In this document: piece after piece, positions 1-64,000 of the stretch
How the letters are laid out: every line of letters begins with the position of its first letter
Position numbering within the stretch: the first letter of the stretch is position 1
Assembly (NCBI RefSeq): GCF_029953595.1
Contig: NZ_CP124535.1
Span: 2,140,001-2,204,000 of the forward strand
Length of the DNA stretch: 64,000 nucleotides
Direction: 5' to 3'
Source: Fuscovulum ytuae
GTDB lineage: Bacteria; Pseudomonadota; Alphaproteobacteria; Rhodobacterales; Rhodobacteraceae
Program-made: the position numbers and the translations under genes
Notes under the pieces: generated by a model
Databases searched by the model: none
What the model saw: the letters and a program-made list of their open reading frames with translations, nothing else
Told to the model about the DNA's origin: nothing

Positions 1-237
1 TGTCCGATGCAGCGGGATTACCCGCCCATCCACCACCAGCGCGCCGGGTTCCAAAGTGACGGTCCCGCGCCAAGGCCCGAAGACGCTGTCATATTCAAAG
101 AGATAGGCACACATCTCCGCCCCGGCGATGTCGTTGATGCCCACAATCTCCAGCCCCGGCCAGCGCGCCGGGGTCTGCAAGGCCGCCCGCAGCACCGACC
201 GCCCGATCCGCCCAAACCCGTTGATGAAGACGCGCAT
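1..237 (-). CDS. gap: Glyceraldehyde-3-phosphate dehydrogenase, N-terminal part (cut by window edge)
   Basis: The first 79 codons are present; the rest lies beyond base 1. The protein opens with the Rossmann NAD-binding signature GFGRIGR (residues 7-13), then INDIAGAEM and FEYDSVFGPWRG, which match the GAPDH family pattern of adenine-ribose-binding Asp and substrate-loop start. The family oxidises glyceraldehyde 3-phosphate to 1,3-bisphosphoglycerate in the cytosol. The catalytic Cys is outside the window, so an erythrose-4-phosphate dehydrogenase-like paralogue cannot be excluded. The start is the ATG at 237. The gene lies downstream of bhcD on the same strand, separated by 202 bases with two hairpins, so co-transcription is uncertain. 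Confidence 0.85.
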   Translation of the reverse strand, partial: MRVFINGFGRIGRSVLRAALQTPARWPGLEIVGINDIAGAEMCAYLFEYDSVFGPWRGTVTLEPGALVVDGRVIPLHRT

Positions 238-393
238 GTGACCAAGCCTCCCCGCCCGATGCGCCAGACAGACCACGCCCCCGCAGGGGGTTCAATGCCT
301 GTAATGAAATATGATCAAAAGCGGAGTGGGCCGCAAACTCAGGAACGGTTCCTGACACAGGAACCGCCACCGGACGTCGCGCCACCCGTGCCC

Positions 394-439
394 CGATTTC
401 TGCGTGCAGAAATCGTCACGAAATCTGCGACAGATTTCG
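394..439. repeat. Two adjacent perfect hairpins downstream of bhcD
   Basis: Arms CGATTTCTGC (394-403) and GCAGAAATCG (406-415) flank a 2-base loop. They are followed by arms CGAAATCTG (419-427) and CAGATTTCG (431-439) with a 3-base loop. The second hairpin abuts the bhcD stop codon (440-442). The two hairpins share the GATTTC/GAAATC core, so the pair looks like a REP-type palindromic unit that may also stabilise or end the bhc transcript. There is no long T-run beyond it, so intrinsic termination is only a possibility. Confidence 0.6.
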
Positions 440-1399
440 CTAGACCGACACCTCCACCCCCAGCCCGCGCTCCCGCGCGCGCTGTACGGCCACCGCCGCC
501 ACCGCAAGGTCCTGCAACCCAACACCCGTCCCGTCAAACAGCGTGATCTCCGCTTCCGACCGCCGCCCGGCATCCGCACCCGTCAGCACCGCCCCAAGCG
601 GCACGATATCGGCATCCGATACCATCCCCGCCGCCACCGCATGCTGCGCCTCGCCGATGCTCACCGATTGCGCCACCTCGTCGGTGAAAAGCCGCGCCTT
701 GCCAACCAGCGCAGGCTGAACTTCCTGCTTGCCTTTCGTATCGGTCCCCATGCAGGCCAGATGCGTTCCCGGCGACACATGCGCCGCCATCAGCGATGCC
801 GCTGGCGACGATGTGATCGTGATGATGGCCTCCGCCTCCACCATCCGCTCCAACCCCACCGCCTCGAAAGGCAGCCCCAGTTCCGCGGCCACCTCCGCAA
901 GTTTCGGCAGCATCTCGGGATGCAGGTTCCACGCGATCACGCGCTCCCACTTCCGCACCCGCACCGCCGCGCGCAGCTGGAACCCCGCCTGATGCCCCGC
1001 CCCCACGATGCCCAGAACCCGCGCATCCTTCCGCGCCAGACGGTCGATGGACAAAGCCGAAGCCGCCGCCGTCCGCAGCGCGGTCAGAAGGTTGCCCCCG
1101 ACCATCGCCACAGGCCGCCCCGTATCGGGGTCAAAGAGATAGACCGTCGACTGATGGTTGGTGATCCCACGCGCCATATTGCCGGGGAAATACCCCCCCG
1201 CCTTGACGCCCAACATCCCCCCCGCCCGGTCAAGACCCGACTTGAACCCGTATTGCCGCCCTTCACCCAGCGCCTCGCGCACCACGGGAAAGTTATAGGC
1301 CTCGCCCCGCGCCATCGCGGCAAAGGTGGCGGCCACGGCCTCATAGGCATCCTCAGGCGAAACGAGGTCGGCGATCAGCGCCTCGGGAACGATCAGCAT
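440..1399 (-). CDS. bhcD: Iminosuccinate reductase BhcD (ornithine cyclodeaminase/mu-crystallin family)
   Basis: This is the last enzyme of the beta-hydroxyaspartate cycle: it reduces iminosuccinate with NAD(P)H to L-aspartate, regenerating the amino donor. The 319-residue protein has the family's Rossmann motif GAGHQAGF at about 133-140, a Lys in GVKAGG near 66 and the conserved RTAA segment near 109. The fold alone would suggest ornithine cyclodeaminase or alanine dehydrogenase. The bhcD call rests on its place directly behind bhcA, bhcB and bhcC. The ATG at 1399 has AAGGA about 6 bases upstream. It is separated from bhcC by 72 bases with a GC-rich hairpin. Confidence 0.9.
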   Translation of the reverse strand: MLIVPEALIADLVSPEDAYEAVAATFAAMARGEAYNFPVVREALGEGRQYGFKSGLDRAGGMLGVKAGGYFPGNMARGITNHQSTVYLFDPDTGRPVAMVGGNLLTALRTAAASALSIDRLARKDARVLGIVGAGHQAGFQLRAAVRVRKWERVIAWNLHPEMLPKLAEVAAELGLPFEAVGLERMVEAEAIITITSSPAASLMAAHVSPGTHLACMGTDTKGKQEVQPALVGKARLFTDEVAQSVSIGEAQHAVAAGMVSDADIVPLGAVLTGADAGRRSEAEITLFDGTGVGLQDLAVAAVAVQRARERGLGVEVSV

Positions 1400-1435
1400 C
1401 GCATATCCTTGCAGGGTAACTTCATTCCGTGGCGC

Positions 1436-1459
1436 GCGGGGGGAGGCAACGCCCCCCGC
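1436..1459 (-). other. Intercistronic GC hairpin, bhcC-bhcD
   Basis: Inverted arms of 8 bases (1436-1443 and 1452-1459; GCGGGGGG/CCCCCCGC) with an 8-base loop lie in the 72-base bhcC-bhcD gap. There is no T-run, so a processing or stability element that tunes bhcD relative to the upstream genes is likelier than a terminator. This is inferred from position only. Confidence 0.5.
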
Positions 1460-1471
1460 ACCCCCTTTTCC

Positions 1472-2635
1472 TCAATAGGCTTTGCCGCGGGCCGAGACGG
1501 GCCAGACCACCTCGACCTTGCCGTTCCGCACACCCACATACCAATCGTGGACGTTGCAGGTGGGATCGCAATGCCCCGGCACCAGCCGCAGCTTGTCATT
1601 CACCTTCAACACGCCTTCCGGATCATCGATCACGCCATGCTCGTCGCTGCACTTGATGTATTTCACATCCGTCCGGCCAAAGATCACCGGCAGCCCGCTA
1701 TCCACCGACTGGGCCTTCAGCCCCGCATCGCAGATCGCCCGATCCGCCTTGGCATGGCTCATGACCGAGGTCAGGATGAACAGCGCATTCTCCCATTCCC
1801 CCTGATCGATCCGCTTGCCGTCCTTGTCCAGGATGCGTCCGTAATCCGCATCCATAAAGGCATAGGACCCACATTGCAGCTCGTTATAGACCCCTGAATT
1901 CCCTTCGAAATAATAGGATCCCGTGCCGCCGCCGCCGACGATGTCGCATTCAAGGCCCTCACCTTTCAACGCCTCGACCGCGTCGCGCACCATGGCCACC
2001 GCGATGTCGATCTTGGCCTTGCGGTCCTCATAGCGGTCCATGTGCTGCATCGCACCCTGATAGGCCTGAATGCCCGCGAATTTCAGCCCCGGCGCCGCAT
2101 CAATGGCCTTGGCCAGGTCCACCACAGCGGGCGTCGTCGTCACGCCACAACGCCCCGCGCCGCAGTCAATCTCCACCAGACATTCGATGGTCGTCCCATG
2201 CTTCACCGCCGCCGCCGACAGGTCGGCCACATTGGCCAGATCATCGACGCAGCAGATCGCCCGCGCGCCCAATTTCGGGATACGCGCCAGACGGTCGATC
2301 TTGGCCGGATCGCGCACCTGATTGCTGACCAGCACATCCTTGATCCCGCCCCGCGCAAAGACCTCGGCCTCGCTCACCTTCTGGCAGCAGACGCCAATGG
2401 ACCCGCCCAACCGTTCCTGCAACAGCGCCACATCCACCGATTTATGCATTTTCCCATGCACCCGGTGCCGCACGCCCATTTCGCGGGCAAAGCGCCCCAT
2501 CTTCTCGATGTTCCGCTCCAGCGCATCCAGATCCAGCACAAGGCAAGGCGTCTGGATGTCCTTCTCATCCATCCCCGGCAGCGCTGGGATGTCATAGCCC
2601 ACTTCCAACCCGTCCAGTTTCACCTGCGCGTTCAT
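1472..2635 (-). CDS. bhcC: Beta-hydroxyaspartate aldolase BhcC (D-threonine aldolase-like)
   Basis: Joins glycine and glyoxylate to (2R,3S)-beta-hydroxyaspartate, the carbon-carbon bond-forming step of the cycle. The 387-residue protein has the fold-III PLP (alanine racemase-like) layout. It shows HGKMHKS near 60-66 with the probable PLP Lys62, the phosphate-binding GGGGTGSYY segment in the second half, and a C-terminal metal-binding PGHCDPTCNVHDW segment typical of D-threonine aldolase/D-serine dehydratase-type enzymes. The ATG at 2635 lies 4 bases after the bhcB stop, indicating translational coupling. By sequence alone 3-hydroxy-D-aspartate aldolase would be an equally good name. Confidence 0.92.
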   Translation of the reverse strand: MNAQVKLDGLEVGYDIPALPGMDEKDIQTPCLVLDLDALERNIEKMGRFAREMGVRHRVHGKMHKSVDVALLQERLGGSIGVCCQKVSEAEVFARGGIKDVLVSNQVRDPAKIDRLARIPKLGARAICCVDDLANVADLSAAAVKHGTTIECLVEIDCGAGRCGVTTTPAVVDLAKAIDAAPGLKFAGIQAYQGAMQHMDRYEDRKAKIDIAVAMVRDAVEALKGEGLECDIVGGGGTGSYYFEGNSGVYNELQCGSYAFMDADYGRILDKDGKRIDQGEWENALFILTSVMSHAKADRAICDAGLKAQSVDSGLPVIFGRTDVKYIKCSDEHGVIDDPEGVLKVNDKLRLVPGHCDPTCNVHDWYVGVRNGKVEVVWPVSARGKAY

Positions 2636-2639
2636 ATCC

Positions 2640-3602
2640 TTACCCTTTCATCCAAGGCAGCTTGTCCAGATCCACATTCCCGCCGGTCAGGATCACCCCG
2701 ACCCGCTTGCCCCGGAACCGATCCGGGTTCTTCAGGATCACCGCCAGCGGCACCGAACAGCTGGCCTCGATCACGATTTTCATCCGCTTCCAATGCAGCT
2801 TCATCGCCTCGACGATCTCATCCTCCGTCGCAGTCAGCACGTCGGTCGCGTAGGTCTTCACAAAATGCCATGTCAGTTCCTTGAGCGGCACCTTCAACCC
2901 GTCCGCCACCGTATCCGGCGCGTCATCGGCGATGATATGCCCCGCCCGGAAACTGCGCGCCGCGTCATCGGCATTCACGGGTTCGGCAGCGAAAATCTCC
3001 ACCTGCGGCGCAATGGCCGACAGCGTCAGGCAGGTGCCGGAAATCATCCCACCCCCACCGATGGGCGCCACCACAGCATCCAGCCCGTCCACCTGCTCCA
3101 TCAACTCGCGCGAACAGGTGCCCTGTCCCGCAATCACGCGCGGGTCGTTATAGGGATGCACGAAATCCGCTCCCGTCCGCGCCTGCACTTCGGCAAACAC
3201 CGCCTCACGGCTGCTGGTCGACGGTTCGCATTCCACGATCACTCCGCCATAGCCTCGCACCGCATCCTTCTTGGCCTGCGGTGCCGTCCGCGGCATCACC
3301 ACCGTGCAAGGAATGCCCCGCCGCCCCGCCGCATAGGACAGAGACAGCGCATGGTTCCCGCTCGAATGCGTGGCAACACCCCGCTCCAGTTGATCGTCCC
3401 GCAGGCCAAAGACGGCATTCGACGCCCCCCGCACCTTGAACGCCCCGGCCTTCTGGAAGTTCTCGCATTTAAAGAAAAGCTCCGCCCCCGTCAGCTCGTT
3501 CAGGAAGCTGGAGGTCAGAACCGGCGTCCGATGGATATAAGGCGCGATCCGCGCATGGGCCGCCAGCACATCGTCATAAGTCGGTATCACCATCTCCACC
3601 AT
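2640..3602 (-). CDS. bhcB: Beta-hydroxyaspartate dehydratase BhcB (threonine/serine dehydratase fold)
   Basis: Removes water from (2R,3S)-beta-hydroxyaspartate to give iminosuccinate, which BhcD reduces. It is a PLP fold-II enzyme of about 320 residues. The Schiff-base Lys is in GAFKVRGA near 56, a glycine-rich phosphate loop IGGGGMISGT sits in the middle and TGGN near the C-terminus. I chose the ATG at 3602 (MVEMVIPTYDD), which has GGAGG 14 bases upstream; the ATG at 3623 (MEAALRD, no visible Shine-Dalgarno) is the alternative and would add 7 residues. It follows bhcA after a short gap with a hairpin and runs into bhcC. Confidence 0.9.
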   Translation of the reverse strand: MVEMVIPTYDDVLAAHARIAPYIHRTPVLTSSFLNELTGAELFFKCENFQKAGAFKVRGASNAVFGLRDDQLERGVATHSSGNHALSLSYAAGRRGIPCTVVMPRTAPQAKKDAVRGYGGVIVECEPSTSSREAVFAEVQARTGADFVHPYNDPRVIAGQGTCSRELMEQVDGLDAVVAPIGGGGMISGTCLTLSAIAPQVEIFAAEPVNADDAARSFRAGHIIADDAPDTVADGLKVPLKELTWHFVKTYATDVLTATEDEIVEAMKLHWKRMKIVIEASCSVPLAVILKNPDRFRGKRVGVILTGGNVDLDKLPWMKG

Positions 3603-3649
3603 GTCGCGCAACGCCGCCTCCATTTTCTGTCTGAAAATATCCCGTTGGG

Positions 3650-3667
3650 CCGGGGGCTTGCCCCCGG
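3650..3667 (-). other. Intercistronic GC hairpin, bhcA-bhcB
   Basis: A perfect palindrome with 8-base arms CCGGGGGC/GCCCCCGG and a 2-base loop lies 14 bases after the bhcA stop. Read on the minus strand it is followed by GATATTTTC, which resembles the hairpin-plus-TATTTT layout of the 3' elements elsewhere in this window. Because bhcB follows directly, partial termination or mRNA processing that sets the bhcA:bhcBCD ratio is the likely role (inference). Confidence 0.5.
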
Positions 3668-3681
3668 TCCCACGGGTTCCA

Positions 3682-4872
3682 TCATTCCGCCGCCATCGCC
3701 ATCGGCACCGCCGACCCGCGATAGAAATCCGCCGCCGCCGCCACGCCCGATCCCAGCCGCACGTTCCAGCCCAGATCGGCCATGCACATCTCCGCCGTGG
3801 CAAGGCCACCCAGCACCATCACATCCGTCAACATCCCCAGATGCCCGATGCGGAACACTTTGCCCGCCACTTCGCCCAGCCCCACACCGAAAGCCACGCC
3901 ATACTTTTCCGCGGCCAGCTTCACGAGGTCGGTGCCATTGCACCCCGCAGGCACCACCACCGCCGTCACCGTCTCGGAATAAAGGTCGGGCGAGGCCGCG
4001 CAGGGCCGCATTCCCCAAGCCGCCACCGCGCGCCGCACCCCTTCGGCCAGCCGCGCATGCCGGGCATAGACCGCCTCCAGCCCCTCGTCCTCCAGCATCT
4101 CGATGGATTTCGCGAGCCCCGCGATCAACCCCACCGATGGCGTGTAGGGATAGCCTCCCCCGGCATAGCTTTTCAGCATGTCGCGGAAGTCGAAAAAGGT
4201 CCGCGGCAGCCGTGCCCCGTCCATCGCCGCCAGCGCCTTGTCCGACACCCCAAGGATCGCCAGCCCGGCAGGCAGCATGAATCCCTTCTGGCTGCCCGCC
4301 ACGGCGATATCCACGCCCCAAGCGGCCATCTCGAATGGCATCGACCCAATCGACGACACGCCGTCGACAAAAAGCATCGCCTCATGCCCCGCCGCATCCA
4401 TCGCGCGCCGGATGCCCGCAATATCCGACCGAACCCCCGTCGCCGTCTCGTTATGCGTGGCCAGCACCGCCTTGATCCGTCCGCCCGTATCGGCGCGCAA
4501 CGCCGCCTCGATGGCCGCCACAGGCGCACCCTGCCCCCAAGGCGTTTCGATGATCTCCACCTCCAGCCCATGGCGCTGGCACAAATCGATCCAGCGATGG
4601 CTGAACATCCCGAACCGCGCCGCCAACACCCGGTCACCGGGCGACAGCGTGTTGCTAATCGCGGCTTCCCAGCCACCCGTCCCGGTCGACGGCAGGATGA
4701 TCACCTCACCCCCCGCCATCCCCAGCACGCGCCGGACCCCCGCCACCGCCGGACGGAACAGCTTGCCAAAGGCCGCTGACCGATGATCCAGCGTAGGCAT
4801 GTCACAGGCCTTGCGAATCTCCTCTGGAATATTCGTCGGGCCGGGAATGAAGACGGGATTCTGGAAGGACAT
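3682..4872 (-). CDS. bhcA: L-aspartate:glyoxylate aminotransferase BhcA (class V)
   Basis: Transfers the amino group of aspartate to glyoxylate, giving oxaloacetate (the cycle's product) and glycine for BhcC. The 396-residue class V aminotransferase begins with MSFQNPVFIPGPTNIP. It has STGTGGWEA near 62-70 for PLP phosphate contact, an Asp in LFVDGVSSIG (Asp170) and the PLP Lys in AGSQKGF (Lys196). The ATG at 4872 has a strong AGAGGTGG Shine-Dalgarno; a longer frame to 4902 lacks one. It is the first gene of the bhcABCD unit, opposite bhcR. Serine-glyoxylate aminotransferase is the nearest alternative, excluded by context. Confidence 0.93.
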   Translation of the reverse strand: MSFQNPVFIPGPTNIPEEIRKACDMPTLDHRSAAFGKLFRPAVAGVRRVLGMAGGEVIILPSTGTGGWEAAISNTLSPGDRVLAARFGMFSHRWIDLCQRHGLEVEIIETPWGQGAPVAAIEAALRADTGGRIKAVLATHNETATGVRSDIAGIRRAMDAAGHEAMLFVDGVSSIGSMPFEMAAWGVDIAVAGSQKGFMLPAGLAILGVSDKALAAMDGARLPRTFFDFRDMLKSYAGGGYPYTPSVGLIAGLAKSIEMLEDEGLEAVYARHARLAEGVRRAVAAWGMRPCAASPDLYSETVTAVVVPAGCNGTDLVKLAAEKYGVAFGVGLGEVAGKVFRIGHLGMLTDVMVLGGLATAEMCMADLGWNVRLGSGVAAAADFYRGSAVPMAMAAE

Positions 4873-5023
4873 GGCGACCACCTCTCTTGGGCATGGCGGC
4901 ACCCTACGCCCTCCCTCGCCGCATCACAATTTTTTCGAAAACATTTTTCAACAAACGAAAAATGCTCTATCCTCTTTCCAAATCAGAGACTTGCGCTTTT
5001 TCACCCCAAACGGACCCGCTCAA
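4873..5023. promoter_or_regulatory. bhcA/bhcR divergent promoter region with paired palindromes
   Basis: This is a 151-base intergenic stretch with an AT-rich middle. It holds the palindrome TTTTCGAAAA (4932-4941) and, one base on, an inverted repeat with 8-base arms CATTTTTC (4942-4949) and GAAAAATG (4957-4964) around a 7-base spacer. IclR-family proteins bind such palindromes between the regulator gene and its target operon. The placement therefore suggests the BhcR operator, probably glyoxylate-responsive as described for Paracoccus. No promoter hexamers are claimed. Confidence 0.6.
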
Positions 5024-5839
5024 ATGCCCACAAAACCTCGCGGCCGCCCCAAGGCCTTCCACGACAAGACCGACCAAAACACGGTGCAGGCACTCGACCG
5101 CGCGCTTGGCCTGCTCTCCACCCTTGCCAATCATCCGGGCCTCACGCTGTCGGAACTCGCCGAAACCTCCGGTCAGGCCGTCGCCACGGTCTACCGCGCC
5201 CTCATCACGCTGCAATCCCACGGGATGGTCGAATCCGAAGACCCCGCTCAGGTCTGGCATATCGGCCCGGGTGCCTTCCGCGTGGGTTCCGCCTTCCTGC
5301 GCCGGACCAAGGTCGTCGAACGCGCCCGCGCCGCGATGGATGCCTTGATGCGGGACACGGGCGAAACCGCAAATCTCGGGGTCGAGGTGGGGGATGAGGT
5401 CCTCTTCCTCTCCCAAGTCGAAACCCATCAGGCCATCCGTGCTTTCTTCCCCCCCGGCACCATTGCGCCCATGCATGTCTCTGGCATCGGCAAGGCCCTG
5501 CTCGCTTGGTATCCGGAAGAGAAGGTGAAAGGTATCCTTGCCCGCAAGGGGTTGGAACGCTTCACCACCCTCACCCACACTTCCGAAACCGCCCTCCTGC
5601 GCGATCTGTCCCGCACGCGCGACCGTGGCTTCGCCATCGATGATCAGGAACGCGCCGAAGGCATGCGCTGCGTCGCCGCCCCCATCTTCAACGCCCATGG
5701 CGAACCCGTCGCGGGCCTCTCGGTCAGCGGCCCGGCCTTCCGCATGGGCCTCTCAGATGCGACGCGCCTCGGCGCCCTCGTCCGCGCCGCAGCAGACAAG
5801 GTGACCGAAGCCACGGGTGGTCAGCAGCCCACGCCCTAA
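5024..5839 (+). CDS. bhcR: IclR-family regulator of the beta-hydroxyaspartate cycle, BhcR
   Basis: The 271-residue protein has an N-terminal winged helix-turn-helix (about 20-85, recognition segment TVYRALITL near 56) and a C-terminal IclR effector domain containing GPAFRMG near the end. In Paracoccus the homologous protein controls the adjacent bhcABCD operon in response to glyoxylate; the same divergent layout is seen here. I chose the ATG at 5024 because the N-terminus MPTKPRGRPKAF is typical and leaves the palindromes at 4932-4964 upstream. An in-frame start at 4799 would run back into bhcA. It is convergent with the patB-like gene. Confidence 0.9.
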   Translation: MPTKPRGRPKAFHDKTDQNTVQALDRALGLLSTLANHPGLTLSELAETSGQAVATVYRALITLQSHGMVESEDPAQVWHIGPGAFRVGSAFLRRTKVVERARAAMDALMRDTGETANLGVEVGDEVLFLSQVETHQAIRAFFPPGTIAPMHVSGIGKALLAWYPEEKVKGILARKGLERFTTLTHTSETALLRDLSRTRDRGFAIDDQERAEGMRCVAAPIFNAHGEPVAGLSVSGPAFRMGLSDATRLGALVRAAADKVTEATGGQQPTP

Positions 5840-5842
5840 GCC

Positions 5843-5955
5843 CTTCATCTTGGCAATAAATACTCGCGGGGGAGGGCGCGCAAAGCGCGTCCGGGGGCGG
5901 CAGCCCCCCTCCCTTCTGACGGGGCGAAGTCCCCGGCAGAAGGGCAAAGGAATGC
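5843..5955 (-). terminator. 3' region of patB-like gene: hairpins plus dispersed 3' element (copy 1)
   Basis: Read from the patB-like stop (minus strand), the order is: a GCATTCCTTTGCC motif (5955-5943); a strong hairpin with arms CCCTTCTG/CAGAAGGG (5911-5918, 5937-5944) and inner GGGG/CCCC; a second hairpin GGGGGC/GCCCCC (5893-5898, 5903-5908); then the dispersed element TATTT(A)TTGCCAAGATG (5865-5843). The layout suggests a transcript end between the convergent patB-like and bhcR genes. Four further copies of the element lie downstream of other genes in this window. Confidence 0.6.
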
Positions 5956-5983
5956 CGCGGCACGCGGCGCCGCTCAATAACCG

Positions 5984-7156
5984 CTATTGCAGATCGCGGA
6001 ACGCCGCCTGCATGCGCTCCACCGCCTCCACCACCATCGCGCGCGGGGCAGCGATGTTGAACCGCAGGAAGGTCTCTCCCCCCGGCCCAAAGCTCGCGCC
6101 ATGATTGGTGGCAATCCGCGCCTCCTTCTCCACCCGCCCGATGAATTCCGCAGGTGCCATCCCGGTGCCCGAAAAATCCAGCCATGCCAGATAGGTCGCC
6201 TCCAGCGGCATGGATCGCAGGCCCGGTATCCCCGCCATGCCCGCATCAAACACCCGCCGGTTCCCCTCCAGATAGGCCATCAGCGCATCCACCCACTCCG
6301 CCCCTTCGGGCGAATAGGCCGCCGTCGCCATATGCATCCCGAAACTATTGCCCGAAATGCCAAGGGCCATGATCTTCGCCGCAAACTTCGCCTTCAGCGC
6401 GGGGTCCGCGATGATCACATTCCCCGTATGGCTGCCCGCGATGTTGAAGGTCTTCGTCGTCGCGGTCATCATCACCAGACGGTCCGCAATCTCTGGCGCG
6501 GCCAGCGTCATCGGCACATGCCGCTGCCCCGGATAGACCAGATCATGGTGGATCTCGTCCGATACCAAAATCAGATCATGCCGCACGCAGAAATCGGCGA
6601 CCCCGCGCAGCTCCGCCTCCGTCCAGACCCGCCCGCCCGGATTGTGGGGCGAGCAGAGGATGAACATCCGCTCCCGCCCCGTCATCAGCCCGTCCCAGGC
6701 GTCAAAATCCATCTCATAGCGCCCATCGACCAAGGCAAGCGGACAATCCCGCACCTCGCGCCCCGCCGCTTTGATCGTGCGGGCAAAGGCGTGATAGACA
6801 GGCGTCGTCAGCACGACCGCATCCCCGGGCGCGGTAAAGGCCTCAAGGCAAAGCCCCGTCCCGTTCACAAGACCATGCGTGGTAAAGATGTCCCCCGCCG
6901 CCACGTTCCAGCCATGGCGCGTCTTCATCCACCACTGGATCGCCTCCAGATAGGCGCGGTCATCCCCGAAATAGCCATAGATGCCATGCGCCGCCAACCG
7001 TTCTACCGCCTGCTGGACGATGGCGGGCGGCCGGAACTCCATATCCGCCACCCACATGGCAAGCCCCTCCGACGCCGGAACGCCGTAAAGCTTCTCCATC
7101 ATGTCCCATTTCACGCAATGGGTGCCGATGCGGTTGATCGGGGTGTCAAAGTCCAT
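5984..7156 (-). CDS. patB: PatB/MalY-type C-S lyase (cystathionine beta-lyase family)
   Basis: A PLP fold-I enzyme of 390 residues in the MalY/PatB subgroup, predicted to cleave cystathionine or related cysteine S-conjugates to a thiol, pyruvate and ammonia. It shows WVADMEF near 35-41, PHNPGGR near 170, SDEIHHDL (199-206) and the PLP Lys in TATTKTFN (Lys235), all subgroup hallmarks. The ATG at 7156 has AGAGGG a few bases upstream; the longer frame to 7183 has a less typical N-terminus. It stands alone and is divergent from def. The exact substrate cannot be told from sequence. Confidence 0.85.
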   Translation of the reverse strand: MDFDTPINRIGTHCVKWDMMEKLYGVPASEGLAMWVADMEFRPPAIVQQAVERLAAHGIYGYFGDDRAYLEAIQWWMKTRHGWNVAAGDIFTTHGLVNGTGLCLEAFTAPGDAVVLTTPVYHAFARTIKAAGREVRDCPLALVDGRYEMDFDAWDGLMTGRERMFILCSPHNPGGRVWTEAELRGVADFCVRHDLILVSDEIHHDLVYPGQRHVPMTLAAPEIADRLVMMTATTKTFNIAGSHTGNVIIADPALKAKFAAKIMALGISGNSFGMHMATAAYSPEGAEWVDALMAYLEGNRRVFDAGMAGIPGLRSMPLEATYLAWLDFSGTGMAPAEFIGRVEKEARIATNHGASFGPGGETFLRFNIAAPRAMVVEAVERMQAAFRDLQ

Positions 7157-7378
7157 ATCCGCCCTCTGGTCCTGCTGCCGCAATCAGGAATATCAAGTCA
7201 GAACATACGTTCCAATCGGGAAATTGATGCCGATACAATGTTCTGCCCTCAACCATTTACCTAGCATTTTGTCCCACTTTTTTGCAAATTTTCAGAATAC
7301 TATCCCAAATCATTCAGCAAACCCACCACCCCTGTCCCGCCATTGCACCCATAGGGCTTTTTCCGCTATCGACAGCAC
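7157..7378. promoter_or_regulatory. Divergent promoter region, patB-like gene/def
   Basis: A 222-base intergenic region, clearly more AT-rich than its surroundings (several T-runs around 7257-7300). It must carry promoters for both the patB-like gene and the def-def2-fmt unit. I see no operator-like palindrome and do not assign hexamers. Confidence 0.4.
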
Positions 7379-7903
7379 ATGATCCGCCCCATCCTGATCC
7401 ATCCCGACCCGCGCCTCAAGAAACTCTGCGACCCCGTCGCCGAGATCACACCCGACATGGGCAAACTGGCCGAAGACATGCTCCAGACGATGTATGATGC
7501 CCCCGGCATCGGCCTCGCCGCACCACAGGTCGGGATCACCAAACGCCTTATCGTCATGGATTGCGTCAAAGCTGAGAATGAGGCCCCCCGCCCCCTCGTC
7601 CTCTTCAACCCCGAAGTCACCTGGGCGTCCGAAGAGCTGTCGACCTATGACGAAGGCTGCCTCTCTATCCCCGATCAATATGCCGAAGTGCAGCGCCCAG
7701 CCGAGGTGCGCGTCCGCTGGATGGGTCTCGACGGCAAGTCGCAAGAGGAACAGTTCTCCGGTCTCTGGGCCACCTGCGTCCAGCACGAGATCGACCACCT
7801 GAACGGCAAACTCTTCATCGATTACTTGGGTCCGCTGAAACGCCAGCTCATCACCCGCAAGATGGAGAAACTGAAACGCGAACGCGCGCGGCAGGGCGGA
7901 TGA
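7379..7903 (+). CDS. def: Peptide deformylase
   Basis: Removes the N-formyl group from nascent proteins. The 174-residue protein has all three catalytic motifs intact: GIGLAAPQVG (43-52), EGCLS (92-96, metal ligand Cys94) and QHEIDH (135-140, ligands His136 and His140, catalytic Glu137). It is first in a unit with a second deformylase-like gene and fmt, overlapping the former by 4 bases (ATGA). This is the usual def-fmt linkage, with the formyl group added by Fmt and removed by Def. Confidence 0.97.
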   Translation: MIRPILIHPDPRLKKLCDPVAEITPDMGKLAEDMLQTMYDAPGIGLAAPQVGITKRLIVMDCVKAENEAPRPLVLFNPEVTWASEELSTYDEGCLSIPDQYAEVQRPAEVRVRWMGLDGKSQEEQFSGLWATCVQHEIDHLNGKLFIDYLGPLKRQLITRKMEKLKRERARQGG

Positions 7904-8403
7904 CGGTCCGCCCCTGCCTGCCATGGCCCCATCCGGCGCTAAAGACCCCCGCCGCGACGGTGGATGCCATCACGGATGACATCCGCGCCATCTGGGCCGA
8001 CATGATCGACACGATGGATGCCATGCCCGGCTACGGCCTTGCCGCCGTGCAAATCGGCATTCCCTTGCGCCTCGCCGTCGTGGATTGCTCCGACGAACGC
8101 GGTCAGGCCATTCGCATGGCCAATCCCGAAATCCTCCATGCCAGCGTCCAACCCCGCACGCATGAGGAAGCCTCGCCCAACCTTCCCGGCGTCTCGGCCG
8201 TGATCGAACGCCCCCGCGCCGTCACCGTCCGCTTCCTGAACGAAAAGGGCGAAATGGAAGACCGCGACTTCGTCCATCTCTGGGCGACCTCGGTCCAGCA
8301 TCAGATCGACCATCTGGCGGGCAAGATGTATTTCGACCATCTCTCCCCCCTGAAACGCAAAATGCTGATCGCCAAGGCGGAAAAGCTGCGGAGGCGTGGG
8401 TGA
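7900..8403 (+). CDS. Peptide deformylase-like protein lacking catalytic residues
   Basis: The 167-residue protein clearly belongs to the deformylase fold: [10 protein letters not shown] (44-53), an EASPNLPGV segment where EGCLS is expected, and QHQIDHL (133-139). The metal-ligand Cys is replaced (Ser92 at the aligned place) and the catalytic Glu is Gln135, while both His ligands remain. Normal deformylase activity is therefore unlikely. It is translationally coupled on both sides (ATGA with def, GTGA with fmt), so it is kept in the operon and not decaying. A regulatory, binding or altered catalytic role is possible; none can be assigned. Confidence 0.88.
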
Positions 8404-9296
8404 AAATCGTTTTCATGGGCACGCCGGACTTTTCCGTCCCCGTCCTTCAGGCCCTCGCCGCGCGGCACCAGATCGTTGCCGTCTACACCCAACCCCCGCG
8501 CCCCGCAGGCCGGGGCAAGGACCTGCGCCCCACCCCCGTCCATGCTGCCGCCGCTGCGCTGGGCCTTCCCGTCCGCCACCCCACAAGCCTGAAATCCCCA
8601 GAAGAACAGACGGCCTTCGCCGCGCTTGATGCCGATGTCGCCGTCGTTGTCGCCTATGGCCTGATCCTGCCGCAAGCCATCCTCGATGCCCCCCGCGCAG
8701 GCTGCCTCAACATCCACGCCTCGCTCCTGCCCCGCTGGCGTGGCGCGGCCCCCATCCACCGCGCCATCATGGCGGGCGATGCCGAAACCGGCATCTGCAT
8801 CATGCAGATGGAAGCGGGCCTCGACACCGGCCCCGTCCTTCTGCGCGAGGCCACCCCAATCGGCCCCGAAGAAACCACCCAAGACCTGCATGACCGCCTG
8901 TCGCAGATCGGCGCGCGCCTGATCCTTCAGGCGCTCGACCGCTTGCCCACCCTCACCCCTGAACCACAGCCCACTGAGGGCGTCACCTACGCCGCCAAAA
9001 TTGACAAGGCTGAGTCGCGAATTGATTGGTCCCGTCCCGCGGCCGAGATTGACCGCCAGATCCGCGCCCTTTCCCCCTTCCCCGGCGCATGGTGCATGGG
9101 CGGCACGGAACGGATCAAACTCCTCCGGTCCCGGCTTGCCAAAGGCTCAGGCACCCCCGGCACCGTCCTTCCCGGCCTGAGCATCGCCTGCGGCACAGGG
9201 GCCATCGCCATCACCCTTGCCCAGCGCGAGGGGAAAAAGGCCCAATCGCCGCAAGATTTTCTGAACGGCTTCTCCCTCCCCGACCGACTGGACTGA
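8400..9296 (+). CDS. fmt: Methionyl-tRNA formyltransferase
   Basis: Formylates initiator Met-tRNA using 10-formyl-tetrahydrofolate. The 298-residue protein starts [16 protein letters not shown] and carries the catalytic set Asn104, His106 ([12 protein letters not shown]) and Asp142 (GLDTGP), followed by a smaller C-terminal tRNA-binding domain. The start is GTG at 8400, overlapping the stop of the deformylase-like gene (GTGA). Length and motifs are normal for the family. Confidence 0.97.
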
Positions 9297-9339
9297 CGGC
9301 ACAACCTGCGCCACACTCTTCCGCAGATCGGAGGAACCC

Positions 9340-9576
9340 ATGCCCGTCCTCATCCTCATTGTCATCGGGGCCGCCGCAGGCTTCCTCGCCACCCGCTTCA
9401 TGCGCGTGCAGACCGACGTGCCCACCACCATCGCCATCGGCATCGGGGGCGCACTTGTGGGCTGGGGCATCCTTCGCTTTCTCGTCTCGGTCACCGGATG
9501 GGTCGCAGCCTTTGTCGGCGCCGTGCTAGGGGCGGTCCTCCTCATCTGGCTCTGGCAGAAATACGTCTCGCGCTGA
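9340..9576 (+). CDS. Small membrane protein, GlsB/YeaQ/YmgE-like
   Basis: A 78-residue, almost entirely hydrophobic protein with three predicted membrane segments (about 2-16, 26-48 and 50-72). Gly-rich stretches (GAAAGFLATRFM, GIGGALVGWG) resemble transglycosylase-associated (GlsB/YeaQ) proteins, whose function is unclear. A good Shine-Dalgarno (GGAGGA) sits about 6 bases before the ATG. It follows fmt after 43 bases and may be read through from it. Confidence 0.65.
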   Translation: MPVLILIVIGAAAGFLATRFMRVQTDVPTTIAIGIGGALVGWGILRFLVSVTGWVAAFVGAVLGAVLLIWLWQKYVSR

Positions 9577-9601
9577 CCGTCTCGCGCTGACGGGCGTCGC
9601 G

Positions 9602-10084
9602 CTAACCGATCCGCTTCACCGCATCGCGCAACCGGAACCCCGCGCCCCCGGCACCGGACCAAAGCATCCGCCCCTGCCAGGCCGCAAAGATCATCGCCGC
9701 CGCCTCGGCCTTGCACCCGGCCTTGCGCGCAACCGACGCTTCCACCTCCGCGCGCCACGCCGCCGCCCGCGCCGCCACCACCTCATCCCCCAAGGACGCC
9801 CAGATCAGCGCCCCCCGCAGCGCAGCGCCCAGCGCCTTCAAAAACCCCTGCGCGCTGGCCTCTGCCGTATCTGCCGCGCGCGTCGCCGCCTCCACCCCGT
9901 CCCAACCATGGATCAGCGCCCCGCGCAGCATCCCCTCCCGGTCGCCATAGCGCTGCACCAAAGAGGGCGGCGCAAGGCCAACCGCCGCCGAGACCAGGCC
10001 AAAGGACACCTGCCCCCGCGCCTCCAACATCTCCAAGACGGCATCGAAAATAACGGCATCGGGAATGGAACGCGGTCGGGCCAT
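9602..10084 (-). CDS. TetR/AcrR-family transcriptional regulator
   Basis: The 160-residue protein has an N-terminal helix-turn-helix (about residues 10-55; ARPRSIPDAVIFDAV and the recognition segment PPSLVQRYGDREGML) and an Ala-rich helical effector domain. The ATG at 10084 has AGGA 6 bases upstream; a frame start at 10111 would only add 9 atypical residues. The target is unknown. It is downstream of the TRIC-type channel gene on the same strand and convergent with the small membrane protein. Confidence 0.75.
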   Translation of the reverse strand: MARPRSIPDAVIFDAVLEMLEARGQVSFGLVSAAVGLAPPSLVQRYGDREGMLRGALIHGWDGVEAATRAADTAEASAQGFLKALGAALRGALIWASLGDEVVAARAAAWRAEVEASVARKAGCKAEAAAMIFAAWQGRMLWSGAGGAGFRLRDAVKRIG

Positions 10085-10145
10085 GTCATATCCTGAACGA
10101 TCATTCGCCAACCAGCCTGCGCCAGCCGCGCCCGCCGATCAACCC

Positions 10146-10811
10146 CTATCGCTTCGGCGATCCGGGCTTCGGCGGCCGCGCCCGATAGACCGGCAGACGC
10201 CAGCCGAACCCAAGGCTTCCCGCCCGCAGGACCAGCGTCACCCCCCCACAGGCCAGCAGCGCCTGCCACACCTCCACCCCGGCCAGACCCAGCAGCACCG
10301 CCACTCCCGCCCCGCAAAAGGCGCAGGTCACGTAAAGCTCGCCCTGCTTCAACACCAACGGCACTTCGTTGCAGACCACGTCTCGCATCAATCCGCCCAT
10401 GCAGCCCGTGACCATTCCCATCACCAGCACGACAGGCCAGCCAAGACCTTCCGCAAAGGCCACCCCCACCCCCGCCGGCACCGCCACGGCAAGCGCCAGC
10501 GCATCCAGCCATTCAATCGCGCGATATCGGCTTTCCAGAAGATGCGCCCCGAAAAACACCAAAACCGCCGCCAAGGTCGCCACCGCCAGAAGCGCCGGGT
10601 CCCCGATCCAGACCGGCGGCCGCCCAAGGATCACATCCCTCAGCGTGCCCCCGCCCACCGCCGTCAGACAGGCGATGAAGATGAACCCCACGATATCCAG
10701 TTGCGAGCGGCTCGCCACCAAGGCCCCAGTCAGGGCAAAGACCGCGACCGAGGCATAATCCAGCACCGGAAGGATCGTCGCCACCGATGCCTCCAGCCCC
10801 GGTGCGATCAT
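10146..10811 (-). CDS. TRIC-type (YicG/UPF0126) cation channel family membrane protein
   Basis: A 221-residue protein with seven likely membrane helices and the two internal repeats of the bacterial TRIC/UPF0126 family. Each repeat bears the GGxxRD signature: [14 protein letters not shown] in the first and [13 protein letters not shown] in the second. Bacterial TRIC homologues form trimeric monovalent cation channels; the physiological role here is unknown. Its ATG overlaps the rnhA stop by 4 bases. Confidence 0.85.
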
Positions 10812-11278
10812 GCCTCACGCCCCTTCCCCGGCTTGTAGGGCGCCATTCCGGCGCGCGCCAAAGCATCGGCCCGCTCATTCTCCTCATGCCCGGCATGGCC
10901 CTTGATCCAGCGCCATTGCACCTTGTGCCGCGCCTGCGCCTGATCCAGCCGCTGCCACAACTCGGCATTCTTCACCGGGTCCTTCCCCGCCGTGCGCCAA
11001 CCGTTCCGCTTCCAGCCATGGATCCATTCCGTCACGCCATTCTTCACATAGGCGCTGTCGGTCACCACCGTGATCTCGGACGGCTTCGCCAACGTCTCCA
11101 ACGCCGAAATCGCCGCCAGCAATTCCATCCGGTTGTTCGTGGTCAGCGCCTCGCCCCCCGAAAGCTCGCGCTCCTTCACCACCGCATCGCCCTCGCGCGC
11201 GATCAACAACACGCCCCACCCCCCCGGCCCCGGATTGCCCGAACAGGCCCCATCGGTATAGGCGAATAGCTCTGGCAT
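10808..11278 (-). CDS. rnhA: Ribonuclease HI
   Basis: Degrades RNA in RNA-DNA hybrids. The 156-residue protein carries the carboxylate active site: Asp9 in [14 protein letters not shown], Glu52 in NNRMELLA, Asp74 in VVTDSAYV and an Asp in the C-terminal ERADALAR helix. It also has the basic-protrusion Trp-rich segment [10 protein letters not shown] typical of type 1 enzymes. The ATG at 11278 has the Shine-Dalgarno AAGGAG; the upstream frame to 11344 is non-coding in character. Confidence 0.96.
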
Positions 11279-11338
11279 CGGCGGCTCCTTTTTCCCCCGT
11301 GTAGGCAGCGAGGCAGGGACCGTCAACGCAACGCCCTG

Positions 11339-11403
11339 CTTCATCTTGGCGAAAATACTCTCAGGGGGTGAGGAGCGCAGCGACGAGGGGGCGGAACGCC
11401 CCC
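11339..11403 (-). terminator. 3' region of DUF3429 gene: GC hairpin plus dispersed 3' element (copy 2)
   Basis: Read on the minus strand, the DUF3429 stop (11424) is followed by a perfect hairpin GGGGGCG/CGCCCCC with a 3-base loop (11387-11403). Next comes the dispersed element with core TATTTTCGCCAAGATG (11360-11339), ending 60 bases before the rnhA start. This is the same order as at the other copies, suggesting transcript termination or 3'-end formation. Confidence 0.6.
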
Positions 11404-11423
11404 TGCGCCGCCCGCCACAAGGA

Positions 11424-11879
11424 TCACCCCATCAGGATCGGCACTGCAAGACAGGCCAGAACCACCGCCGTCAGCAGCACCCGCAGCTTCATCCACCATG
11501 GCGGAGCCAACCCCTGCCGCGCAAAGCCATAATCCAGCATCAAAAGCCCGGCGAATCCCGCAAACAGGTTCACCGCCGCATCCCCCGGCGCACCGTTGAC
11601 CATAAAGAGCCCCCACAGCGCCGGGATCACCGACAGCGCATAACCCACGCCTGCCTGCGCGCCCTTGGCCTTGGTGGCAAACCCCCACAGCACGCCCGAC
11701 ATGAAGGACAGGATCACCACCCCATAGGTCAGGCTGAGATAGGTTCCCATGAACATTGGCGGCATGAACTGCCCGCCCCAGCCCACCGTCGCCGGGAACA
11801 GCACATTCGTCGCCCCCCAAAGGAACGGGATCAACCCGGCAAGGCCAAGGATCAGGGCAGAACGGGGAATCGCTGTCAT
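11424..11879 (-). CDS. DUF3429 membrane protein
   Basis: A 151-residue hydrophobic protein with four to five membrane helices, beginning [19 protein letters not shown] and ending in a helix with PPWWMKLR. This pattern fits the DUF3429 family of proteobacterial inner-membrane proteins of unknown function. It overlaps the preceding YdeI-like gene by 4 bases (ATGA), so the two are co-translated. No function is proposed. Confidence 0.7.
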
Positions 11880-12325
11880 CTCAGGCCTTCGATCATCGCA
11901 TCTATGCGCTTGGCCCGCGTGGGCGCGGTCTTGGCGCTGCCGATCTGATACAGCATCCCGCGCCGCTTGCCAGCCGTCAGCCCGTCCCAGACCGCCGTCA
12001 TATCCGCCGCCCGCAGCGCGGCGGCCACATCCTCGGGCGTGTCCACCTGATCCTCAGGCGCAGGCCGCAGCCGCACCTCCACAGGCTTCCCCGGCACGAT
12101 CCCCGCCCGGTCCAATAGCGACGCCCCCGCCCAGAGGAACACCCCCTCCACCACCGGGGCCCGCGATAGGGCAAGGTTCACCCAATGCTCGGCAATCTCG
12201 CCTTCCACCCGCCTCGTGGCCCCCAGCGCCGCCGCCGCCACATCCGGCACCCGCAGGATGGTGTAGGTGGCTTTCCCCCAGTCCAAAGGTTCGACCACCC
12301 CTTCAAAGACAACCCAGTCGCTCAC
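11876..12325 (-). CDS. DUF1905/YdeI-OmpD-associated-like protein
   Basis: The 149-residue protein has an N-terminal beta-rich DUF1905-like half ([21 protein letters not shown]) and a C-terminal YdeI/OmpD-associated helix pair ([31 protein letters not shown]). In other bacteria this second part is linked to antimicrobial-peptide or bacteriocin resistance and OmpD stability, but the biochemistry is unsettled. It overlaps ispH by 4 bases, forming an ispH-ydeI-DUF3429 unit. Confidence 0.75.
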
Positions 12326-13272
12326 GCAGGCTCCCGCAGGATGCGCGGCACCTTGAATTCCACATTCTCCACCGCCGTCTCAACCATCTCGACCGTGGTC
12401 GCGAACCGCGCGCGGAAGGCGTCAATCACCTCATTCACCAAAACCTCCGGCGCGCTTGCCCCGGCGGTGATCCCGATGGACCGTATTCCCTCCAGCGCCC
12501 GCCAATCGATATCCGCTGCCCGCTGGATCAGCTGCGCATAAGGGCAACCCGCATTCGCCCCCACTTCCACCAGCCGTTTGGAGTTCGACGAATTCGGCGC
12601 CCCAATCACCAACAGCGCGTCAATCTTCCCCGCCATCGCCTTCACCGCCGCCTGACGGTTCGTCGTCGCATAGCAGATATCATCATGCGCAGGGGCAAGG
12701 ATCGCCGGAAACCGCGCCTTCAGCGCTGCCGCGATATCGGCCGTATCATCCACCGAAAGCGTGGTCTGCGTGATGAAGGCAAGCTTGCCGGGATCGCGCA
12801 CCACCAGCCCCGCCACATCTTCCACCGTCTCGACCAGCAGCACCTCGCCCTCCGGCAATTGCCCCATGGTCCCTACCGTTTCCGGGTGGCCCGCATGGCC
12901 GATCATGATCATCTGCAAGCCGTTTTCGTGATGCCGCGCCGCCTCGTTATGCACCTTGGTGACAAGAGGGCAGGTCGCATCCACCGCGATCATCTCGCGC
13001 TTGGCCGCCTCGGCAGGCACCGCCTTGGGCACCCCATGGGCCGAAAACACCACAGGCCGGTCAAGCGGGCATTCATCCAGCTCTTCGACAAACACCGCAC
13101 CCTTGGCGCGCAAGCCGTCCACCACGAATTTGTTATGCACGATCTCATGGCGCACATAGACCGGTGCGCCCCATTTCTCGATCGCCATCTCGACGATCTT
13201 GATCGCCCGGTCCACGCCCGCGCAAAACCCGCGCGGCGCGGCCAGATACAGGGTCAGGGGGGGCAGGGTCAT
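12322..13272 (-). CDS. ispH: 4-hydroxy-3-methylbut-2-enyl diphosphate reductase
   Basis: Last enzyme of the MEP isoprenoid pathway; converts HMBPP to IPP and DMAPP with a [4Fe-4S] cluster. The 316-residue protein has the three cluster Cys in APRGFCAGV (Cys17), DATCPLV and a C-terminal GCPY/SICY-type region. It also has the substrate residues HGV, GHAGHPE and the SSNSKRL loop. The ATG at 13272 has AAGGA about 7 bases upstream; the longer frame to 13335 lacks this. It is first of three overlapping genes. Confidence 0.96.
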
Positions 13273-13342
13273 CGCATTTCCTTTCGGGCCGTCCCCGCAG
13301 AAATAGGCCGAAACCCCCGCCCGGTAAACCGCCAACCGCCCC

Positions 13343-13780
13343 TCAGCCGATGACCCCCATCACGATCAGCCCCAGCACCAGATACCGCCCCGTCTTGGCC
13401 ACCGTGACCAGCAGGGCAAACAGCCAGACCGGCGTCTTCAGAACACCCGCCACCACCGTAAGCACATCCCCCAAGGGCATCCATGACAGCAGCAGCGACC
13501 ACACCCCCCACCGCCGGAACCACCCCTCCGCCCGTGCCATCGCCGCCTCGGGGATGCGAAACCGCGCGGGCAATGTCAGCCCCGCCAGCCCTCGCCCGAT
13601 CGCGTAATTGACAAAAGACCCCAGCACATTCCCGACCGAGGCCACCGCAAGGATCAGCCAGAATCGCTCCGGTTCCGCCACGATCATGCCGCCAAAGATG
13701 ATCTCGGATTGAAAGGGAACGGGCGTCGCCGCCACAAAGGCGGCAAGGAACAGGCCAAGCAGGGCGGAACCGAAAATCAT
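13343..13780 (-). CDS. yqaA: YqaA/DedA-family (VTT domain) membrane protein
   Basis: The 145-residue protein has four to five membrane segments and the VTT-domain features: a re-entrant stretch with [17 protein letters not shown] and a Gly/Arg-containing loop [16 protein letters not shown]. YqaA proteins are short members of the DedA superfamily, linked elsewhere to lipid or undecaprenyl-phosphate handling and membrane homeostasis. The specific role here is unknown. It stands between ispH and a YcxB-like gene with short gaps. Confidence 0.8.
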
Positions 13781-13835
13781 CCCGCCCAGATGGCACCCGC
13801 CGCCCGCCGCCGCAAGGGCCGCCCGCGCCGTGGGG

Positions 13836-14417
13836 TCACGCGATCTTCGCCTGCCACTCGGCCGCGAAGGCGGCCTTCGCCGCCGGGTTCACGAAGGCCC
13901 GGGTCGGCACGATCATGACCTCGCGCCCGGTCGACAGAAAGACATGCCCCTCTGTCTCGCGCACCTCGCGTAGCGCCAGCGCACCAAAGGCCAGCGGCTC
14001 TTTCCGGTCATCGCGATATTCGACCAGCCGATCCCCCCAAATTTCCAGCCGCGCGCCGGTGCGCTGATCCGCCCGCCGCTGCGCGCGCTGATGCAGGTCG
14101 CGCCGCTGCAACAGGATGACCAACGCGAAAGGCAGGGCCATCAGAACCGCCGCCACTGGCACGGAATGCAACGGGGCCAAATCGGTCATCACCCCGCTCA
14201 GCATCTTCAACAGGCCAAGCCCTGCGAAAAAGGCGGCGAACAAGGCCACCTTGTCGCGCTTGCGATGGGTGGGCGATTCCCGCTCCCACACCAAGGCGTC
14301 GCTGTAATCTTGGGTGTAATGAATGATCCGGTCAGGCTTTGCGCCCGCCTGTCCAGCAGCGGTGGCGGGGGCCTCTGCCTCCCCCGCCCCGCCCTCAATG
14401 GCCGTGGGTCCAGTCAC
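13836..14417 (-). CDS. YcxB-like membrane protein
   Basis: The 193-residue protein has an Ala/Gly-rich N-terminal tail (1-28), an IIHYTQDYSDAL segment, two membrane helices (about 58-75 and 86-102), and a C-terminal beta-rich domain with EIWGDRLVEYRDDR and a LREVRETEGHVFLST stretch. That layout is typical of YcxB-like proteins, which have no known function. It overlaps the NYN-domain gene by 4 bases. Confidence 0.6.
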   Translation of the reverse strand: MTGPTAIEGGAGEAEAPATAAGQAGAKPDRIIHYTQDYSDALVWERESPTHRKRDKVALFAAFFAGLGLLKMLSGVMTDLAPLHSVPVAAVLMALPFALVILLQRRDLHQRAQRRADQRTGARLEIWGDRLVEYRDDRKEPLAFGALALREVRETEGHVFLSTGREVMIVPTRAFVNPAAKAAFAAEWQAKIA

Positions 14418-14989
14418 TTGACCTCGACAACGGCCTCTTCACGGTCGAACGCGCGCGGCTCGCGGGGCGGGCGGCCGATCACGTCGCGCAATTCATCCAA
14501 CTCGATGAAATTATCCGCCTGCCGGCGCAATTCATCGGCAATCATCGGCGGCTGGCTGCGGATGGTCGACACCACCGAAACCCGGACGCCCTGCCGCTGC
14601 AGGCTTTCCACCAGCGGACGAAAATCCCCATCGCCCGAAAACAGCACGATATGATCCACGCGCGGCGCAAGTTCCATGGCATCGACCGTCAGTTCGATAT
14701 CCATGTTCCCCTTGACCTTCCGCCGCCCTTGGCTGTCGGTGTATTCCTTGGCGGGCTTCGTCACCATGGTAAAGCCGTTGTAATGCAGCCAGTCCACCAA
14801 GGGCCGGATCGGGGAATAATCGTCATTCTCCAGAAGCGCCGTGTAGTAAAATGCCCGCAGCAACTTTCCCCGGCGCATGAATTCCTGCCGCAGAAGTTTG
14901 TAGTCGATATCGAACCCCAAAGCCTTTGCCGCCGCGTAAAGGTTCGAACCGTCGATGAACAGCGCAAGCCGTTCGTCCTTGTAAAACAT
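14414..14989 (-). CDS. NYN-domain (LabA/DUF88-like) putative ribonuclease
   Basis: A 191-residue PIN-like NYN-domain protein. The acidic metal-binding residues typical of the fold are visible: Asp in LALFIDGSNLYA near 14, NMDIELTVDAM in the middle and the SGDGDFRPLV motif. The family is a predicted metal-dependent RNase acting on structured or tRNA-type RNA. The ATG at 14989 is preceded by a 148-base AT-rich divergent region shared with folK, which carries a palindrome. Confidence 0.85.
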   Translation of the reverse strand: MFYKDERLALFIDGSNLYAAAKALGFDIDYKLLRQEFMRRGKLLRAFYYTALLENDDYSPIRPLVDWLHYNGFTMVTKPAKEYTDSQGRRKVKGNMDIELTVDAMELAPRVDHIVLFSGDGDFRPLVESLQRQGVRVSVVSTIRSQPPMIADELRRQADNFIELDELRDVIGRPPREPRAFDREEAVVEVK

Positions 14990-15014
14990 TATGAGTTCCC
15001 CTCAAAAAAACAGT

Positions 15015-15037
15015 TCACTGGCCACATGTGGAAGTGA
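15015..15037. promoter_or_regulatory. Palindrome in the NYN gene/folK divergent region
   Basis: A perfect 10-base palindrome CCACATGTGG (15022-15031) is flanked by TCACT (15015-15019) and AGTGA (15033-15037), giving an almost symmetric 23-base site 26 bases upstream of the NYN-domain start. It looks like an operator for a dimeric regulator. The cognate protein is unknown. Confidence 0.45.
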
Positions 15038-15137
15038 TCTACGCCGAAAAGAGAAAACACCAAGTGAACGTAGGCACGCTACGCGTAAAAGATGAATCCA
15101 TTCAAGTTCTACTATACGAAAGTGTAACCGAAGTTTC

Positions 15138-15737
15138 ATGGCCCAAGAAATGCTCCTGATCGCCCTCGGCGCAAACCTGCCCTTCGCGGACGCGCCTCTG
15201 GCGCAAACCCTGCATTCCGCCGTTGAAATGCTGCGTCAGGCGGGGCTTTCGGACCTGCGCCTCAGCCCTCTCTACGCCACCCCCTGCTTCCCCCCCGGCG
15301 CGGGCCCCGATTACGTGAATGCAGCCGCTGCTGCCCCCATTCCCCCCGGTTGGGATGCCGCCCGAACGCTTGCCCTTCTGCACCGGGTCGAGGCGGAATT
15401 CGGCCGCACCCGCGAAACCCGCTGGGGGATGCGCACGCTTGACCTTGACCTGATCGCCTTTGGCGCGACCGTCGCCCCCGATCCGGCCACCTTCGCCGCT
15501 TGGCACGACCTTGATCCCGCCCGCCAGCGCGTCGAAACCCCAGACCGTCTGATCCTGCCCCACCCCCGAATGCAAGACCGCGCCTTCGTCCTTGTGCCCC
15601 TGCACGATGTTGCGCCGGATTGGGTCCACCCCGTCTCGGGCCAGACCGTTGCCGCCATGCTTGCGGCCGTTCCCGCCGCCGATCGCGCCGAGGTTCGCCC
15701 GCTTTCCCCGGATTCAGCGCTTGTCAAGCCCGTTTGA
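15138..15737 (+). CDS. folK: 6-hydroxymethyl-7,8-dihydropterin pyrophosphokinase (HPPK)
   Basis: Transfers pyrophosphate from ATP to 6-hydroxymethyl-7,8-dihydropterin in folate synthesis. The 199-residue protein opens with LLIALGANLP, has the central FGRTRETRWGMRTLDLDLIAFG region (the catalytic Asp pair is in TLDLDL) and the HPRMQDRAFVLVPLHD signature. It is slightly longer than the E. coli enzyme because of an insert near 115-130. It lies ahead of rpoZ with a short gap. Confidence 0.95.
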   Translation: MAQEMLLIALGANLPFADAPLAQTLHSAVEMLRQAGLSDLRLSPLYATPCFPPGAGPDYVNAAAAAPIPPGWDAARTLALLHRVEAEFGRTRETRWGMRTLDLDLIAFGATVAPDPATFAAWHDLDPARQRVETPDRLILPHPRMQDRAFVLVPLHDVAPDWVHPVSGQTVAAMLAAVPAADRAEVRPLSPDSALVKPV

Positions 15738-15786
15738 TACGACTAGATAGGCGCTTCCATGCCCCCCATCCGAACTGGAGTCGCCC

Positions 15787-16140
15787 ATGGCCCGCGTGAC
15801 GGTCGAAGATTGCGTTGACAAGGTGCCGAACCGCTTCGAGCTTGTGATGCTCGCCGCGCATCGCGCCCGCGAGATCGCCGCCGGTTCGCCGCTCACCATC
15901 GACCGCGACAACGACAAGAACCCTGTCGTCGCCCTGCGCGAGATTGCCGAGGAAACGCAGTCGGCCGAAGTGCTGCGCGAACGCATGATCGAATCGCACC
16001 AGACTCAGATCGAGGTCGACGAACCCGAAGAAGACCAGATGGCGCTTCTGATGTCGGGCGAGATTGACCGTCCGATGCAGGACGACATGTCCGAAGAAAA
16101 GCTTCTGCGCGCCCTGATGGAAGCGCAAGGCGACAACTGA
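15787..16140 (+). CDS. rpoZ: RNA polymerase omega subunit
   Basis: The 117-residue omega subunit begins [33 protein letters not shown], the conserved core that wraps the beta-prime C-terminus, with an acidic C-terminal tail usual in Rhodobacterales. It helps polymerase assembly and, in many proteobacteria, forms part of a ppGpp site. It sits directly before rsh, the ppGpp synthetase/hydrolase gene, as is usual. Confidence 0.96.
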
Positions 16141-16168
16141 TCCGGGCTACGGCCCGTCCAGCGGGGCG

Positions 16169-18289
16169 GTGATGATCGACGTCGAAGACCTCATCGCCCT
16201 CGTTCGGAACTACAACCCGCGCACCAATGCCGATCTGATCCGCAAGGCCTATGCCTATGGGTTTCAGATGCATGATGGCCAGTTGCGCAAATCGGGTGAA
16301 CCCTATTTCACCCATCCCGTTGCTGTCGCCGCCATCCTTACCGAACAGCGGCTCGATGATGCCACCATCATCACCGCCCTTCTGCACGACACGATCGAAG
16401 ACACCCGCTCCACCTATACCGATATCGCCAACCTCTTCGGCGACGAGGTGGCCGAACTTGTCGATGGCGTCACCAAACTCACCAACCTTCAGCTGTCCTC
16501 GGCCCAAAGCCAGCAGGCGGAAAACTTCCGCAAGCTGTTCATGGCCATGTCGAAAGACCTGCGCGTCATTCTTGTGAAACTGGCCGACCGTCTGCACAAC
16601 ATGCGGACGATCAAATCGATGAAGCCGGAAAAGCAGGCCCAGAAGGCCCGCGAAACGATGGAAATCTTCGCCCCCCTTGCAGGCCGCATGGGTATGCAAT
16701 GGATGCGCGAGGAACTCGAAGACCTTGCCTTCCGCGTCCTCAACCCCGAAGCGCGCAATTCCATCATCCGCCGCTTCATCACCCTGCAACGAGAAGCGGG
16801 CGACGTGGTCCACAAGATCACCGCCGACATCCGGCTCGAACTGGAAAAGGTCCAGATCGAGGCCGATGTCTACGGCCGCGCCAAGAAACCCTATTCCATC
16901 TGGCGCAAGATGCAGGAAAAAGACCTCGCCTTCTCGCGCCTTTCCGATATCTACGGCTTCCGCGTCATCTGCGGGTCGGTGGCCGATTGCTATCGCATCC
17001 TCGGCGTGATCCACCAACGCTGGCGCGCCGTCCCGGGCCGCTTCAAGGATTACATCAGCCAACCGAAATCGAACGGCTATCGCTCCATCCACACCACCGT
17101 GTCAGGCCGCGATGGCAAGCGGGTCGAGGTGCAGATCAGAACCCGCGAAATGCACGAAGTGGCCGAGGCAGGCGTCGCCGCCCATTGGTCTTATCGCGAA
17201 GGCGTGCGCGCCCAGAACCCCTTTGCCGTCGATCCCGCGCGCTGGATCGCCACCCTGACGGAACGCTTCGATGCCGAGGATCACGACGAATTCCTCGAAC
17301 ATGTGAAGATGGAGATGTATTCCGATCAGGTCTTCTGCTTCACGCCCAAAGGTGACGTGGTGCAGTTGCCGCGCGGGGCCACGCCCCTTGATTACGCCTA
17401 TGCCATCCACACCCGCATCGGCAATTCCTGCGTCTCCGCCAAGGTAGACGGCATCCGCGTCCCCCTCTGGACCCGCCTGAAAAACGGCCAAAGCGTCGAA
17501 ATCATCACCGCCGAAGGCCAGCGCCCGCAATCCTCGTGGATCGATATCGTGACGACGGGCCGCGCCAAGGCCGCCATCCGCAAAAGCCTACGCGAAGAAG
17601 ACCGGGGCCGTTTTGTCAAACTGGGTCAGGAACTCGCCCGCGCGGCCTTCGACCATGTCGGCAAAAAGGCCACCGACAAGGCACTCCGGACCGCAGCCAA
17701 GATGCTGGGTCTTGCCGATGAAACCGACCTCCTCGCCCGTCTGGGCAGCGCCGAAATCACGGCCCGCCGCGTCATCGAAACCCTCTACCCCGAACTTGCC
17801 CGCGCCCAAGACGATGAGGTGGATGCCTCCCGCCCCGTGGTTGGCCTGTCGGATGACCAATCCTTCCGCCGCGCGCCCTGCTGCCAGCCCGTGCCGGGCG
17901 AACGCATCGTTGGCATCACCTATCGCGGGCAGGGTGTGGTCGTGCATGCCATCGACTGCCCCGCGCTTGAAGAATTCGAAGAACAACCCGGCCGCTGGGT
18001 CGATCTGCACTGGCATTCCGGTCGCCATGCCGCCGTTCACACCGTCAGCCTGCAAATAACCATATCGAACGATGCAGGCGTCTTGGGGCGCATCTGCACC
18101 TTGATCGGGGAACAGAAGGCAAATATCTCGGATCTGAGGTTTACAGACCGCAAGCCGGACTATTATCGACTCATCATCGATGTGGACCTTCGCGATGTCG
18201 AACATCTGCACATGGTCATGACCGCGCTGGAGGCCGAGACCGATGTCGCCCAGATTTCACGTCACCGCGATATGACGCGAAAGCCCTGA
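16169..18289 (+). CDS. rsh: Bifunctional (p)ppGpp synthetase/hydrolase, RelA/SpoT homologue
   Basis: The single long RSH protein of alphaproteobacteria (706 residues) makes and degrades (p)ppGpp in the stringent response. Domains in order: HD hydrolase (about 40-150, HD pair in ALLHDTIEDT), synthetase (about 230-350, with GRAKKPYSIWRKM and NGYRSIHTTV), TGS (about 385-445, CFTPKGDVVQLPRGATPLDYAY), an intermediate Cys-containing zone (RAPCCQPVPGE) and a C-terminal ACT domain. Both active-site regions look intact. GTG at 16169 is followed at once by ATG at 16172; either may start translation. Confidence 0.95.
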   Translation: MMIDVEDLIALVRNYNPRTNADLIRKAYAYGFQMHDGQLRKSGEPYFTHPVAVAAILTEQRLDDATIITALLHDTIEDTRSTYTDIANLFGDEVAELVDGVTKLTNLQLSSAQSQQAENFRKLFMAMSKDLRVILVKLADRLHNMRTIKSMKPEKQAQKARETMEIFAPLAGRMGMQWMREELEDLAFRVLNPEARNSIIRRFITLQREAGDVVHKITADIRLELEKVQIEADVYGRAKKPYSIWRKMQEKDLAFSRLSDIYGFRVICGSVADCYRILGVIHQRWRAVPGRFKDYISQPKSNGYRSIHTTVSGRDGKRVEVQIRTREMHEVAEAGVAAHWSYREGVRAQNPFAVDPARWIATLTERFDAEDHDEFLEHVKMEMYSDQVFCFTPKGDVVQLPRGATPLDYAYAIHTRIGNSCVSAKVDGIRVPLWTRLKNGQSVEIITAEGQRPQSSWIDIVTTGRAKAAIRKSLREEDRGRFVKLGQELARAAFDHVGKKATDKALRTAAKMLGLADETDLLARLGSAEITARRVIETLYPELARAQDDEVDASRPVVGLSDDQSFRRAPCCQPVPGERIVGITYRGQGVVVHAIDCPALEEFEEQPGRWVDLHWHSGRHAAVHTVSLQITISNDAGVLGRICTLIGEQKANISDLRFTDRKPDYYRLIIDVDLRDVEHLHMVMTALEAETDVAQISRHRDMTRKP

Positions 18290-18311
18290 TCGGGCTTGTT
18301 GGGAGAAAGAC

Positions 18312-19034
18312 TTGGTTTTCAAGCGGCGCAATCCTCGCACCCTTTGGGGGTGGACCCGCGAGATGGTCTATCCCCAAGGCGGGTTCAAACGCGCAACGCA
18401 ATATGTCCTGCATCGCATGCGCCGCCTGCCCGACAGCCCGCACCGCATCGCGCGCGGCGTCTTTGCCGGGTCGCTTGTGGGCTTTCTTCCCCTTCCCGGC
18501 ATGCAATTCATCGCCGCATGGCTGGCCTCGCGGGCGGTGAAGGGCAATCTGCTTGCGGCCCTTCTGGCCACCTTCAACACCAACCCCCTCACCACGCCCT
18601 TCTTCGCCGTCCTCGCAATGACGCTGGGGCATTGGATGCTCGGCATCCAGAAACCGCTATCTCCGGAATATATCGGCATGGCCTTCGCCAATGCGGGGTC
18701 GGATCTTTGGTTCAATTTCAAGGCGCTTTTCGGCCCCGCCCACACCCAATGGGACGGACTGATCCAGTTCTGGCACGAAATCTACCTGCCCTATTTTCTG
18801 GGCGCGCTCGGTCCGGGGATTATCCTGTCGGTCATCTTCTACTACCTCACCATCCCGCTGGTGACGGCCTATCAAAAGGCCCGCGACGCCAAATCCAAGG
18901 AACGCAACGAACGCCGCCGCAAACTGCGCGAAACGCTGGCCGCCGCTGCCGCCAAACTCACCCATCGCGGCGAAGCAGCCCATGGCGCGGGACAAAATAG
19001 CCATGGGGATGACGAAGGCGGCTCACCGCCCTAA
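18312..19034 (+). CDS. DUF2062 membrane protein
   Basis: The 240-residue protein has a DUF2062 core: [25 protein letters not shown], a hydrophobic segment with [11 protein letters not shown], a third membrane stretch near 165-190 and a basic coiled-coil-like C-terminus ([16 protein letters not shown]). Function is unknown. The start is a TTG at 18312 with GGGAG about 8 bases upstream. It lies between rsh and pdxJ, a conserved position in Rhodobacterales. Confidence 0.8.
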
Positions 19035-19083
19035 TCTCCCCCCGACTCGCTCAAAAGACCTGAACAACGGAAAGGCCACGGCC

Positions 19084-19842
19084 ATGAAACCTCTCGGGCG
19101 CCTCCGTCTCGGCGTGAACATCGACCACGTCGCCACCGTCCGTAACGCCCGTGGCTCCACTTGGCCCGAACCGCTCCGCGCGGCACTGCTGGCCGAGGCT
19201 GCGGGTGCCGACGGCATCACCGCCCATCTGCGCGAAGACCGCCGCCATATCCGCGACGCCGATATCGAGGCCTTGGTGGCGGGCATTTCCATCCCGCTCA
19301 ATTTCGAATGCGCGGCCACGGCGGAAATGCAGGCCATCGCGCTCCGCCACAAACCCCATGCCGTCTGCTTGGTGCCGGAAAAGCGTGAGGAGCGCACCAC
19401 CGAAGGCGGGCTTGATGTCGCAGGCGACGACAACCGTCTTGCGGATTACATCGCCCCCCTGCGCGAGGCGGGCTGCCGCGTTTCCATGTTCATCGGCCAC
19501 GACCCCCGCCAGATCGAAGCCTCCGCCCGCATCGGCGCGGCGGTGGTGGAATTGCATACCGGCCACTATTCCGAACTCCTCGCCGAAGGGCGCGATGTCG
19601 AGGCGGCCGACGAACTCGAAGGCCTGCGCCGGGGCGCGCGCCTTGCCCATGCCCTCGGCCTTGAGGTGCATGCAGGCCACGGCCTCACCTATGACAACGT
19701 GGCCCCCATCGCCGCCATGCCCGAGGTGATGGAACTGAACATCGGCCATTTCCTCATCGGCGAGTCGATCTTCCGCGGCCTCGGCCCCGCAATCGAAGAA
19801 ATGCGCCGCCGCATGGACGAAGCGCGCGAAGGGCAGGCCTAA
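19084..19842 (+). CDS. pdxJ: Pyridoxine 5'-phosphate synthase
   Basis: Condenses 1-deoxyxylulose 5-phosphate with 3-amino-2-oxopropyl phosphate to pyridoxine 5'-phosphate. The 252-residue TIM-barrel protein has [16 protein letters not shown] at the start, [27 protein letters not shown], the catalytic Glu in VVELHTGHY and [11 protein letters not shown]. The ATG at 19084 is the family start; the frame opens earlier at 18982 inside the preceding gene. It is followed 4 bases later by acpS. Confidence 0.97.
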
Positions 19843-19846
19843 CCGC

Positions 19847-20290
19847 ATGATCCTCGGCATCGGCACCGATCTTGCCAATATCGACCGGATCGAGGCGACG
19901 CTCGCCCGCTTTGGCGACCGTTTCAAGGACCGTGTCTTCACCGAACGCGAACAGAAAAAGGCCGAAGGTCGCCCCCGCGCCATCGCCGCCACCTACGCCA
20001 AACGCTGGGCCGCGAAAGAGGCCTGCTCCAAGGCGCTTGGCACCGGCCTTCGCATGGGCATCAGTTGGAAGGACATGGCGGTGACCAACCTCCGCTCTGG
20101 CCAACCCGTGATGCATGTCACCGGATGGGCCGCCGAACGGCTGCGCGACATGACGCCTGCAGGTCACGAAGCGGTGATCCATGTCACCCTCACCGACGAT
20201 CACCCTTGGGCGCAGGCCTTCGTTGTGATCGAGGCCCGCCCCCTCCGCGCCCCAGTGGAACTTGACTCCCCCGCGCCCAACGCGCAATGA
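19847..20290 (+). CDS. acpS: Holo-[acyl-carrier-protein] synthase
   Basis: Transfers 4'-phosphopantetheine from CoA to acyl carrier protein. The 147-residue protein has the two magnesium-binding signatures [12 protein letters not shown] (Asp8) and [15 protein letters not shown] (Glu near 58). It has a C-terminal tail slightly longer than in E. coli. It forms the pdxJ-acpS-lepB-rnc-era block. Confidence 0.96.
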
Positions 20291-20332
20291 ACGCCGACCC
20301 GCAAATGCGGGAAACCAAAGCAGAGTGGACCC

Positions 20333-21124
20333 ATGGCAGGCAGCAAGGCCAAGAACGAAAGCGGTATCGTCGAAACGATCAAGACCGTCATCTGGGCGCT
20401 TGTGATCGCCGGGGTCTTCCGCACCCTCTTCTTCCAACCCTTCTGGATTCCCTCGGGTTCCATGAAGGACACGCTGCTGATCGGCGATTTCCTTTTCGTC
20501 AACAAGATGGCCTATGGCTATTCCCGCTATTCCTGCCCCTTCTCGGCATGCCCGATCTCCGGTCGCCTCCTCGGTGGCGAACCCGAACGCGGCGATGTCG
20601 TGGTCTTTCGCCACCCGGTGAACGGCACCGATTTCATCAAGCGCCTTGTCGGCCTGCCGGGCGATACAGTGCAGATGAAGGGCGGCATCCTTTACCTCAA
20701 TGGCGAAATGGTCCCCCAAACCCCGGCGGGCACCTTCGAAGAGGTCTATGAAAAGCAAGGTCCCATGGGCCAATTGCCGCGCTGTGAAAACGGCCCCGTG
20801 GGCGAAGGCGGCATCTGCACCTCGTCGCGCTTCACCGAAACCCTGCCCGAAGGCCGCCAGCACGACGTGCTGAACATCGACGCCAATGGCTTCGCCGATA
20901 ACACCGATGTCTTCACCGTCCCCGCTGGCCATTACTTCTTCATGGGCGACAACCGCGACAACAGCCAAGACTCGCGCTTTGGTCAGGCCGTGGGCGGTGT
21001 GGGCTTCGTTCCCGCCGAAAACCTGATCGGCCGCGCCGACCGCATCATCTTCTCCTCCGCCGGACGGTCCATGCTCTTCTTCTGGACATGGCGTGCCGAC
21101 CGCTTCTTTAAGGCGGTCGAGTGA
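20333..21124 (+). CDS. lepB: Signal peptidase I
   Basis: Cleaves signal peptides on the periplasmic face of the membrane. The 263-residue protein has one N-terminal membrane helix (about 17-35), the nucleophile Ser43 in [11 protein letters not shown], the general base Lys103 in [12 protein letters not shown] and the [11 protein letters not shown] signature. It carries a Cys-rich insert (YSCPFSACP) seen in alphaproteobacterial LepB. The rnc start codon overlaps its stop by 4 bases (GTGA). Confidence 0.96.
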
Positions 21125-21825
21125 GCGGCCAGCGCGTCAAGCTGGCGGCAGACCTTGCCGCCTTCGCCACCCGCATCGGGCACGACTTCCGCCGACCCGA
21201 GCTTTTGGCGCGCGCCGTCACCCATGCCTCCCTCTCCTCGCCCACCCGTCCCTCGAATGAGCGGCTGGAATTCTTGGGTGACCGTGTCCTTGGCCTCTCC
21301 ATCGCCACCGCCTTGTTTCAACAGGACGGCACCGCCGCCGAAGGCCAGCTTGCCCCACGCTTCAACGCCCTTGTCCGTCAGGAAACCTGCGCCGAAATCG
21401 CGCGCGAGGTAGGCTTGGGCGATGTCTTGAAACTTGGCCGGTCTGAAATGCTTTCGGGCGGGCGGCGGAAAGAGGCGCTCTTGGGCGACGCGCTCGAGGC
21501 CGTCATCGCCGCCATCTATCTGGATGCAGGCTTCGACGCCGCGCGCGACATCGTCCTTCGGCTTTGGGGCGACCGCATCGAAAAGGCCGCGCAGGTCGAT
21601 ACCCGCGACCCGAAATCCAGCCTTCAGGAATGGGCACAGGCCCGGGGTCTGCCGCCCCCGACCTATACCGAAACCGCCCGCAGCGGCCCCGACCACCAGC
21701 CCGTCTTTACCGTCGAGGCCCGCCTCGCCAATGGCGAAACCGCCTCCGGCACCGCGCCGGGCAAACGCGCCGCCGAACAATCCGCCGCCCGCGCCCTTCT
21801 GGCGCGCATGGAGCAACAGGAATGA
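21121..21825 (+). CDS. rnc: Ribonuclease III
   Basis: A double-strand-specific RNase that processes rRNA and mRNAs. The 234-residue protein has the RNase III signature [14 protein letters not shown] (46-59), the second acidic cluster in [14 protein letters not shown] and a C-terminal dsRNA-binding domain (about 160-230). The start is GTG at 21121, overlapping lepB. The stop overlaps the era ATG by 4 bases, so lepB-rnc-era are translationally coupled. Confidence 0.97.
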
Positions 21826-22739
21826 CCGCAACCGAAACCCGCGCCGGCTTCGTCGCCCTGATCGGCGAACCCAATGCCGGGAAATCCACCCTTCTGAACC
21901 GGATGGTTGGGGCCAAGGTCTCTATCGTCACCCACAAGGTGCAGACCACCCGCGCCCGTATCCGGGGCGTCTGTATGGAAGGCCAGTCCCAGATCGTCTT
22001 CGTCGATACGCCCGGCCTCTTCCGCCCGCGCCGCCGCCTTGACCGCGCGATGGTTGCCGCCGCTTGGGGCGGGGCCGCCGACGCCGATATCATCGTCCTT
22101 CTGGTTGAGGCGCATCGCGGCCTGACTGAAGGCGTGCAGGCCATCATCGACAACCTCAAGGACAAGATCCCCTCCACCGCCACCGTGGCGCTGGCGGTGA
22201 ACAAGATCGACAAGGTCAAGGCCGAAACCCTGCTCGCCCTGACGGCCAAGCTGAACGACGCCTTCCCCTTCGCCAAGACCTTCCTCATCAGCGCCGAACG
22301 CGGCTATGGCGTCGATGACCTGCGCGAATGGCTGGCCGCAGAGATCCCCGAAGGCCCGTGGTTCTATCCCGAAGACCAGATCGCCGACCTGCCCATGCGC
22401 ATGATCGCGGCCGAGATGACGCGCGAAAAGCTGACCCTCCGCCTGCATGAGGAACTGCCCTACCAGCTGACGGTCGAGACCGAGAAATGGGAGGACCGCC
22501 CCGACGGCTCCACCCGCATCGACCAGGTGGTCTATGTCGCCCGTGACGGCCACAAGGGCATCGTGCTGGGTGCCAAGGGCGAAACCATCAAGGCCATCGG
22601 CCAACAGGCCCGCGCCGAAATCGCCACCTTCCTTGATCGCCCCGTGCATCTTTTCCTGACCGTGAAGGTCCGCCCCAACTGGCTGGAAGAGGCCGAGCGC
22701 TATTCCGAAATGGGGCTGGATTTCAAAGACGGCGACTGA
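21822..22739 (+). CDS. era: GTPase Era
   Basis: An essential GTPase that binds 16S rRNA in 30S maturation. The 305-residue protein has Walker A GEPNAGKS (15-22), the switch region [16 protein letters not shown], the NKID specificity motif and a C-terminal KH domain with [17 protein letters not shown]. The ATG at 21822 lies within the rnc stop (ATGA); a long in-frame extension to 21564 is non-coding overlap with rnc. Confidence 0.97.
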
Positions 22740-22756
22740 CGCGCGGGGGGGATGCC

Positions 22757-22809
22757 CCGGGGGCGCTTCGCCCCCCGGACCCCCAGAGAGTATTTTTGCC
22801 AAGATGAAG
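22757..22809 (+). terminator. 3' region of era: GC hairpin plus dispersed 3' element (copy 3)
   Basis: 18 bases after the era stop comes a hairpin CCGGGGGCG/CGCCCCCCGG with a CTT loop (22757-22778, one bulged C). It is followed by the dispersed element, core TATTTTTGCCAAGATG (22788-22809). An outer pair GGGATGCC (22749-22756)/GGCATCCC (22811-22818) could close the whole structure. The TATTTTTG run 12 bases past the hairpin would suit a weak intrinsic terminator ending the lepB-rnc-era transcript. Confidence 0.6.
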
Positions 22810-22819
22810 GGGCATCCCG

Positions 22820-23149
22820 TTGCGCCTGACAACAGACCTCTGGGTATCTGCCTATCTGACGCGACTGCGGCTTGCGGATATCCCCGTCTATGTCACGGCC
22901 AAAGGCGATGCGACGGCAGGCGCGGTGATCGTGAAATGCGCCACGCTTGACGGGCAGGCAAAGGCCGTGCAGCGCAGCTATGACCTGATGACAGGCGCCC
23001 GCGTCTGGGTCACGCTGGCCGAGGGGCCCGAGGCCGAGGTGGACGCCACCCTTCGCCGCCAACGCGACCGCGACCCCGACCTCTGGGTGATCGAGGTAGA
23101 GGATCGCCACGGCCGCACCCTTCTGGATGAGGCAGGGCTGTCCGACTGA
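22820..23149 (+). CDS. DUF1491 family protein
   Basis: A 109-residue protein with [26 protein letters not shown] and a C-terminal [23 protein letters not shown], the conserved ends of the alphaproteobacterial DUF1491 family. The function is unknown. The start is a TTG at 22820 right after the 3' element of era. The stop is 38 bases before recO, a common adjacency. Confidence 0.8.
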
Positions 23150-23186
23150 CTTGCCCTTCGCGCGCCCCGCGCCGATAGTCACGCGC

Positions 23187-23909
23187 ATGGAATGGCGGGA
23201 CGAAGGCGCGCTTCTATCGGTCAGACCCCACGGCGAAAGCGCGGCGATCATCGAGGTCTTCACAGAAGAACATGGCCGCCATGCCGGGGTCGTGCGCGGC
23301 GGCACATCCCGCCGCATCGCCCCCCTTCTGCAACCCGGCGCGCAGCTGCAGGTGACATGGCGCGCGCGGCTGGATGACCATTTGGGCATTTTCACCGTCG
23401 AACCCTTACGCGCCCGCACAGCGCTTCTGTCTGATCCGCTTGCACTGGCGGGCCTCAACGCTGTTTGCGCGATGCTCCGCGTGGCGCTGGCCGAACGTGA
23501 ACCCCACCCGATGCTTTACGCGGCCACCCTGCCGCTGCTTGACGCGCTAGAGGCCGGGGCGGATTGGCCCCCCGCCTATCTGCGCTGGGAACTCCTCCTC
23601 CTCGAAGACATCGGCTTCGGCCTTGATCTTGCCACCTGCGCCGTCACCGGCAGCCGCGATGACCTGATCTATGTCTCACCCAAAACGGGTCGCGCCGTTA
23701 GCCGCCAAGGCGCGGGCGACTGGGCCAGTCGCCTTTTGCCCCTGCCACAGGTGCTGCTCGGCCAAGGCCCCGCCTCCGCGCGCGAGATCGCCCAGGCCCT
23801 CGCCCTGACCGGCCATTTCCTGAACCGCGAATTGGGGCCCATGCTGAACGGCCGCCCCCTGCCCGAGGCGCGCGCGCGACTGATCGACCGCCTGTCGCGC
23901 CGCGCCTAA
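23187..23909 (+). CDS. recO: DNA repair protein RecO
   Basis: Mediates RecA loading and strand annealing in the RecFOR pathway. The 240-residue protein begins [39 protein letters not shown], the N-terminal OB-fold, followed by the helical C-terminal domain with [23 protein letters not shown]. Zinc Cys residues seen in some RecO are mostly absent, as is usual in this order. I chose the ATG at 23187 over the in-frame 23127 start, which overlaps DUF1491. Its 3' end overlaps the convergent DMT gene by 4 bases. Confidence 0.93.
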
Positions 23910-24793
23910 CCTTGCTGCGCCTTCACGCGCTGCCGCCACAGGGTAAATACCCCCGCCGCCACCACCAGCCCCGCACCGATGGCGACATTGGTCCGCAAAT
24001 CCTCGCCGAACAAAAACAGCCCGATCCCCGATGCCCAGACCAGTTGCAGATAGGCAAAGGGCTGGATGGCCGAGGCTTCTGCCACCGCGAAAGCCTTGAT
24101 CAGCAGCCAATGCCCAAGGCAGGCCGTGCAGCACAGCGTCAGCATCCAGCCCCAATCCGCGCCCGTCATCGGCTCCCAGAACCACATGCCGACCAGCGTC
24201 ATGGCCAAGGCCCCCACAGTGCCTGTCCAGAAGAACGACACCGATGCGCTATCCCCCCGCGCCACATAGCGCGTCAGCAATCCATAAATCGCAAACAGGA
24301 AGGCCGACAGCAAAGGCACCAGCGCCCAAGGCGAAAACACCGCATAGCCCGGCTGCAAGATGATCAGCACGCCGAGAAACCCGATCAGGATCGCCGTCCA
24401 GCGCCGCCAACCCACCTTTTCCCCAAGGATCGGCCCCGACAGCGCCGCGATCAGCAGCGGATAGCAGGTGAACACCGCATGGCTTTCCACCAACCCCAGT
24501 TTCACAAAGGCCACGACCATCACGCAGACTTCAGTGACCAGCAGCAGCCCCCGCGCCACCTGCAACCAAGGGAATTGCGACTTCACCGCCGCCCCGATCC
24601 CCCCTTTGTCCCGCGCCGCCAACAGCATCACAAAGGCGGCAAAGAACCAGAAGCGGATCATCACCACCATATAGACGTTGTAAGCCTCGGCCAGATGGCG
24701 CGAAATGCCGTCCTGCACCGAAAAGACGACCGTTGTCGCCACCATCAGCCAGATGCCCAGCCGCGTGTCCTGTGCCGTGGCCTGCCCCGTCAT
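23906..24793 (-). CDS. DMT-superfamily (EamA) transporter, copy 1
   Basis: The 295-residue protein has ten predicted membrane helices in two EamA repeats; family members export amino acids or other small metabolites. Landmarks are [13 protein letters not shown] in helix 1, [31 protein letters not shown] and a C-terminal LFLFGEDL. It is closely similar to the next gene (shared QDG-SRHLA, ESHAVF, LGEKVGW), so the two arose by tandem duplication. The ATG overlaps the upstream copy's stop by 4 bases. The substrate is unknown. Confidence 0.88.
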
Positions 24794-25662
24794 ACCGCGA
24801 CCTTCCTGCCCCGTTCCTGCAACAGCGAATAAAGCCCCGCCGCCACCACGACCACCGTCCCAAGGGCCACAGCCGGGGCCAGCACCTCGTCATAGACCAC
24901 GATCCCGATGATCGTGACAAAGACGATCTGCAAATAGGCATAGGGCTGCACCACATTCGCCTCGGCCATCTCATAGCATTTGGTCAAAAGCCAATGCGAC
25001 AGGATCGCCAGCGCGCAGTAAATGGCCAATAACGCCAGATCGACGCCTGCCACGGGTTCCCAATTCGGCAGGCCCAGCACCGTCATGAACCCCGCGCCGA
25101 TGATCCCGGCCCAAAAGAACCCGGCAAAGACGGGTTCATCCCGGGCCGAGGCCCGCGTCAGGATGGAATAAAGCGCAAACATCGTCGCCGCCGCAAAGGG
25201 CAAGAGCGCCGGCCATGAGAACACCCCCGACGTGGGCCGCAAGATGATCAGCACCCCCACCATCCCCGCCCCGATCGCCGCCCAGCGCTGCCAGCCGACC
25301 TTTTCACCCAGCAAAGGCCCCGACATCGCGGCGATCAGCAGGGGGCAGACGGCAAAGACCGCATGGCTCTCGATCAGCCCGATCAGCGTATAGCCCCAGA
25401 CGATCAGGCAGACCTCCGCCACCAAAAGCGTGCCGCGCAGCGCATGCGTAAAGGGCCGCTTTGTCGCCACCGCCGCGCGCAGCCCCTCAGGCCGCCGCAT
25501 GGCAAGAAACAGAACAAACCCCGCGAACACCCAATAGCGCACCATCACGATCATCAGCGTGTTATATTCGCTGGCCAGATGGCGCGAAAATCCGTCCTGC
25601 GCAGCAAAGGCTGCCACGGCGGCGATCATCAGCCAGATGCCCGCCCTGCGGTTGCGGCTCAT
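24790..25662 (-). CDS. DMT-superfamily (EamA) transporter, copy 2
   Basis: The 290-residue ten-helix EamA protein is the tandem paralogue of the downstream copy, with the same landmarks (QDGFSRHLASEYN, LIESHAVFAVCPL, GPLLGEKVGWQRW). Its ATG (25662) overlaps the stop of mnmD by 4 bases, so mnmD and both transporters form one unit. Two coupled homologues suggest either a heteromeric exporter or two specificities. The sequence does not show which. Confidence 0.88.
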   Translation of the reverse strand: MSRNRRAGIWLMIAAVAAFAAQDGFSRHLASEYNTLMIVMVRYWVFAGFVLFLAMRRPEGLRAAVATKRPFTHALRGTLLVAEVCLIVWGYTLIGLIESHAVFAVCPLLIAAMSGPLLGEKVGWQRWAAIGAGMVGVLIILRPTSGVFSWPALLPFAAATMFALYSILTRASARDEPVFAGFFWAGIIGAGFMTVLGLPNWEPVAGVDLALLAIYCALAILSHWLLTKCYEMAEANVVQPYAYLQIVFVTIIGIVVYDEVLAPAVALGTVVVVAAGLYSLLQERGRKVAV

Positions 25663-26351
25663 GCCTGCCGCTCCACCAGATGCCCCGCCGTCATATGCCG
25701 CTTCCTACCATGCCCCGGTCGCCGTTCGACCGCAAATCCCGCCGATGCCAGCGCCCGCCGCACATGCCCCGCCGCCGTATAGGTGGCAAAGGTGCCGCCC
25801 GGTGCCGTATGCGCCGCCACCGCCGCCATCAGGTCGTCAGACCACAGTTCCGGGTTCTTCGCGGGCGAAAACCCGTCCAGAAACCACGCATCCGCGACGC
25901 CGCCCCAATCGGGCAGCGTCACCCGCGCATCCCCCAAGATCACGTCGGCCCGCAGCCCCGGCAAATCAATCACCCGCGCCCCCGCCGCCCATTGCGCCAG
26001 CAAAGGCCCCGCCACTGCCGCCGCCTCAGGAAAAGCCGCCAAGGCGCGCGCCATGTCCTCTGCCGTCAGGGGAAAGGCCTCGAATGACGTGAACCGCACC
26101 ACCCCCGGCGCGCCCAGCCCCTGCCACAGGCTCCACAGGGCCAGCAGATTCAAGCCCGTCCCGAACCCCAGCTCCGCCACATGGAACCCGTCGCGCAGCC
26201 GCGCGGGCAGATCGTTGCCCGCCAGAAACACATGCCGCGTCTCCGACAGCCCATCGGCCAACGAGAAATAGGGGTCATCAAACCGCCGCGACACGGGCAC
26301 GATCCCATCGCGCCAGTCCAGCCCCGCCTCGCCCTGTTCCCCGCCGCCCAT
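25659..26351 (-). CDS. mnmD: tRNA (mnm5s2U34)-methyltransferase, stand-alone MnmD/MnmC(m)-like
   Basis: Predicted to methylate nm5s2U at wobble position 34 using SAM, the job of the N-terminal half of E. coli MnmC. The 230-residue protein starts with GLDWRDGIVPVSRRFDDPYFS, has the SAM motif HVAELGFGTGLNLLALW, the DAWFLDGFSPAKNPELW motif and a C-terminal GFAVERRPGHGRKRHM, all MnmC(m) signatures. The ATG at 26351 is the family start; the longer frame to 26438 overlaps the divergent oxidase. The partner oxidase is encoded head-to-head and not fused. Confidence 0.88.
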   Translation of the reverse strand: MGGGEQGEAGLDWRDGIVPVSRRFDDPYFSLADGLSETRHVFLAGNDLPARLRDGFHVAELGFGTGLNLLALWSLWQGLGAPGVVRFTSFEAFPLTAEDMARALAAFPEAAAVAGPLLAQWAAGARVIDLPGLRADVILGDARVTLPDWGGVADAWFLDGFSPAKNPELWSDDLMAAVAAHTAPGGTFATYTAAGHVRRALASAGFAVERRPGHGRKRHMTAGHLVERQA

Positions 26352-26400
26352 ATGCCCTAAACCCCGAAATCGCGGCGGACCATGGGCAAGGGCAAGGGGA

Positions 26401-27456
26401 ATGGCAAGGGTCGATCTGACGGTCATGGGGGGCGGCATCTTCGGCCTCTCCTGCGCGTGGGAGGCCGCCCGCCGCGGCGCCCGCGTCCGCCTGATCGAAC
26501 GTGACAGGATCGGCGCAGGGTCGTCCGGTGGCCTTGTCGGCGCGCTCGCCCCGCATGTGCCGGAAAACTGGAACGATAAGAAGCAGTTTCAGCTGGAAAG
26601 CCTGCTCATGGCCCCTGATTGGTGGGCCGAGGTCGCGGCCACAGGCGGCACCGATCCCGGCTATCTTCAGTCGGGCCGCCTGCAACCCATCCCCGATGAC
26701 CGCGCCCTGCAAAACGCCCGCGCCCGGATCGCGGAATCCGAAACCCTCTGGCAAGGCCGCGCCGAATGGCGCGTGATCCCCGCCACAGGCGCGGATTGGG
26801 AACCGCACAGCCCCACCGGATACCTCATCCACGACACGCTCACCGCCCGCCTGCACCCCCGCCGTGCCGCCGCCGCCCTGACCGCTGCCCTGCGCGCCAA
26901 GGGGGCCGAGATCACCTTCGGCGCAGAAGACCCCCAAGGCCCCACCCTCTGGGCCACGGGCTATCCCGGCCTCCTTGCCCTCAATGACGCGCTCGGCCAA
27001 AACATCGGCGCGGGTGTCAAAGGTCAGGCCCTTCTGCTGCAACACGACGCACGTGACCTGCCGCAGCTTTTCGCGGATCAGCTTCACATCGTGCCCCATG
27101 CCGACGGCACCACTGCCATCGGCTCCACCTCCGAAAACGATTGGCAAGACCCCACCGCACCCGATGCCCAGCTTGACGACATCCTCGCCCGCGCCCGCGC
27201 CGCGCTTCCCATCCTGACCAAGGCAAAGATCCTGGACCGCTGGGCCGGCATCCGCCCCCGCGCCCGATCCCGCGCGCCGATGCTGGGGGCATGGCCCGGC
27301 AGACCGGGCCACTACATCGCCAATGGCGGCTTCAAGATCGGCTTCGGCATGGCCCCCAAGGTCGCCACCACCATGGCCGACCTCATCCTGAATGGGCAGG
27401 ATACCATCCCCCCCGGCTTCCGCGTCGAGGCCAGCCTTCAGGCGCGCGGCAGATAA
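26401..27456 (+). CDS. FAD-dependent oxidoreductase, MnmC(o)/glycine-oxidase-like
   Basis: A 351-residue DAO-family flavoprotein with the dinucleotide motif GGGIFGLSCAWEAARRG near 10-26, a RIGAGSSGGLVGALAPHVPENW segment and a C-terminal GHYIANGGFKIGFGMAP FAD-closing motif. Being divergent from mnmD by 49 bases, it could supply the oxidase half of MnmC (cmnm5U to nm5U). The segments resemble that half, but a glycine or D-amino-acid oxidase role is not excluded. The 3' end overlaps the convergent hypothetical gene by 19 bases. Confidence 0.75.
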   Translation: MARVDLTVMGGGIFGLSCAWEAARRGARVRLIERDRIGAGSSGGLVGALAPHVPENWNDKKQFQLESLLMAPDWWAEVAATGGTDPGYLQSGRLQPIPDDRALQNARARIAESETLWQGRAEWRVIPATGADWEPHSPTGYLIHDTLTARLHPRRAAAALTAALRAKGAEITFGAEDPQGPTLWATGYPGLLALNDALGQNIGAGVKGQALLLQHDARDLPQLFADQLHIVPHADGTTAIGSTSENDWQDPTAPDAQLDDILARARAALPILTKAKILDRWAGIRPRARSRAPMLGAWPGRPGHYIANGGFKIGFGMAPKVATTMADLILNGQDTIPPGFRVEASLQARGR

Positions 27457-27788
27457 CCCACCGGCGCATTCTCATCCCGCCAGTAATCCAGCGCGGGCCG
27501 ATCCAGCACCGCGGTTGACCGTTTGAAATCGCAGACCAATTCCCCGTTCTCTTCGACCGAGGCAACGATCAGGCATTGGAAGATATGGTTGGCCCCGTCA
27601 TAGACATCCACCAACCCGCGCAGGTTGGGCGTCAGCGTGGCATCCAGGGCGAAACCCTCATCCCAGAACCGCAGGATTGGAAAAACCGCGCCCCCCACCT
27701 GCACGCGCAGGCGCGATTTGCGCCGCAAGTCGCGCTTGCGCGCGGCCTCAAGGCCCTCACGGATCTCTTTCGAAAGGAATTCAAGCAT
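27438..27788 (-). CDS. Conserved hypothetical protein, 116 aa
   Basis: I do not recognise a function. The protein begins with a charged helix (LSKEIREGLEAARKRDLRRKSRLRVQVG), followed by a beta-rich section (VFPILRFWDEGFALDA) and a C-terminal FKRSTAVLDRPALDYW. The basic RRKSRLR followed by short strands vaguely recalls PilZ-type domains, but no RxxxR/DxSxxG pair is visible. The ATG at 27788 has a strong GGAGGAGG Shine-Dalgarno; the frame extends to 27971 without coding character. It is divergent from cobC. Confidence 0.65.
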   Translation of the reverse strand: MLEFLSKEIREGLEAARKRDLRRKSRLRVQVGGAVFPILRFWDEGFALDATLTPNLRGLVDVYDGANHIFQCLIVASVEENGELVCDFKRSTAVLDRPALDYWRDENAPVGYLPRA

Positions 27789-27873
27789 TCTTGCCTCCTC
27801 CGTCCGGTCAAAGTCTGCGTCGCAACCCGGCCAAATCAAGGAAACGGAAAGACATGACCGTGATGTTAAGAAA

Positions 27874-27932
27874 CCGTGGCGCAAAAGCCGCAGCCACGGC
27901 TTTCCTGCAGGAAACGGGCCACTAGGCCCGTT
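27874..27932. repeat. Cluster of three perfect palindromes upstream of cobC
   Basis: Three inverted repeats lie in a row: CCGTGGC (27874-27880) with GCCACGG (27893-27899); the uninterrupted palindrome TTTCCTGCAGGAAA (27901-27914); and AACGGGCC (27913-27920) with GGCCCGTT (27925-27932) around a 4-base loop. They sit between the divergent hypothetical gene and cobC, 57 bases or more before the cobC start. No cobalamin-riboswitch core is recognisable, so an operator array or a structured leader is more likely. Confidence 0.5.
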
Positions 27933-27988
27933 CTGCCTGCGCGAAACCCAGGGTGGACTTGCGCCGCGCAATCGGCTCTCTCCGCCGC

Positions 27989-28939
27989 ATGATCCGCGTT
28001 GAACCCCGAATCGCAGACCCCGACCATGGCGGCGGCATAGATGCCGCCACTGCCCGCTGGGGTGGCACGCGCGCCGATTGGCTTGACCTGTCCACCGGCA
28101 TCAACCCGCGTCCCTACCCGATCCCGGCCCTTCCCGACGATGCATGGACCGCGCTCCCCGACCGCAAAGCCTTCGCCGCGCTGGAGAAGGCCGCCCGCCG
28201 CTTCTGGGCCATCCCCGACGCTGCCGCCCTCATCGCCGCCCCCGGCGCCTCGGCGCTCATCGCCCGCATCCCGGCCGTGCTGGCCCCGGCAAACGTGGCC
28301 ATCCCCGCCCCCACCTATAACGAACACGCCCGCGCCTTCCGCGCCTGTGGCTGGACCGTCACCGATGACGCCACCGAAGCGCGCGTCATCGTCCACCCCA
28401 ACAACCCCGATGGCCGCCTTCACCCCGCCCCTGACACCCCTTTCGCGGTCATCGACGAAAGCTTCTGCGACGTCACCCCCGACGCCAGCCACATCGCGCA
28501 GGCCGCCCGCCCCGGCACCCTGATCCTGAAAAGCTTTGGCAAATTCTGGGGCCTCGCGGGGGCCCGCTTGGGCTTTGCCATCGGCGACCCCGCGCTGATT
28601 GACAGGCTGAAACCGATGATCGGCCCTTGGGCCGTCCCCGGCCCCACGCTCGCCATCGCCACCGCCGCGCTGAACGATCCCGCATGGGCCGATGCCACCC
28701 GCACCCGCCTTGCCACCGATGCCCGGCGGCTTGACGACCTCATGGCCGCCGCTGGAACCACCCCCCTTGGCGGCACCACCCTCTTCCGCCTTTACGACAC
28801 CGAAGATGCCGCCGCCTGGCAAGACCGCCTCGCGCGTCACCGCATCCTGTCCCGCATCTTCCCCTATTCCACCCGCTGGCTGCGCCTCGGCCTGCCCGAT
28901 GGCGCGGGCTGGGACCGCCTCGCACAGGCCTTGGCATGA
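27989..28939 (+). CDS. cobC: Threonine-phosphate decarboxylase (cobalamin aminopropanol arm)
   Basis: Decarboxylates L-threonine phosphate to (R)-1-amino-2-propanol phosphate, the linker of the cobalamin lower ligand. It is a PLP fold-I enzyme of about 316 residues, with [14 protein letters not shown] near the start, [16 protein letters not shown], the VIDESFCD motif and the PLP Lys in [17 protein letters not shown]. The symbol follows Pseudomonas denitrificans usage (cobD in Salmonella). The ATG at 27989 is preferred over GTG at 27953; neither has a clear ribosome-binding site. It overlaps cbiB by 4 bases. Confidence 0.9.
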
Positions 28940-29844
28940 GCGCGACGCTTCTGATCCCCGCCCTCCTTTTGGATGCGGCCTTCGGCGAACCCAAATGGCT
29001 CTGGGATCGCTATCCCCACCCCGCCGTCCTGATGGGCCGCACCATCGGTTGGATGGACAAACGTTTCAACAAAGGCGCTCAGAAACGCCTGAAGGGCACC
29101 GCCACCATGGCCGCCTTGGGCCTCGCCGCCCTCGCCCTTGGCCAGTTGATCCATGTGATCCCCGATTTCGGCATCGTCGAAGTCGTCGTGGCCGCCATCC
29201 TGCTTGCCCAGAAATCGCTGGTGCAACACGTGCAGGCCGTGGCCGATGCGCTGCGGCTTTCCACCGAAGGGGGCCGCCGCGCGGTGTCCATGATCGTGGG
29301 TCGCGACACGGCCACCCTCGACGATCCCGCCATTTCCCGCGCTGCTATCGAAAGCGCCGCCGAAAACCTGTCCGACGGCGTCATCGCCCCCGCTTTCTGG
29401 TTCCTGATCGCGGGCCTGCCGGGCCTCATGCTCTACAAGGTCACCAACACCGCCGACAGCATGATCGGCCACCGCACGCCCCGGCACGAAGAATTCGGCT
29501 GGGCCGCCGCCCGCTTTGACGACCTGCTGAACCTCATCCCCGCGCGCCTCACCGCCCTCCTCCTCGCGCTCACCCATGGCTGGACGGACCCGCGCCCCAT
29601 CCTGCGCGACGCGCCCCTGCACCGCTCGCCCAATGCAGGCTGGCCCGAGGCGGCGATGGCCGTGATCCTGAACACCGCCCTTTCCGGCCCTCGCGCCTAT
29701 CATGGCGAGCTGCGCGAATACCCATGGGTCTGGCCCGAAGGCCGCCGCGACCCCGGCCCCGATCAGATTGATGCCGCCGTGTCGGCCCTCTGGCGGGCAT
29801 GGGGCGGCATGCTCGCCCTCACCGCCCTTATCGCGGTCTTCTGA
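28936..29844 (+). CDS. cbiB: Adenosylcobinamide-phosphate synthase CbiB/CobD
   Basis: A membrane enzyme joining adenosylcobyric acid with aminopropanol phosphate. The 302-residue protein opens with [25 protein letters not shown] and has the conserved core [20 protein letters not shown] and [29 protein letters not shown], with about five membrane segments. It is coupled to cobC by ATGA, as the two steps are consecutive. The rest of the B12 pathway is not in the window. Confidence 0.95.
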
Positions 29845-29906
29845 TCGCCGCGCGGTTGCACAGGCAGGCCCACCCCCCTACCCTGCGCGGGTCAACGGAG
29901 AAAACC

Positions 29907-31067
29907 ATGCGTCTCGCCCCCGTCCTCGCCCTGATCGCAAGCCCCGCCTTGGCCGATGTGCCCTGCGGCGGCGATTTCCCCGCTTGGGTGCAGGCAATGA
30001 AGGCCGAGTCCGCCGCCCAAGGCATCCCTCCCGAAACCGCTGACGCCTTCTTCGCAGGCCTCACCCCCGATCCCCGTGTGCTCAAGGCCGACCGCTCTCA
30101 AGGCGTCTTTCGCAAAAGCTTTCTCGACTTCTCCCAAAGCCTGATCTCAAAAGACCGCCTTACCCGTGGCCGCGCCCTGTCCGATCAATGGGACAGCGTC
30201 TTTCAAAGGGCCGAGTCCGAATACGGCATCCCGCGCGGCATCCTCCTCGCCTTCTGGGCCTTCGAAACGGATTACGGCGTGGTGCAGGGCGATTTCGAAA
30301 CCCGCCGCGCGCTTGCCACCCTCGCCCATGATTGCCGCCGCCCCGACCTCTTCCAACCACAGGTCTTCGCCGCGCTCGAAATGCACCGCTTGGGCGAGTT
30401 TGACCTGAACACCATGGGCGCTTGGGCGGGCGAGATTGGGATGGTCCAGATGCTCCCCGGCGATATCCTCGCCCGTGGGGTTGATGGGGATGGCGACGGC
30501 CTCGTCACGCTCAAGACCTCTGTCCCTGACGCGCTTTTGTCGGGCGCGAAGATGCTGCACTATCACGGCTGGCAACCGGGCCAGCCTTGGCTGCAAGAGG
30601 TGATCCTCCCCGATACCTTCGATTGGGAATTGACGGGCCTCGAAACCGAACTTCCCGCCGAACAATGGGCCGCCATGGGCGTGCAACTGCGTGCGGGTGT
30701 GGTGCCGAACGGCCTGCCTGCCTCCATCCTTCTGCCCCAAGGCCGCAACGGGCCCGCTTTCCTTGCCTATCCGAACTTCCGCACGCTTTTCGAATGGAAC
30801 AAAAGCTTCGTCTACGTCACCACGGCGGCCTATTTCGCCACCCGCCTGATGGGGGCCGACCCCTACCGCGCCGGCAACCCCGATCCCGCCCTTTCGGCTG
30901 AGGAAATGAAGGTACTGCAAGGCAAACTCGCCGCGCTTGGCCATGACGTGGGCGCTATCGACGGCATCCTTGGCGCCGCCACCCGCATCGCCGTGCAAAA
31001 AGAACAGGCCCGCCTCGGCCTACCCGCCGATGCATGGCCCACGCGCGACCTGCTCGACCGGCTTTAA
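29907..31067 (+). CDS. Lytic murein transglycosylase (MltB/SLT_2 family) with peptidoglycan-binding domain
   Basis: Cleaves the glycan strand of peptidoglycan in the periplasm. The 386-residue protein starts with a signal peptide (MRLAPVLALIASPALA, likely cut before DVPCGG). The MltB-type catalytic domain has Glu120 in LAFWAFETDYG, followed by TLAHDCRRPDLF and the GEIGMVQMLPGD motif. A C-terminal PG_binding_1 domain (about 325-385, LGHDVGAIDGILGAATRIAVQ) completes it. The ATG at 29907 follows GGAG. The stop overlaps the convergent DMSP-lyase-like gene by 4 bases. Confidence 0.92.
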   Translation: MRLAPVLALIASPALADVPCGGDFPAWVQAMKAESAAQGIPPETADAFFAGLTPDPRVLKADRSQGVFRKSFLDFSQSLISKDRLTRGRALSDQWDSVFQRAESEYGIPRGILLAFWAFETDYGVVQGDFETRRALATLAHDCRRPDLFQPQVFAALEMHRLGEFDLNTMGAWAGEIGMVQMLPGDILARGVDGDGDGLVTLKTSVPDALLSGAKMLHYHGWQPGQPWLQEVILPDTFDWELTGLETELPAEQWAAMGVQLRAGVVPNGLPASILLPQGRNGPAFLAYPNFRTLFEWNKSFVYVTTAAYFATRLMGADPYRAGNPDPALSAEEMKVLQGKLAALGHDVGAIDGILGAATRIAVQKEQARLGLPADAWPTRDLLDRL

Positions 31068-31720
31068 TTCGGCAAATACCACAGCGCGAGAAAGGGCTTA
31101 TCCCCCGACCGCATCGCATGCAGAATGCCGGGCGGGTTATAGATCAAACGCCCCATCCCCGGATCGGTCCAATCCATCTCGGCATTCCACCACTCGCCGG
31201 GTGTCAGCGACAGATACACTTCCGCGGGCGGGTGGTGATGATCCACATAGGTCACCCCCGGCGCCATCAGCGTGGCCCCGATCCACAGATCGTCCCGCTC
31301 CTCATAGCCCCCCGGCCCAAGGATCAGCGCATTGGCATGCCCATCAAAAAAGCTGCGATTGGCCGGATCGGCCGCATCGCGGCGCTCCCATTCCAGCCGA
31401 TCTGCCAAAGGCTCAAACGCATCGGCCACGGCACAGCGCGGCCCTTCCGCCGCGCTGTCCAGCGCCGCCTCCAGCCAGCCGCAGACGGGCAACGTCGCAG
31501 GCGGCACTTCCTGCGCCCGTCCCACCGACGCATGACAGCGCCGGAACACCTCGCGCGCCACTGCCTCGGCGGGCGATCCCGGCACGGCGGACGCCATCAC
31601 CGCCGCCTCCGACGCCTCGATGAACCGCTGCACCATCCGATCCCGCATCGCCAACCTCCGCTCTTCCCCCTCACCCTGCCCCGGCCCCCAAGCCCTGCGC
31701 AATCCCGTTTCCGACATCAT
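31064..31720 (-). CDS. DMSP lyase family cupin protein (DddL/DddQ-like)
   Basis: The 218-residue protein has a helical N-terminal half and a C-terminal cupin. The metal-site motif YVDHHHPPAEVYLSL carries His161, His163, Glu167 and Tyr169, and a second-strand His201 is in GILHAM. This motif and length match the dimethylsulfoniopropionate lyase family, which splits DMSP into dimethyl sulfide and acrylate. Tyr158/Tyr169 would suit the tyrosine-base mechanism. No acrylate-use or DMSP-uptake genes lie nearby, so the physiological substrate is not certain. The ATG overlaps the GNAT gene's stop by 4 bases. Confidence 0.75.
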   Translation of the reverse strand: MMSETGLRRAWGPGQGEGEERRLAMRDRMVQRFIEASEAAVMASAVPGSPAEAVAREVFRRCHASVGRAQEVPPATLPVCGWLEAALDSAAEGPRCAVADAFEPLADRLEWERRDAADPANRSFFDGHANALILGPGGYEERDDLWIGATLMAPGVTYVDHHHPPAEVYLSLTPGEWWNAEMDWTDPGMGRLIYNPPGILHAMRSGDKPFLALWYLPN

Positions 31721-32178
31721 CCCACCGCGCGCCGAAAGGTCAGCGATGTGGGTCGGTCAAAACCGGGATGCGCGCTCGCCCCCGTCTGCACGAATCCCAG
31801 ATGGCGAAAAACCGCATGGTTCCTCACCAGCTCCACCCGCGTCTGCAATTCCAGCGCCCGCAGACCCAAGGCCCGCGCCCGCTCTTCGGCAAGGTCCAAC
31901 AGCGCCCGCCCATGCCCCCGCCCCTGCGCCCCGGGCTCGACAGCCAGCTTTCCCACATACAGCGCATCCTCCCGCACCGTCAGGAAAACACAGGCCAACG
32001 CAGGCCGCCCGATCACCCAGACCTCACCCCGCAGCGCCTGCTCGGCCACCCCCTCCACCGTCAATCGATGCAGCGACGATGGCGGGTCGATCACCCCCTC
32101 CATCCCGGCAAAGGCCCTGCGGATCAACGCCAGCAGCGCCCCCCAATCATAAGGATCAGTCGCCCGATGTGGTGTCAT
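31717..32178 (-). CDS. GNAT-family N-acetyltransferase
   Basis: The 153-residue GNAT protein has the acetyl-CoA-binding motif A in YVGKLAVEPGAQGRGHGRALLDLAEERARALG, followed by LELQTRVELVRNHAVFRHLGFVQTG. The substrate is unknown. I used the ATG at 32178 (MTPHRATDPYDW), which overlaps the end of the GFA gene by 23 bases; an ATG at 32196 is also possible. It lies between the GFA-type and DMSP-lyase-type genes in one overlapping three-gene unit. Confidence 0.85.
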   Translation of the reverse strand: MTPHRATDPYDWGALLALIRRAFAGMEGVIDPPSSLHRLTVEGVAEQALRGEVWVIGRPALACVFLTVREDALYVGKLAVEPGAQGRGHGRALLDLAEERARALGLRALELQTRVELVRNHAVFRHLGFVQTGASAHPGFDRPTSLTFRRAVG

Positions 32179-32560
32179 GGCGCGGCAACCCGTCATGGAT
32201 ATCCGCCCATCCCTGCGCCTCGGCAAAATGCACATGCGCGGTCGGGCAATAGGTTTCAGGATGGTCCAGCGTGCCCGCATAAAGATGCGTCTCGTCGGGA
32301 AAGCGGGTCGATCGATAGGCCAAGGGGGTGCCGCAGGTCGGGCAGAACAGCCGCTCCACATCCGGCGATGACGCGTGAATGGACGGCACACCCCGCACCC
32401 AGCGCCACCGTCCATCCGCCACCCCGAAAAACGATGCAAAAGCCGCCCCCGTCGCACGGCGGCAACTGTCGCAATGGCAATGCATCTGCCACAGCGGCGG
32501 GTCATCGGCACGATAGGCGACGGCGCCGCACAAACAGCGGCCAGTGATCGGCGGTTGCAT
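32156..32560 (-). CDS. GFA-family (Mss4-like fold) zinc protein
   Basis: The 134-residue protein has the GFA Cys pattern: CLC at 9-11, HCHCDSCRR with Cys28/30/33 and FCPTCGTPL. This places it in the glutathione-dependent formaldehyde-activating (Gfa/CENP-V) family of zinc proteins. Most members have no proven formaldehyde role, so only the family is called. It is first of the GFA-GNAT-DMSP-lyase unit, and the region 32561-32725 separates it from divergent smc. Confidence 0.85.
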   Translation of the reverse strand: MQPPITGRCLCGAVAYRADDPPLWQMHCHCDSCRRATGAAFASFFGVADGRWRWVRGVPSIHASSPDVERLFCPTCGTPLAYRSTRFPDETHLYAGTLDHPETYCPTAHVHFAEAQGWADIHDGLPRHDTTSGD

Positions 32561-32725
32561 GGCAAGATGCTAGCCTACCGCCGCATTCCGGTAAAGCCGC
32601 GCCCCCACATTCCCGCAATATCTTGGGGATAACGCCCCAACCCCGGCGATATGCGGTGTGCTTGTGGTTGACGCCCCCCCGCATCCCTCCGACGATACGG
32701 GTTTGACGGAATCAACCGGGGATCA

Positions 32726-35700
32726 TTGCCCTTGCGCTTCACCAAGCTGCGGCTGAACGGGTTCAAAAGCTTTGTCGACCCCACGGATCTCGTGATCCAT
32801 GAGGGGTTGACGGGCGTGGTCGGCCCCAATGGCTGCGGCAAATCCAACCTGCTCGAGGCGCTTCGTTGGGTCATGGGCGAAAACCGCCCCACCGCCATGC
32901 GCGGCGGCGGGATGGAGGACGTGATCTTCGCCGGGGCCGCCACCCGCCCCGCCCGCCACTTCGCCGAAGTGGCCCTCGTGATCGACAATCAGGAACGTCT
33001 CGCCCCCTCCGGCTTCAACGATGCCGACCAGATCGAGATTGTCCGCCGCATCACCCGCGATGCAGGCTCGGCCTACAAGGCCAATACCAAGGACGTCCGC
33101 GCCCGCGATGTGCAGATGCTCTTTGCCGATGCCTCCACCGGATCGCACAGCCCCGCCCTCGTTCGGCAGGGGCAGATTTCCGAACTCATCAACGCCAAGC
33201 CCAAGTCGCGGCGTCGCGTGCTGGAAGAGGCGGCGGGCATTTCCGGCCTCTACGCCCGGCGGCATGAGGCCGAGCTGAAACTGCAAGGCGCCGAACAGAA
33301 CCTCACCCGCGTCGATGACGTGCTGGAACAACTGGCGCAGCAGCTTTCCACCCTGAACCGTCAGGCCAAACAGGCCGCCCGTTACCGCGAAATCGGCGAA
33401 GACCTCCGCCGCGCCGAAGGCATGCTCCTCTACCGCCGCTGGCGCGAGGCCGACATGGCCCGCGCCGAAGCCGAAGGCATCCTGCGCGAACGACTCGTCG
33501 CCGCATCGCAAGCCGAAGCCGCCGCCCGCGCGGCGTCGAAAGCCCGCGAAGGGCGCGAAGACGTCCTCCCCTCCCGGCGCGAGGAAGAGGCCATCGCCGC
33601 CGCCATCCTGCAACGGCTTGTCGTCCAACGTGACGGCCTTGCCGAACAAGAGGCGCGCGCCCGCGCCATGATCGAAACCCTCCGGGGCCGGATTGATCAA
33701 CTCGTCCGCGACATGGACCGCGAGGCAGGCCTGAACCGCGACGCAGGCGAAACCATCGCGCGTCTGGATTGGGAAATCGAACAACTCGCCCGCGCCCATG
33801 ATGGCCATGACGACCGTCTGGCCGAAGCGGCCGAGGCCGCCCGTGAAGCCAACGCCATCCTTGGCGACCGCGAAGCGCTGCTCGCTCAGGCCACCGAAGA
33901 CAGCGCCCGCCTTGCGGCCCGCCACCAATCCGCCCAGCGCATGCTGACCGACACGCGCGGCACGCTGGAAAAGGCCGAAGCACAGGCCGAAGCCGCCCGC
34001 GAAGCCGTCGAAGGCGCGGTCGAGGCGCTGGCCCTTGCCTCCGATGCCTTCGAAGCCGCGGAAGAGGCGCAGGAACTCGCCGTCGCACAGGCCGAAGAAT
34101 CCGAGGCGCTTCTTGAACGCGCCGAAACCGCCCGCGCCGAAACCCAAGGCCGCGAGGCCGAGGCCCGCGCCGCCCGTTCCGCAGCGGAAGGTGAGGCGAA
34201 CGCGCTGCGCGCCGAAGTCGCGGCCCTTGCGCGTCTGGTAGAACGTGAAGCCTCCGCCGGAACCCAGCTTCTCGATCGGCTGCAGGTCGAACCCGGCTAC
34301 GAAAAGGCCCTCGGTGCCGCCCTTGCCGATGACCTCCGCGCGCCCGAAGTGGGCAGCGATGGCCGCTCCGGCTGGGCGATGCTGGCTGATTACGCCACCC
34401 CGCAAGACCTTCCCGCAGGCGTCACTCGCCTCTCGGCCCATGTGCAGGCCCCCGGCGTCCTCACCCGCCGCCTTGGCCAGATCGGCCTGGTCGACCGCAC
34501 ACAGGGCGCGGCCCTGCAACCCGCCCTCTTGCCGGGGCAGCGTCTGGTGTCCAAGGATGGCGATCTCTGGCGCTGGGACGGGTTCCGCGCCGGGGCCGAA
34601 GATGCCCCCTCCGCCGCCGCCCTCCGCCTCCAGCAACTCAACCGTCTGGTGCAGCTCAAGCGTGACCTCGAAGAGGTCGCCGCCCGCGCCGACGGCGCAC
34701 GTCAGGCGCATGAGGCCCTGCAATCCCGCCTCGCCGATCTTGCCCGCGCCGATCAGATGGCCCGCGACGCCCGCCGCGCCGCCGATCAGCGCGTCACCGA
34801 GGCCAACCGCGCCGCTGCCCGCGCCGAGGCCGACCGTTCCATCGCCGCAGGCAAGCTCGAAGCCGCCCGCCTCGCCGTCTCTCGGCACGAGGATGATGCA
34901 ATGGCCGCTCGCGCCCGCCTGCGCGAGGCCGAAACGGCTGTGGGTGATCTCGGCGATCTCGAAGCCGCCCGCAACGCGGTCGAGGCCGCAAAGGTCGCCG
35001 TCGAAGCCGCGCGCCTTGCCATGCTCACCCGCCGCTCCGCCCATGATGAACTCCGCCGCGAAGGCGAGGCACGGGTGAAACGGCGCCAAGAGGCGGTCAA
35101 GGAACTGTCGGGCTGGAAACACCGCCTCGACACCGCCGAAAAGCGCATCGCCGAACTGGCCGAACGCAAGGCCGAAACCGAAGAAGAACTGACCGAGGCC
35201 AGCGCCGCCCCCGAAGAAATCGCGATCAAGCGCGAAGAGCTTTCCGAAGCCATCGCCACGGCCGAAGACCGCCGCCGCATCGCCGCCGATGCCTTGGCCG
35301 AGGCCGAATCCGCCCTGCGCGATGCCCAGATGGCCGAACGCGATGCCGAACGCGCCGCGGGCGAGGCGCGCGAGGCACGGGCAAGGGCCGAAGCCCGGAT
35401 GGATGCCGCCCGCGAAACCGTGGCCTATGCCGCCGAACGCATCCTTGAGGAAACCGAAAGCACCCCCGAACAGCTTCTCACCACGCTCAAGGCTGATCCC
35501 GACCGGATGCCCGATGCCGAAACGCTGGACACCGAGGTGAACCGCCTGAAACGCCAGCGCGAGGCGCTGGGGGCCGTCAACCTGCGCGCCGAAGAAGACG
35601 CCAAGGCAGTCGCCACGGAATATGACACGCTGGTCACCGAAAAGCTTGATCTCGAAGAGGCGATCAAGAAACTCCGCGCCGGGATCGCAGGCCTGAACCG

Positions 35701-36187
35701 CGAAGGGCGCGAACGCTTGCTGACCGCCTTCGAACAGGTCAACGCCAATTTCTCCACCCTCTTCACCCACCTCTTCGGCGGCGGCGAGGCGCGGCTTGTT
35801 CTGGTCGAATCCGACGATCCGCTGGAAGCAGGCCTTGAAATCATGTGCCAACCGCCGGGCAAGAAACTCGCCACGCTCTCGCTTCTGTCGGGCGGCGAAC
35901 AGACCCTGACCGCGCTTGCCCTGATCTTTGGCGTCTTCCTCGCCAACCCCGCCCCGATCTGCGTGCTGGATGAGGTGGACGCGCCGCTGGATGACGCGAA
36001 CGTCACCCGCTTCTGCGATCTCTTGGATGAAATGACGCGCCGCACCGACACGCGCTTCCTCATCATCACCCACCACGCCGTGACCATGGCGCGGATGGAC
36101 CGTCTCTTCGGCGTGACGATGCAGGAACAGGGCGTCAGCCAGCTTGTCAGCGTCGACCTCAAAAAGGCCGAGGCGCTGGTCGCGTGA
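32726..36187 (+). CDS. smc: Chromosome segregation ATPase SMC
   Basis: A condensin subunit that organises and segregates the chromosome. The 1153-residue protein has Walker A GPNGCGKS (33-40), a first coiled coil (about 170-500), a hinge region (about 500-650, with GAALADDLRAPEVGSDG), a second very Ala/Glu-rich coiled coil, the LSGGEQ signature and Walker B ICVLDEVDAPLDD. The start is TTG at 32726 (GGGGA upstream), with a second TTG at 32732 possible. The unusually biased coil sequence creates a very long antisense open frame, which is not a gene. Confidence 0.96.
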   Translation: MPLRFTKLRLNGFKSFVDPTDLVIHEGLTGVVGPNGCGKSNLLEALRWVMGENRPTAMRGGGMEDVIFAGAATRPARHFAEVALVIDNQERLAPSGFNDADQIEIVRRITRDAGSAYKANTKDVRARDVQMLFADASTGSHSPALVRQGQISELINAKPKSRRRVLEEAAGISGLYARRHEAELKLQGAEQNLTRVDDVLEQLAQQLSTLNRQAKQAARYREIGEDLRRAEGMLLYRRWREADMARAEAEGILRERLVAASQAEAAARAASKAREGREDVLPSRREEEAIAAAILQRLVVQRDGLAEQEARARAMIETLRGRIDQLVRDMDREAGLNRDAGETIARLDWEIEQLARAHDGHDDRLAEAAEAAREANAILGDREALLAQATEDSARLAARHQSAQRMLTDTRGTLEKAEAQAEAAREAVEGAVEALALASDAFEAAEEAQELAVAQAEESEALLERAETARAETQGREAEARAARSAAEGEANALRAEVAALARLVEREASAGTQLLDRLQVEPGYEKALGAALADDLRAPEVGSDGRSGWAMLADYATPQDLPAGVTRLSAHVQAPGVLTRRLGQIGLVDRTQGAALQPALLPGQRLVSKDGDLWRWDGFRAGAEDAPSAAALRLQQLNRLVQLKRDLEEVAARADGARQAHEALQSRLADLARADQMARDARRAADQRVTEANRAAARAEADRSIAAGKLEAARLAVSRHEDDAMAARARLREAETAVGDLGDLEAARNAVEAAKVAVEAARLAMLTRRSAHDELRREGEARVKRRQEAVKELSGWKHRLDTAEKRIAELAERKAETEEELTEASAAPEEIAIKREELSEAIATAEDRRRIAADALAEAESALRDAQMAERDAERAAGEAREARARAEARMDAARETVAYAAERILEETESTPEQLLTTLKADPDRMPDAETLDTEVNRLKRQREALGAVNLRAEEDAKAVATEYDTLVTEKLDLEEAIKKLRAGIAGLNREGRERLLTAFEQVNANFSTLFTHLFGGGEARLVLVESDDPLEAGLEIMCQPPGKKLATLSLLSGGEQTLTALALIFGVFLANPAPICVLDEVDAPLDDANVTRFCDLLDEMTRRTDTRFLIITHHAVTMARMDRLFGVTMQEQGVSQLVSVDLKKAEALVA

Positions 36188-36543
36188 CGCAGGACCGCAT
36201 AGAGGCGGCGCTGATCGCCGCAGGTTTCGCCGGGGTGGAACGCGACGGCGCGGTGATCTTCGCCCGCGACGGCGCCGAGGCCCCCGAATTCACCATCACC
36301 CCCGGCTACCGCCTTGCCCTGCGCTTTCCCGTCCGGGCCGAAGATGCGGCGCGCGAGGCATGGATGCGTGCCCATCCCGCAGGCCGTCTCGACATCGTCG
36401 AAGGTGAAACCCGCCTTTCGATGGCCCTGCCCGAGGATGGTGATCTTGCCTCCGGTCTGGCCCTCTGGCGCGACCTGATGCGCGCGGCCTCACAAGCGGC
36501 GGTGGGCTGGCGGCGACGCGAAAGACCCTTGCACGGGATGTAA
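36184..36543 (+). CDS. Hypothetical protein downstream of smc
   Basis: A 119-residue protein with GTG start at 36184, overlapping the smc stop (GTGA). It reads as a small alpha/beta protein (MTQDRIEAALIAAGFAGVERDGAVIFARDG, then a hydrophobic strand YRLALRFPV and a helical end RDLMRAASQAAVGWRRRERP). I recognise no family. Coupling to smc suggests co-expression; no function is proposed. Confidence 0.7.
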   Translation: MTQDRIEAALIAAGFAGVERDGAVIFARDGAEAPEFTITPGYRLALRFPVRAEDAAREAWMRAHPAGRLDIVEGETRLSMALPEDGDLASGLALWRDLMRAASQAAVGWRRRERPLHGM

Positions 36544-37104
36544 CCGCGGCACGGCGGGCGGGGTTTCGCATCCAGAACGCCGCGCGCAGCACATCCGTCG
36601 CCCCCGACAGACGCCACCCCGCCTCTTCCACCCTATCCCCTTCCGCCCTTGGGCTGCAAAGGGCCATCCCACGGGATGAAGCGCGGTCGCTCCCAGCCCC
36701 ATCCTCCGCCGTCAGATGGGCTACCCAACCCATGCATCCCGCCCTCAACTCCCGCCAAGTCGGCCCCCCGCGCCTCCCCCGCCCCAGCCCGTTAACCTTA
36801 ACACCGGGTGACGAAACCGGCCGCTCCGTGCCCACAACTTGCTGCACAGATTGCGGCACAAGAGCCGGCACTCCCGGCACCCATCGACTGCCCCCCGCAA
36901 CTGACAGCTTAACGCCCCATTTCTCTCCCGCTCCGGCCCGTTAACCTTAACGCCCCCCGACCAAACCGCCCGCCGCGTGCCCACAGTTTGCTGCACAAAT
37001 CGCGGCACAAAACAGGGCACAGCCATTGCCCACCCTTCCGCCCTTGCAGCGGCGGGTTAACCGCATACCTTTGCCCGGTCGGTTCTGTCACGAAGGCCCC
37101 AGAC
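36544..37104. repeat. 561-base non-coding stretch with an imperfect direct repeat
   Basis: No convincing gene lies here. Two 84-base copies, 36788-36871 and 36938-37021, are spaced exactly 150 bases apart and agree at about 67 of 84 positions by hand count. The best-kept parts are the left end CCCGTTAACCTTAAC and the core GTGCCCACA...TTGCTGCACA...GCGGCACAA. A further GGTTAACC-like site lies near 37054, just before the FMN reductase start. The mismatches do not show a codon pattern. Candidates are a regulatory array, a duplicated small RNA or a decayed repeat element. Confidence 0.55.
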
Positions 37105-37650
37105 ATGCTCACGCTTCTCGGTATCCCCGGCGCCCTGCGCGCTGCCTCGACCAACCGCCTGCTCTTGGCCGAAGCCCGCCGCGCCTTCGGTGAGGCGCAC
37201 CAGACCGAGGCCGATCTTCGCCTGCCCCTTTTCGACGAAGATCTTGAAATCGCAGAAGGTTTTCCCGAACCCGTGCTCCGGCTTCATGCCCAGATCAAGG
37301 CCGCCGATGCCATCGTCATTTCAACGCCGGAATATAACAAGGCACTGCCCGGCGTGTTGAAGAACGCGCTCGATTGGGTCTCCCGCGTGCCCGGTGCGGC
37401 GTGGCGCGACAAACCGGTGGCGATCCTCTCTGCCGCAGATGGCCGCGCCGGGGGAGAAAGGTCGCAATTCTCCCTCCGCCTCTGCCTAACCCCCTTCCGC
37501 CCCCGCCTACTGCCGGGGCCAGAGGTTCTCGTCGCCCAATCCCGCAGCGCTTTCGATGCCGAAGGCCGCCTGATCGACGAACGCTATCGCAAATCCCTCA
37601 ACGAACTCATGGGTTTACTGCGGGCCGAGGCGGAACGCCCCCGCCCCTGA
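37105..37650 (+). CDS. NADPH-dependent FMN reductase family protein
   Basis: A 181-residue flavodoxin-like protein of the NAD(P)H:quinone/FMN reductase (ChrR/YieF-like) family. The FMN-phosphate loop is LLGIPGALRAASTNRLLL near the N-terminus and the flavin loop is STPEYNKALPGVLKNALDWVSR near 75-95, a strong signature. Such enzymes reduce quinones, chromate or azo compounds using NAD(P)H. I chose the ATG at 37105; the frame opens at 36988 but that part lies in the repeat region. It is convergent with the histidine kinase. Confidence 0.88.
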   Translation: MLTLLGIPGALRAASTNRLLLAEARRAFGEAHQTEADLRLPLFDEDLEIAEGFPEPVLRLHAQIKAADAIVISTPEYNKALPGVLKNALDWVSRVPGAAWRDKPVAILSAADGRAGGERSQFSLRLCLTPFRPRLLPGPEVLVAQSRSAFDAEGRLIDERYRKSLNELMGLLRAEAERPRP

Positions 37651-37658
37651 TCCGCCGC

Positions 37659-40196
37659 TTAACCGGCGCGGGCGCGGGCGCGGGCTTCCAGCCGATCCAG
37701 CACTTCCAGCAGCTGCTTGGTCGACACAGGTTTGGTCAGAACAAGGTCCGTCCCGGCCTCTTCGAACCGTGTCCTCTCATCCCCGATCGCTGCGGCGGTC
37801 ATCCCGATGATCAGGCAATCCGCCCCCCGCTCCCGCAGGGTCGAGGTCAGGTCATCCCCGCCCATTTCCGGCATGAAGAGGTCGGTCAAAACCACATCGG
37901 GTTGGATCACCGTATAGGCCGCCAAGGCATCCGCCCCGTTCTTCACCCAGACCACTTCCTCAAACAGCCGATTCAACCGCGCCACAAGCAATTCGCCGAT
38001 CAGCTCGCTGTCCTCGGCCATCAGGATACGCCCCCGCTGACCGGGCTTTTTCTCCGCCGCGGCCGGCGCAGCCGGTGCCTCTGCCTCGGCAGGAACGGTC
38101 ATCGGCACCCGCAATTCAAAGATGGAACCCCCTGACGGATCAGGCACATAGGCCACCGTCCCCCCCAAAAGCTCGATCGAGGATTTGGTGACATACAGCC
38201 CAAGACCAGACCCATCCGTCCGCGCCGTCCGCAAGCCATCACCCCGACGGAACGGTTCAAAGAGGGTCGCCCGCGCGGCCTCGGGCACCCCAAGGCCATC
38301 ATCCATCACGCGCCAGAATCCGACCGGGCCTTCCTCCTCGACATAAGAGATGATGATCCGCCCGCATTCGGAATGCAGGATCGCGTTCTTCACAAGATTT
38401 GAAATGGCCTGCACCAGACGCACCCGATCTGTCATCCGCGGCATCCACGCCAAGGGCGACAGGTCCAACCCGATCTCCACCCCCTTCGTATCCGCCATCA
38501 GCAGGAAGGTGTTGCGCACCGTTTCGGCAATCTCGCTTGGCCGGACCGTTTCGATCCGCACCGGCAGGTTTTCCTCGGGCCGCACCGTCTGCCGCATATC
38601 GGCCAGCACGGACAAAAGCTGCTCGCTCACTGCCCGCATCCGCGGCCCCATCTCATCCCAGCTTGCGCCTGCATCCAACTCTTCCACCAGCATCGAAATA
38701 ACCGAGGCAGGCGTCCGCAACTCATGGGAAACGATGGAAAAAATCTCGGTCTGGCGATTCTGGTGATCCGACAGCTCGGCCAGCGCATCGCCCAAGGCCA
38801 CCTCTCGCCGATGGTCCGATGTCAGGTCGATCAGCACACCATAAGCATAGGCCACCGCGCCGGCCCGTTCTTCAAACCAGCCATGCACGCTGATGAAACG
38901 TGCCGCCGCTTCACCGGCCCAGACCGGGCCGGGAGATAGCTGGAAAGACAGCGTCCGCTGACCCAGCGTCAGGTCGGAAATCGCCGCAACGATCGCTGCC
39001 CCATCCTCGGGATGAACCCGGCGTATAAACTGGGCCAGATCGAATTTCAGCCCTGTGCCAAGGATACCTGCCGCGACCTCATCCACCCGGACTTGATTGT
39101 TGCGCAGGTCCAGAACGAAATACCCCACCGTCGCCAATTCCTGCACCCGTTGCAGACGGCCGATGGTCTCGCCGCTTTGCCGCCGTTCCAGAATTGTCCG
39201 GTACCGCAGCAGCAAAAGCAGACAGACCAGCATCATCAGGATGACCGATGCCAGTTCCAGCCGCAGCACATCCACCGATGTGATGGGAATTTGCACCAGA
39301 AACTCGCCCGTGATGACGACATAGACCACCACGCCCATCACATTGGCCACGACCGCCGCATAGGCCGGTGCCATCAGGGCCACGGCCAGCGCCAGCATCA
39401 CCACATCCAGCGTCGGGTGAACCGCAAATCCTTCGATCCGCAACAGGCCCAGCGCCACAAAGGCGGGCTGTATCGCCAAGGCCACCGTCAGATTCTTCCG
39501 ATCCGGGCGGTCCAGCAGCAACAGCATCAAGGCCATCGCACAAAGCCCGATCCGCACGGCGCGAAACAGGCCCGCCTCCGTCAGGTCGCTGCCCGCCCCC
39601 AAAGGCGTCGTCCAACCCGGATCATAAAGGCTGGCCACGACCAAGGGCAGCATCGCCCCGGCCAGAACGATATAGGCCAGCACCGTGCCGACCAGCAGCA
39701 GCATATCCTCGCGCCCCGCACGGCCCGGCAGGCCGCGCGCCTGCACCGTCGTCATCAACCAGCGCCCGAACAGCCCCGCCGCCAGCGCAGGCAGCGCATT
39801 CAACACCAGCCCGAAGGTCACCGCCCATCCTGTAGAAACACCGGGCGGCAGATAGGCAGGGTCCATCCCGATCCGCATCGAAACCGCAAGAAGGAAGGCC
39901 ACCGCATAGGTTGCCACCGCGATCCACAGATAGCGCAGCGGAAACAGCGCTGCCCCGATCAGCAGGGCAAAGATCGCCTCGGTCGGCAAAAGATCGACGA
40001 TGGCCCCGTTGGTCAAAGCCCGCGACTGCGCCAAAGTCAGAACCAGCGACAGCCCGATCAAAACCGCAGCAAAGATCGCGCCCTCGCGCCACGGGTCCGC
40101 TGCAAGCCGCTGGGGAAAGCGCGCAAGCTGGGGTTCCGCAAGGGCGGAAAAAAGCCCTTGCGGGCCGGAACGTCCGGTCTCCGCCTCATCAAGCAT
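37659..40196 (-). CDS. Membrane-bound hybrid sensor histidine kinase
   Basis: The 845-residue protein has a membrane sensor part of eight or more helices (about 38-330, MASE1-like in character) and a PAS-like domain (about 350-460). The HisKA domain has FSIVSHELRTPAS (His near 491), followed by an HATPase_c domain (about 590-720, with NLVKNAILHS, DDGLGVPE and GSGLGLYV). An Ala/Pro linker leads to a C-terminal receiver (about 730-840, phospho-acceptor in VLTDLFMPEMGG, Lys in LTKPVS). It phosphorylates its own receiver, so a phosphotransfer partner is expected. It is divergent from opgG. The signal is unknown. Confidence 0.92.
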   Translation of the reverse strand: MLDEAETGRSGPQGLFSALAEPQLARFPQRLAADPWREGAIFAAVLIGLSLVLTLAQSRALTNGAIVDLLPTEAIFALLIGAALFPLRYLWIAVATYAVAFLLAVSMRIGMDPAYLPPGVSTGWAVTFGLVLNALPALAAGLFGRWLMTTVQARGLPGRAGREDMLLLVGTVLAYIVLAGAMLPLVVASLYDPGWTTPLGAGSDLTEAGLFRAVRIGLCAMALMLLLLDRPDRKNLTVALAIQPAFVALGLLRIEGFAVHPTLDVVMLALAVALMAPAYAAVVANVMGVVVYVVITGEFLVQIPITSVDVLRLELASVILMMLVCLLLLLRYRTILERRQSGETIGRLQRVQELATVGYFVLDLRNNQVRVDEVAAGILGTGLKFDLAQFIRRVHPEDGAAIVAAISDLTLGQRTLSFQLSPGPVWAGEAAARFISVHGWFEERAGAVAYAYGVLIDLTSDHRREVALGDALAELSDHQNRQTEIFSIVSHELRTPASVISMLVEELDAGASWDEMGPRMRAVSEQLLSVLADMRQTVRPEENLPVRIETVRPSEIAETVRNTFLLMADTKGVEIGLDLSPLAWMPRMTDRVRLVQAISNLVKNAILHSECGRIIISYVEEEGPVGFWRVMDDGLGVPEAARATLFEPFRRGDGLRTARTDGSGLGLYVTKSSIELLGGTVAYVPDPSGGSIFELRVPMTVPAEAEAPAAPAAAEKKPGQRGRILMAEDSELIGELLVARLNRLFEEVVWVKNGADALAAYTVIQPDVVLTDLFMPEMGGDDLTSTLRERGADCLIIGMTAAAIGDERTRFEEAGTDLVLTKPVSTKQLLEVLDRLEARARARAG

Positions 40197-40527
40197 GGCT
40201 CACCTCGGGCCTCCATGGTCGCCACGGCACAACAAGAGTTCCTAACCCGGCACGGGCAAACGGCAAATGTGGACAAACGGATGGGCTGCATCCGTTTTCC
40301 ACCCACCGATCTCTGCGCCACGGGCCCAGATCGGCTTCTTTTTGCAGATGCAGCATGAGCGCTGCGCAATAAATGGGCGACTCCACGCCCAGACCACGGC
40401 AATTTCGCGCCGCGCAGATCACGCCCCGTTGAACCCACCTTGCAGTCGGCAAGTCCACAGCCATATATCGCGGCCTTGAGTCGCGCAGGCACCACGCGCG
40501 GGAAAAACCGTTGAGTTATAGACCTCT
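40197..40527. promoter_or_regulatory. Divergent region between histidine kinase and opgG
   Basis: 331 bases without a gene. It contains a perfect 9-base-arm hairpin AAACGGATG (40275-40283)/CATCCGTTT (40289-40297) with a 5-base loop, 79 bases upstream of the kinase start. A relatively AT-rich stretch lies just before opgG (40500-40527). Both genes must be transcribed outward from here. I see no further structure that I can support. Confidence 0.45.
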
Positions 40528-42138
40528 ATGCCAATGACTGCCCCTTTGACCGCCCCGCTTTCCCGCCGGGCCCTGCTCTCCGTTGCGGCGGCGACACTGC
40601 CTGTGACGCTGGTGGCCATGCCCCTGCGCAGCTTTGCCCAAGAAACCGCCACTGCAACCCCCACGGCTGCGGCAGCGCAGCAATTCTCTTTCGACCTGCT
40701 GACCGAAGAGATGCGCGTCCTTGCCACCCAACCGCATGTCACAGCAGCCGCGCCCGAAGGGTTTCTGGGCGATCTCGACTATGACGATTACCGCCTTATC
40801 CGTTTTGCCGACAGCCGCGCCCGCTGGCAGGACGAAAAGACCCGCTTCCGGCTTGGGGCCTTCCATATGGGCTGGCTCTTTCCCGAACCCGTCCGCCTTT
40901 TCGAAGTCGAAGGCGGCATGGCGTCCGAGATGCTCTTTTCCACCGACGACTTCGAATATTTGAACGAACTTGCCGAACGTGTCCCCGCGCATGCCGAATT
41001 GCCGGGTGTCGCGGGCTTCCGCCTGAACCACCCGCTCAACCGCCCCGACAAGTGGGACGAACTGGTGGCCTTCGTGGGTGCCTCCTATTTCCGGGCACTG
41101 GGGCGCAATTCGGCCTATGGCATCTCGGCCCGCGGCCTTGCACTGAACACCGCCACTGCGGTGGGAGAGGAATTCCCCCGCTTCTCGCGCTTTTACACCG
41201 AACGCGACACGGGCGGTGGCGACCGCATGACCGTCTATGCCGCGCTGGAAGGGCCAAGCGTGACGGGGGCCTACCGCTTTGTCATCACACCGGGCACCGA
41301 AACGGTGATGGATGTCACGTGCCGCCTTTTCTTCCGTCAGGACGTGGCTGAACTGGGCATCGCGCCGCTCACTTCCATGTTCCTTTTTTCGGAAAAGAAC
41401 CGCGCGGAATTCGACGATTACCGCCCCAACGTCCATGACAGCGACGGGCTGCGCATCCTGCGCGCCGATGGCGATGTGATCTGGCGTCCTTTGAACAACC
41501 CGCCGCAATTGACGGGCAGCTATTTCGCCGAAACCGCGCCCCGCCGTTTCGGCCTGCATCAGCGCGACCGTGATTTCGACAGCTATCAGGACACCGGCGC
41601 GCGCTATGAACGCCGCCCCTCGCTGGATGTCGAGCCGCTGGGCGACTGGGGCAAGGGCCATGTCCGTCTGGTTGAAATCCCCTCGGATCTTGAGGCGAAC
41701 GACAATATCGTCGCCTATTGGGTGCCCGAAGCGCCCGCCAAGGCAGGCGATGCACGGGAATTCGCCTATCGGCTGCACTGGGGCGACCTGCCGCATGATC
41801 AAGGCGATCCCTTGGCCTATGTCTTTGAAACGCGCTCAGGCCATGGCGGCTTTGCCGGGGTCGAAGCGCAGCAAGGCACGCGCAAATTCGTCGTCGACTA
41901 CAAGGGTGGCCTGATCGGCGGGATGGAACCCGATACTGAACTACAACCTGTCGTAACGATTGCAAATGGTACGATTACGGGAACCGTGGTCGAAAAGATC
42001 GCCGAGAGCGATATATGGCGTCTGGTCATCGACATTTCCGCCGCCGATGGCGCGGTTGTTGAACTGGCCGCCCATCTGGCGGGTTTCGACCGCAAATTGA
42101 CGGAAAACTGGCTCTATCAGTGGATCAACGCAACATGA
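40528..42138 (+). CDS. opgG: Periplasmic glucan biosynthesis protein OpgG
   Basis: Needed for the backbone of osmoregulated periplasmic glucans, acting in the periplasm on nascent beta-glucans. The 536-residue protein carries a twin-arginine signal (LSRRALLSVAAATLPVTL, cut probably after SFA near 37), unlike the Sec signal of E. coli OpgG. The large MdoG domain follows, with YDDYRLIRF, SFYFRALG-type SYFRALGRNSAYGISARGLALNT and RFYTERD. It is the first gene of opgG-opgI-opgH-opgC, divergent from the hybrid kinase. Confidence 0.93.
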   Translation: MPMTAPLTAPLSRRALLSVAAATLPVTLVAMPLRSFAQETATATPTAAAAQQFSFDLLTEEMRVLATQPHVTAAAPEGFLGDLDYDDYRLIRFADSRARWQDEKTRFRLGAFHMGWLFPEPVRLFEVEGGMASEMLFSTDDFEYLNELAERVPAHAELPGVAGFRLNHPLNRPDKWDELVAFVGASYFRALGRNSAYGISARGLALNTATAVGEEFPRFSRFYTERDTGGGDRMTVYAALEGPSVTGAYRFVITPGTETVMDVTCRLFFRQDVAELGIAPLTSMFLFSEKNRAEFDDYRPNVHDSDGLRILRADGDVIWRPLNNPPQLTGSYFAETAPRRFGLHQRDRDFDSYQDTGARYERRPSLDVEPLGDWGKGHVRLVEIPSDLEANDNIVAYWVPEAPAKAGDAREFAYRLHWGDLPHDQGDPLAYVFETRSGHGGFAGVEAQQGTRKFVVDYKGGLIGGMEPDTELQPVVTIANGTITGTVVEKIAESDIWRLVIDISAADGAVVELAAHLAGFDRKLTENWLYQWINAT

Positions 42139-42317
42139 TGGATCTTGCCAAGCCGGACCAATTCGATCTCGACCGTCTCGCCGAAGACCTCGGCGCGCTG
42201 CCCTCTGCGCCGCTTGCCATGCCGGTGCAGCAACTGGAACCCGCTCCGGGTCGTGCGGGCCTGATCGGCACGCTGTTGCGCGCCCGTCCGTGGCGCATGG
42301 GCAAGGCCGGGTCCTAG
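42135..42317 (+). CDS. opgI: Small protein OpgI of the glucan operon
   Basis: A 60-residue protein with start ATG at 42135 overlapping the opgG stop (ATGA) and stop 3 bases before opgH. In Rhodobacter sphaeroides a small gene, opgI, lies at this exact place in the opgGIH operon; I assign the name on position. The sequence (MMDLAKPDQFDLDRLAEDLGALPSAP) is soluble, acidic at the start and basic at the end (RARPWRMGKAGS), without a signal peptide. It could be a cytosolic partner of OpgH. The function is unknown. Confidence 0.7.
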   Translation: MMDLAKPDQFDLDRLAEDLGALPSAPLAMPVQQLEPAPGRAGLIGTLLRARPWRMGKAGS

Positions 42318-42320
42318 GGC

Positions 42321-44081
42321 ATGGGGGCCGCCGCTGCCCCATCGCGCCGGGTATATGTCACGCGCACCCTGACCCTGACGGCCGCGCTCCTTGCCGCCGG
42401 GCTTGGTTTCATCGTCTTTCTGCAATTCGGTGCCTCAGACGGGTTCGACGCCCTTGATCCGCTGCGTGCCGCGCTCATCTTCGCCTCGACCTTCTGGCTG
42501 GCATGGGGGGCCTTCACGGCGCTTGCAGGCCTGACGACCCGCCCACCCGCCGTCCCACGCGATCCAGGGCCGATCCGGCCCATGACCGCGGTCCTCGTGC
42601 CCGTCTATAACGAAGACCCCGTCGCCACCTTCGCCCGCATTGCCGCGATGGAGGCATCGCTGCGCGCCACAGGCTTTGCCGACCGTTTCCACTTCGCCAT
42701 CCTCTCCGACACCCGCAACGAAGAGGTGGCCGCCCGCGAACGCCTTTGGTTCCTGCGCCTGCTGGCCGACACCCATGGCGAAGGGCGCATCTTCTATCGC
42801 CGCCGCACCTCGAACAAAGGCCGCAAGGCCGGGAATATCGAAGATTTCATCAAACGCTCCGGCGCCGCCTACCGCTATGCCATCATCCTTGATGCCGACA
42901 GTCTGATGGAAGGCGCGACCATGGTGGAAATGGTCCGCCGGATGGAGGCGGCACCCGACCTCGGCCTTCTGCAAACATTGCCCAAGGTCATCAACGCCCG
43001 TTCCCGCTTTGGCCGCATCATGCAATTCGCGGGCGGCTTTTATTCCCCCGTCTTCGCGCGTGGCCTTGCCATGATGCAGGGCCGCACCGGCCCCTTCTGG
43101 GGCCATAACGCCATCGTCCGGATGAACGCCTTCGCCGCCAGCTGCGGCCTGCCCGAACTGGCGGGCAAGCCGCCCTTCGGTGGCCATATCCTTAGCCATG
43201 ACTATGTCGAAGCGGCCCTTCTGGCTCGTGCGGGCTGGGCCGTGCGCGTGGATGACGACCTGCAAGGCAGCTATGAAGAGGCTCCTGAAAACATCATCGA
43301 TCATGCAAAGCGCGACCGCCGCTGGTGCCAAGGCAATCTGCAACATTCTCGCCTGATCTTCGCCCCCGGCCTCAAACCCTGGAGCAGGTTTGTCTTCCTC
43401 CAAGGCATCCTTGCCTATATCGCGCCCGTCTTCTGGCTGGCCTTCCTTGCCGCCTCCATCGCCGCCCCCCTCTTTGCCCCACCCATCGATTACTTCCCGA
43501 TCGATTACTGGCCCTTCCCCTCCATGCCGGTCAGTCAGGTGTCCAAGGCGCTGGGTCTGGCCATCGGCATCGGCGGCCTCTTGTTCCTGCCTAAACTGCT
43601 GATCCTGCTCGACGCCGCGCTCCGTGGCCGTGCGCAGGGCTTCGGCGGCCGCCTCTGCGCGCTGCAATCGACGCTGACGGAACTTCTGTTCTCCTCCCTC
43701 ACCGCGCCGATCTTCCTCATGTTCCAGACCCGCTCCGTGCTTCAGGTGCTGCGTGGGGCCGATGGCGGCTGGCCTGCCCAATCGCGCGGCGATGGCACGC
43801 TGTCCTTCCGCGACGCATGGGCCGCCTCGCATTGGATCGTCACCACCGGGGGCGTCGTGCTGGTGACGGCGCAATGGTTGTCGCCCGAACTTGTCCTATG
43901 GCTGATGCCCGTGGCCCTGCCCATGGTGCTGGCGCCCCTGCTCATCTCGTGGTCCTCACGACCCAGCCGCACCGCCCTTTTCACCACGGAAACCGAAATT
44001 GCCCCCGCCCCCGTGATGCGCCTGCATGATGCCACCTTGTCCCGCTGGACAGCCGATGCCGGAACCCGTGACGCGGCTTGA
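42321..44081 (+). CDS. opgH: Glucan glucosyltransferase OpgH
   Basis: An inner-membrane family 2 glucosyltransferase polymerising UDP-glucose into periplasmic glucan backbone. The 586-residue protein has two N-terminal membrane helices and a cytosolic GT domain with VPVYNEDP, the DxD-type ILDADSLM, GHNAIVR and the QxxRW-like RRWCQGNLQHSRL. Further membrane helices follow. It is shorter than the 847-residue E. coli enzyme, lacking its long N-terminal region, as in R. sphaeroides. Confidence 0.94.
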   Translation: MGAAAAPSRRVYVTRTLTLTAALLAAGLGFIVFLQFGASDGFDALDPLRAALIFASTFWLAWGAFTALAGLTTRPPAVPRDPGPIRPMTAVLVPVYNEDPVATFARIAAMEASLRATGFADRFHFAILSDTRNEEVAARERLWFLRLLADTHGEGRIFYRRRTSNKGRKAGNIEDFIKRSGAAYRYAIILDADSLMEGATMVEMVRRMEAAPDLGLLQTLPKVINARSRFGRIMQFAGGFYSPVFARGLAMMQGRTGPFWGHNAIVRMNAFAASCGLPELAGKPPFGGHILSHDYVEAALLARAGWAVRVDDDLQGSYEEAPENIIDHAKRDRRWCQGNLQHSRLIFAPGLKPWSRFVFLQGILAYIAPVFWLAFLAASIAAPLFAPPIDYFPIDYWPFPSMPVSQVSKALGLAIGIGGLLFLPKLLILLDAALRGRAQGFGGRLCALQSTLTELLFSSLTAPIFLMFQTRSVLQVLRGADGGWPAQSRGDGTLSFRDAWAASHWIVTTGGVVLVTAQWLSPELVLWLMPVALPMVLAPLLISWSSRPSRTALFTTETEIAPAPVMRLHDATLSRWTADAGTRDAA

Positions 44082-44203
44082 GCGCCGATCCCCGTTATCC
44101 CCGCGCGCAGCATTCTGCCACAAGCCCAAACCGCCCCTTGTGGACGCAGGGCGAAGCGGGCAATAGCCCGTCCGACCTGCCCTTTCGGGCCCCTTGGTGA
44201 CCC

Positions 44204-45349
44204 ATGTCCTCGCCCGCTCTTGCCCCGCCCTCGACCCGCGATCCGCGCCTTGACGTGTTCCGTGGACTCTGCCTCGTGATGATCTTCATCAACCACGTCC
44301 CCGGCAACGCCTATGAGGATTGGACAAGCCGCAATTTCGGCTTTTCCGACGCCGCCGAAGGCTTCGTGATGATGTCGGGCATCGCAGCAGGCCTTGCCTA
44401 TTCCGCCGACTTCCGTGAGGCGTCGATGCGCCTCTGGACAGGCCTTGGCCGCGTCTGGCACCGGGTCTGGACGCTTTACCTCGTTCACATCCTCACCACG
44501 CTGGCCGCGCTCGCAGCGGCCGCTTCTGTGGCGCTCTGGCTGGGCAATGCCGAAAGCCTGTTCGAAAACCAGATGAAATGGCTCTGGCTTGATCCGCTGC
44601 GCACGGTGATCGGTCTGGTCCTTCTGTCCCATCAGTTCGGCTATGTGAACATCCTGCCGCTCTATCTGGCCCTGCTCGCGGTGGCCCCCCTCATGCTTTT
44701 CGCGGCATGGCGCTGGCCGCGCCGCCTGCTTGCGGCTTCGGTCCTGCTCTGGCTTGTCGCAGGCATCTGGCGTCTCGGTCCCCCCAATTGGCCAAGTTCG
44801 GGCGTCTGGTTCTTCAACCCTCTGGCATGGCAGGTGGTCTTCGTCACCGGCCTTGTCACGGGCGTGATGCTCAAGGATGGCCGCCGCCTCGTTCCCGTTC
44901 GCCGCTGGCTACAGGTGGTGACGGGGCTCTTCCTGCTTTACGCCGCGCTCTCTGCCCAAATCCCCGCCGTGTCAAAGATGACGGGCTACACCCTCTGGCT
45001 TGCAAAAGAGACATTCCACCTGCCGTGGAACCTAACCGCCTTCGACAAGACCTATGTCGCTGCGCCGCGCCTTCTGCACATCCTTGCGCTGGCCTATTTC
45101 CTGTCCTCCTTCCCCATCATCCGCCGCGCCTGCGCGCATTGGATCGCTGCACCCTTCGAACTCTTGGGCCGTCAGGCGCTGCCCGTCTTCGCGCTGGGAT
45201 CGGTGCTCTGTATCGGGCTTCAGGGGATAAAGCATGTGACGGGCGAAAACCTGCTGGCCGACAGCCTGCTGATCTGGGGCGGCCTTGCCCTGCAATTCGC
45301 GCTGGCCGCCGCCCGTCAATACTGGCCCAAACCCGCCAAGATCAGGTGA
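44204..45349 (+). CDS. opgC: OpgC, membrane glucan succinyltransferase
   Basis: The 381-residue protein has about ten membrane segments and the OpgC-domain opening PRLDVFRGLCLVMIFINHVPGNAYEDWTSRNFGFSDAAEGFVMMSGIAAG, with conserved His and Arg residues. In R. sphaeroides OpgC adds succinyl groups to periplasmic glucans. It follows opgH after 122 bases (44082-44203) rich in short inverted GC repeats, so its expression may be partly separate. Its 3' end overlaps the convergent aldo/keto reductase by 8 bases. Confidence 0.92.
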   Translation: MSSPALAPPSTRDPRLDVFRGLCLVMIFINHVPGNAYEDWTSRNFGFSDAAEGFVMMSGIAAGLAYSADFREASMRLWTGLGRVWHRVWTLYLVHILTTLAALAAAASVALWLGNAESLFENQMKWLWLDPLRTVIGLVLLSHQFGYVNILPLYLALLAVAPLMLFAAWRWPRRLLAASVLLWLVAGIWRLGPPNWPSSGVWFFNPLAWQVVFVTGLVTGVMLKDGRRLVPVRRWLQVVTGLFLLYAALSAQIPAVSKMTGYTLWLAKETFHLPWNLTAFDKTYVAAPRLLHILALAYFLSSFPIIRRACAHWIAAPFELLGRQALPVFALGSVLCIGLQGIKHVTGENLLADSLLIWGGLALQFALAAARQYWPKPAKIR

Positions 45350-46163
45350 AAGTGGCGGGGTCAGGCCCCGTTCTTTCGCCTGCATCCAGCGTGGCAATCG
45401 CCGCCATCTCGGCCTCGGTCAGGGCAAAGTCGAAGATGTCGATATTCTCGGCCAGCCCCGCCGCCCGTGTCGACCTTGGGATAACCGAACAACCCAATTG
45501 CACATGCCAGCGCAAGATCACCTGCGCCGGGCTTTTCCCCGACCGCGCCGCCGCCGCCCGGATCGGGGCCGCGTCAAAGGATTTCCCCTGCCCCAAGGGC
45601 GTCCAGCTTTGCGTCACGATCCCGTGCCGGGCATGGAAATCCCGCAACTCCACCTGTTGCAGGCGCGGATGCAATTCGATCTGGTTCAACACGGGTACCA
45701 CCCCCGTCTCGCCAATGATCCGCTCCAGATCGACCACCCGGAAATTCGACACCCCGATCGAGGCGACCCTGCCCTCGTCCCGCAGCGCGACAAGCGTTTT
45801 CCACGTGTCCAGAAACCGCCCCCGTTCCGGGCAGGGCCAATGGATCAGCATCAGGTCCACCTGAGGCACACCGATCCGGGCAAGGCTTTCCTCGACCGCG
45901 CGCCGCGTGTCATCCGTGCCTTGGCGGTCGTTCCAGACCTTGGTCGTGACAAAAACCTGATCGCGCGGCACGCCCATGCTGCGCAGCCCTTCGCCAAGCC
46001 CTGCCTCATTGCCATAGATCGCCGCCCCGTCGATCAGCCGATAGCCTGCCGCTACCCCGTCGCGCACCACACGCGCCGTCTCGTGCGCAGGCACCTGCCA
46101 CAGACCAAAGCCCAACTGCGGCATCGCCCGACCATCATTCAGCGGCAGCCATTCTTTCGTCAT
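45342..46163 (-). CDS. Aldo/keto reductase
   Basis: A 273-residue NADPH-dependent TIM-barrel reductase of the 2,5-diketo-D-gluconate reductase-like group. The catalytic tetrad is complete: Asp45 and Tyr50 in LIDGAAIYGNE, Lys75 in VFVTTKVW and His108 in LMLIHWP. The IPRST cofactor motif is near the C-terminus (SVIPRSTRAAG). The ATG at 46163 has the strong Shine-Dalgarno AAGGAGG; the upstream frame to 46226 is spurious. The substrate is unknown. Confidence 0.92.
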   Translation of the reverse strand: MTKEWLPLNDGRAMPQLGFGLWQVPAHETARVVRDGVAAGYRLIDGAAIYGNEAGLGEGLRSMGVPRDQVFVTTKVWNDRQGTDDTRRAVEESLARIGVPQVDLMLIHWPCPERGRFLDTWKTLVALRDEGRVASIGVSNFRVVDLERIIGETGVVPVLNQIELHPRLQQVELRDFHARHGIVTQSWTPLGQGKSFDAAPIRAAAARSGKSPAQVILRWHVQLGCSVIPRSTRAAGLAENIDIFDFALTEAEMAAIATLDAGERTGPDPATFT

Positions 46164-46295
46164 AAAACCCCCTCCTTCGGCGTATTTTTCCCGGCCAATC
46201 AATATCAGAAAATGGCCAAAAGCCACCTTGCCCTAATTTTGCCACAACCTCTGCCGTTGCCACATTCATGACACAATCAGCCAAGGGGGACAGAC

Positions 46296-46697
46296 ATGAC
46301 CACCGCAACGATGAAGACGGGCCTTCGGGTTCTATTGGCCGACGACAATCCGATCAATCTGCAAATCCTCACCAGCTTTCTGCGCCGACTGGGCCATAAT
46401 GTGACCACCGCCGAAACCGGGCGCGAAGCGGTAGAAAAATGGCAGCCCAATCAGTTTGATCTGCTCTGTTTCGACATCGCCATGCCCGAACTTGATGGCA
46501 TCGCCGCGCTGAAACAGATCGAGGTCCGGGCAAAGGCGGCCCGCGCCCCGGCCCCGCCCGCGCTGACAATCACCGCAAATGCCCAACCGCATCAGCTGGA
46601 AAGCTATCTCGCCGCCGGGTTCAAGGCGAACCTGCCCAAACCCGTGCGACGGCTGGACCTTGACCAGATCATCGGATCGCTGCACGCCAAAGCCTGA
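46296..46697 (+). CDS. Single-domain response regulator
   Basis: The 133-residue protein consists of one receiver domain: the acidic pair Asp16-Asp17 in LLADDNPIN, phospho-acceptor Asp60 in CFDIAMPELDG, Thr in LTITANA and Lys in LPKPVRR. There is no output domain, so it likely acts in phosphorelay or by protein contact. Its sequence style (DDNPINLQIL...MPELDGIAAL) is that of receivers detached from hybrid kinases. A link with the hybrid kinase at 37659-40196 is possible but unproven. Confidence 0.9.
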   Translation: MTTATMKTGLRVLLADDNPINLQILTSFLRRLGHNVTTAETGREAVEKWQPNQFDLLCFDIAMPELDGIAALKQIEVRAKAARAPAPPALTITANAQPHQLESYLAAGFKANLPKPVRRLDLDQIIGSLHAKA

Positions 46698-46700
46698 CCG

Positions 46701-47591
46701 TTACGCCGCCCGCATGGGACGGAACGTCACGATCAAACCGACCAGCGCCGTCAGGGTGAACACAGCCCCAAAGGCGGCGCTGGCCGCAAATCCCTCTGCC
46801 CCGCTGGCCCCCGCCAGCGGAAAGAAGGCCACCGCCGCCCCCTCCCGCAGGCCCCAGCCACCCACTGTCAGCGGCACCAACATCGCAAAAAGGACAAGGG
46901 GCAGCACCACCAGCGCCGCGCCCAGAGGCAGCCACACCCCCATCGCCACCGCACAAGCCCAGAAGGCCGCAAGGTTCAGGCCGACGGTCACAAGGCTCAA
47001 CCCCACCTGCGCGCCCCACACCCCATGGGAGAGCAGCGCCACCTGCACCCCCTGCCGCCACCGCGCGACTGCCGCACGCTGCCCCGCCATCCGCGACAGC
47101 AGCACCAGCGCCAGCCCCATCCCGCCCATGGCCAAAAGCAGCCCCCAGATCACCGCACCCGGCACCGCCATCCCACCGGGAACCAAGGTCACCGCAAGAA
47201 CCGCCGTCGCCGTCACCGCCACCAGCGCCACCTGACCCGCTGCCCGTTCCAGCACCACCGCCATCCCGGCCCGCTCCAGCCCCACCTCGGCCCGCGCCCG
47301 CACCGCCCGCGCCGCATCGCCCATAACGCCCCCCGGCACTGCCATATTCACCGCCTGCGCCAGAAAATACTCACGCAGCGCATGGCCCATCGCGATCCGC
47401 TGCCCCAACCGTGCCGCCACCAGCCGCCAGCGCAGCGCAGATACCGCCGTCTGCATCACCAGCAGCACAGCCGCCAGCACCATCCATCCCGGTTCGGCCC
47501 GCGCCAGAACGCCCCGCACAGCCCGCCAATCCACGACCCACAGCAAAAGGCCCAACAACAGGACCGTCGCCCCCCAGCGCAGCACCCTCAT
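46701..47591 (-). CDS. Flippase-like membrane protein (LPG synthase TM-domain/UPF0104 family)
   Basis: The 296-residue protein has about eight membrane helices and the family pattern VDWRAVRGVLARAEPGWMVLAA, ALRWRLVAARLG, EYFLAQAVNMAVPGGVMGDAARAVRA and VPLTVGGWGLREGAA. These are the conserved motifs of the integral-membrane part of lysylphosphatidylglycerol synthases, without the soluble synthase domain; members are thought to flip lipids. It overlaps the preceding gene by 4 bases and is last in a three-gene unit. Confidence 0.85.
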   Translation of the reverse strand: MRVLRWGATVLLLGLLLWVVDWRAVRGVLARAEPGWMVLAAVLLVMQTAVSALRWRLVAARLGQRIAMGHALREYFLAQAVNMAVPGGVMGDAARAVRARAEVGLERAGMAVVLERAAGQVALVAVTATAVLAVTLVPGGMAVPGAVIWGLLLAMGGMGLALVLLSRMAGQRAAVARWRQGVQVALLSHGVWGAQVGLSLVTVGLNLAAFWACAVAMGVWLPLGAALVVLPLVLFAMLVPLTVGGWGLREGAAVAFFPLAGASGAEGFAASAAFGAVFTLTALVGLIVTFRPMRAA

Positions 47592-49204
47592 GGCACCGCA
47601 GCCGAGCTATAGGTCGCAACGATCCTGTCCCGCATCGCCTCCATCGGCAGGGCCTTCTGATCACGCGGTGGAACAAGTCCGGGCGCAAAGCCCCACTCCG
47701 CCGCCCGCTCGACCAATGCCGCAGGCCCGATCACATGTATTGGCACATCCAGCCGATCCTCCTGCGCCACGAACCCCGCCGCCTGATGATCGCCCAGCAC
47801 CATCACCAAAGGCATCTGCGCCGGGTCCATTCGGGACAGCCAGTCCAGCACCGCCTCCAGCGAATAGGCCACCGCCTGCCGATACTGGTCCCGCACCCGA
47901 TCCGGGTCGCGCCACACCACGGCGGGCGGGTCGCCCTCTTGCGCCATGTCGTTGAAGACACGCCCGTCGCCCACCTGATCCCACGGCACAAGCCTTGGCA
48001 CCGGCACCCAAGGCGCATGGGACGAAATCAGCACCATCTGCGAGAACCGCCGCCCCTCCGCCGCCCCTCCCATCAGCCTGTCAAAAGCCGCCAGCGTATA
48101 TTGATCTGGCATCGTCACCCAGTTGAACGGCAGGCCCTGATACCCGAGTTCAGCCGCCGGGAAGATGTGGTCAAATCCCATCTTCTCTCCTTCTGGCCAA
48201 GCCATGGTAATGGCAGGCATCACAGCCCCGGTCACAAATCCCGCCCGCTGCGCAATATGGAACAGCCCCTCGCGCCCACTCGCCAACAGCGCCTGATAGC
48301 GCAACTGGTCATTCGTCCGCAGCCCGCTTGAAAAGGTTCCATGCGCAAGCCAGCTTTGCCCGCCACGGGTTGAAGAGGTCAGATAGCCCGACCGCATCGA
48401 AACACCGCGCGCCGCCAGCGCCGCCTGCCCTTTGGTCAGCACACCTTGCGTCGTCTCGGCGTAAAGCGGCCCTTCCACACTCGCCCGGCCATAGCTTTCG
48501 ATGAATACCACAACCACATCCCGGTCAATCCGGTCCAGAAGGTCCGTTCGCCCGCGCAAGGGATCGGCCTCTGTCGCCGCGCGAAACTCGCGCATTGCGG
48601 CCCCGCTGCGCCAGACGAGACGCACCTCCTCCGCCGCCACCCGCGCGGTAAAGGCGGCCCCCGGCGGGTTCCACGGCATCGGCCAACGGTTCATGATCGC
48701 CGTCACCTCATAGGTCGCGACCAAGGCCACCGCCAACGCCACGCCCCCCGCCATCCGACGCAACCCCGTCCCGCGCAACAGCCCCGCCCGTGCCCAAACG
48801 GCCATCGCCCGCTCCAGCGCCCAGTAAAGCCCGCCGACCAGCGCGACCAACCCAACCACCGCCGCCACGGCCACCAAAGCCCCCGCCGACCCCGTCAGCA
48901 GATTGACCCCCGCACCAACCAGCATCCGGTCGCCCACCGGGTTGAACCCCCGGCCAAAGGCCACGAACATCGCCATATCCGCGACCTTCACCGCGATCAG
49001 CAGCACCAGAAGCCCCGCCAGAAACCGCCTGATCCAGCGTCCCGCTTGCCCATCTCCCAGCAGCATCAGCCCCAGCAACAGCGCAGGCAATTCCAGCGGA
49101 AACAGGATCAGCGCCCGCCACGTCACCGCATCAGGGTGATTGGGCTGCACCAGCACCAGATGCAGCAGCAATGCCGAAACCAGCAGCCCGAAAGCCTTCC
49201 TCAT
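47588..49204 (-). CDS. Membrane-anchored sulfatase/phosphoglycerol-transferase-like enzyme
   Basis: The 538-residue protein has about five N-terminal membrane helices (to about 180), then an alkaline-phosphatase-superfamily domain of the LtaS/OpgB type. Metal-site residues are visible: Glu in VVVFIESYGRASVEG, a Thr/Ser nucleophile zone SSTRGGQSWLAHGTFSSG, His in ISSHAPW and Asp-His in VLGDHQAAG. Relatives transfer phosphoglycerol or phosphoethanolamine to glycans or lipids in the periplasm. I chose the ATG at 49204 (ATGA with the upstream gene) over 49219. The true acceptor is unknown. Confidence 0.82.
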   Translation of the reverse strand: MRKAFGLLVSALLLHLVLVQPNHPDAVTWRALILFPLELPALLLGLMLLGDGQAGRWIRRFLAGLLVLLIAVKVADMAMFVAFGRGFNPVGDRMLVGAGVNLLTGSAGALVAVAAVVGLVALVGGLYWALERAMAVWARAGLLRGTGLRRMAGGVALAVALVATYEVTAIMNRWPMPWNPPGAAFTARVAAEEVRLVWRSGAAMREFRAATEADPLRGRTDLLDRIDRDVVVVFIESYGRASVEGPLYAETTQGVLTKGQAALAARGVSMRSGYLTSSTRGGQSWLAHGTFSSGLRTNDQLRYQALLASGREGLFHIAQRAGFVTGAVMPAITMAWPEGEKMGFDHIFPAAELGYQGLPFNWVTMPDQYTLAAFDRLMGGAAEGRRFSQMVLISSHAPWVPVPRLVPWDQVGDGRVFNDMAQEGDPPAVVWRDPDRVRDQYRQAVAYSLEAVLDWLSRMDPAQMPLVMVLGDHQAAGFVAQEDRLDVPIHVIGPAALVERAAEWGFAPGLVPPRDQKALPMEAMRDRIVATYSSAAVP

Positions 49205-49905
49205 CCCCGGTTCCGCCACAGCCAGATCACATCCCGACCGAAAGACCAGCCCAGCACCGCCACCGCCAGCACCCCGATCCCCCGCGCCGCGCCCTCAGGC
49301 CAACCCGGCGCCTGCAACAGGATCAGCGCGGCGATCTGCACCACGCAGGCTGCCTTGCGCCCAAACCTTTCGGGCAAAGGTGCCGCAAGCCAAGGAAAGG
49401 GCAGAAACCCCGCGACAAAGACATAACGCATCAGGCCCAGCGCAAGGATTTCCGCCCCCGTCTGCCCCGCCAGCCACAGATGCCCCGCCAGCACCGCCGC
49501 CAGCGCCGCATCCACTTCCATGTCGAACCGCGCCCCAAACGCCGATGACAGCCCGCTCCTGCGTGCCAGCCACCCATCCACCCCATCCGCCGCCAGCGCC
49601 ACCGCCGCGACCGCCAAAACCACCCAGCCCCCTGAAACGAAGGGCAGCAACGCAGCCAAGCCCACCACCGCTCCGGCCCGCGCCAGCGTCACCGCATTGC
49701 ATCCGCCAAACCGCGCATGCGGATAGTGCCTCGCCGCCTGCCGCGCGACAAAGGCCAGCACCCCGGCCATCGCACCGCCCGCCAAAAGCGCGGCCCCGCC
49801 GAAGGCCCCCACCACAACCGCCACAGCAAAGGCCATCGCCCCCGCCGGGATCACACCCTCGGGCAGCGCCCTTGAACCATGGGTCCCTGCCTCTACCTGC
49901 CCCAT
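49201..49905 (-). CDS. CDP-alcohol phosphatidyltransferase
   Basis: The 234-residue protein has six or so membrane helices and a complete CDP-alcohol phosphotransferase motif: Asp110-Gly-x2-Ala-Arg, eight residues, Gly124, three residues, Asp128, three residues, Asp132 (DGWLARRSGL...GARFDMEVD), plus Asp107. It transfers a phospho-alcohol from a CDP carrier to an alcohol acceptor. Which lipid or head group is made is not visible. It starts a unit with the phosphoglycerol-transferase-like and flippase-like genes, suggesting one lipid or glycolipid modification route. Confidence 0.87.
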   Translation of the reverse strand: MGQVEAGTHGSRALPEGVIPAGAMAFAVAVVVGAFGGAALLAGGAMAGVLAFVARQAARHYPHARFGGCNAVTLARAGAVVGLAALLPFVSGGWVVLAVAAVALAADGVDGWLARRSGLSSAFGARFDMEVDAALAAVLAGHLWLAGQTGAEILALGLMRYVFVAGFLPFPWLAAPLPERFGRKAACVVQIAALILLQAPGWPEGAARGIGVLAVAVLGWSFGRDVIWLWRNRG

Positions 49906-49928
49906 GTCACCCCCGACGGAGGGAAAGC

Positions 49929-50462
49929 ATGTCCCAAGGCTACACCCCCGCGCAGCGCTGGCTGCACTGGATCATCGCCGCCCTCATCCTGCCGATGATC
50001 CTGGCAGGCCTTGTCATGGTGCAATCCGGCCTGCCGCGCGGCCTGCAAAACGCGCTTTTCATCGGGCACAAGAACATCGGCACCCTGCTTCTGATCCTTG
50101 TCACCCTGCGCCTCGTGCTGCGCCTGCGCCGGGGCGCGCCCGCCCTGCCAGATACGATCCCCACCCTCCAGCGCCGCATCGCCGAGGCCAGCCATGCCGC
50201 CCTTTACGCGCTCATGCTGCTCTTGCCCCTCTCCGGTTATATCCGCGTCCGCGCCGGCGGCTTCCCGATCGAGGCGCTCGACAAGCTCGGCCTGCCCAGC
50301 TTTGTCCCACGCTCCGACACCCTCGCCACGGCGGCAAAGACGGTTCATGAATATGGCGGCTACGCGCTGATGGCCCTTCTCTTGGCCCATATCGGCGCCG
50401 CGATCCATCACGGGATGAGGCGCGATGGGCTCTGGGCTCGCATCTGGCCGCCGCAAGGCTGA
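49929..50462 (+). CDS. Cytochrome b561
   Basis: A 177-residue di-heme b-type cytochrome with four membrane helices. Candidate heme-ligand His are in RWLHWIIAALILPM, FIGHKNIGTLLL and the C-terminal VHEYGGYALMALLLAHIGAAIHH. It probably passes electrons from quinol to periplasmic acceptors; in several bacteria such proteins use superoxide. The ATG at 49929 follows GGAGGG. It is divergent from the CDP-alcohol transferase with only 23 bases between. Confidence 0.9.
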   Translation: MSQGYTPAQRWLHWIIAALILPMILAGLVMVQSGLPRGLQNALFIGHKNIGTLLLILVTLRLVLRLRRGAPALPDTIPTLQRRIAEASHAALYALMLLLPLSGYIRVRAGGFPIEALDKLGLPSFVPRSDTLATAAKTVHEYGGYALMALLLAHIGAAIHHGMRRDGLWARIWPPQG

Positions 50463-50487
50463 CGCGGCCCCGAAAGAAGCGGGCACG

Positions 50488-51318
50488 TCAAATCCCCCCC
50501 GCCGCCACCACGGGCGCGGCGTGAATGGGCGCCCAAGCCGCCACCGCCTCGGGCGACAAGGCGCAGTCGAACACCACCTCCGGCCCCAACCCATAGCTGC
50601 GCGTCTCGGGCCGTATCGCATCGGCCAACCGCGCGACAGGCGACCGCAGGGTCAAGCTCGCAGGCCCTGCCCCAATCAACAGCGGCGAAATCGCCACCTG
50701 CAACCGCGTCAAAAGCCCGGCCTCCAGAAACCGTCCGATGGTAATGCCCCCGCCTTCCACCAAAAGCGACCCGATCCCCCGCATCTGCAATGCCGCCAGA
50801 ATATCACCCGGCGCGAACCAACCGTCGCCTTCCGGCAGATGGATCACCTCCACCCCGGATGGGCGCGGGCGATCCACCGCCTGCACGACGATCCGCCTTG
50901 CGCCATCCTCGCGGAAAATCTCCAGATCATCCGGCACCCGCCCGCGCGGGTCCAACAGGATGCGCGCCGGATTGGCCCCCTTGCACATCCGCACCGTCAG
51001 CCGTGGCCGATCATGCAACGCCGTCCGCGCCCCGATCAGCACGCCATCCACCAAGGCCCGCATCCGATGCAGATGCGCCAAGCCATCCGCCCCGGAAATA
51101 TCTCTCGCATCGCCCGAAACCGTGGCAATCCGCCCATCCAGCGATTGCCCGATCTGCGCCACCGTCACCGGCCCCAGATCACGCCGCGCCAAGGGGGCAT
51201 AAAGGGACAACGCCGCCCGCTCCCCTGCGCTCCACCGCCCGCAACAGGCGCAGCCCCGCCCCTGCCGCAACGCAAGGATGCGGTCCCAGACCCGTGCCGT
51301 CACCTCAACCGTCTGCAT
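50488..51318 (-). CDS. RibD-type (RibD_C/DHFR-fold) reductase
   Basis: The 276-residue protein has only the reductase part of RibD: VTVAQIGQSLDGRIATVSGDARDISG, MRALVDGVLIGARTAL, a LLDPRGRVP segment and LLVEGGGITIGRFLEAGL. The zinc deaminase domain of true RibD is absent and a Cys-containing N-terminal stretch (QGRGCACCGRW) replaces it. Proteins of this fold reduce pyrimidine or pterin substrates with NADPH. It overlaps the methyltransferase gene by 14 bases; the PTPS homologue two genes upstream favours a pterin-like substrate (inference). Confidence 0.82.
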   Translation of the reverse strand: MQTVEVTARVWDRILALRQGRGCACCGRWSAGERAALSLYAPLARRDLGPVTVAQIGQSLDGRIATVSGDARDISGADGLAHLHRMRALVDGVLIGARTALHDRPRLTVRMCKGANPARILLDPRGRVPDDLEIFREDGARRIVVQAVDRPRPSGVEVIHLPEGDGWFAPGDILAALQMRGIGSLLVEGGGITIGRFLEAGLLTRLQVAISPLLIGAGPASLTLRSPVARLADAIRPETRSYGLGPEVVFDCALSPEAVAAWAPIHAAPVVAAGGI

Positions 51319-52084
51319 CGCGCGCCTCCCTCTCTTCCGGCACGGCCAGCAGGTCCAGATGGCCGATGACCATCCCTCCCTGCGACAGAATTGCTCGCCG
51401 CGCCGCCAGCCAGCGCGCCGCCTCATCCGCCGCCACACCCGCCTCAACCGCCGCCACCGCAATCCCGTCCAGCAGCGCCCCGCCCAAGCCCGCCTGATCC
51501 GGCCCGATCTGCCACGGGCTATTGGCCAGCCGCACGCGATATCCCGCCGCCTTGAACAAAGCCGCCGCCCGCGCCACCGCATCCGGCCCCAGTGCCGGAC
51601 CAAACCCCTTGTCCCCCCGTTGATGCCGGTTGAAGGCCGCCGTCACGCCCGCATCCCCACCATCCTCGGGCGACCACGCCATTCGCCCATCATAGCTTAG
51701 CGCCGCCAGAAACGGCAGCCGCCGCGCGGCCAAGGCATTCACCAACCCCGCCACCCACTCTTCCGACACAAGGTCCAAAAGCGCCGAGGCCGTCACCAGC
51801 GAAGCCCCCTCCAAAGGCAGCGCCGCCAGATCGCGCAGGTCCATCAGATGCCGCTCGCCCTCACATCGGGCCAGCAATTCTGCATCCCCCTCCACCATCC
51901 GCCAGACCGCGCCCTTGGGCAAAACCTCGCCAAAGGCCCGCCGCGTGGACCCCGTCCCCGCCCCAAGGTCCACCACCACAGGCCGCGCCCCCGCAAGGGC
52001 CGCCGCCCGCGCCATCAGCCCGCCATCCCGCGCCGCATGGTCCGCAGGTTCGCGCAAGGCCAGCCAGTCGGCGGAAAAGCCCAT
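51305..52084 (-). CDS. Class I SAM-dependent methyltransferase
   Basis: The 259-residue protein has the SAM-binding motif VVVDLGAGTGSTRR near 36-49, an acidic motif II (WRMVEGDAELLA) and ASLVTASALLDLVSEEWV for motif III. The C-terminal half (PDQAGLGGALLDGIAVAAVEAG, then an Arg-rich helix) is not of a group I can name. It lies 3 bases after the PTPS homologue and overlaps the RibD-like gene, so it is part of the four-gene unit; the substrate is presumably shared. Confidence 0.8.
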   Translation of the reverse strand: MGFSADWLALREPADHAARDGGLMARAAALAGARPVVVDLGAGTGSTRRAFGEVLPKGAVWRMVEGDAELLARCEGERHLMDLRDLAALPLEGASLVTASALLDLVSEEWVAGLVNALAARRLPFLAALSYDGRMAWSPEDGGDAGVTAAFNRHQRGDKGFGPALGPDAVARAAALFKAAGYRVRLANSPWQIGPDQAGLGGALLDGIAVAAVEAGVAADEAARWLAARRAILSQGGMVIGHLDLLAVPEEREARDADG

Positions 52085-52087
52085 GGA

Positions 52088-52483
52088 TCAGATATCCCCC
52101 TCGCACCAGGCCCGCGCCATATGGCTTTCATGCAGCGTGATGCGCAGCCGTTTCACCCGGCCCCCATCCTTCAAATCCCCAGCCCGCACCCGCGCCGCCA
52201 TCCCGCGATGGATCACGCCGCACAGGAATTCCGTCGTGGTGAACTTGCCTTTGAACTCCGGCACCTCGTCCAGATTGCGATAGCGCAGCGGCTCCAGCAC
52301 CGCCGCCAAAGCCTCCACCGCCAGCCCGATATCCACCACCAGCCCGTGGTCATCGATATCCTCGGCGAAAAACGCCGCATCCACCGTAAAGGTCGCCCCA
52401 TGCATCCCTTGCGCCGGCCCGAAAACGGGCGAGGGCAGGCTATGGGCGATCATGATATGGTCTCTCACTTCGACGGCATACAT
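52088..52483 (-). CDS. 6-pyruvoyl-tetrahydropterin synthase/QueD homologue with altered active site
   Basis: The 131-residue T-fold protein aligns with QueD along its length: IMIAHSLP (His14), GMHGATF (His28), GLVVDIG, LRYRNLDEVP and the C-terminal Glu in ITLHESH. Compared with the family, one zinc His is Ala30 (HGH becomes HGA), the catalytic Cys is missing (Ala24/Gln25 in its place) and the Asp-His catalytic pair is Arg-Tyr. It therefore probably does not run the usual reaction, but may bind or modify a pterin. It is second in the dehydrogenase-PTPS-methyltransferase-RibD unit. Confidence 0.82.
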   Translation of the reverse strand: MYAVEVRDHIMIAHSLPSPVFGPAQGMHGATFTVDAAFFAEDIDDHGLVVDIGLAVEALAAVLEPLRYRNLDEVPEFKGKFTTTEFLCGVIHRGMAARVRAGDLKDGGRVKRLRITLHESHMARAWCEGDI

Positions 52484-52513
52484 CAGTCGGTCCTTCTGGT
52501 CTGTCTGTTTGGA

Positions 52514-53449
52514 TCAGTAACGAATGCGATGGCACAGGGTTTCAGGATCGTGCAGCACCGACCCATAGGCCGCCGCCATCTCGGCAAAGGGCGTCTCGCC
52601 GGAAATCAGCGCCTCCAGCGCGTCATCCCGCAGCAAGTCCAGCGCCTTTTCCAGCCGCCGCCGATAGGTCCAGCGTGGCGCGCGCGCCGGCGGCACCCGC
52701 CCCACCTGCGACCCGATCAACCGCAGCCTCTGGCTGTGAAACGCGCCCCCCAGCGCCACGGGCACCGCCCCTACGCCATACCAGCTGGCCTCCACCACCG
52801 CCGCCTCCGGCCCCGCAAGCGCCATCGCCGTGGCCAGACCTTCCGCCGATGCGCTGGTATGGATCACCACATCGCAATCACCCCCAGCCTCACCCGGCAG
52901 CGCAAAGCCACAGCCCACGCGCCCCGCCAACGCCGCCCGCCCCGGCAACAGGTCCACCAGCGTGACCTCCGCCCCCGGCAGCCGCGCGGCCAAATATCCC
53001 ACCAGCACCCCCACGACGCCCGCGCCCACAACGGCGACCCGGTCCCCCGGCCCCGCGCCGCTGTCCCAGATCACGTTCAGCGCCGTCTCCATATTGGCGG
53101 CCAAGACCGCCCGCGCAGGCGTCACAGCTTCGGGCACAGGCACCAGCGCCGCCTCCGGCAGGCGGAACCCGCGCTGATGGGGATGCAAGGCAAAGACCGC
53201 ACGCCCCGCCAGCGCACCTTCCAGAACCTCGGCCACCATCGCATAGCCGTATTTCACCGGATGCGGGAAATCGCCTTCCTGAAAGGGCGCGCGCATCCGC
53301 GCCCATTCCGTTTCCGGCACCCGCCCCTCGAACACCAGCCGCTCCGTCCCCCGGCTGATCCCGGAAAACAGCGCACGGCAGGCCAGACCCGTGCCTTCGG
53401 CCCCCGGTCGCAGCCCCGCACGCCCCGCGCCCTCGCACCACAGCGCCAT
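52514..53449 (-). CDS. Medium-chain dehydrogenase/reductase (zinc-binding dehydrogenase family)
   Basis: An MDR-family protein of about 311 residues: an N-terminal GroES-like part with LFSGISRGTERLVFEG and the cofactor domain GDRVAVVGAGVVGVLVGYLAARL. The usual GHE zinc-site motif is replaced by SRGTE, as in zinc-less or bacteriochlorophyll-type MDR members. I chose the ATG at 53449 (MALWCEGAGRAG); ATGs at 53491 and 53596 are in frame and possible. It is first of the pterin-like unit, 30 bases before the PTPS homologue. The substrate is unknown. Confidence 0.75.
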   Translation of the reverse strand: MALWCEGAGRAGLRPGAEGTGLACRALFSGISRGTERLVFEGRVPETEWARMRAPFQEGDFPHPVKYGYAMVAEVLEGALAGRAVFALHPHQRGFRLPEAALVPVPEAVTPARAVLAANMETALNVIWDSGAGPGDRVAVVGAGVVGVLVGYLAARLPGAEVTLVDLLPGRAALAGRVGCGFALPGEAGGDCDVVIHTSASAEGLATAMALAGPEAAVVEASWYGVGAVPVALGGAFHSQRLRLIGSQVGRVPPARAPRWTYRRRLEKALDLLRDDALEALISGETPFAEMAAAYGSVLHDPETLCHRIRY

Positions 53450-53794
53450 GAGATGATCCGCGTTCCGCTTCAGCCCGGCCTCCAGCGCCATCCCATCCCC
53501 TAAGGCTGACACCATGCCCGGCCCGGGCGCAACCCCGCCCGCCTCTCGCCCCGGCATGGCCTGCCCGTCGGCCAAGGAATTGACGTTGCTTTTCATGCGT
53601 CTCGCAGCCTTTGAACCCGCTGCTCTAGGTAGTCTTTCCCCGCCCCGAACAAGGCCCGTAACAGCGCAATGACGGATTTTCGCGCAGCTGATCACGTTTC
53701 CGTCAGATGCCCGCTTTTCCACCGCCCTTGCCTAGACCCGCGCCACCGCGCCCTATCCTGCCCAAGGCGCAGAAAGCGAAGGGCCAAGATCACC

Positions 53795-54526
53795 ATGGAT
53801 ATCGCTACCACACTCGGCCTTGCCCGGTCGCTGGTGATCTATCACAACCCGCTGCGGCTGATCCCCCTGCGCCGCTTTTATGCGGGCCTCTTGCCCCACG
53901 GTGCGCTGGCCTTCGACGTGGGCGCGCATGTGGGCAGCCGCGCCCGCGTCCTGCGCGCGGCAGGGGCGCGGGTGGTGGCCGTGGAACCGCAAGCCGCCTT
54001 CGCGGCCTTCCTGCGCCGCACCCTGCCCCGCGACATCACCCTGATCGAGGCCGCCCTCGGCCCCCGTGAAATGACGGCCGAAATGGCCGTCTCCGCCCTG
54101 CACCCCACCGTTTCCACCCTGCAAGCCGACTTTGCCGAAACCGCAGGCACCGCCCCCGGCTTTGGCCATGTCAGATGGGACCGCAGGCAACAGGTGCAGG
54201 TCACCACGCTCGACCGCCTGATCGCCACCCATGGCCGGCCCGATTATATCAAGATCGATGTCGAAGGGTTCGAATTGGACGTCCTCTCGGGCCTGTCCCA
54301 ACCCGTCCCGCTGATCTCGGTCGAATATCTGCCGCCCCTGCCCGACAACACGCTGCGCGTCATCGACAGGCTGGCCCAGCTTGGCCCCTACCGCTTCAAC
54401 CCCGTCGCGGGCGAAAGCGGCCGCTTCCTTTGGCCCGACTGGCGCGATGGCGCCACAACGGCGGATTGGCTGCGCAGCCTGCCGCCCACCACCCGCTCCG
54501 GCGATCTTTACGCCCGGCTCACCTGA
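53795..54526 (+). CDS. FkbM-family methyltransferase
   Basis: The 243-residue protein has the FkbM signatures: ALAFDVGAHVGSRARVLRAAG for SAM, VVAVEPQAAFAAFLRR, VTTLDRLIATHGRPDYIKIDVEGFELDVLSGL and ISVEYLP. FkbM enzymes O-methylate sugars or related hydroxyls. I chose the ATG at 53795 within the frame that opens at 53669. Its 3' end overlaps the convergent IMPase-like gene by 19 bases. The substrate is unknown; the neighbouring glycosyltransferase makes a sugar plausible. Confidence 0.85.
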   Translation: MDIATTLGLARSLVIYHNPLRLIPLRRFYAGLLPHGALAFDVGAHVGSRARVLRAAGARVVAVEPQAAFAAFLRRTLPRDITLIEAALGPREMTAEMAVSALHPTVSTLQADFAETAGTAPGFGHVRWDRRQQVQVTTLDRLIATHGRPDYIKIDVEGFELDVLSGLSQPVPLISVEYLPPLPDNTLRVIDRLAQLGPYRFNPVAGESGRFLWPDWRDGATTADWLRSLPPTTRSGDLYARLT

Positions 54527-55305
54527 TCCCGCACCAGCGCCGCGAAGGCGTCAAACAGCGAAGGCGTCGCGCAAAGAACGCTGCCTGTCGCCCAAGGGTC
54601 CTCATCCTCCGCCATGCCTTCCACCTGCACCCCCGCCTCGGCCATCAGCGCCAGCCCTGCCGCCACGTCCCAAGGCCGCAGTCTCCGCTCCCAGAACCCA
54701 TCCAGCCGCCCCGCCGCCACATAAGCCAGATCAAGCGCGGATGCCCCCGTCCGCCGCACCCCCGCGCAATGTGGCATCAGCCGCGCGATATCGGCGGCAT
54801 GGGTCGCAATATGCGCCATGCCGCCAAAGGGGATGCCCGTCCCAAACAGCGCCCCCGACATGCCCACGCGCGATGCGCTCGGCAAAAGCCGCCCATTCAC
54901 CCGCAGCCCCGTTCCGGGTGCAGCAGAAAAAGTCTCGCCATGCAATGGGTCATGGATCACCCCAAGCCTTGGCCGCCCCTCCACCTCCAAGGCGACCGAC
55001 ACGCACCAATAAGGCAGGCCGCGCAGGAAATTCGTCGTCCCGTCCAAGGGATCGACCACCCAGCGCCGCTCGTTTCCGGCCACCTCGCCCATCTCCTCGC
55101 CCAGCCAGCCATCCCCCGGCCGCGCGCCCAAGAGCCGCCGCTTCAACAAGGCCTCTGCCTCGCGGTCTGCCTCCGATACGAAATCGCCCGCCCGCTTTTC
55201 TTTCACCCGCAGCCTGTCACGCGCCCGGTGATGCCGCAGCAGCGCCACCCCCGCATCCTCCGCTGCCGCCACGGCCAGCGCCAGATCGCCTTCCCAATCC
55301 GTCAT
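54508..55305 (-). CDS. Inositol monophosphatase family phosphatase
   Basis: The 265-residue protein has the metal-site motifs of the family: GDFVSEADREAE, GWLGEEMGE, VVDPLDGTTNFLRG and LRPWDVAAGLALMAEAG. It could act on inositol phosphate, histidinol phosphate or 3'-phosphoadenosine 5'-phosphate; the sequence does not decide. The ATG at 55305 overlaps the glycosyltransferase stop by 4 bases, so the two are co-translated and may share a sugar-phosphate pathway. Confidence 0.87.
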   Translation of the reverse strand: MTDWEGDLALAVAAAEDAGVALLRHHRARDRLRVKEKRAGDFVSEADREAEALLKRRLLGARPGDGWLGEEMGEVAGNERRWVVDPLDGTTNFLRGLPYWCVSVALEVEGRPRLGVIHDPLHGETFSAAPGTGLRVNGRLLPSASRVGMSGALFGTGIPFGGMAHIATHAADIARLMPHCAGVRRTGASALDLAYVAAGRLDGFWERRLRPWDVAAGLALMAEAGVQVEGMAEDEDPWATGSVLCATPSLFDAFAALVRDQVSRA

Positions 55306-56363
55306 GCCCGCACGCCCCCTGCCACCTGCGCCAGAACCGCCGCCGCACGCGCCGCCACGGCATCCCATCCCGACAGCGCTGCCCCTGCCCGCCGTGCCGC
55401 ATCCGCCATCACCATCCGCCGCGCATCATCGCCCAGCACCATCCGCAGCGCCGCAGCAAAGGCCGCCGGATCGTCTGGCGGCACCAACAGTCCCGCCTCC
55501 GCTGGCACCGTCCCCGGCACCGCGCCCGCACGGCAACTCACGATCGGCAACCCCGCCAACAGCGCCTCATTGAAGACGATCCCATATCCCTCATAGCGCG
55601 TGGCCAGCGCAAAGACCGACGCCCGCGCATAAAGCGCGTCGCGTTCCTCCATCGACACCCGCCCTGCCAGCCTGATCCGATCACCCACCGCCGATGCCGC
55701 CACCTGACGCTCCAGCGCCGCCACATGCGCCGCATCCCGTGGCGTCCCCGCGATCACCGCCTGCCAATCCAGATCACCAAGCGCATCTAACGCCGCGATC
55801 AGCACGTCATGCCCCTTGCGCGGGTCCAGCAAGCCCACCGACAAGATCAAGGGCGGCACCGCCTTCGGCACCTCCACCACAGCAGGCCGATCCACCCCCG
55901 GCTCCAGCACCGTGATCCGCTCGGCCGGAACCCCGTAACGATCCACCAGCAACCCCGCCACATGCCCGCTTGGCACCAGAACATGCCGGGCCAGCGCCAG
56001 ATTGTCCCGCTCCCGCCGCCACAAGCTTTCGGCCCTCACGGTTTCCATTCCCGGCTCCATCGCCAGCGGATGATGCACCAAGGCCACCATCGGCGCCGCG
56101 ACCCTCGCCAACGCCGCCGTCGGCATCGCGCCAAAGGCCAGCCCGTCCACAATCACCACCCGTCCCGCAGGCTCCGCCGCGACCTGCGCCACCGCCGCCG
56201 CCATCGCCTCTGCCCCCGGATCGGGAAAGCCATCCGGCAGCGTCACCACCGACACCCGATGCCCCGCCGTCCGCAGCGATTCCACCAGACGACGGTCATA
56301 GAAAGAGCCTCCCGTCAGGGTCTCCAACGCGCCGGGCAGCGCAAGGGCAAGATCAAGCGTCAT
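55302..56363 (-). CDS. Family 4 glycosyltransferase
   Basis: The 353-residue GT-B protein has LALPGALETLTGGSFYDRRLVESLRTAGH in the acceptor domain. The donor domain has LSVGLLDPRKGHDVLIAAL, the conserved LATRYEGYGIVFNEALLAGLPIVS retaining-GT4 motif and a PAEAGLLVPPDD tail. The acceptor is unknown. I chose the ATG at 56363 (MTLDLALALPG) because the frame beyond it to 56408 lacks coding character. It lies upstream of, and overlaps, the IMPase-like gene. Confidence 0.87.
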   Translation of the reverse strand: MTLDLALALPGALETLTGGSFYDRRLVESLRTAGHRVSVVTLPDGFPDPGAEAMAAAVAQVAAEPAGRVVIVDGLAFGAMPTAALARVAAPMVALVHHPLAMEPGMETVRAESLWRRERDNLALARHVLVPSGHVAGLLVDRYGVPAERITVLEPGVDRPAVVEVPKAVPPLILSVGLLDPRKGHDVLIAALDALGDLDWQAVIAGTPRDAAHVAALERQVAASAVGDRIRLAGRVSMEERDALYARASVFALATRYEGYGIVFNEALLAGLPIVSCRAGAVPGTVPAEAGLLVPPDDPAAFAAALRMVLGDDARRMVMADAARRAGAALSGWDAVAARAAAVLAQVAGGVRA

Positions 56364-56472
56364 AAGGAAATGGCATCCCCGGATCAGGGCCCACCGCCCC
56401 GACCACAAATAGGCCCAAACCGCCCCGCATCAATCGCGTCGATCGGCCTGTCACATCACGCTTGGGAGGAAG

Positions 56473-56549
56473 TGGTGGCGAGGGGGGGACTCGAACCCCC
56501 GACCCCATGATTATGAGTCATGTGCTCTAACCAGCTGAGCTACCTAGCC
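56473..56549 (-). tRNA. tRNA-Met (CAU), elongator type
   Basis: The 77-base gene includes an encoded CCA end. The cloverleaf reads: acceptor GGCTAGG with CCTCGCC, D-stem GCTC/GAGC, anticodon arm CATGA-CTCATAA-TCATG with anticodon CAT, T-arm GGGGG-TTCGAGT-CCCCC. G1-C72 pairs, so it is not the initiator. Position 4-69 is a U-C mismatch in the acceptor stem, unusual for this gene. An Ile(k2C) decoder is possible in principle, but the arm sequences fit elongator Met. Confidence 0.93.
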
Positions 56550-56610
56550 ACTTGCGGCGTCCCTACAGACTCACACAGGTGGCGTCAAGCCACCATCCGT
56601 CAGCCATCCC

Positions 56611-58614
56611 TCAACCATGCGCCACGCGCGGACGGCCGGATGCTGTGGCGGTCACTGTCGCTTCGATGAACATCGACCGACCCTCCACCTCTGCCTCCTT
56701 CACCTCCCGCGTCACGCGCAGTTGCACCTCTTCGGCCCCTGCCGCCTTGGCCCGCGCCATCGCCTCGGCCACCAGTGCGGCCTCCATCGCCTCCAACGCT
56801 GCCTCACGCGTGTTGAAGGCCTGCAACCCCTCCGCCAGATGCGCCACGAACCGCCCCTCGGCGGGGCTGCTGACCAGCCCGCTCACCCGCTGGCTCACCT
56901 GCCCCACCACCGCACCGATGGCATTGGCCACCCCGGCATGTTCCGGCAGCACCATGCGGCACCCAAGCCTGTCCCCCACCGCGCCGTAGTATGAGGGAGC
57001 GGAAGCCCCCAGCCCGATCACGGGCACCCCCAGCCGCGCCGTGATCTCCACCACGCCCCGATGCTGCGCCAATCCCGCCCGCATCAGGGGATGCCGCGCC
57101 AAAGCCTCCGGCCCCTCGCCCGCAAAGGCTGCATCCTCGCCAAAGGCCGCCTCCAGCAGGCAATCCACCGTCTGCGCCGTCAGCTGATCAATGATCGCCT
57201 GCGCGAATACCTTTTCATCTGGGGCAAACCGCTCGCCCCGCCCATTCCGCCGCCGCGCCAGCAACCGCACCGCCTTTTCCGCCGCCGCCCCGTCCCATGC
57301 CGCCAGACGGCCCAGAACATGGCTCGCATCCGAAGGCGTCACGCCGGAAATCATCACCAAGCCACGCGCCACCAGCCGCTCCAGCGCCGCCACCTCAAGG
57401 CGTGAGGTCAGGGCCTGCGCCACCGGCATCGGCTGGGTCAACCGCCCCAGCACCGCCACGTCCCGCGGCCCAAGGCCCCCGGCATTCCCGCCCATGGGAA
57501 TGGCGAACCGCCCGTCGAACTCCCCCACCGCCTCGGCAGAAAGCCAGCGGTCCAGCGCCGCATGCACCATCGCCCCATGCTCCACCGCCAGCAAGGACAC
57601 AGGGCACAACCGCCGCGGCCCCAACCGCAGGCCCCCGTCCAGCCCTTCGGTGATCAGATGCACCTCGCTGTCACCACCCAGCCCCGTGGTGCGCATCGCC
57701 ACGGCCTCGACCATGGTGCGAAACCCGCCCACACGCGCCCCCTGCGGGTCGATTTCGGGCAGCCCGTCGCGCAACAGCGCCACATCCGTCGTCGTCCCGC
57801 CGATGTCGCTGACCAGCGCATCCTTTTCCCCGGTCAACCAGCGCGCCCCGACGATGCTGGCGGCAGGCCCCGAAAGGATCGTCTCGATGGGCCGCTCTCG
57901 CACCATCGCCGCGGAGATCAGCGCGCCATCCCCCCGCACCACCATCAGCGGGGCCTTCACCCCGATCGCCTCAAGATGCCGCTCGCAGGCCGCCACAAGC
58001 CGATCAATCATCCCGATCAGCCGCGCGTTCAACACCGCCGTCAGGGCCCGCTTCGGCCCGTTCAGATTGGCCGAAAGCTCATGCGAACACGTCACAGGCC
58101 GCCCCGTCACGCGCCGGATCACCTCGCGCGCCGCCACCTCATGCGCAGGGTTTCGCGTGGCAAAACTCGCCGCCACCGCAAAGCCCATCACCTGATCGGC
58201 AAGCCGCCCCACCTCTGCCTCCAGCGCCACAAGGTCCAAGGGCGCGGCCTCGGTCCCCGCGTGGCTATGCCCGCCGGCCAGCCGGATCACCGGATCGCCC
58301 TTTAAGGCCTCGATCAACCCGCCGCGCTCAAGGTCCGCCTCGGAAAACCCGATGAAGACCAGCGCGACCCGCCCCCCCTGCCCCTCGACCAGCGCATTGG
58401 TGGCCAGCGTGGTGGACAGCGACACCAGCGCCACATCCGCCGCGGCCACCCCCGCCTGCGCCAGCGCGGCATCCACCGCCCGCCCCACGCCCAGCGCCAG
58501 ATCGCCCCGCGTCGTCAAGGATTTGGCCGACCCGATCACCTGCGTCGCGGCCTCATCCACGATCACCGCATCGGTATAGGTGCCGCCCGTATCCACGCCC
58601 AGAAAATACGCCAT
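56611..58614 (-). CDS. hyuA: Hydantoinase A/oxoprolinase family ATPase-like protein
   Basis: The 667-residue protein has the actin-like fold signatures of HyuA: FLGVDTGGTYTDAVIVD at the N-terminus, LSTTLATNALVEGQGG, HELSANLNGPKRALTAVLNARLI, the central VSDIGGTTTDVALLRDG phosphate loop and GLGASAPSYYGAVG. Such proteins hydrolyse 5-oxoproline or hydantoin-type rings with ATP, normally with a HyuB subunit. No hyuB is adjacent, so this belongs to the lone HyuA-like group of uncertain substrate. I chose the ATG at 58614. Confidence 0.85.
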   Translation of the reverse strand: MAYFLGVDTGGTYTDAVIVDEAATQVIGSAKSLTTRGDLALGVGRAVDAALAQAGVAAADVALVSLSTTLATNALVEGQGGRVALVFIGFSEADLERGGLIEALKGDPVIRLAGGHSHAGTEAAPLDLVALEAEVGRLADQVMGFAVAASFATRNPAHEVAAREVIRRVTGRPVTCSHELSANLNGPKRALTAVLNARLIGMIDRLVAACERHLEAIGVKAPLMVVRGDGALISAAMVRERPIETILSGPAASIVGARWLTGEKDALVSDIGGTTTDVALLRDGLPEIDPQGARVGGFRTMVEAVAMRTTGLGGDSEVHLITEGLDGGLRLGPRRLCPVSLLAVEHGAMVHAALDRWLSAEAVGEFDGRFAIPMGGNAGGLGPRDVAVLGRLTQPMPVAQALTSRLEVAALERLVARGLVMISGVTPSDASHVLGRLAAWDGAAAEKAVRLLARRRNGRGERFAPDEKVFAQAIIDQLTAQTVDCLLEAAFGEDAAFAGEGPEALARHPLMRAGLAQHRGVVEITARLGVPVIGLGASAPSYYGAVGDRLGCRMVLPEHAGVANAIGAVVGQVSQRVSGLVSSPAEGRFVAHLAEGLQAFNTREAALEAMEAALVAEAMARAKAAGAEEVQLRVTREVKEAEVEGRSMFIEATVTATASGRPRVAHG

Positions 58615-58719
58615 CGCCGCCGCTCGCCCTGCCTTTGGGGAATTCCATTGCCCCGGCACCTAATGCGAAAGCGCCCGAAGATCAGCCCCAGCCGCGACCT
58701 TTCAACGTCGCCCCCCGCC

Positions 58720-59994
58720 CTAACGGCGGCGTTTCCCCGGCACGCGGCGCAGCCGCGCCGGCGCGATCCCCATCATCTCGCGGTATTTCGAAACCGTCCG
58801 TCGCGCCACCACCGCGCCCTCTGCCTGCAAGGCCACCACCAGCGCCTCATCCGACAGGGGTCGCGTCTTATCCTCCGCCGCCACCATCTCGGCAAGTCGC
58901 GCCCGCAAGGCCGCAGCCGAGATGTCGGGTGCCCCCTCGCCCCCCATTGCGCCGGAAAACAGCGCCCGCAGCCACAAAGGCCCCTTCGGCGTATCCACAC
59001 TCGTCCCTGCCACAACCCGGCTCACCGTGCTTTCATGCAGGTCCGTCGCCGCCCCCACCTCGGCCATCGTCATCGGCACCAGACGGCTCGCCCCATGGTC
59101 CAGCGCCGCCTCCTGCCGCCGCAAAATCTCGCGCCCCACGCGCAGCAGCGTGTCGTTCCGCGCCTCCACCAGCCGCAGCACGGCCCGTGCGGCACCCTGC
59201 CCCTCGCCGCGCCCCGGCTTGACCGAGATTTCGGGGAGTGACGACCGGTTCAACGACACCATCCACCCCTCCATCCCCTTCCGCGCAATCAGATCCGGCT
59301 CCCGCACCGGGGCGGCCTGCATGTCGAACTGCGTCCCCGGCTTCGGGTTCATCCCCCGCAGCCGCCGGATCGCTGCCATCACCTCGGCCTCGCCCGCCCC
59401 AAGCTGTCGCGCTAACCGCCCAACATCCCCCGCCGCCACAAGATCCAGACGCGCGATCACCGCCCGCAGGACCGGGTCTGCATCCCCCTCTGCCTCCGCC
59501 TGCAACAACAGGCACTCCGCCAAGGACCGCGCAAACAGCCCCGCCGGTTCGATCCGCTGCACCCGCGCCAGAACCAAGGCAACACGTCCACTCGGCACCC
59601 CAAGCTCCGCCGCAACCGCCTCGACCGCAACGCCCAGCCAGCCCGAAGGCTCCAACCCCTCGGCCAGGGCCAGCGCGATCCGCTGATCCTCCGCCCCCAT
59701 CCGCTGCCGTGCGATCCATCCCGCCACATGCGCCATCAGGCTCGGCCCCGCGCCTTCCACCTGATCCAGCGTATCCGCAAAGCCGCCCCCGCGCAGCGCC
59801 CCGTCCCAGCGTGGCAGCCATTCCCCCGCCGCCGCCGGGCGCAGCAGCAAAGCCGGGTTCTCTGCCGCCACCTCTTCCAAATAGCGCGCCAACCCCGCCG
59901 CATCCGCCTTCAGCACACGGATCGACGCATGCAGCCCCGCCGTCAGGCTAAGCCGCTGCCGCGTTAAAACCCCGATCCTCTGACCTGTCGACAT
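58720..59994 (-). CDS. rpoN: RNA polymerase sigma-54 factor (divergent RpoN paralogue)
   Basis: The 424-residue protein has a complete C-terminal DNA-binding half: core-binding segments (GMNPKPGTQFD), the helix-turn-helix VGAATDLHESTVSRVVAGTSVDTPKGPLWLRALFS and the RpoN box ARRTVSKYREM. Region I is short and nearly lacks the usual Gln-rich activator-contact pattern (TRQRLSLTAGLHASIRVLKADAAGLARYL), and region II is missing. This resembles the specialised multiple RpoN copies of Rhodobacter species. No cognate enhancer-binding gene is nearby. Confidence 0.9.
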   Translation of the reverse strand: MSTGQRIGVLTRQRLSLTAGLHASIRVLKADAAGLARYLEEVAAENPALLLRPAAAGEWLPRWDGALRGGGFADTLDQVEGAGPSLMAHVAGWIARQRMGAEDQRIALALAEGLEPSGWLGVAVEAVAAELGVPSGRVALVLARVQRIEPAGLFARSLAECLLLQAEAEGDADPVLRAVIARLDLVAAGDVGRLARQLGAGEAEVMAAIRRLRGMNPKPGTQFDMQAAPVREPDLIARKGMEGWMVSLNRSSLPEISVKPGRGEGQGAARAVLRLVEARNDTLLRVGREILRRQEAALDHGASRLVPMTMAEVGAATDLHESTVSRVVAGTSVDTPKGPLWLRALFSGAMGGEGAPDISAAALRARLAEMVAAEDKTRPLSDEALVVALQAEGAVVARRTVSKYREMMGIAPARLRRVPGKRRR

Positions 59995-60133
59995 GGGGCC
60001 AAATTAGGCCGCCCCTCCGCCCCCCGCAACTCCCCCCTTCAACGCCCCCCGGGCCAACCCGCCGCAGCCTTCCCCCCCTCGCCATTGCCGCCAATCCGGC
60101 CTAGGGTCGCCGCCAAGCCCCGGACCAGCCACC

Positions 60134-62323
60134 ATGATGCAGACCGAACCCCTTCCCCTCGTTCAGGATATCGTCCTCATCGGCGGCGGGCACGCCCATG
60201 CGCTCGTCCTCCGGATGTGGGCGATGGACCCGATCCCCGGCCTCCGCCTGACCTTGATCGATCCCAACCCCATCGCGCCCTATACGGGCATGTTGCCGGG
60301 TCACATCGCGGGCCATTACCGTCGGGATGAGATCATGATCGATCTTGTCCGCCTCGCCCGCTTTGCCGGCGCAAGGCTGATCCTCGACCGCGCCACCGGC
60401 ATCGACACCGCCACCCGCCGCATCCATCTGGCAAACCGCCCCCCGCTGCGCTTCGATATCGCCTCGGTCGATATCGGCATCGGGTCGGGCCTTCCTGGCC
60501 TGCCGGGGTTCACCGACCATGCCGCCGCCGCCAAACCCTTGGGCGATTACGCCCAAAGGTGGGAGGCCTTTCTCACCACCGCCCCCTCCAGCCCCGCCCT
60601 CACCCTGATCGGCGCCGGGATCGGCGGGGTGGAACTGGCGCTCGCCTCCGCGCACCGCCTGCGGATGACAGGCCGCACCCCCCGCATCACGCTGCTAGAA
60701 CGGGCGGACAGCGCGCTCCCCAACATAGGCCCCCGCGCCCGCGCCACCCTCCTCAACCGCCTCGCCGCCGAAGGCATCGCGCTCCGCACCGCCACCACCG
60801 CTACCGCCATCGGCCCCGATCATGTGATCCTCTCCGACGGCACACGCCTTGCGTCCGACTTTACCCTCTCCATCGCAGGCACCCAACCGCAGGGCTGGCT
60901 GACAGAGACAGGCCTTTCCCTCCATGACGGTTTCCTCGCCGTCGGCCCCACACTGCAAACCTCCGATCCTGCGATCTTCGCCGCGGGCGATTGCGCCCAT
61001 CTCAGCCATGCCCCCCGCCCCAAGGCCGGGGTCTATGCCGTCCGCGCCGCACCGATCCTTCTGCACAACCTGCGCGCCTTGGCCACGGGCCAACCGCTGC
61101 GCCCCTTCCACCCCCAGCGCGATTACCTCAAGCTCGTCTCCCTCGGCGGGAAAGAGGCCGTGGCCGATAAGTTCGGCCTCCGCTCCGGCGGCCGGGCGCT
61201 GTGGTGGCTGAAAGACCGGATCGACCGCGCCTTCATGGCGAAATTCGACACCTACCCCCAGATGCCCCGCCCCCTCCCCGACCCCGCCCCCTTGGGGCTG
61301 ATCGAGGCGATGGGCCCCAAACCCCTTTGCGGTGGCTGCGGGGCCAAGGTCGGCCCCGGCGCACTCGCCGCAACCCTCGCCACCCTGCCGAAACCCTCCC
61401 GCTCCGATGTCATCGCAGGCGCGGGCGACGATGCTGCCATCCTGCGCCACGGGCAGGGCGCGCAAGTCATCACCACCGATCACCTCCGCGCCTCTTGCGC
61501 CGATGCCCGCCTCATGGCCCGCATCACCGCCATCCATGCCATGGGCGATATCTGGGCCATGGGGGCCGCCCCACAGGCCGCGCTCGTACAGATCACGCTC
61601 CCCCGCCTCTCCCCCGCCCTGCAATCCGACATGCTGGCTGAAATCATGGAAGAAGCCGCCAGCCTCTTCACCGCCGAAGGCGCCGCGATCATTGGCGGCC
61701 ATAGCAGCATCGGCGCCGAACTCACCATCGGCTTCACCCTCACAGGCCTCACCGACCAACCCATCACCAAAGGCGGCGCCCGCCCCGGCGACGCGCTGCT
61801 CCTGACGAAACCCTTGGGGTCCGGCACGCTCATGGCCGCCGACATGGCCCTCGCGCGCCTGCCCAAAGATCTCCTTGGCCCCCATGTCGCCGCCGCTTGG
61901 GCCGCCATGTCCCGCCCGCAAGGCAAGGCCGCCCGCCTCCTCGCGCCCCATGCCCATGCCATGACCGACATCACCGGCTTCGGCCTCGCCGGCCACCTGC
62001 TCGAGATGATGGAGGCCTCCGCCACCGCCGCCACCATCGATCTCGCTGCCCTCCCCCTCCTGCCGGGGGCAGAGGCACTGGCCGCACAAGGCATCGCCTC
62101 CACAATCGCCCCCGCCAATCACGCCGCAACCGCCGCCCGCCTCACCGCCCCAGACACGGCCCGCACGGCCCTGCTCTTCGACCCCCAGACCGCAGGGCCC
62201 CTCCTCGCGGCCCTTCCCCCCGATCAGGCCAAGGCCACCCTCGCCGCCCTCCACGCCATAGGCGAACCTGCCACGATCATCGGCCATGTCACCGAAGGCC
62301 CCCCACATCTGACCGCGCGTTAA
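60134..62323 (+). CDS. selD: SelD fused to an N-terminal NADH-dehydrogenase-like flavoprotein domain
   Basis: The 729-residue fusion has a pyridine-nucleotide-disulfide oxidoreductase domain at about 1-380 (VLIGGGHAHALVLRM, TLIGAGIGGVELALASAHRL, PAIFAAGDCAHL). The C-terminal selenophosphate synthetase domain spans about 395-729 (CGGCGAKVGPGALA, GAGDDAAIL, HAMGDIWAMGA, GGHSSIG, HAMTDITGFGLAGHLLEM). SelD makes selenophosphate from selenide and ATP. The catalytic Cys/Lys pair is kept in CGGCGAK. The fused domain may deliver reduced selenium. It is convergent with mnmH, its likely client; translation starts at ATG 60134 or 60137. Confidence 0.93.
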   Translation: MMQTEPLPLVQDIVLIGGGHAHALVLRMWAMDPIPGLRLTLIDPNPIAPYTGMLPGHIAGHYRRDEIMIDLVRLARFAGARLILDRATGIDTATRRIHLANRPPLRFDIASVDIGIGSGLPGLPGFTDHAAAAKPLGDYAQRWEAFLTTAPSSPALTLIGAGIGGVELALASAHRLRMTGRTPRITLLERADSALPNIGPRARATLLNRLAAEGIALRTATTATAIGPDHVILSDGTRLASDFTLSIAGTQPQGWLTETGLSLHDGFLAVGPTLQTSDPAIFAAGDCAHLSHAPRPKAGVYAVRAAPILLHNLRALATGQPLRPFHPQRDYLKLVSLGGKEAVADKFGLRSGGRALWWLKDRIDRAFMAKFDTYPQMPRPLPDPAPLGLIEAMGPKPLCGGCGAKVGPGALAATLATLPKPSRSDVIAGAGDDAAILRHGQGAQVITTDHLRASCADARLMARITAIHAMGDIWAMGAAPQAALVQITLPRLSPALQSDMLAEIMEEAASLFTAEGAAIIGGHSSIGAELTIGFTLTGLTDQPITKGGARPGDALLLTKPLGSGTLMAADMALARLPKDLLGPHVAAAWAAMSRPQGKAARLLAPHAHAMTDITGFGLAGHLLEMMEASATAATIDLAALPLLPGAEALAAQGIASTIAPANHAATAARLTAPDTARTALLFDPQTAGPLLAALPPDQAKATLAALHAIGEPATIIGHVTEGPPHLTAR

Positions 62324-62340
62324 GGGCAACCGTCGAAAGA

Positions 62341-62397
62341 TTGAGTATTTTTGCCAAGATGAAGACCAACCCCCTTCATCTTGGCAAAAATACTCAA
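62341..62397. terminator. Perfect 24-bp inverted repeat of the dispersed 3' element (copies 4 and 5)
   Basis: Arms 62341-62364 and 62374-62397 are exact reverse complements over 24 bases, with a 9-base spacer; each arm is one copy of the element with core TATTTTTGCCAAGATG. It lies between convergent selD and mnmH. Read from mnmH it is preceded by a perfect hairpin GCGCCGCGC/GCGCGGCGC (62447-62455, 62461-62469), a GGCAAAGGGAATGC motif (62435-62448) and a T-run. It could act as a two-way transcription terminator. Confidence 0.7.
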
Positions 62398-62475
62398 AAA
62401 ACCCGCAGCCAAGCGGCGAAGGCCGCGCAGGCGAGGCAAAGGGAATGCGCCGCGCTCTTCGCGCGGCGCTCCGCA

Positions 62476-63516
62476 TCACAACCCGGCCACCGCCTCCGCG
62501 ACCCGGTCGGCAATGGCGCCCGGATCGCCCAACCCGTCCACCGCCACTTCAGTGAAAGGCACAGCCATTCGCGCCCGATGCTTGCCATAGCGCGGGTCGT
62601 AATGCCGCGCCATCAGCCCCTCGGCCAGATCGACGAACTGCCCCGCTGCCACCATCGCCCGCCATTCCGCGATCACCTCGCGCGGATGGGCCAGTGCCAA
62701 GGACGCCACCACCCCATCCAGCCGCGCCGCATCCGCCACCAGATCGGCATAGGCACCCAGCAGATATTCCGCCCGCGCGCGCCGCGGCGCCTCTATGGCG
62801 ACCCGCGGCGCTTCCACCATCGCCCGCCATAGTTTCGGCGGCAGGCGGCACTCCCCCACCTTGGCGCTCTCTGCCTCCACCACCACAGGTCGCGCCGGAT
62901 CAAGCCGCGCCAAGGCCAGCGCCAACCGCCCCTCAAAGGCCTTCTGCGACGGCTGCGCCCCCATGGACCCGAACAAAGACCCGCGATGGTTCGCCAAGCC
63001 TTCCAGATCAACCACCTGCACGCCCCGCGCGGGCAACAGGTTCAACACTTCAGTCTTGGCCGACCCGGTATTCCCGTCCAGCACCACCAACCGAAAGGGG
63101 AAGGTGTCGGTATAAAGCGCATCCACCACCAGCCGCCGCCACGCCTTATAGCCGCCCTGCACCACCTCCACCCGCCAGCCGATCTGCGCCAAGATAGAGG
63201 CGAAGGACCCCGACCGCTGCCCCCCGCGCCAGCAATAGACCAAGGGCCGCCACCCGCCCGGCTTCTCGGCCAAAGGCCCCTCCAGATGCGCCGCCGCATT
63301 CTTTGCCACCAGCGCCGCGCCAATCTTGCGCGCCGAAAACGGGCTTGCCTGCTTGTAGATCGTCCCCACCCGCGCCCGTTCCGCATCGTCCAGCACCGGC
63401 AGCGAAACCGCCCCCGGTACATGATCCTCTGCCCATTCCGACGGCGACCGCACATCGATGATCGTGTCGAAATCCAGCGCCAGCACATCCGCCAGCGACC
63501 GCAACTGAACCGCCAT
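62476..63516 (-). CDS. mnmH: tRNA 2-selenouridine synthase
   Basis: Replaces sulfur by selenium at the wobble s2U34 of tRNAs for Lys, Glu and Gln, using selenophosphate from SelD. The 346-residue protein has an N-terminal rhodanese domain (DVRSPSEWAEDHVPGA; catalytic Cys95 in VYCWRGGQRSGS) and a P-loop domain with VVLDGNTGSAKTEVL and an ANHRGSLFG motif. The start codon overlaps the argE stop by one base (TGATG). It is also known as selU or ybbB. Confidence 0.95.
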   Translation of the reverse strand: MAVQLRSLADVLALDFDTIIDVRSPSEWAEDHVPGAVSLPVLDDAERARVGTIYKQASPFSARKIGAALVAKNAAAHLEGPLAEKPGGWRPLVYCWRGGQRSGSFASILAQIGWRVEVVQGGYKAWRRLVVDALYTDTFPFRLVVLDGNTGSAKTEVLNLLPARGVQVVDLEGLANHRGSLFGSMGAQPSQKAFEGRLALALARLDPARPVVVEAESAKVGECRLPPKLWRAMVEAPRVAIEAPRRARAEYLLGAYADLVADAARLDGVVASLALAHPREVIAEWRAMVAAGQFVDLAEGLMARHYDPRYGKHRARMAVPFTEVAVDGLGDPGAIADRVAEAVAGL

Positions 63517-64000
63517 CAGAACCCCGCCTCACACGCCTGAACCAGCGCCGCCAGCATCGCCTCGCAGCGTGCCATCTGCTCCACGCTCACATATTCGTCG
63601 GGCTTGTGCCCCTGCGCCATCGACCCCGGTCCACAGATCACCGTGGGCACCCCCAGCCGCGCATCGAAAAGCCCGCCTTCTGTGCCAAAGGCCACCTTGA
63701 TCGTGCCATTGGCCCCGGTCAGCCCCTTCACGAACTGCACCACCCCCGCATCCGATGGCGTCCCCAGCCCCGGATAATCCCATAGTCTCTCAATACGGAT
63801 CTCCGCCTCAGGGAACTCGGCGCGCAAGGGCGCGACCACGGCCTCGCATCCCGCCCGGACCTCTGCGATCAGGGCCTCCACATCCTCCCCCGCCAGCGAC
63901 CTGATCTCCCAATCCGCCACCGCCTGATTGGGCACGATATTCACCTGCACCCCGCCCGCCATCTTGCCCACATGCAGCGTCGAATAGGGCACGTCATAAT
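63516..64000 (-). CDS. argE: Acetylornithine deacetylase, C-terminal part (cut by window edge)
   Basis: About 160 C-terminal codons of an M20-family metallopeptidase are present; the gene enters from beyond 64000. Visible are YSTLHVGKMAGGVQVNIVPNQAVADWEIRS, the dimerisation-domain start characteristic of ArgE, then AFGTEGGLFDARLGVPTVICGPGSMAQGHKPDEYVSVEQM with the last metal-ligand His. ArgE deacetylates N-acetylornithine in arginine synthesis; related M20 deacylases remain possible without the N-terminus. Confidence 0.85.
   Translation of the reverse strand, partial: YDVPYSTLHVGKMAGGVQVNIVPNQAVADWEIRSLAGEDVEALIAEVRAGCEAVVAPLRAEFPEAEIRIERLWDYPGLGTPSDAGVVQFVKGLTGANGTIKVAFGTEGGLFDARLGVPTVICGPGSMAQGHKPDEYVSVEQMARCEAMLAALVQACEAGF

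Follow-up and report, generated by a model that had tools for sequence, protein, structure and literature searches.

A beta-hydroxyaspartate cycle operon beside purine breakdown genes in Fuscovulum ytuae and many of its relatives

The bhcRABCD operon of Fuscovulum ytuae encodes the beta-hydroxyaspartate cycle and probably also uses it on glyoxylate derived from purines, and we make the same prediction from sequence for many of its relatives. In this bacterium and in many of those relatives the operon lies beside genes for the conversion of purines to glyoxylate, which suggests that both pathways act as one. Coordinates refer to a stretch of 64,000 nt of the genome (contig NZ_CP124535.1, positions 2,140,001 to 2,204,000), here called the window, and its features are collected in Table 1.

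The initial annotation read positions 440-5839 as a complete operon of bhcA, bhcB, bhcC and bhcD in that order, with a divergent bhcR. That assignment is supported. All five predicted products score above the NCBIfam equivalog cut-offs in exactly this arrangement, and full-length matches of such strength rule out chance. It is a new occurrence of a known system. The Pfam families found in the region (Aminotran_5, PALP, Ala_racemase_N with D-ser_dehydrat, OCD_Mu_crystall and IclR) agree with the folds originally proposed, i.e. a class V aminotransferase, a fold-II dehydratase, a D-threonine-aldolase-like enzyme, an ornithine-cyclodeaminase-like reductase and an IclR regulator. The further remark that each gene would be annotated as something else by family name no longer holds, because each of the five has its own named model in NCBIfam today.

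Alignment to the proteins of Paracoccus denitrificans, where the cycle was originally elucidated, had been suggested as a check and bears the assignment out, with identities between 51.5 and 78.0% and the compared BhcA-D motifs unchanged. BhcA is 64.6% identical (GSQKG unchanged), BhcB 75.9% (AFKVRG unchanged), BhcC 78.0% (387 aa; HGKMHKS and GHCDPTCNVHDW unchanged), BhcD 62.9% and BhcR 51.5%. The motifs GGGGM, GGGTGSYYF, GAGHQ and LRTAAAS are likewise the same in both species. Going by the enzyme families, we take these BhcA-D motifs to be catalytic, i.e. PLP lysines, the aldolase metal site and the cofactor loop of the reductase. The top PDB matches are 6qkb for BhcC (E = 1.9e-209) and 6rqa, an iminosuccinate reductase, for BhcD (E = 1.3e-121). 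Three starts were set by homology within longer open reading frames: bhcB at about 3593 (ORF 2640-3809, NF045641 matching from residue 75 of the long ORF), bhcA at about 4872 (ORF 3682-4902) and bhcR at about 5024 (ORF 4799-5839).

Table 1. Features of the bhc region, in window positions; scores are given as bits against the model cut-off.
Feature	Position	Strand	Evidence or remark
GAPDH-like gene, first part	1..237	-	co-directional, 202 nt downstream of bhcD; remainder left of window
bhcD, iminosuccinate reductase	440..1399	-	NF045643 531 bits, cut-off 500
bhcC, beta-hydroxyaspartate aldolase	1472..2635	-	NF045642 769 bits, cut-off 690
bhcB, beta-hydroxyaspartate dehydratase	2640..3593	-	NF045641 602 bits, cut-off 550
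bhcA, aspartate-glyoxylate aminotransferase	3682..4872	-	NF045640 707 bits, cut-off 650
bhcR-bhcA divergent promoter region	4873..5023	.	151 bases between homology starts
AAAAAATTG box adjoining predicted operator	4927..4935	-	perhaps -35 side of bhcA promoter
Predicted BhcR operator	4936..4950	-	differs from TGAAAANNNTTTTCA at one position; lies 63 nt before bhcA
bhcR, IclR-type regulator	5024..5839	+	NF045644 408 bits, cut-off 350

In the cycle so encoded, BhcA would transaminate glyoxylate with aspartate as the donor, forming glycine and oxaloacetate. BhcC would condense the glycine with a second glyoxylate, BhcB would dehydrate the product to iminosuccinate, and BhcD would reduce this to aspartate. 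Overall, two glyoxylate would yield one oxaloacetate without loss of CO2, under the control of BhcR acting as a glyoxylate sensor at the divergent promoter. We infer that the Bhc enzymes are active in this organism, that flux connects the two pathways, and what the GAPDH-like gene does.

Release of glyoxylate by ureidoglycolate lyase (AllA) is the final step of purine breakdown. The allA gene stands tail-to-tail with the GAPDH-like gene, with five bases between their stops, and the other purine enzymes lie beyond allA. All of them are just outside the window, so that the initial annotation could not take in this second source of glyoxylate. The full set is present near the operon: xanthine dehydrogenase (XdhA 594 bits against a cut-off of 467, XdhB 1234/850, curated models), urate oxidase of the PuuD type (PF06181, 456/27), HIUase (131/87), allantoinase PuuE (508/425) fused to OHCU decarboxylase (205/96), allantoicase/ureidoglycine aminohydrolase (465/350) and AllA, which passes PF04115 (170/23) and lies below the NCBIfam cut-offs (best 235/260). 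XdhAB is located about 28-31 kb from the bhcD end, and about 13.6 kb of other genes separates the two purine blocks. Together these genes would process xanthine, urate, HIU, OHCU, allantoin, allantoate, ureidoglycine and ureidoglycolate. AllA would then supply the glyoxylate consumed by the cycle, making the operon the last module of purine breakdown here and in many relatives. In this genome allA, puuE and the ureidoglycine gene are encoded opposite to bhc and thus do not share its transcript. The GAPDH-like protein scores 334 bits with the GAPDH-I model, under the cut-off of 367, and of the four PF02800 matches in the genome it scores lowest; it may serve gluconeogenesis.

The arrangement recurs among relatives. 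bhcC and allA lie within 10 kb of each other in 41 of the 130 genomes having both, on opposite strands in all 41 and with allA downstream of bhcC in 39. They are not seen within 10 kb in the other 89, being on different contigs in 67, which counts against coupling. The genomes are related, and we therefore do not take the binomial value for this linkage as a probability. A census of neighbors at 80 bhc loci gives GAPDH at 20 (co-directional after bhcD in each), AllA at 19, PuuE at 18, ureidoglycine aminohydrolase at 17, the NCS2 symporter at 11 and HIUase at 9, with the next family at 6. Only purine genes and GAPDH thus reach at least seven loci. Ten replicon loci with complete bhcABCD were also examined; two lack any purine gene over the stretch covered, and this too counts against coupling.

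The purines might be used mainly as a nitrogen source, with the cycle clearing the glyoxylate by-product instead of supporting growth on purine carbon. We regard this as a serious possibility, though the lesser one. The pathway yields ammonia and urea as well as glyoxylate, and AmiS/UreI-type transporters are found near bhc in two plasmid loci. At E ≤ 1e-190 no glyoxylate carboligase was found in any of 295 genomes of the family, where up to four first-look candidates were scored for each genome listed and E. coli came out positive as the control; the best match in this genome reaches 337 bits (cut-off 711). The GAPDH gene beside bhc argues the other way, as it hints at gluconeogenesis, and sequence does not separate clearance from carbon assimilation. 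The two readings overlap: the coupling is identical and the purpose differs. Isocitrate lyase, the marker of the glyoxylate shunt, was not detected in this genome. Crotonyl-CoA reductase is above its cut-off, as is malate synthase G, which could take glyoxylate too and so counts against coupling to the cycle.

The regulator was compared with published work. Table 1 of PMC11323563 lists the oxygen-binding residues of BhcR as Gly160, Ile161, Asp212, Ser239 and Ser241, without a hydrophobic patch. All five are kept in the window protein, together with Ala146 and Met220, while Ala replaces Thr and Ser at positions 143 and 154 (numbering mapped by eye onto the IclR alignment). We compared the bhcR-bhcA intergenic region of the window with 67 others. 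A site with no more than two mismatches to the predicted operator occurs in 61 of these 68, against about one expected from mononucleotide shuffles, and in 54 it lies 58-65 nt upstream of bhcA. The exact AAAAAATTG box lies in the 75 nt directly preceding bhcA in 37 of the 68, and its core AAAATTG in 56. Elsewhere in the window the operator scan matched exactly at 8401, inside an fmt-like frame, which we regard as a chance hit, and with two mismatches at 28527. Two-mismatch matches also occur at the start of a GlcF-like frame (L110) and between xanthine dehydrogenase and transporter genes (L114). No consensus site with two or fewer mismatches was found in the stretch examined of P. denitrificans HAMBI_2443, although PMC11323563 describes for P. 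denitrificans itself a potential palindromic site there. The conserved operator, often in two copies, offers concrete sites for the two-site BhcR model proposed in that paper.

It is also conceivable, though unlikely, that the operon works on glycolate and glyoxylate alone, as described for marine Proteobacteria, and that the purine neighbors are kept by shared ancestry. In this genome no operator with one mismatch or fewer was found at purine, gap or glycolate-oxidase genes. We rejected an extension of the BhcR regulon to these genes, and, taken with the HAMBI_2443 result, shared control is without support. For the growth on glycolate, glyoxylate or ethylene-glycol-type C2 compounds predicted in the initial annotation, the genome offers a GlcD-like gene at C1:3331137 (432 bits, below the cut-off of 568; the next two frames are GlcE/GlcF-like by eye only), so this organism could still use glycolate. 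On one side of the bhc tree, a quick build with a midpoint root, purine genes are absent from the covered flanks of all 18 rows, which counts against coupling. Against simple inheritance, the linkage recurs in varied arrangements, with purine genes downstream of bhc, upstream or on both sides, and on plasmids, whereas the unrelated neighbor PatB is retained in only 4 of 57. Moreover, nucleobase symporters lie within or right behind the operon in some replicons. The tree has 11 changes between linked and unlinked labels; as a measure of turnover this number is overstated, some rows labeled 'none' having short flanks. One such row (L047) has a PuuE fragment at the flank edge. P. denitrificans clusters with 23 linked-side rows (support 95), but its long branch leaves this placement unsure.

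That the Bhc enzymes have a shifted substrate here, e.g. in the breakdown of hydroxyaspartate or D-amino acids with no cycle, is very improbable given four enzymes and a regulator over equivalog cut-offs in the known order, although bhcB and bhcC occur on two small conjugative plasmids beside RidA genes and an FAD oxidoreductase, without bhcA, bhcD or bhcR in the stretches covered, and so parts of the set may have other uses.

It is rather likely that in a large group of Rhodobacterales genomes the cycle forms the carbon-saving end of purine catabolism without glyoxylate carboligase, the glyoxylate of two purine rings giving one oxaloacetate, that the cluster travels together, also on plasmids, and that nucleobase transporters can join the bhc operon, apparently in P. 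denitrificans. Coupling, if true, would explain glyoxylate assimilation in family members with AllA and no detected glyoxylate carboligase. In the accessible parts of the open-access literature searched, including PMC11323563, PMC12214560, PMC11166783, PMC10878069 and PMC10499878, the linkage is not reported. There the cycle figures as a pathway for ethylene glycol and for glycolate, a major excretion product of algae; purines and allantoin are named as possible glyoxylate sources (PMC11323563). The recurrence of the linkage, which one strain of the model species also shows, suggests that the cycle has a second natural substrate, i.e. nucleobases, urate and allantoin. It also makes a direct prediction for the existing P. 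denitrificans bhc mutants described in PMC11323563.

The allantoin/glyoxylate regulon of E. coli (AllR, gcl, allA), in so far as PMC11323563 describes it, shares with the present system glyoxylate derived from purines, a glyoxylate-responsive regulator of the IclR type and AllA. E. coli differs in using the glycerate route with loss of CO2 through glyoxylate carboligase; here no carboligase was found over the cut-off, and the beta-hydroxyaspartate cycle could replace that route. The closer likeness is to bhcRABCD of P. denitrificans, with the same five genes, order and divergent regulator, and an operon also followed by purine genes in strain HAMBI_2443. In the window genome the GAPDH-like gene after bhcD faces a convergent set of puuE, the ureidoglycine gene and allA, whereas in HAMBI_2443 an NCS2 symporter, oxoguanine deaminase, HIUase and urate hydroxylase (PuuD) follow bhcD co-directionally. 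This stretch of the 1.73 Mb HAMBI_2443 record is unannotated, and the gene names used for it come from tblastn searches with proteins of the window and with annotated Paracoccus proteins, the purine genes having 88-91% identity. Plasmid clusters of Pseudosulfitobacter, Leisingera, Defluviimonas, Sulfitobacter and Paracoccus likewise place bhcABCD beside purine genes, in differing arrangements, and in one record an NCS1 symporter lies between bhcC and bhcD.

The five frames that the initial annotation had read as a complete beta-hydroxyaspartate cycle operon with its regulator are all present where it had placed them, and its names and families held. Pfam returns the expected enzyme and regulator families, and all five proteins score above the curated NCBIfam equivalog cut-offs (see the table). 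Run as an alignment, the comparison with the proteins of Paracoccus denitrificans HAMBI_2443 gave identities of 51.5-78.0%, and the eight BhcA-D motifs compared are all identical. The top PDB match of BhcC is D-3-hydroxyaspartate aldolase (6qkb, whose chain is 100% identical to BhcC of HAMBI_2443), and that of BhcD is iminosuccinate reductase (6rqa). The likely starts of bhcA, bhcB and bhcR, as judged by homology, lie inside the longest open frames. These comparisons make the operon a well-supported and ordinary representative of the known system.

Features and their coordinates. Bit scores of the Bhc proteins are against NCBIfam equivalog models; identities are to P. denitrificans HAMBI_2443; L112 is the stretch of the same genome left of the window.
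Feature	Location	Bits (cut-off)	Identity (%)	Remarks
bhcR/bhcA-bhcB-bhcC-bhcD	window 440-5839
BhcR	start ~5024	408 (350)	51.5
BhcA	start ~4872	707 (650)	64.6
BhcB	start ~3593	602 (550)	75.9
BhcC		769 (690)	78.0
BhcD		531 (500)	62.9
GAPDH-like gene	window 1-237; L112 6264-7277			same direction as bhcD; divergent fourth GAPDH-family gene
Allantoicase/ureidoglycine aminohydrolase	outward of AllA			AllA strand
PuuE allantoinase fused to OHCU decarboxylase	outward of AllA			AllA strand
HIU hydrolase, LysR-type regulator, membrane urate oxidase	next outward after PuuE-OHCU decarboxylase
BMP-type ABC transporter, xanthine dehydrogenase XdhAB	further out, past ~13.6 kb of other genes
PatB-family C-S lyase	window 5984-7183	384 (340)		adjoins bhcR
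Two tandem peptide-deformylase-like genes, then formyltransferase-like gene	window 7379-9296			names presumed
Exact match to predicted operator	window 8401-8415			start of formyltransferase-like frame
Two frames, selenium-related by eye	window 60134-63516
NCS1 symporter, Pseudosulfitobacter sp. DSM 107133	L133 (NZ_CP085155.1) 10358-11758			between bhcC and bhcD
bhcB-bhcC plasmid locus	L126 (NZ_CP010680.1) 5759-10164
bhcB-bhcC plasmid locus	L127 (NZ_CP020476.1) 5759-10164
Unannotated bhcR match	L137 (NZ_CP139708.1) 4879-6597			78 residues match

Beyond the operon itself, gene neighbourhood links the cycle to purine catabolism, both here and across a large part of the family. In F. ytuae a GAPDH-like gene follows bhcD after 202 nt. 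It is the weakest of the four in the genome (C-terminal domain 143 bits vs 204-226), and it keeps the Cys and His motifs. The gene for AllA, ureidoglycolate lyase, converges on it and ends five bases past the GAPDH stop. AllA reaches 170 bits with PF04115 (cut-off 23) and 235 bits with its top NCBIfam model, below the cut-off of 260. With the genes lying outward of it, the predicted purine set covers the route from xanthine to glyoxylate. AllA would release glyoxylate, and the adjoining bhc operon would consume it.

BhcC scored above its cut-off in 29 of the 101 genomes nearest to F. ytuae. In a family sample of 295 genomes from 294 genera it was found at E ≤ 1e-190 in 138, 126 of them above cut-off, and at least 130 of the 138 have AllA among the matches listed. 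For these 130 genomes the distance between bhcC and allA is at most 5 kb in at least 33, at most 10 kb in at least 41 and at most 20 kb in at least 44. These counts are lower bounds because for 78 genomes they use the AllA copies among the matches listed and because the copies used sit on different contigs in 67 of the 130. Among the matches listed, every one of the 44 pairs within 20 kb has its two genes on opposite strands. AllA lies downstream of bhcC, converging from the bhcD side, in 39 of the 41 pairs within 10 kb; 89 of the 130 genomes show no linkage at that distance. Chance would give ~0.7 close pairs assuming independence, which does not hold since the genomes are related.

We also took a census of the best 80 of 583 public bhc loci, a set skewed to close relatives and with many metagenome-assembled members, by clustering every frame judged coding. 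Besides bhcRABCD, the families present in at least seven loci were GAPDH (20), AllA (19), PuuE-OHCU decarboxylase (18), ureidoglycine aminohydrolase (17), an NCS2 nucleobase symporter (11) and HIU hydrolase (9); no further family exceeded six. As in F. ytuae, the GAPDH gene of those 20 loci lies after bhcD and runs in its direction. A purine gene or the NCS2 symporter occurs in 28 of the 80 loci, or in 26 if the symporter is left out; among the 53 loci of 13 kb or more, one or the other occurs in 21. PatB, the neighbour on the bhcR side in the window, is found in four of the 57 loci with enough sequence (L002-L005). Purine genes flank the bhc block on both sides in loci L120, L128 and L129, and lie on the bhcR side in L118 and L119. 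In a quick BhcA-D tree of 53 loci plus the window, a well-supported branch separates 36 rows, 20 of them linked to purine genes, from 18 with none linked, some unlinked rows having flanks too short to judge.

Ten plasmid or secondary-replicon loci with complete bhcABCD, chosen from two match lists and not at random, were inspected. Eight have purine genes in their 9-12 kb flanks. In Pseudosulfitobacter an NCS1 nucleobase symporter lies inside the operon, and in Defluviimonas one follows bhcD. In Paracoccus sp. SMMA_5_TC a run of four co-directional genes begins 44 bases after bhcD, encoding an NCS2 symporter, 8-oxoguanine deaminase, HIU hydrolase and urate hydroxylase. No purine gene was found in the flanks examined around bhc in Paracoccus sp. 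Arc7-R13 or in Tateyamaria omphalii, which has a GAPDH gene.

Two conjugative plasmids of ~30 kb from different genera, Phaeobacter (L126) and Roseovarius (L127), carry bhcB and bhcC; bhcA, bhcD and bhcR were not found in the 18-19 kb examined. The pair adjoins two RidA genes, an FAD oxidoreductase and a TRAP transporter, with mercury-resistance genes beside them. This is possibly a hydroxyaspartate breakdown route with RidA in place of the reductase step.

Other routes of glyoxylate and C2 metabolism were also searched. Glyoxylate carboligase was found at E ≤ 1e-190 in none of the 295 family genomes among the first-look candidates listed (up to four scored per genome), and the E. coli positive control was detected. 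F. ytuae has lower-scoring relatives, the best at 337 bits. No isocitrate lyase was found in its genome, and malate synthase G and a crotonyl-CoA reductase-family gene are present above cut-offs; acetyl-CoA is therefore probably assimilated via the ethylmalonyl-CoA pathway. Since a GlcD-like gene is present, scoring under its cut-off, glycolate is still a likely substrate alongside purine-derived glyoxylate.

According to PMC11323563, BhcR activates the bhc operon and its binding in vitro is weaker with glyoxylate and stronger with pyruvate; the paper tabulates ligand residues, reports a potential palindrome located upstream of the bhcA −35 region, and proposes two sites. The BhcR of the window shares the five oxygen-binding residues with that of P. 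denitrificans, and differs at two of four patch residues (Ala for Thr, Ala for Ser). We examined 68 bhcR-bhcA intergenic regions, from the window and 67 loci. The 15-base palindrome TGAAAANNNTTTTCA occurs with ≤2 mismatches in 61, where mononucleotide shuffles lead us to expect ~1, and lies 58-65 nt upstream of bhcA in 54. Within the final 75 nt before bhcA, 56 contain the core AAAATTG and 37 the full AAAAAATTG. In 35, a second copy (≤2 mismatches) stands over 80 nt away from bhcA: at 150-154 nt in 14, 112-138 nt in 20 and 83 nt in one. Promoter layout in L002-L081, the public loci, varies by the position of the second copy: the 14 loci with it at 150-154 nt all belong to the unlinked side of the tree, and those at 112-138 nt that are in the tree fall on the opposite side. 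Beyond the bhcR-bhcA region, the 934,528 bases of the 80 loci contain just three sites with ≤1 mismatch, and two of these lie inside bhcA. No site with ≤2 mismatches was found in the HAMBI_2443 bhc stretch. The copies fit the two-site idea, with TGAAAANNNTTTTCA as the predicted BhcR operator.

The exact match within the window, in what we take to be a methionyl-tRNA formyltransferase-like gene, is probably chance. In L137, where an IS1380-family transposase gene adjoins, the regulator seems to have been lost and bhcABCD kept. Elsewhere in the window, two frames resembling by eye selenophosphate synthase and tRNA 2-selenouridine synthase suggest selenium use.

From neighbourhood and pathway logic we infer that purine catabolism and the bhc cycle work together. 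We found no statement of this linkage in the parts of the open-access literature covered by our search, a scope outside which the founding 2019 paper falls. The purine neighbourhood also holds in one strain of P. denitrificans: in HAMBI_2443, one of the ten replicon loci inspected, the same four kinds of gene as in Paracoccus sp. SMMA_5_TC come after bhcD in its direction, the first starting 41 bases on.
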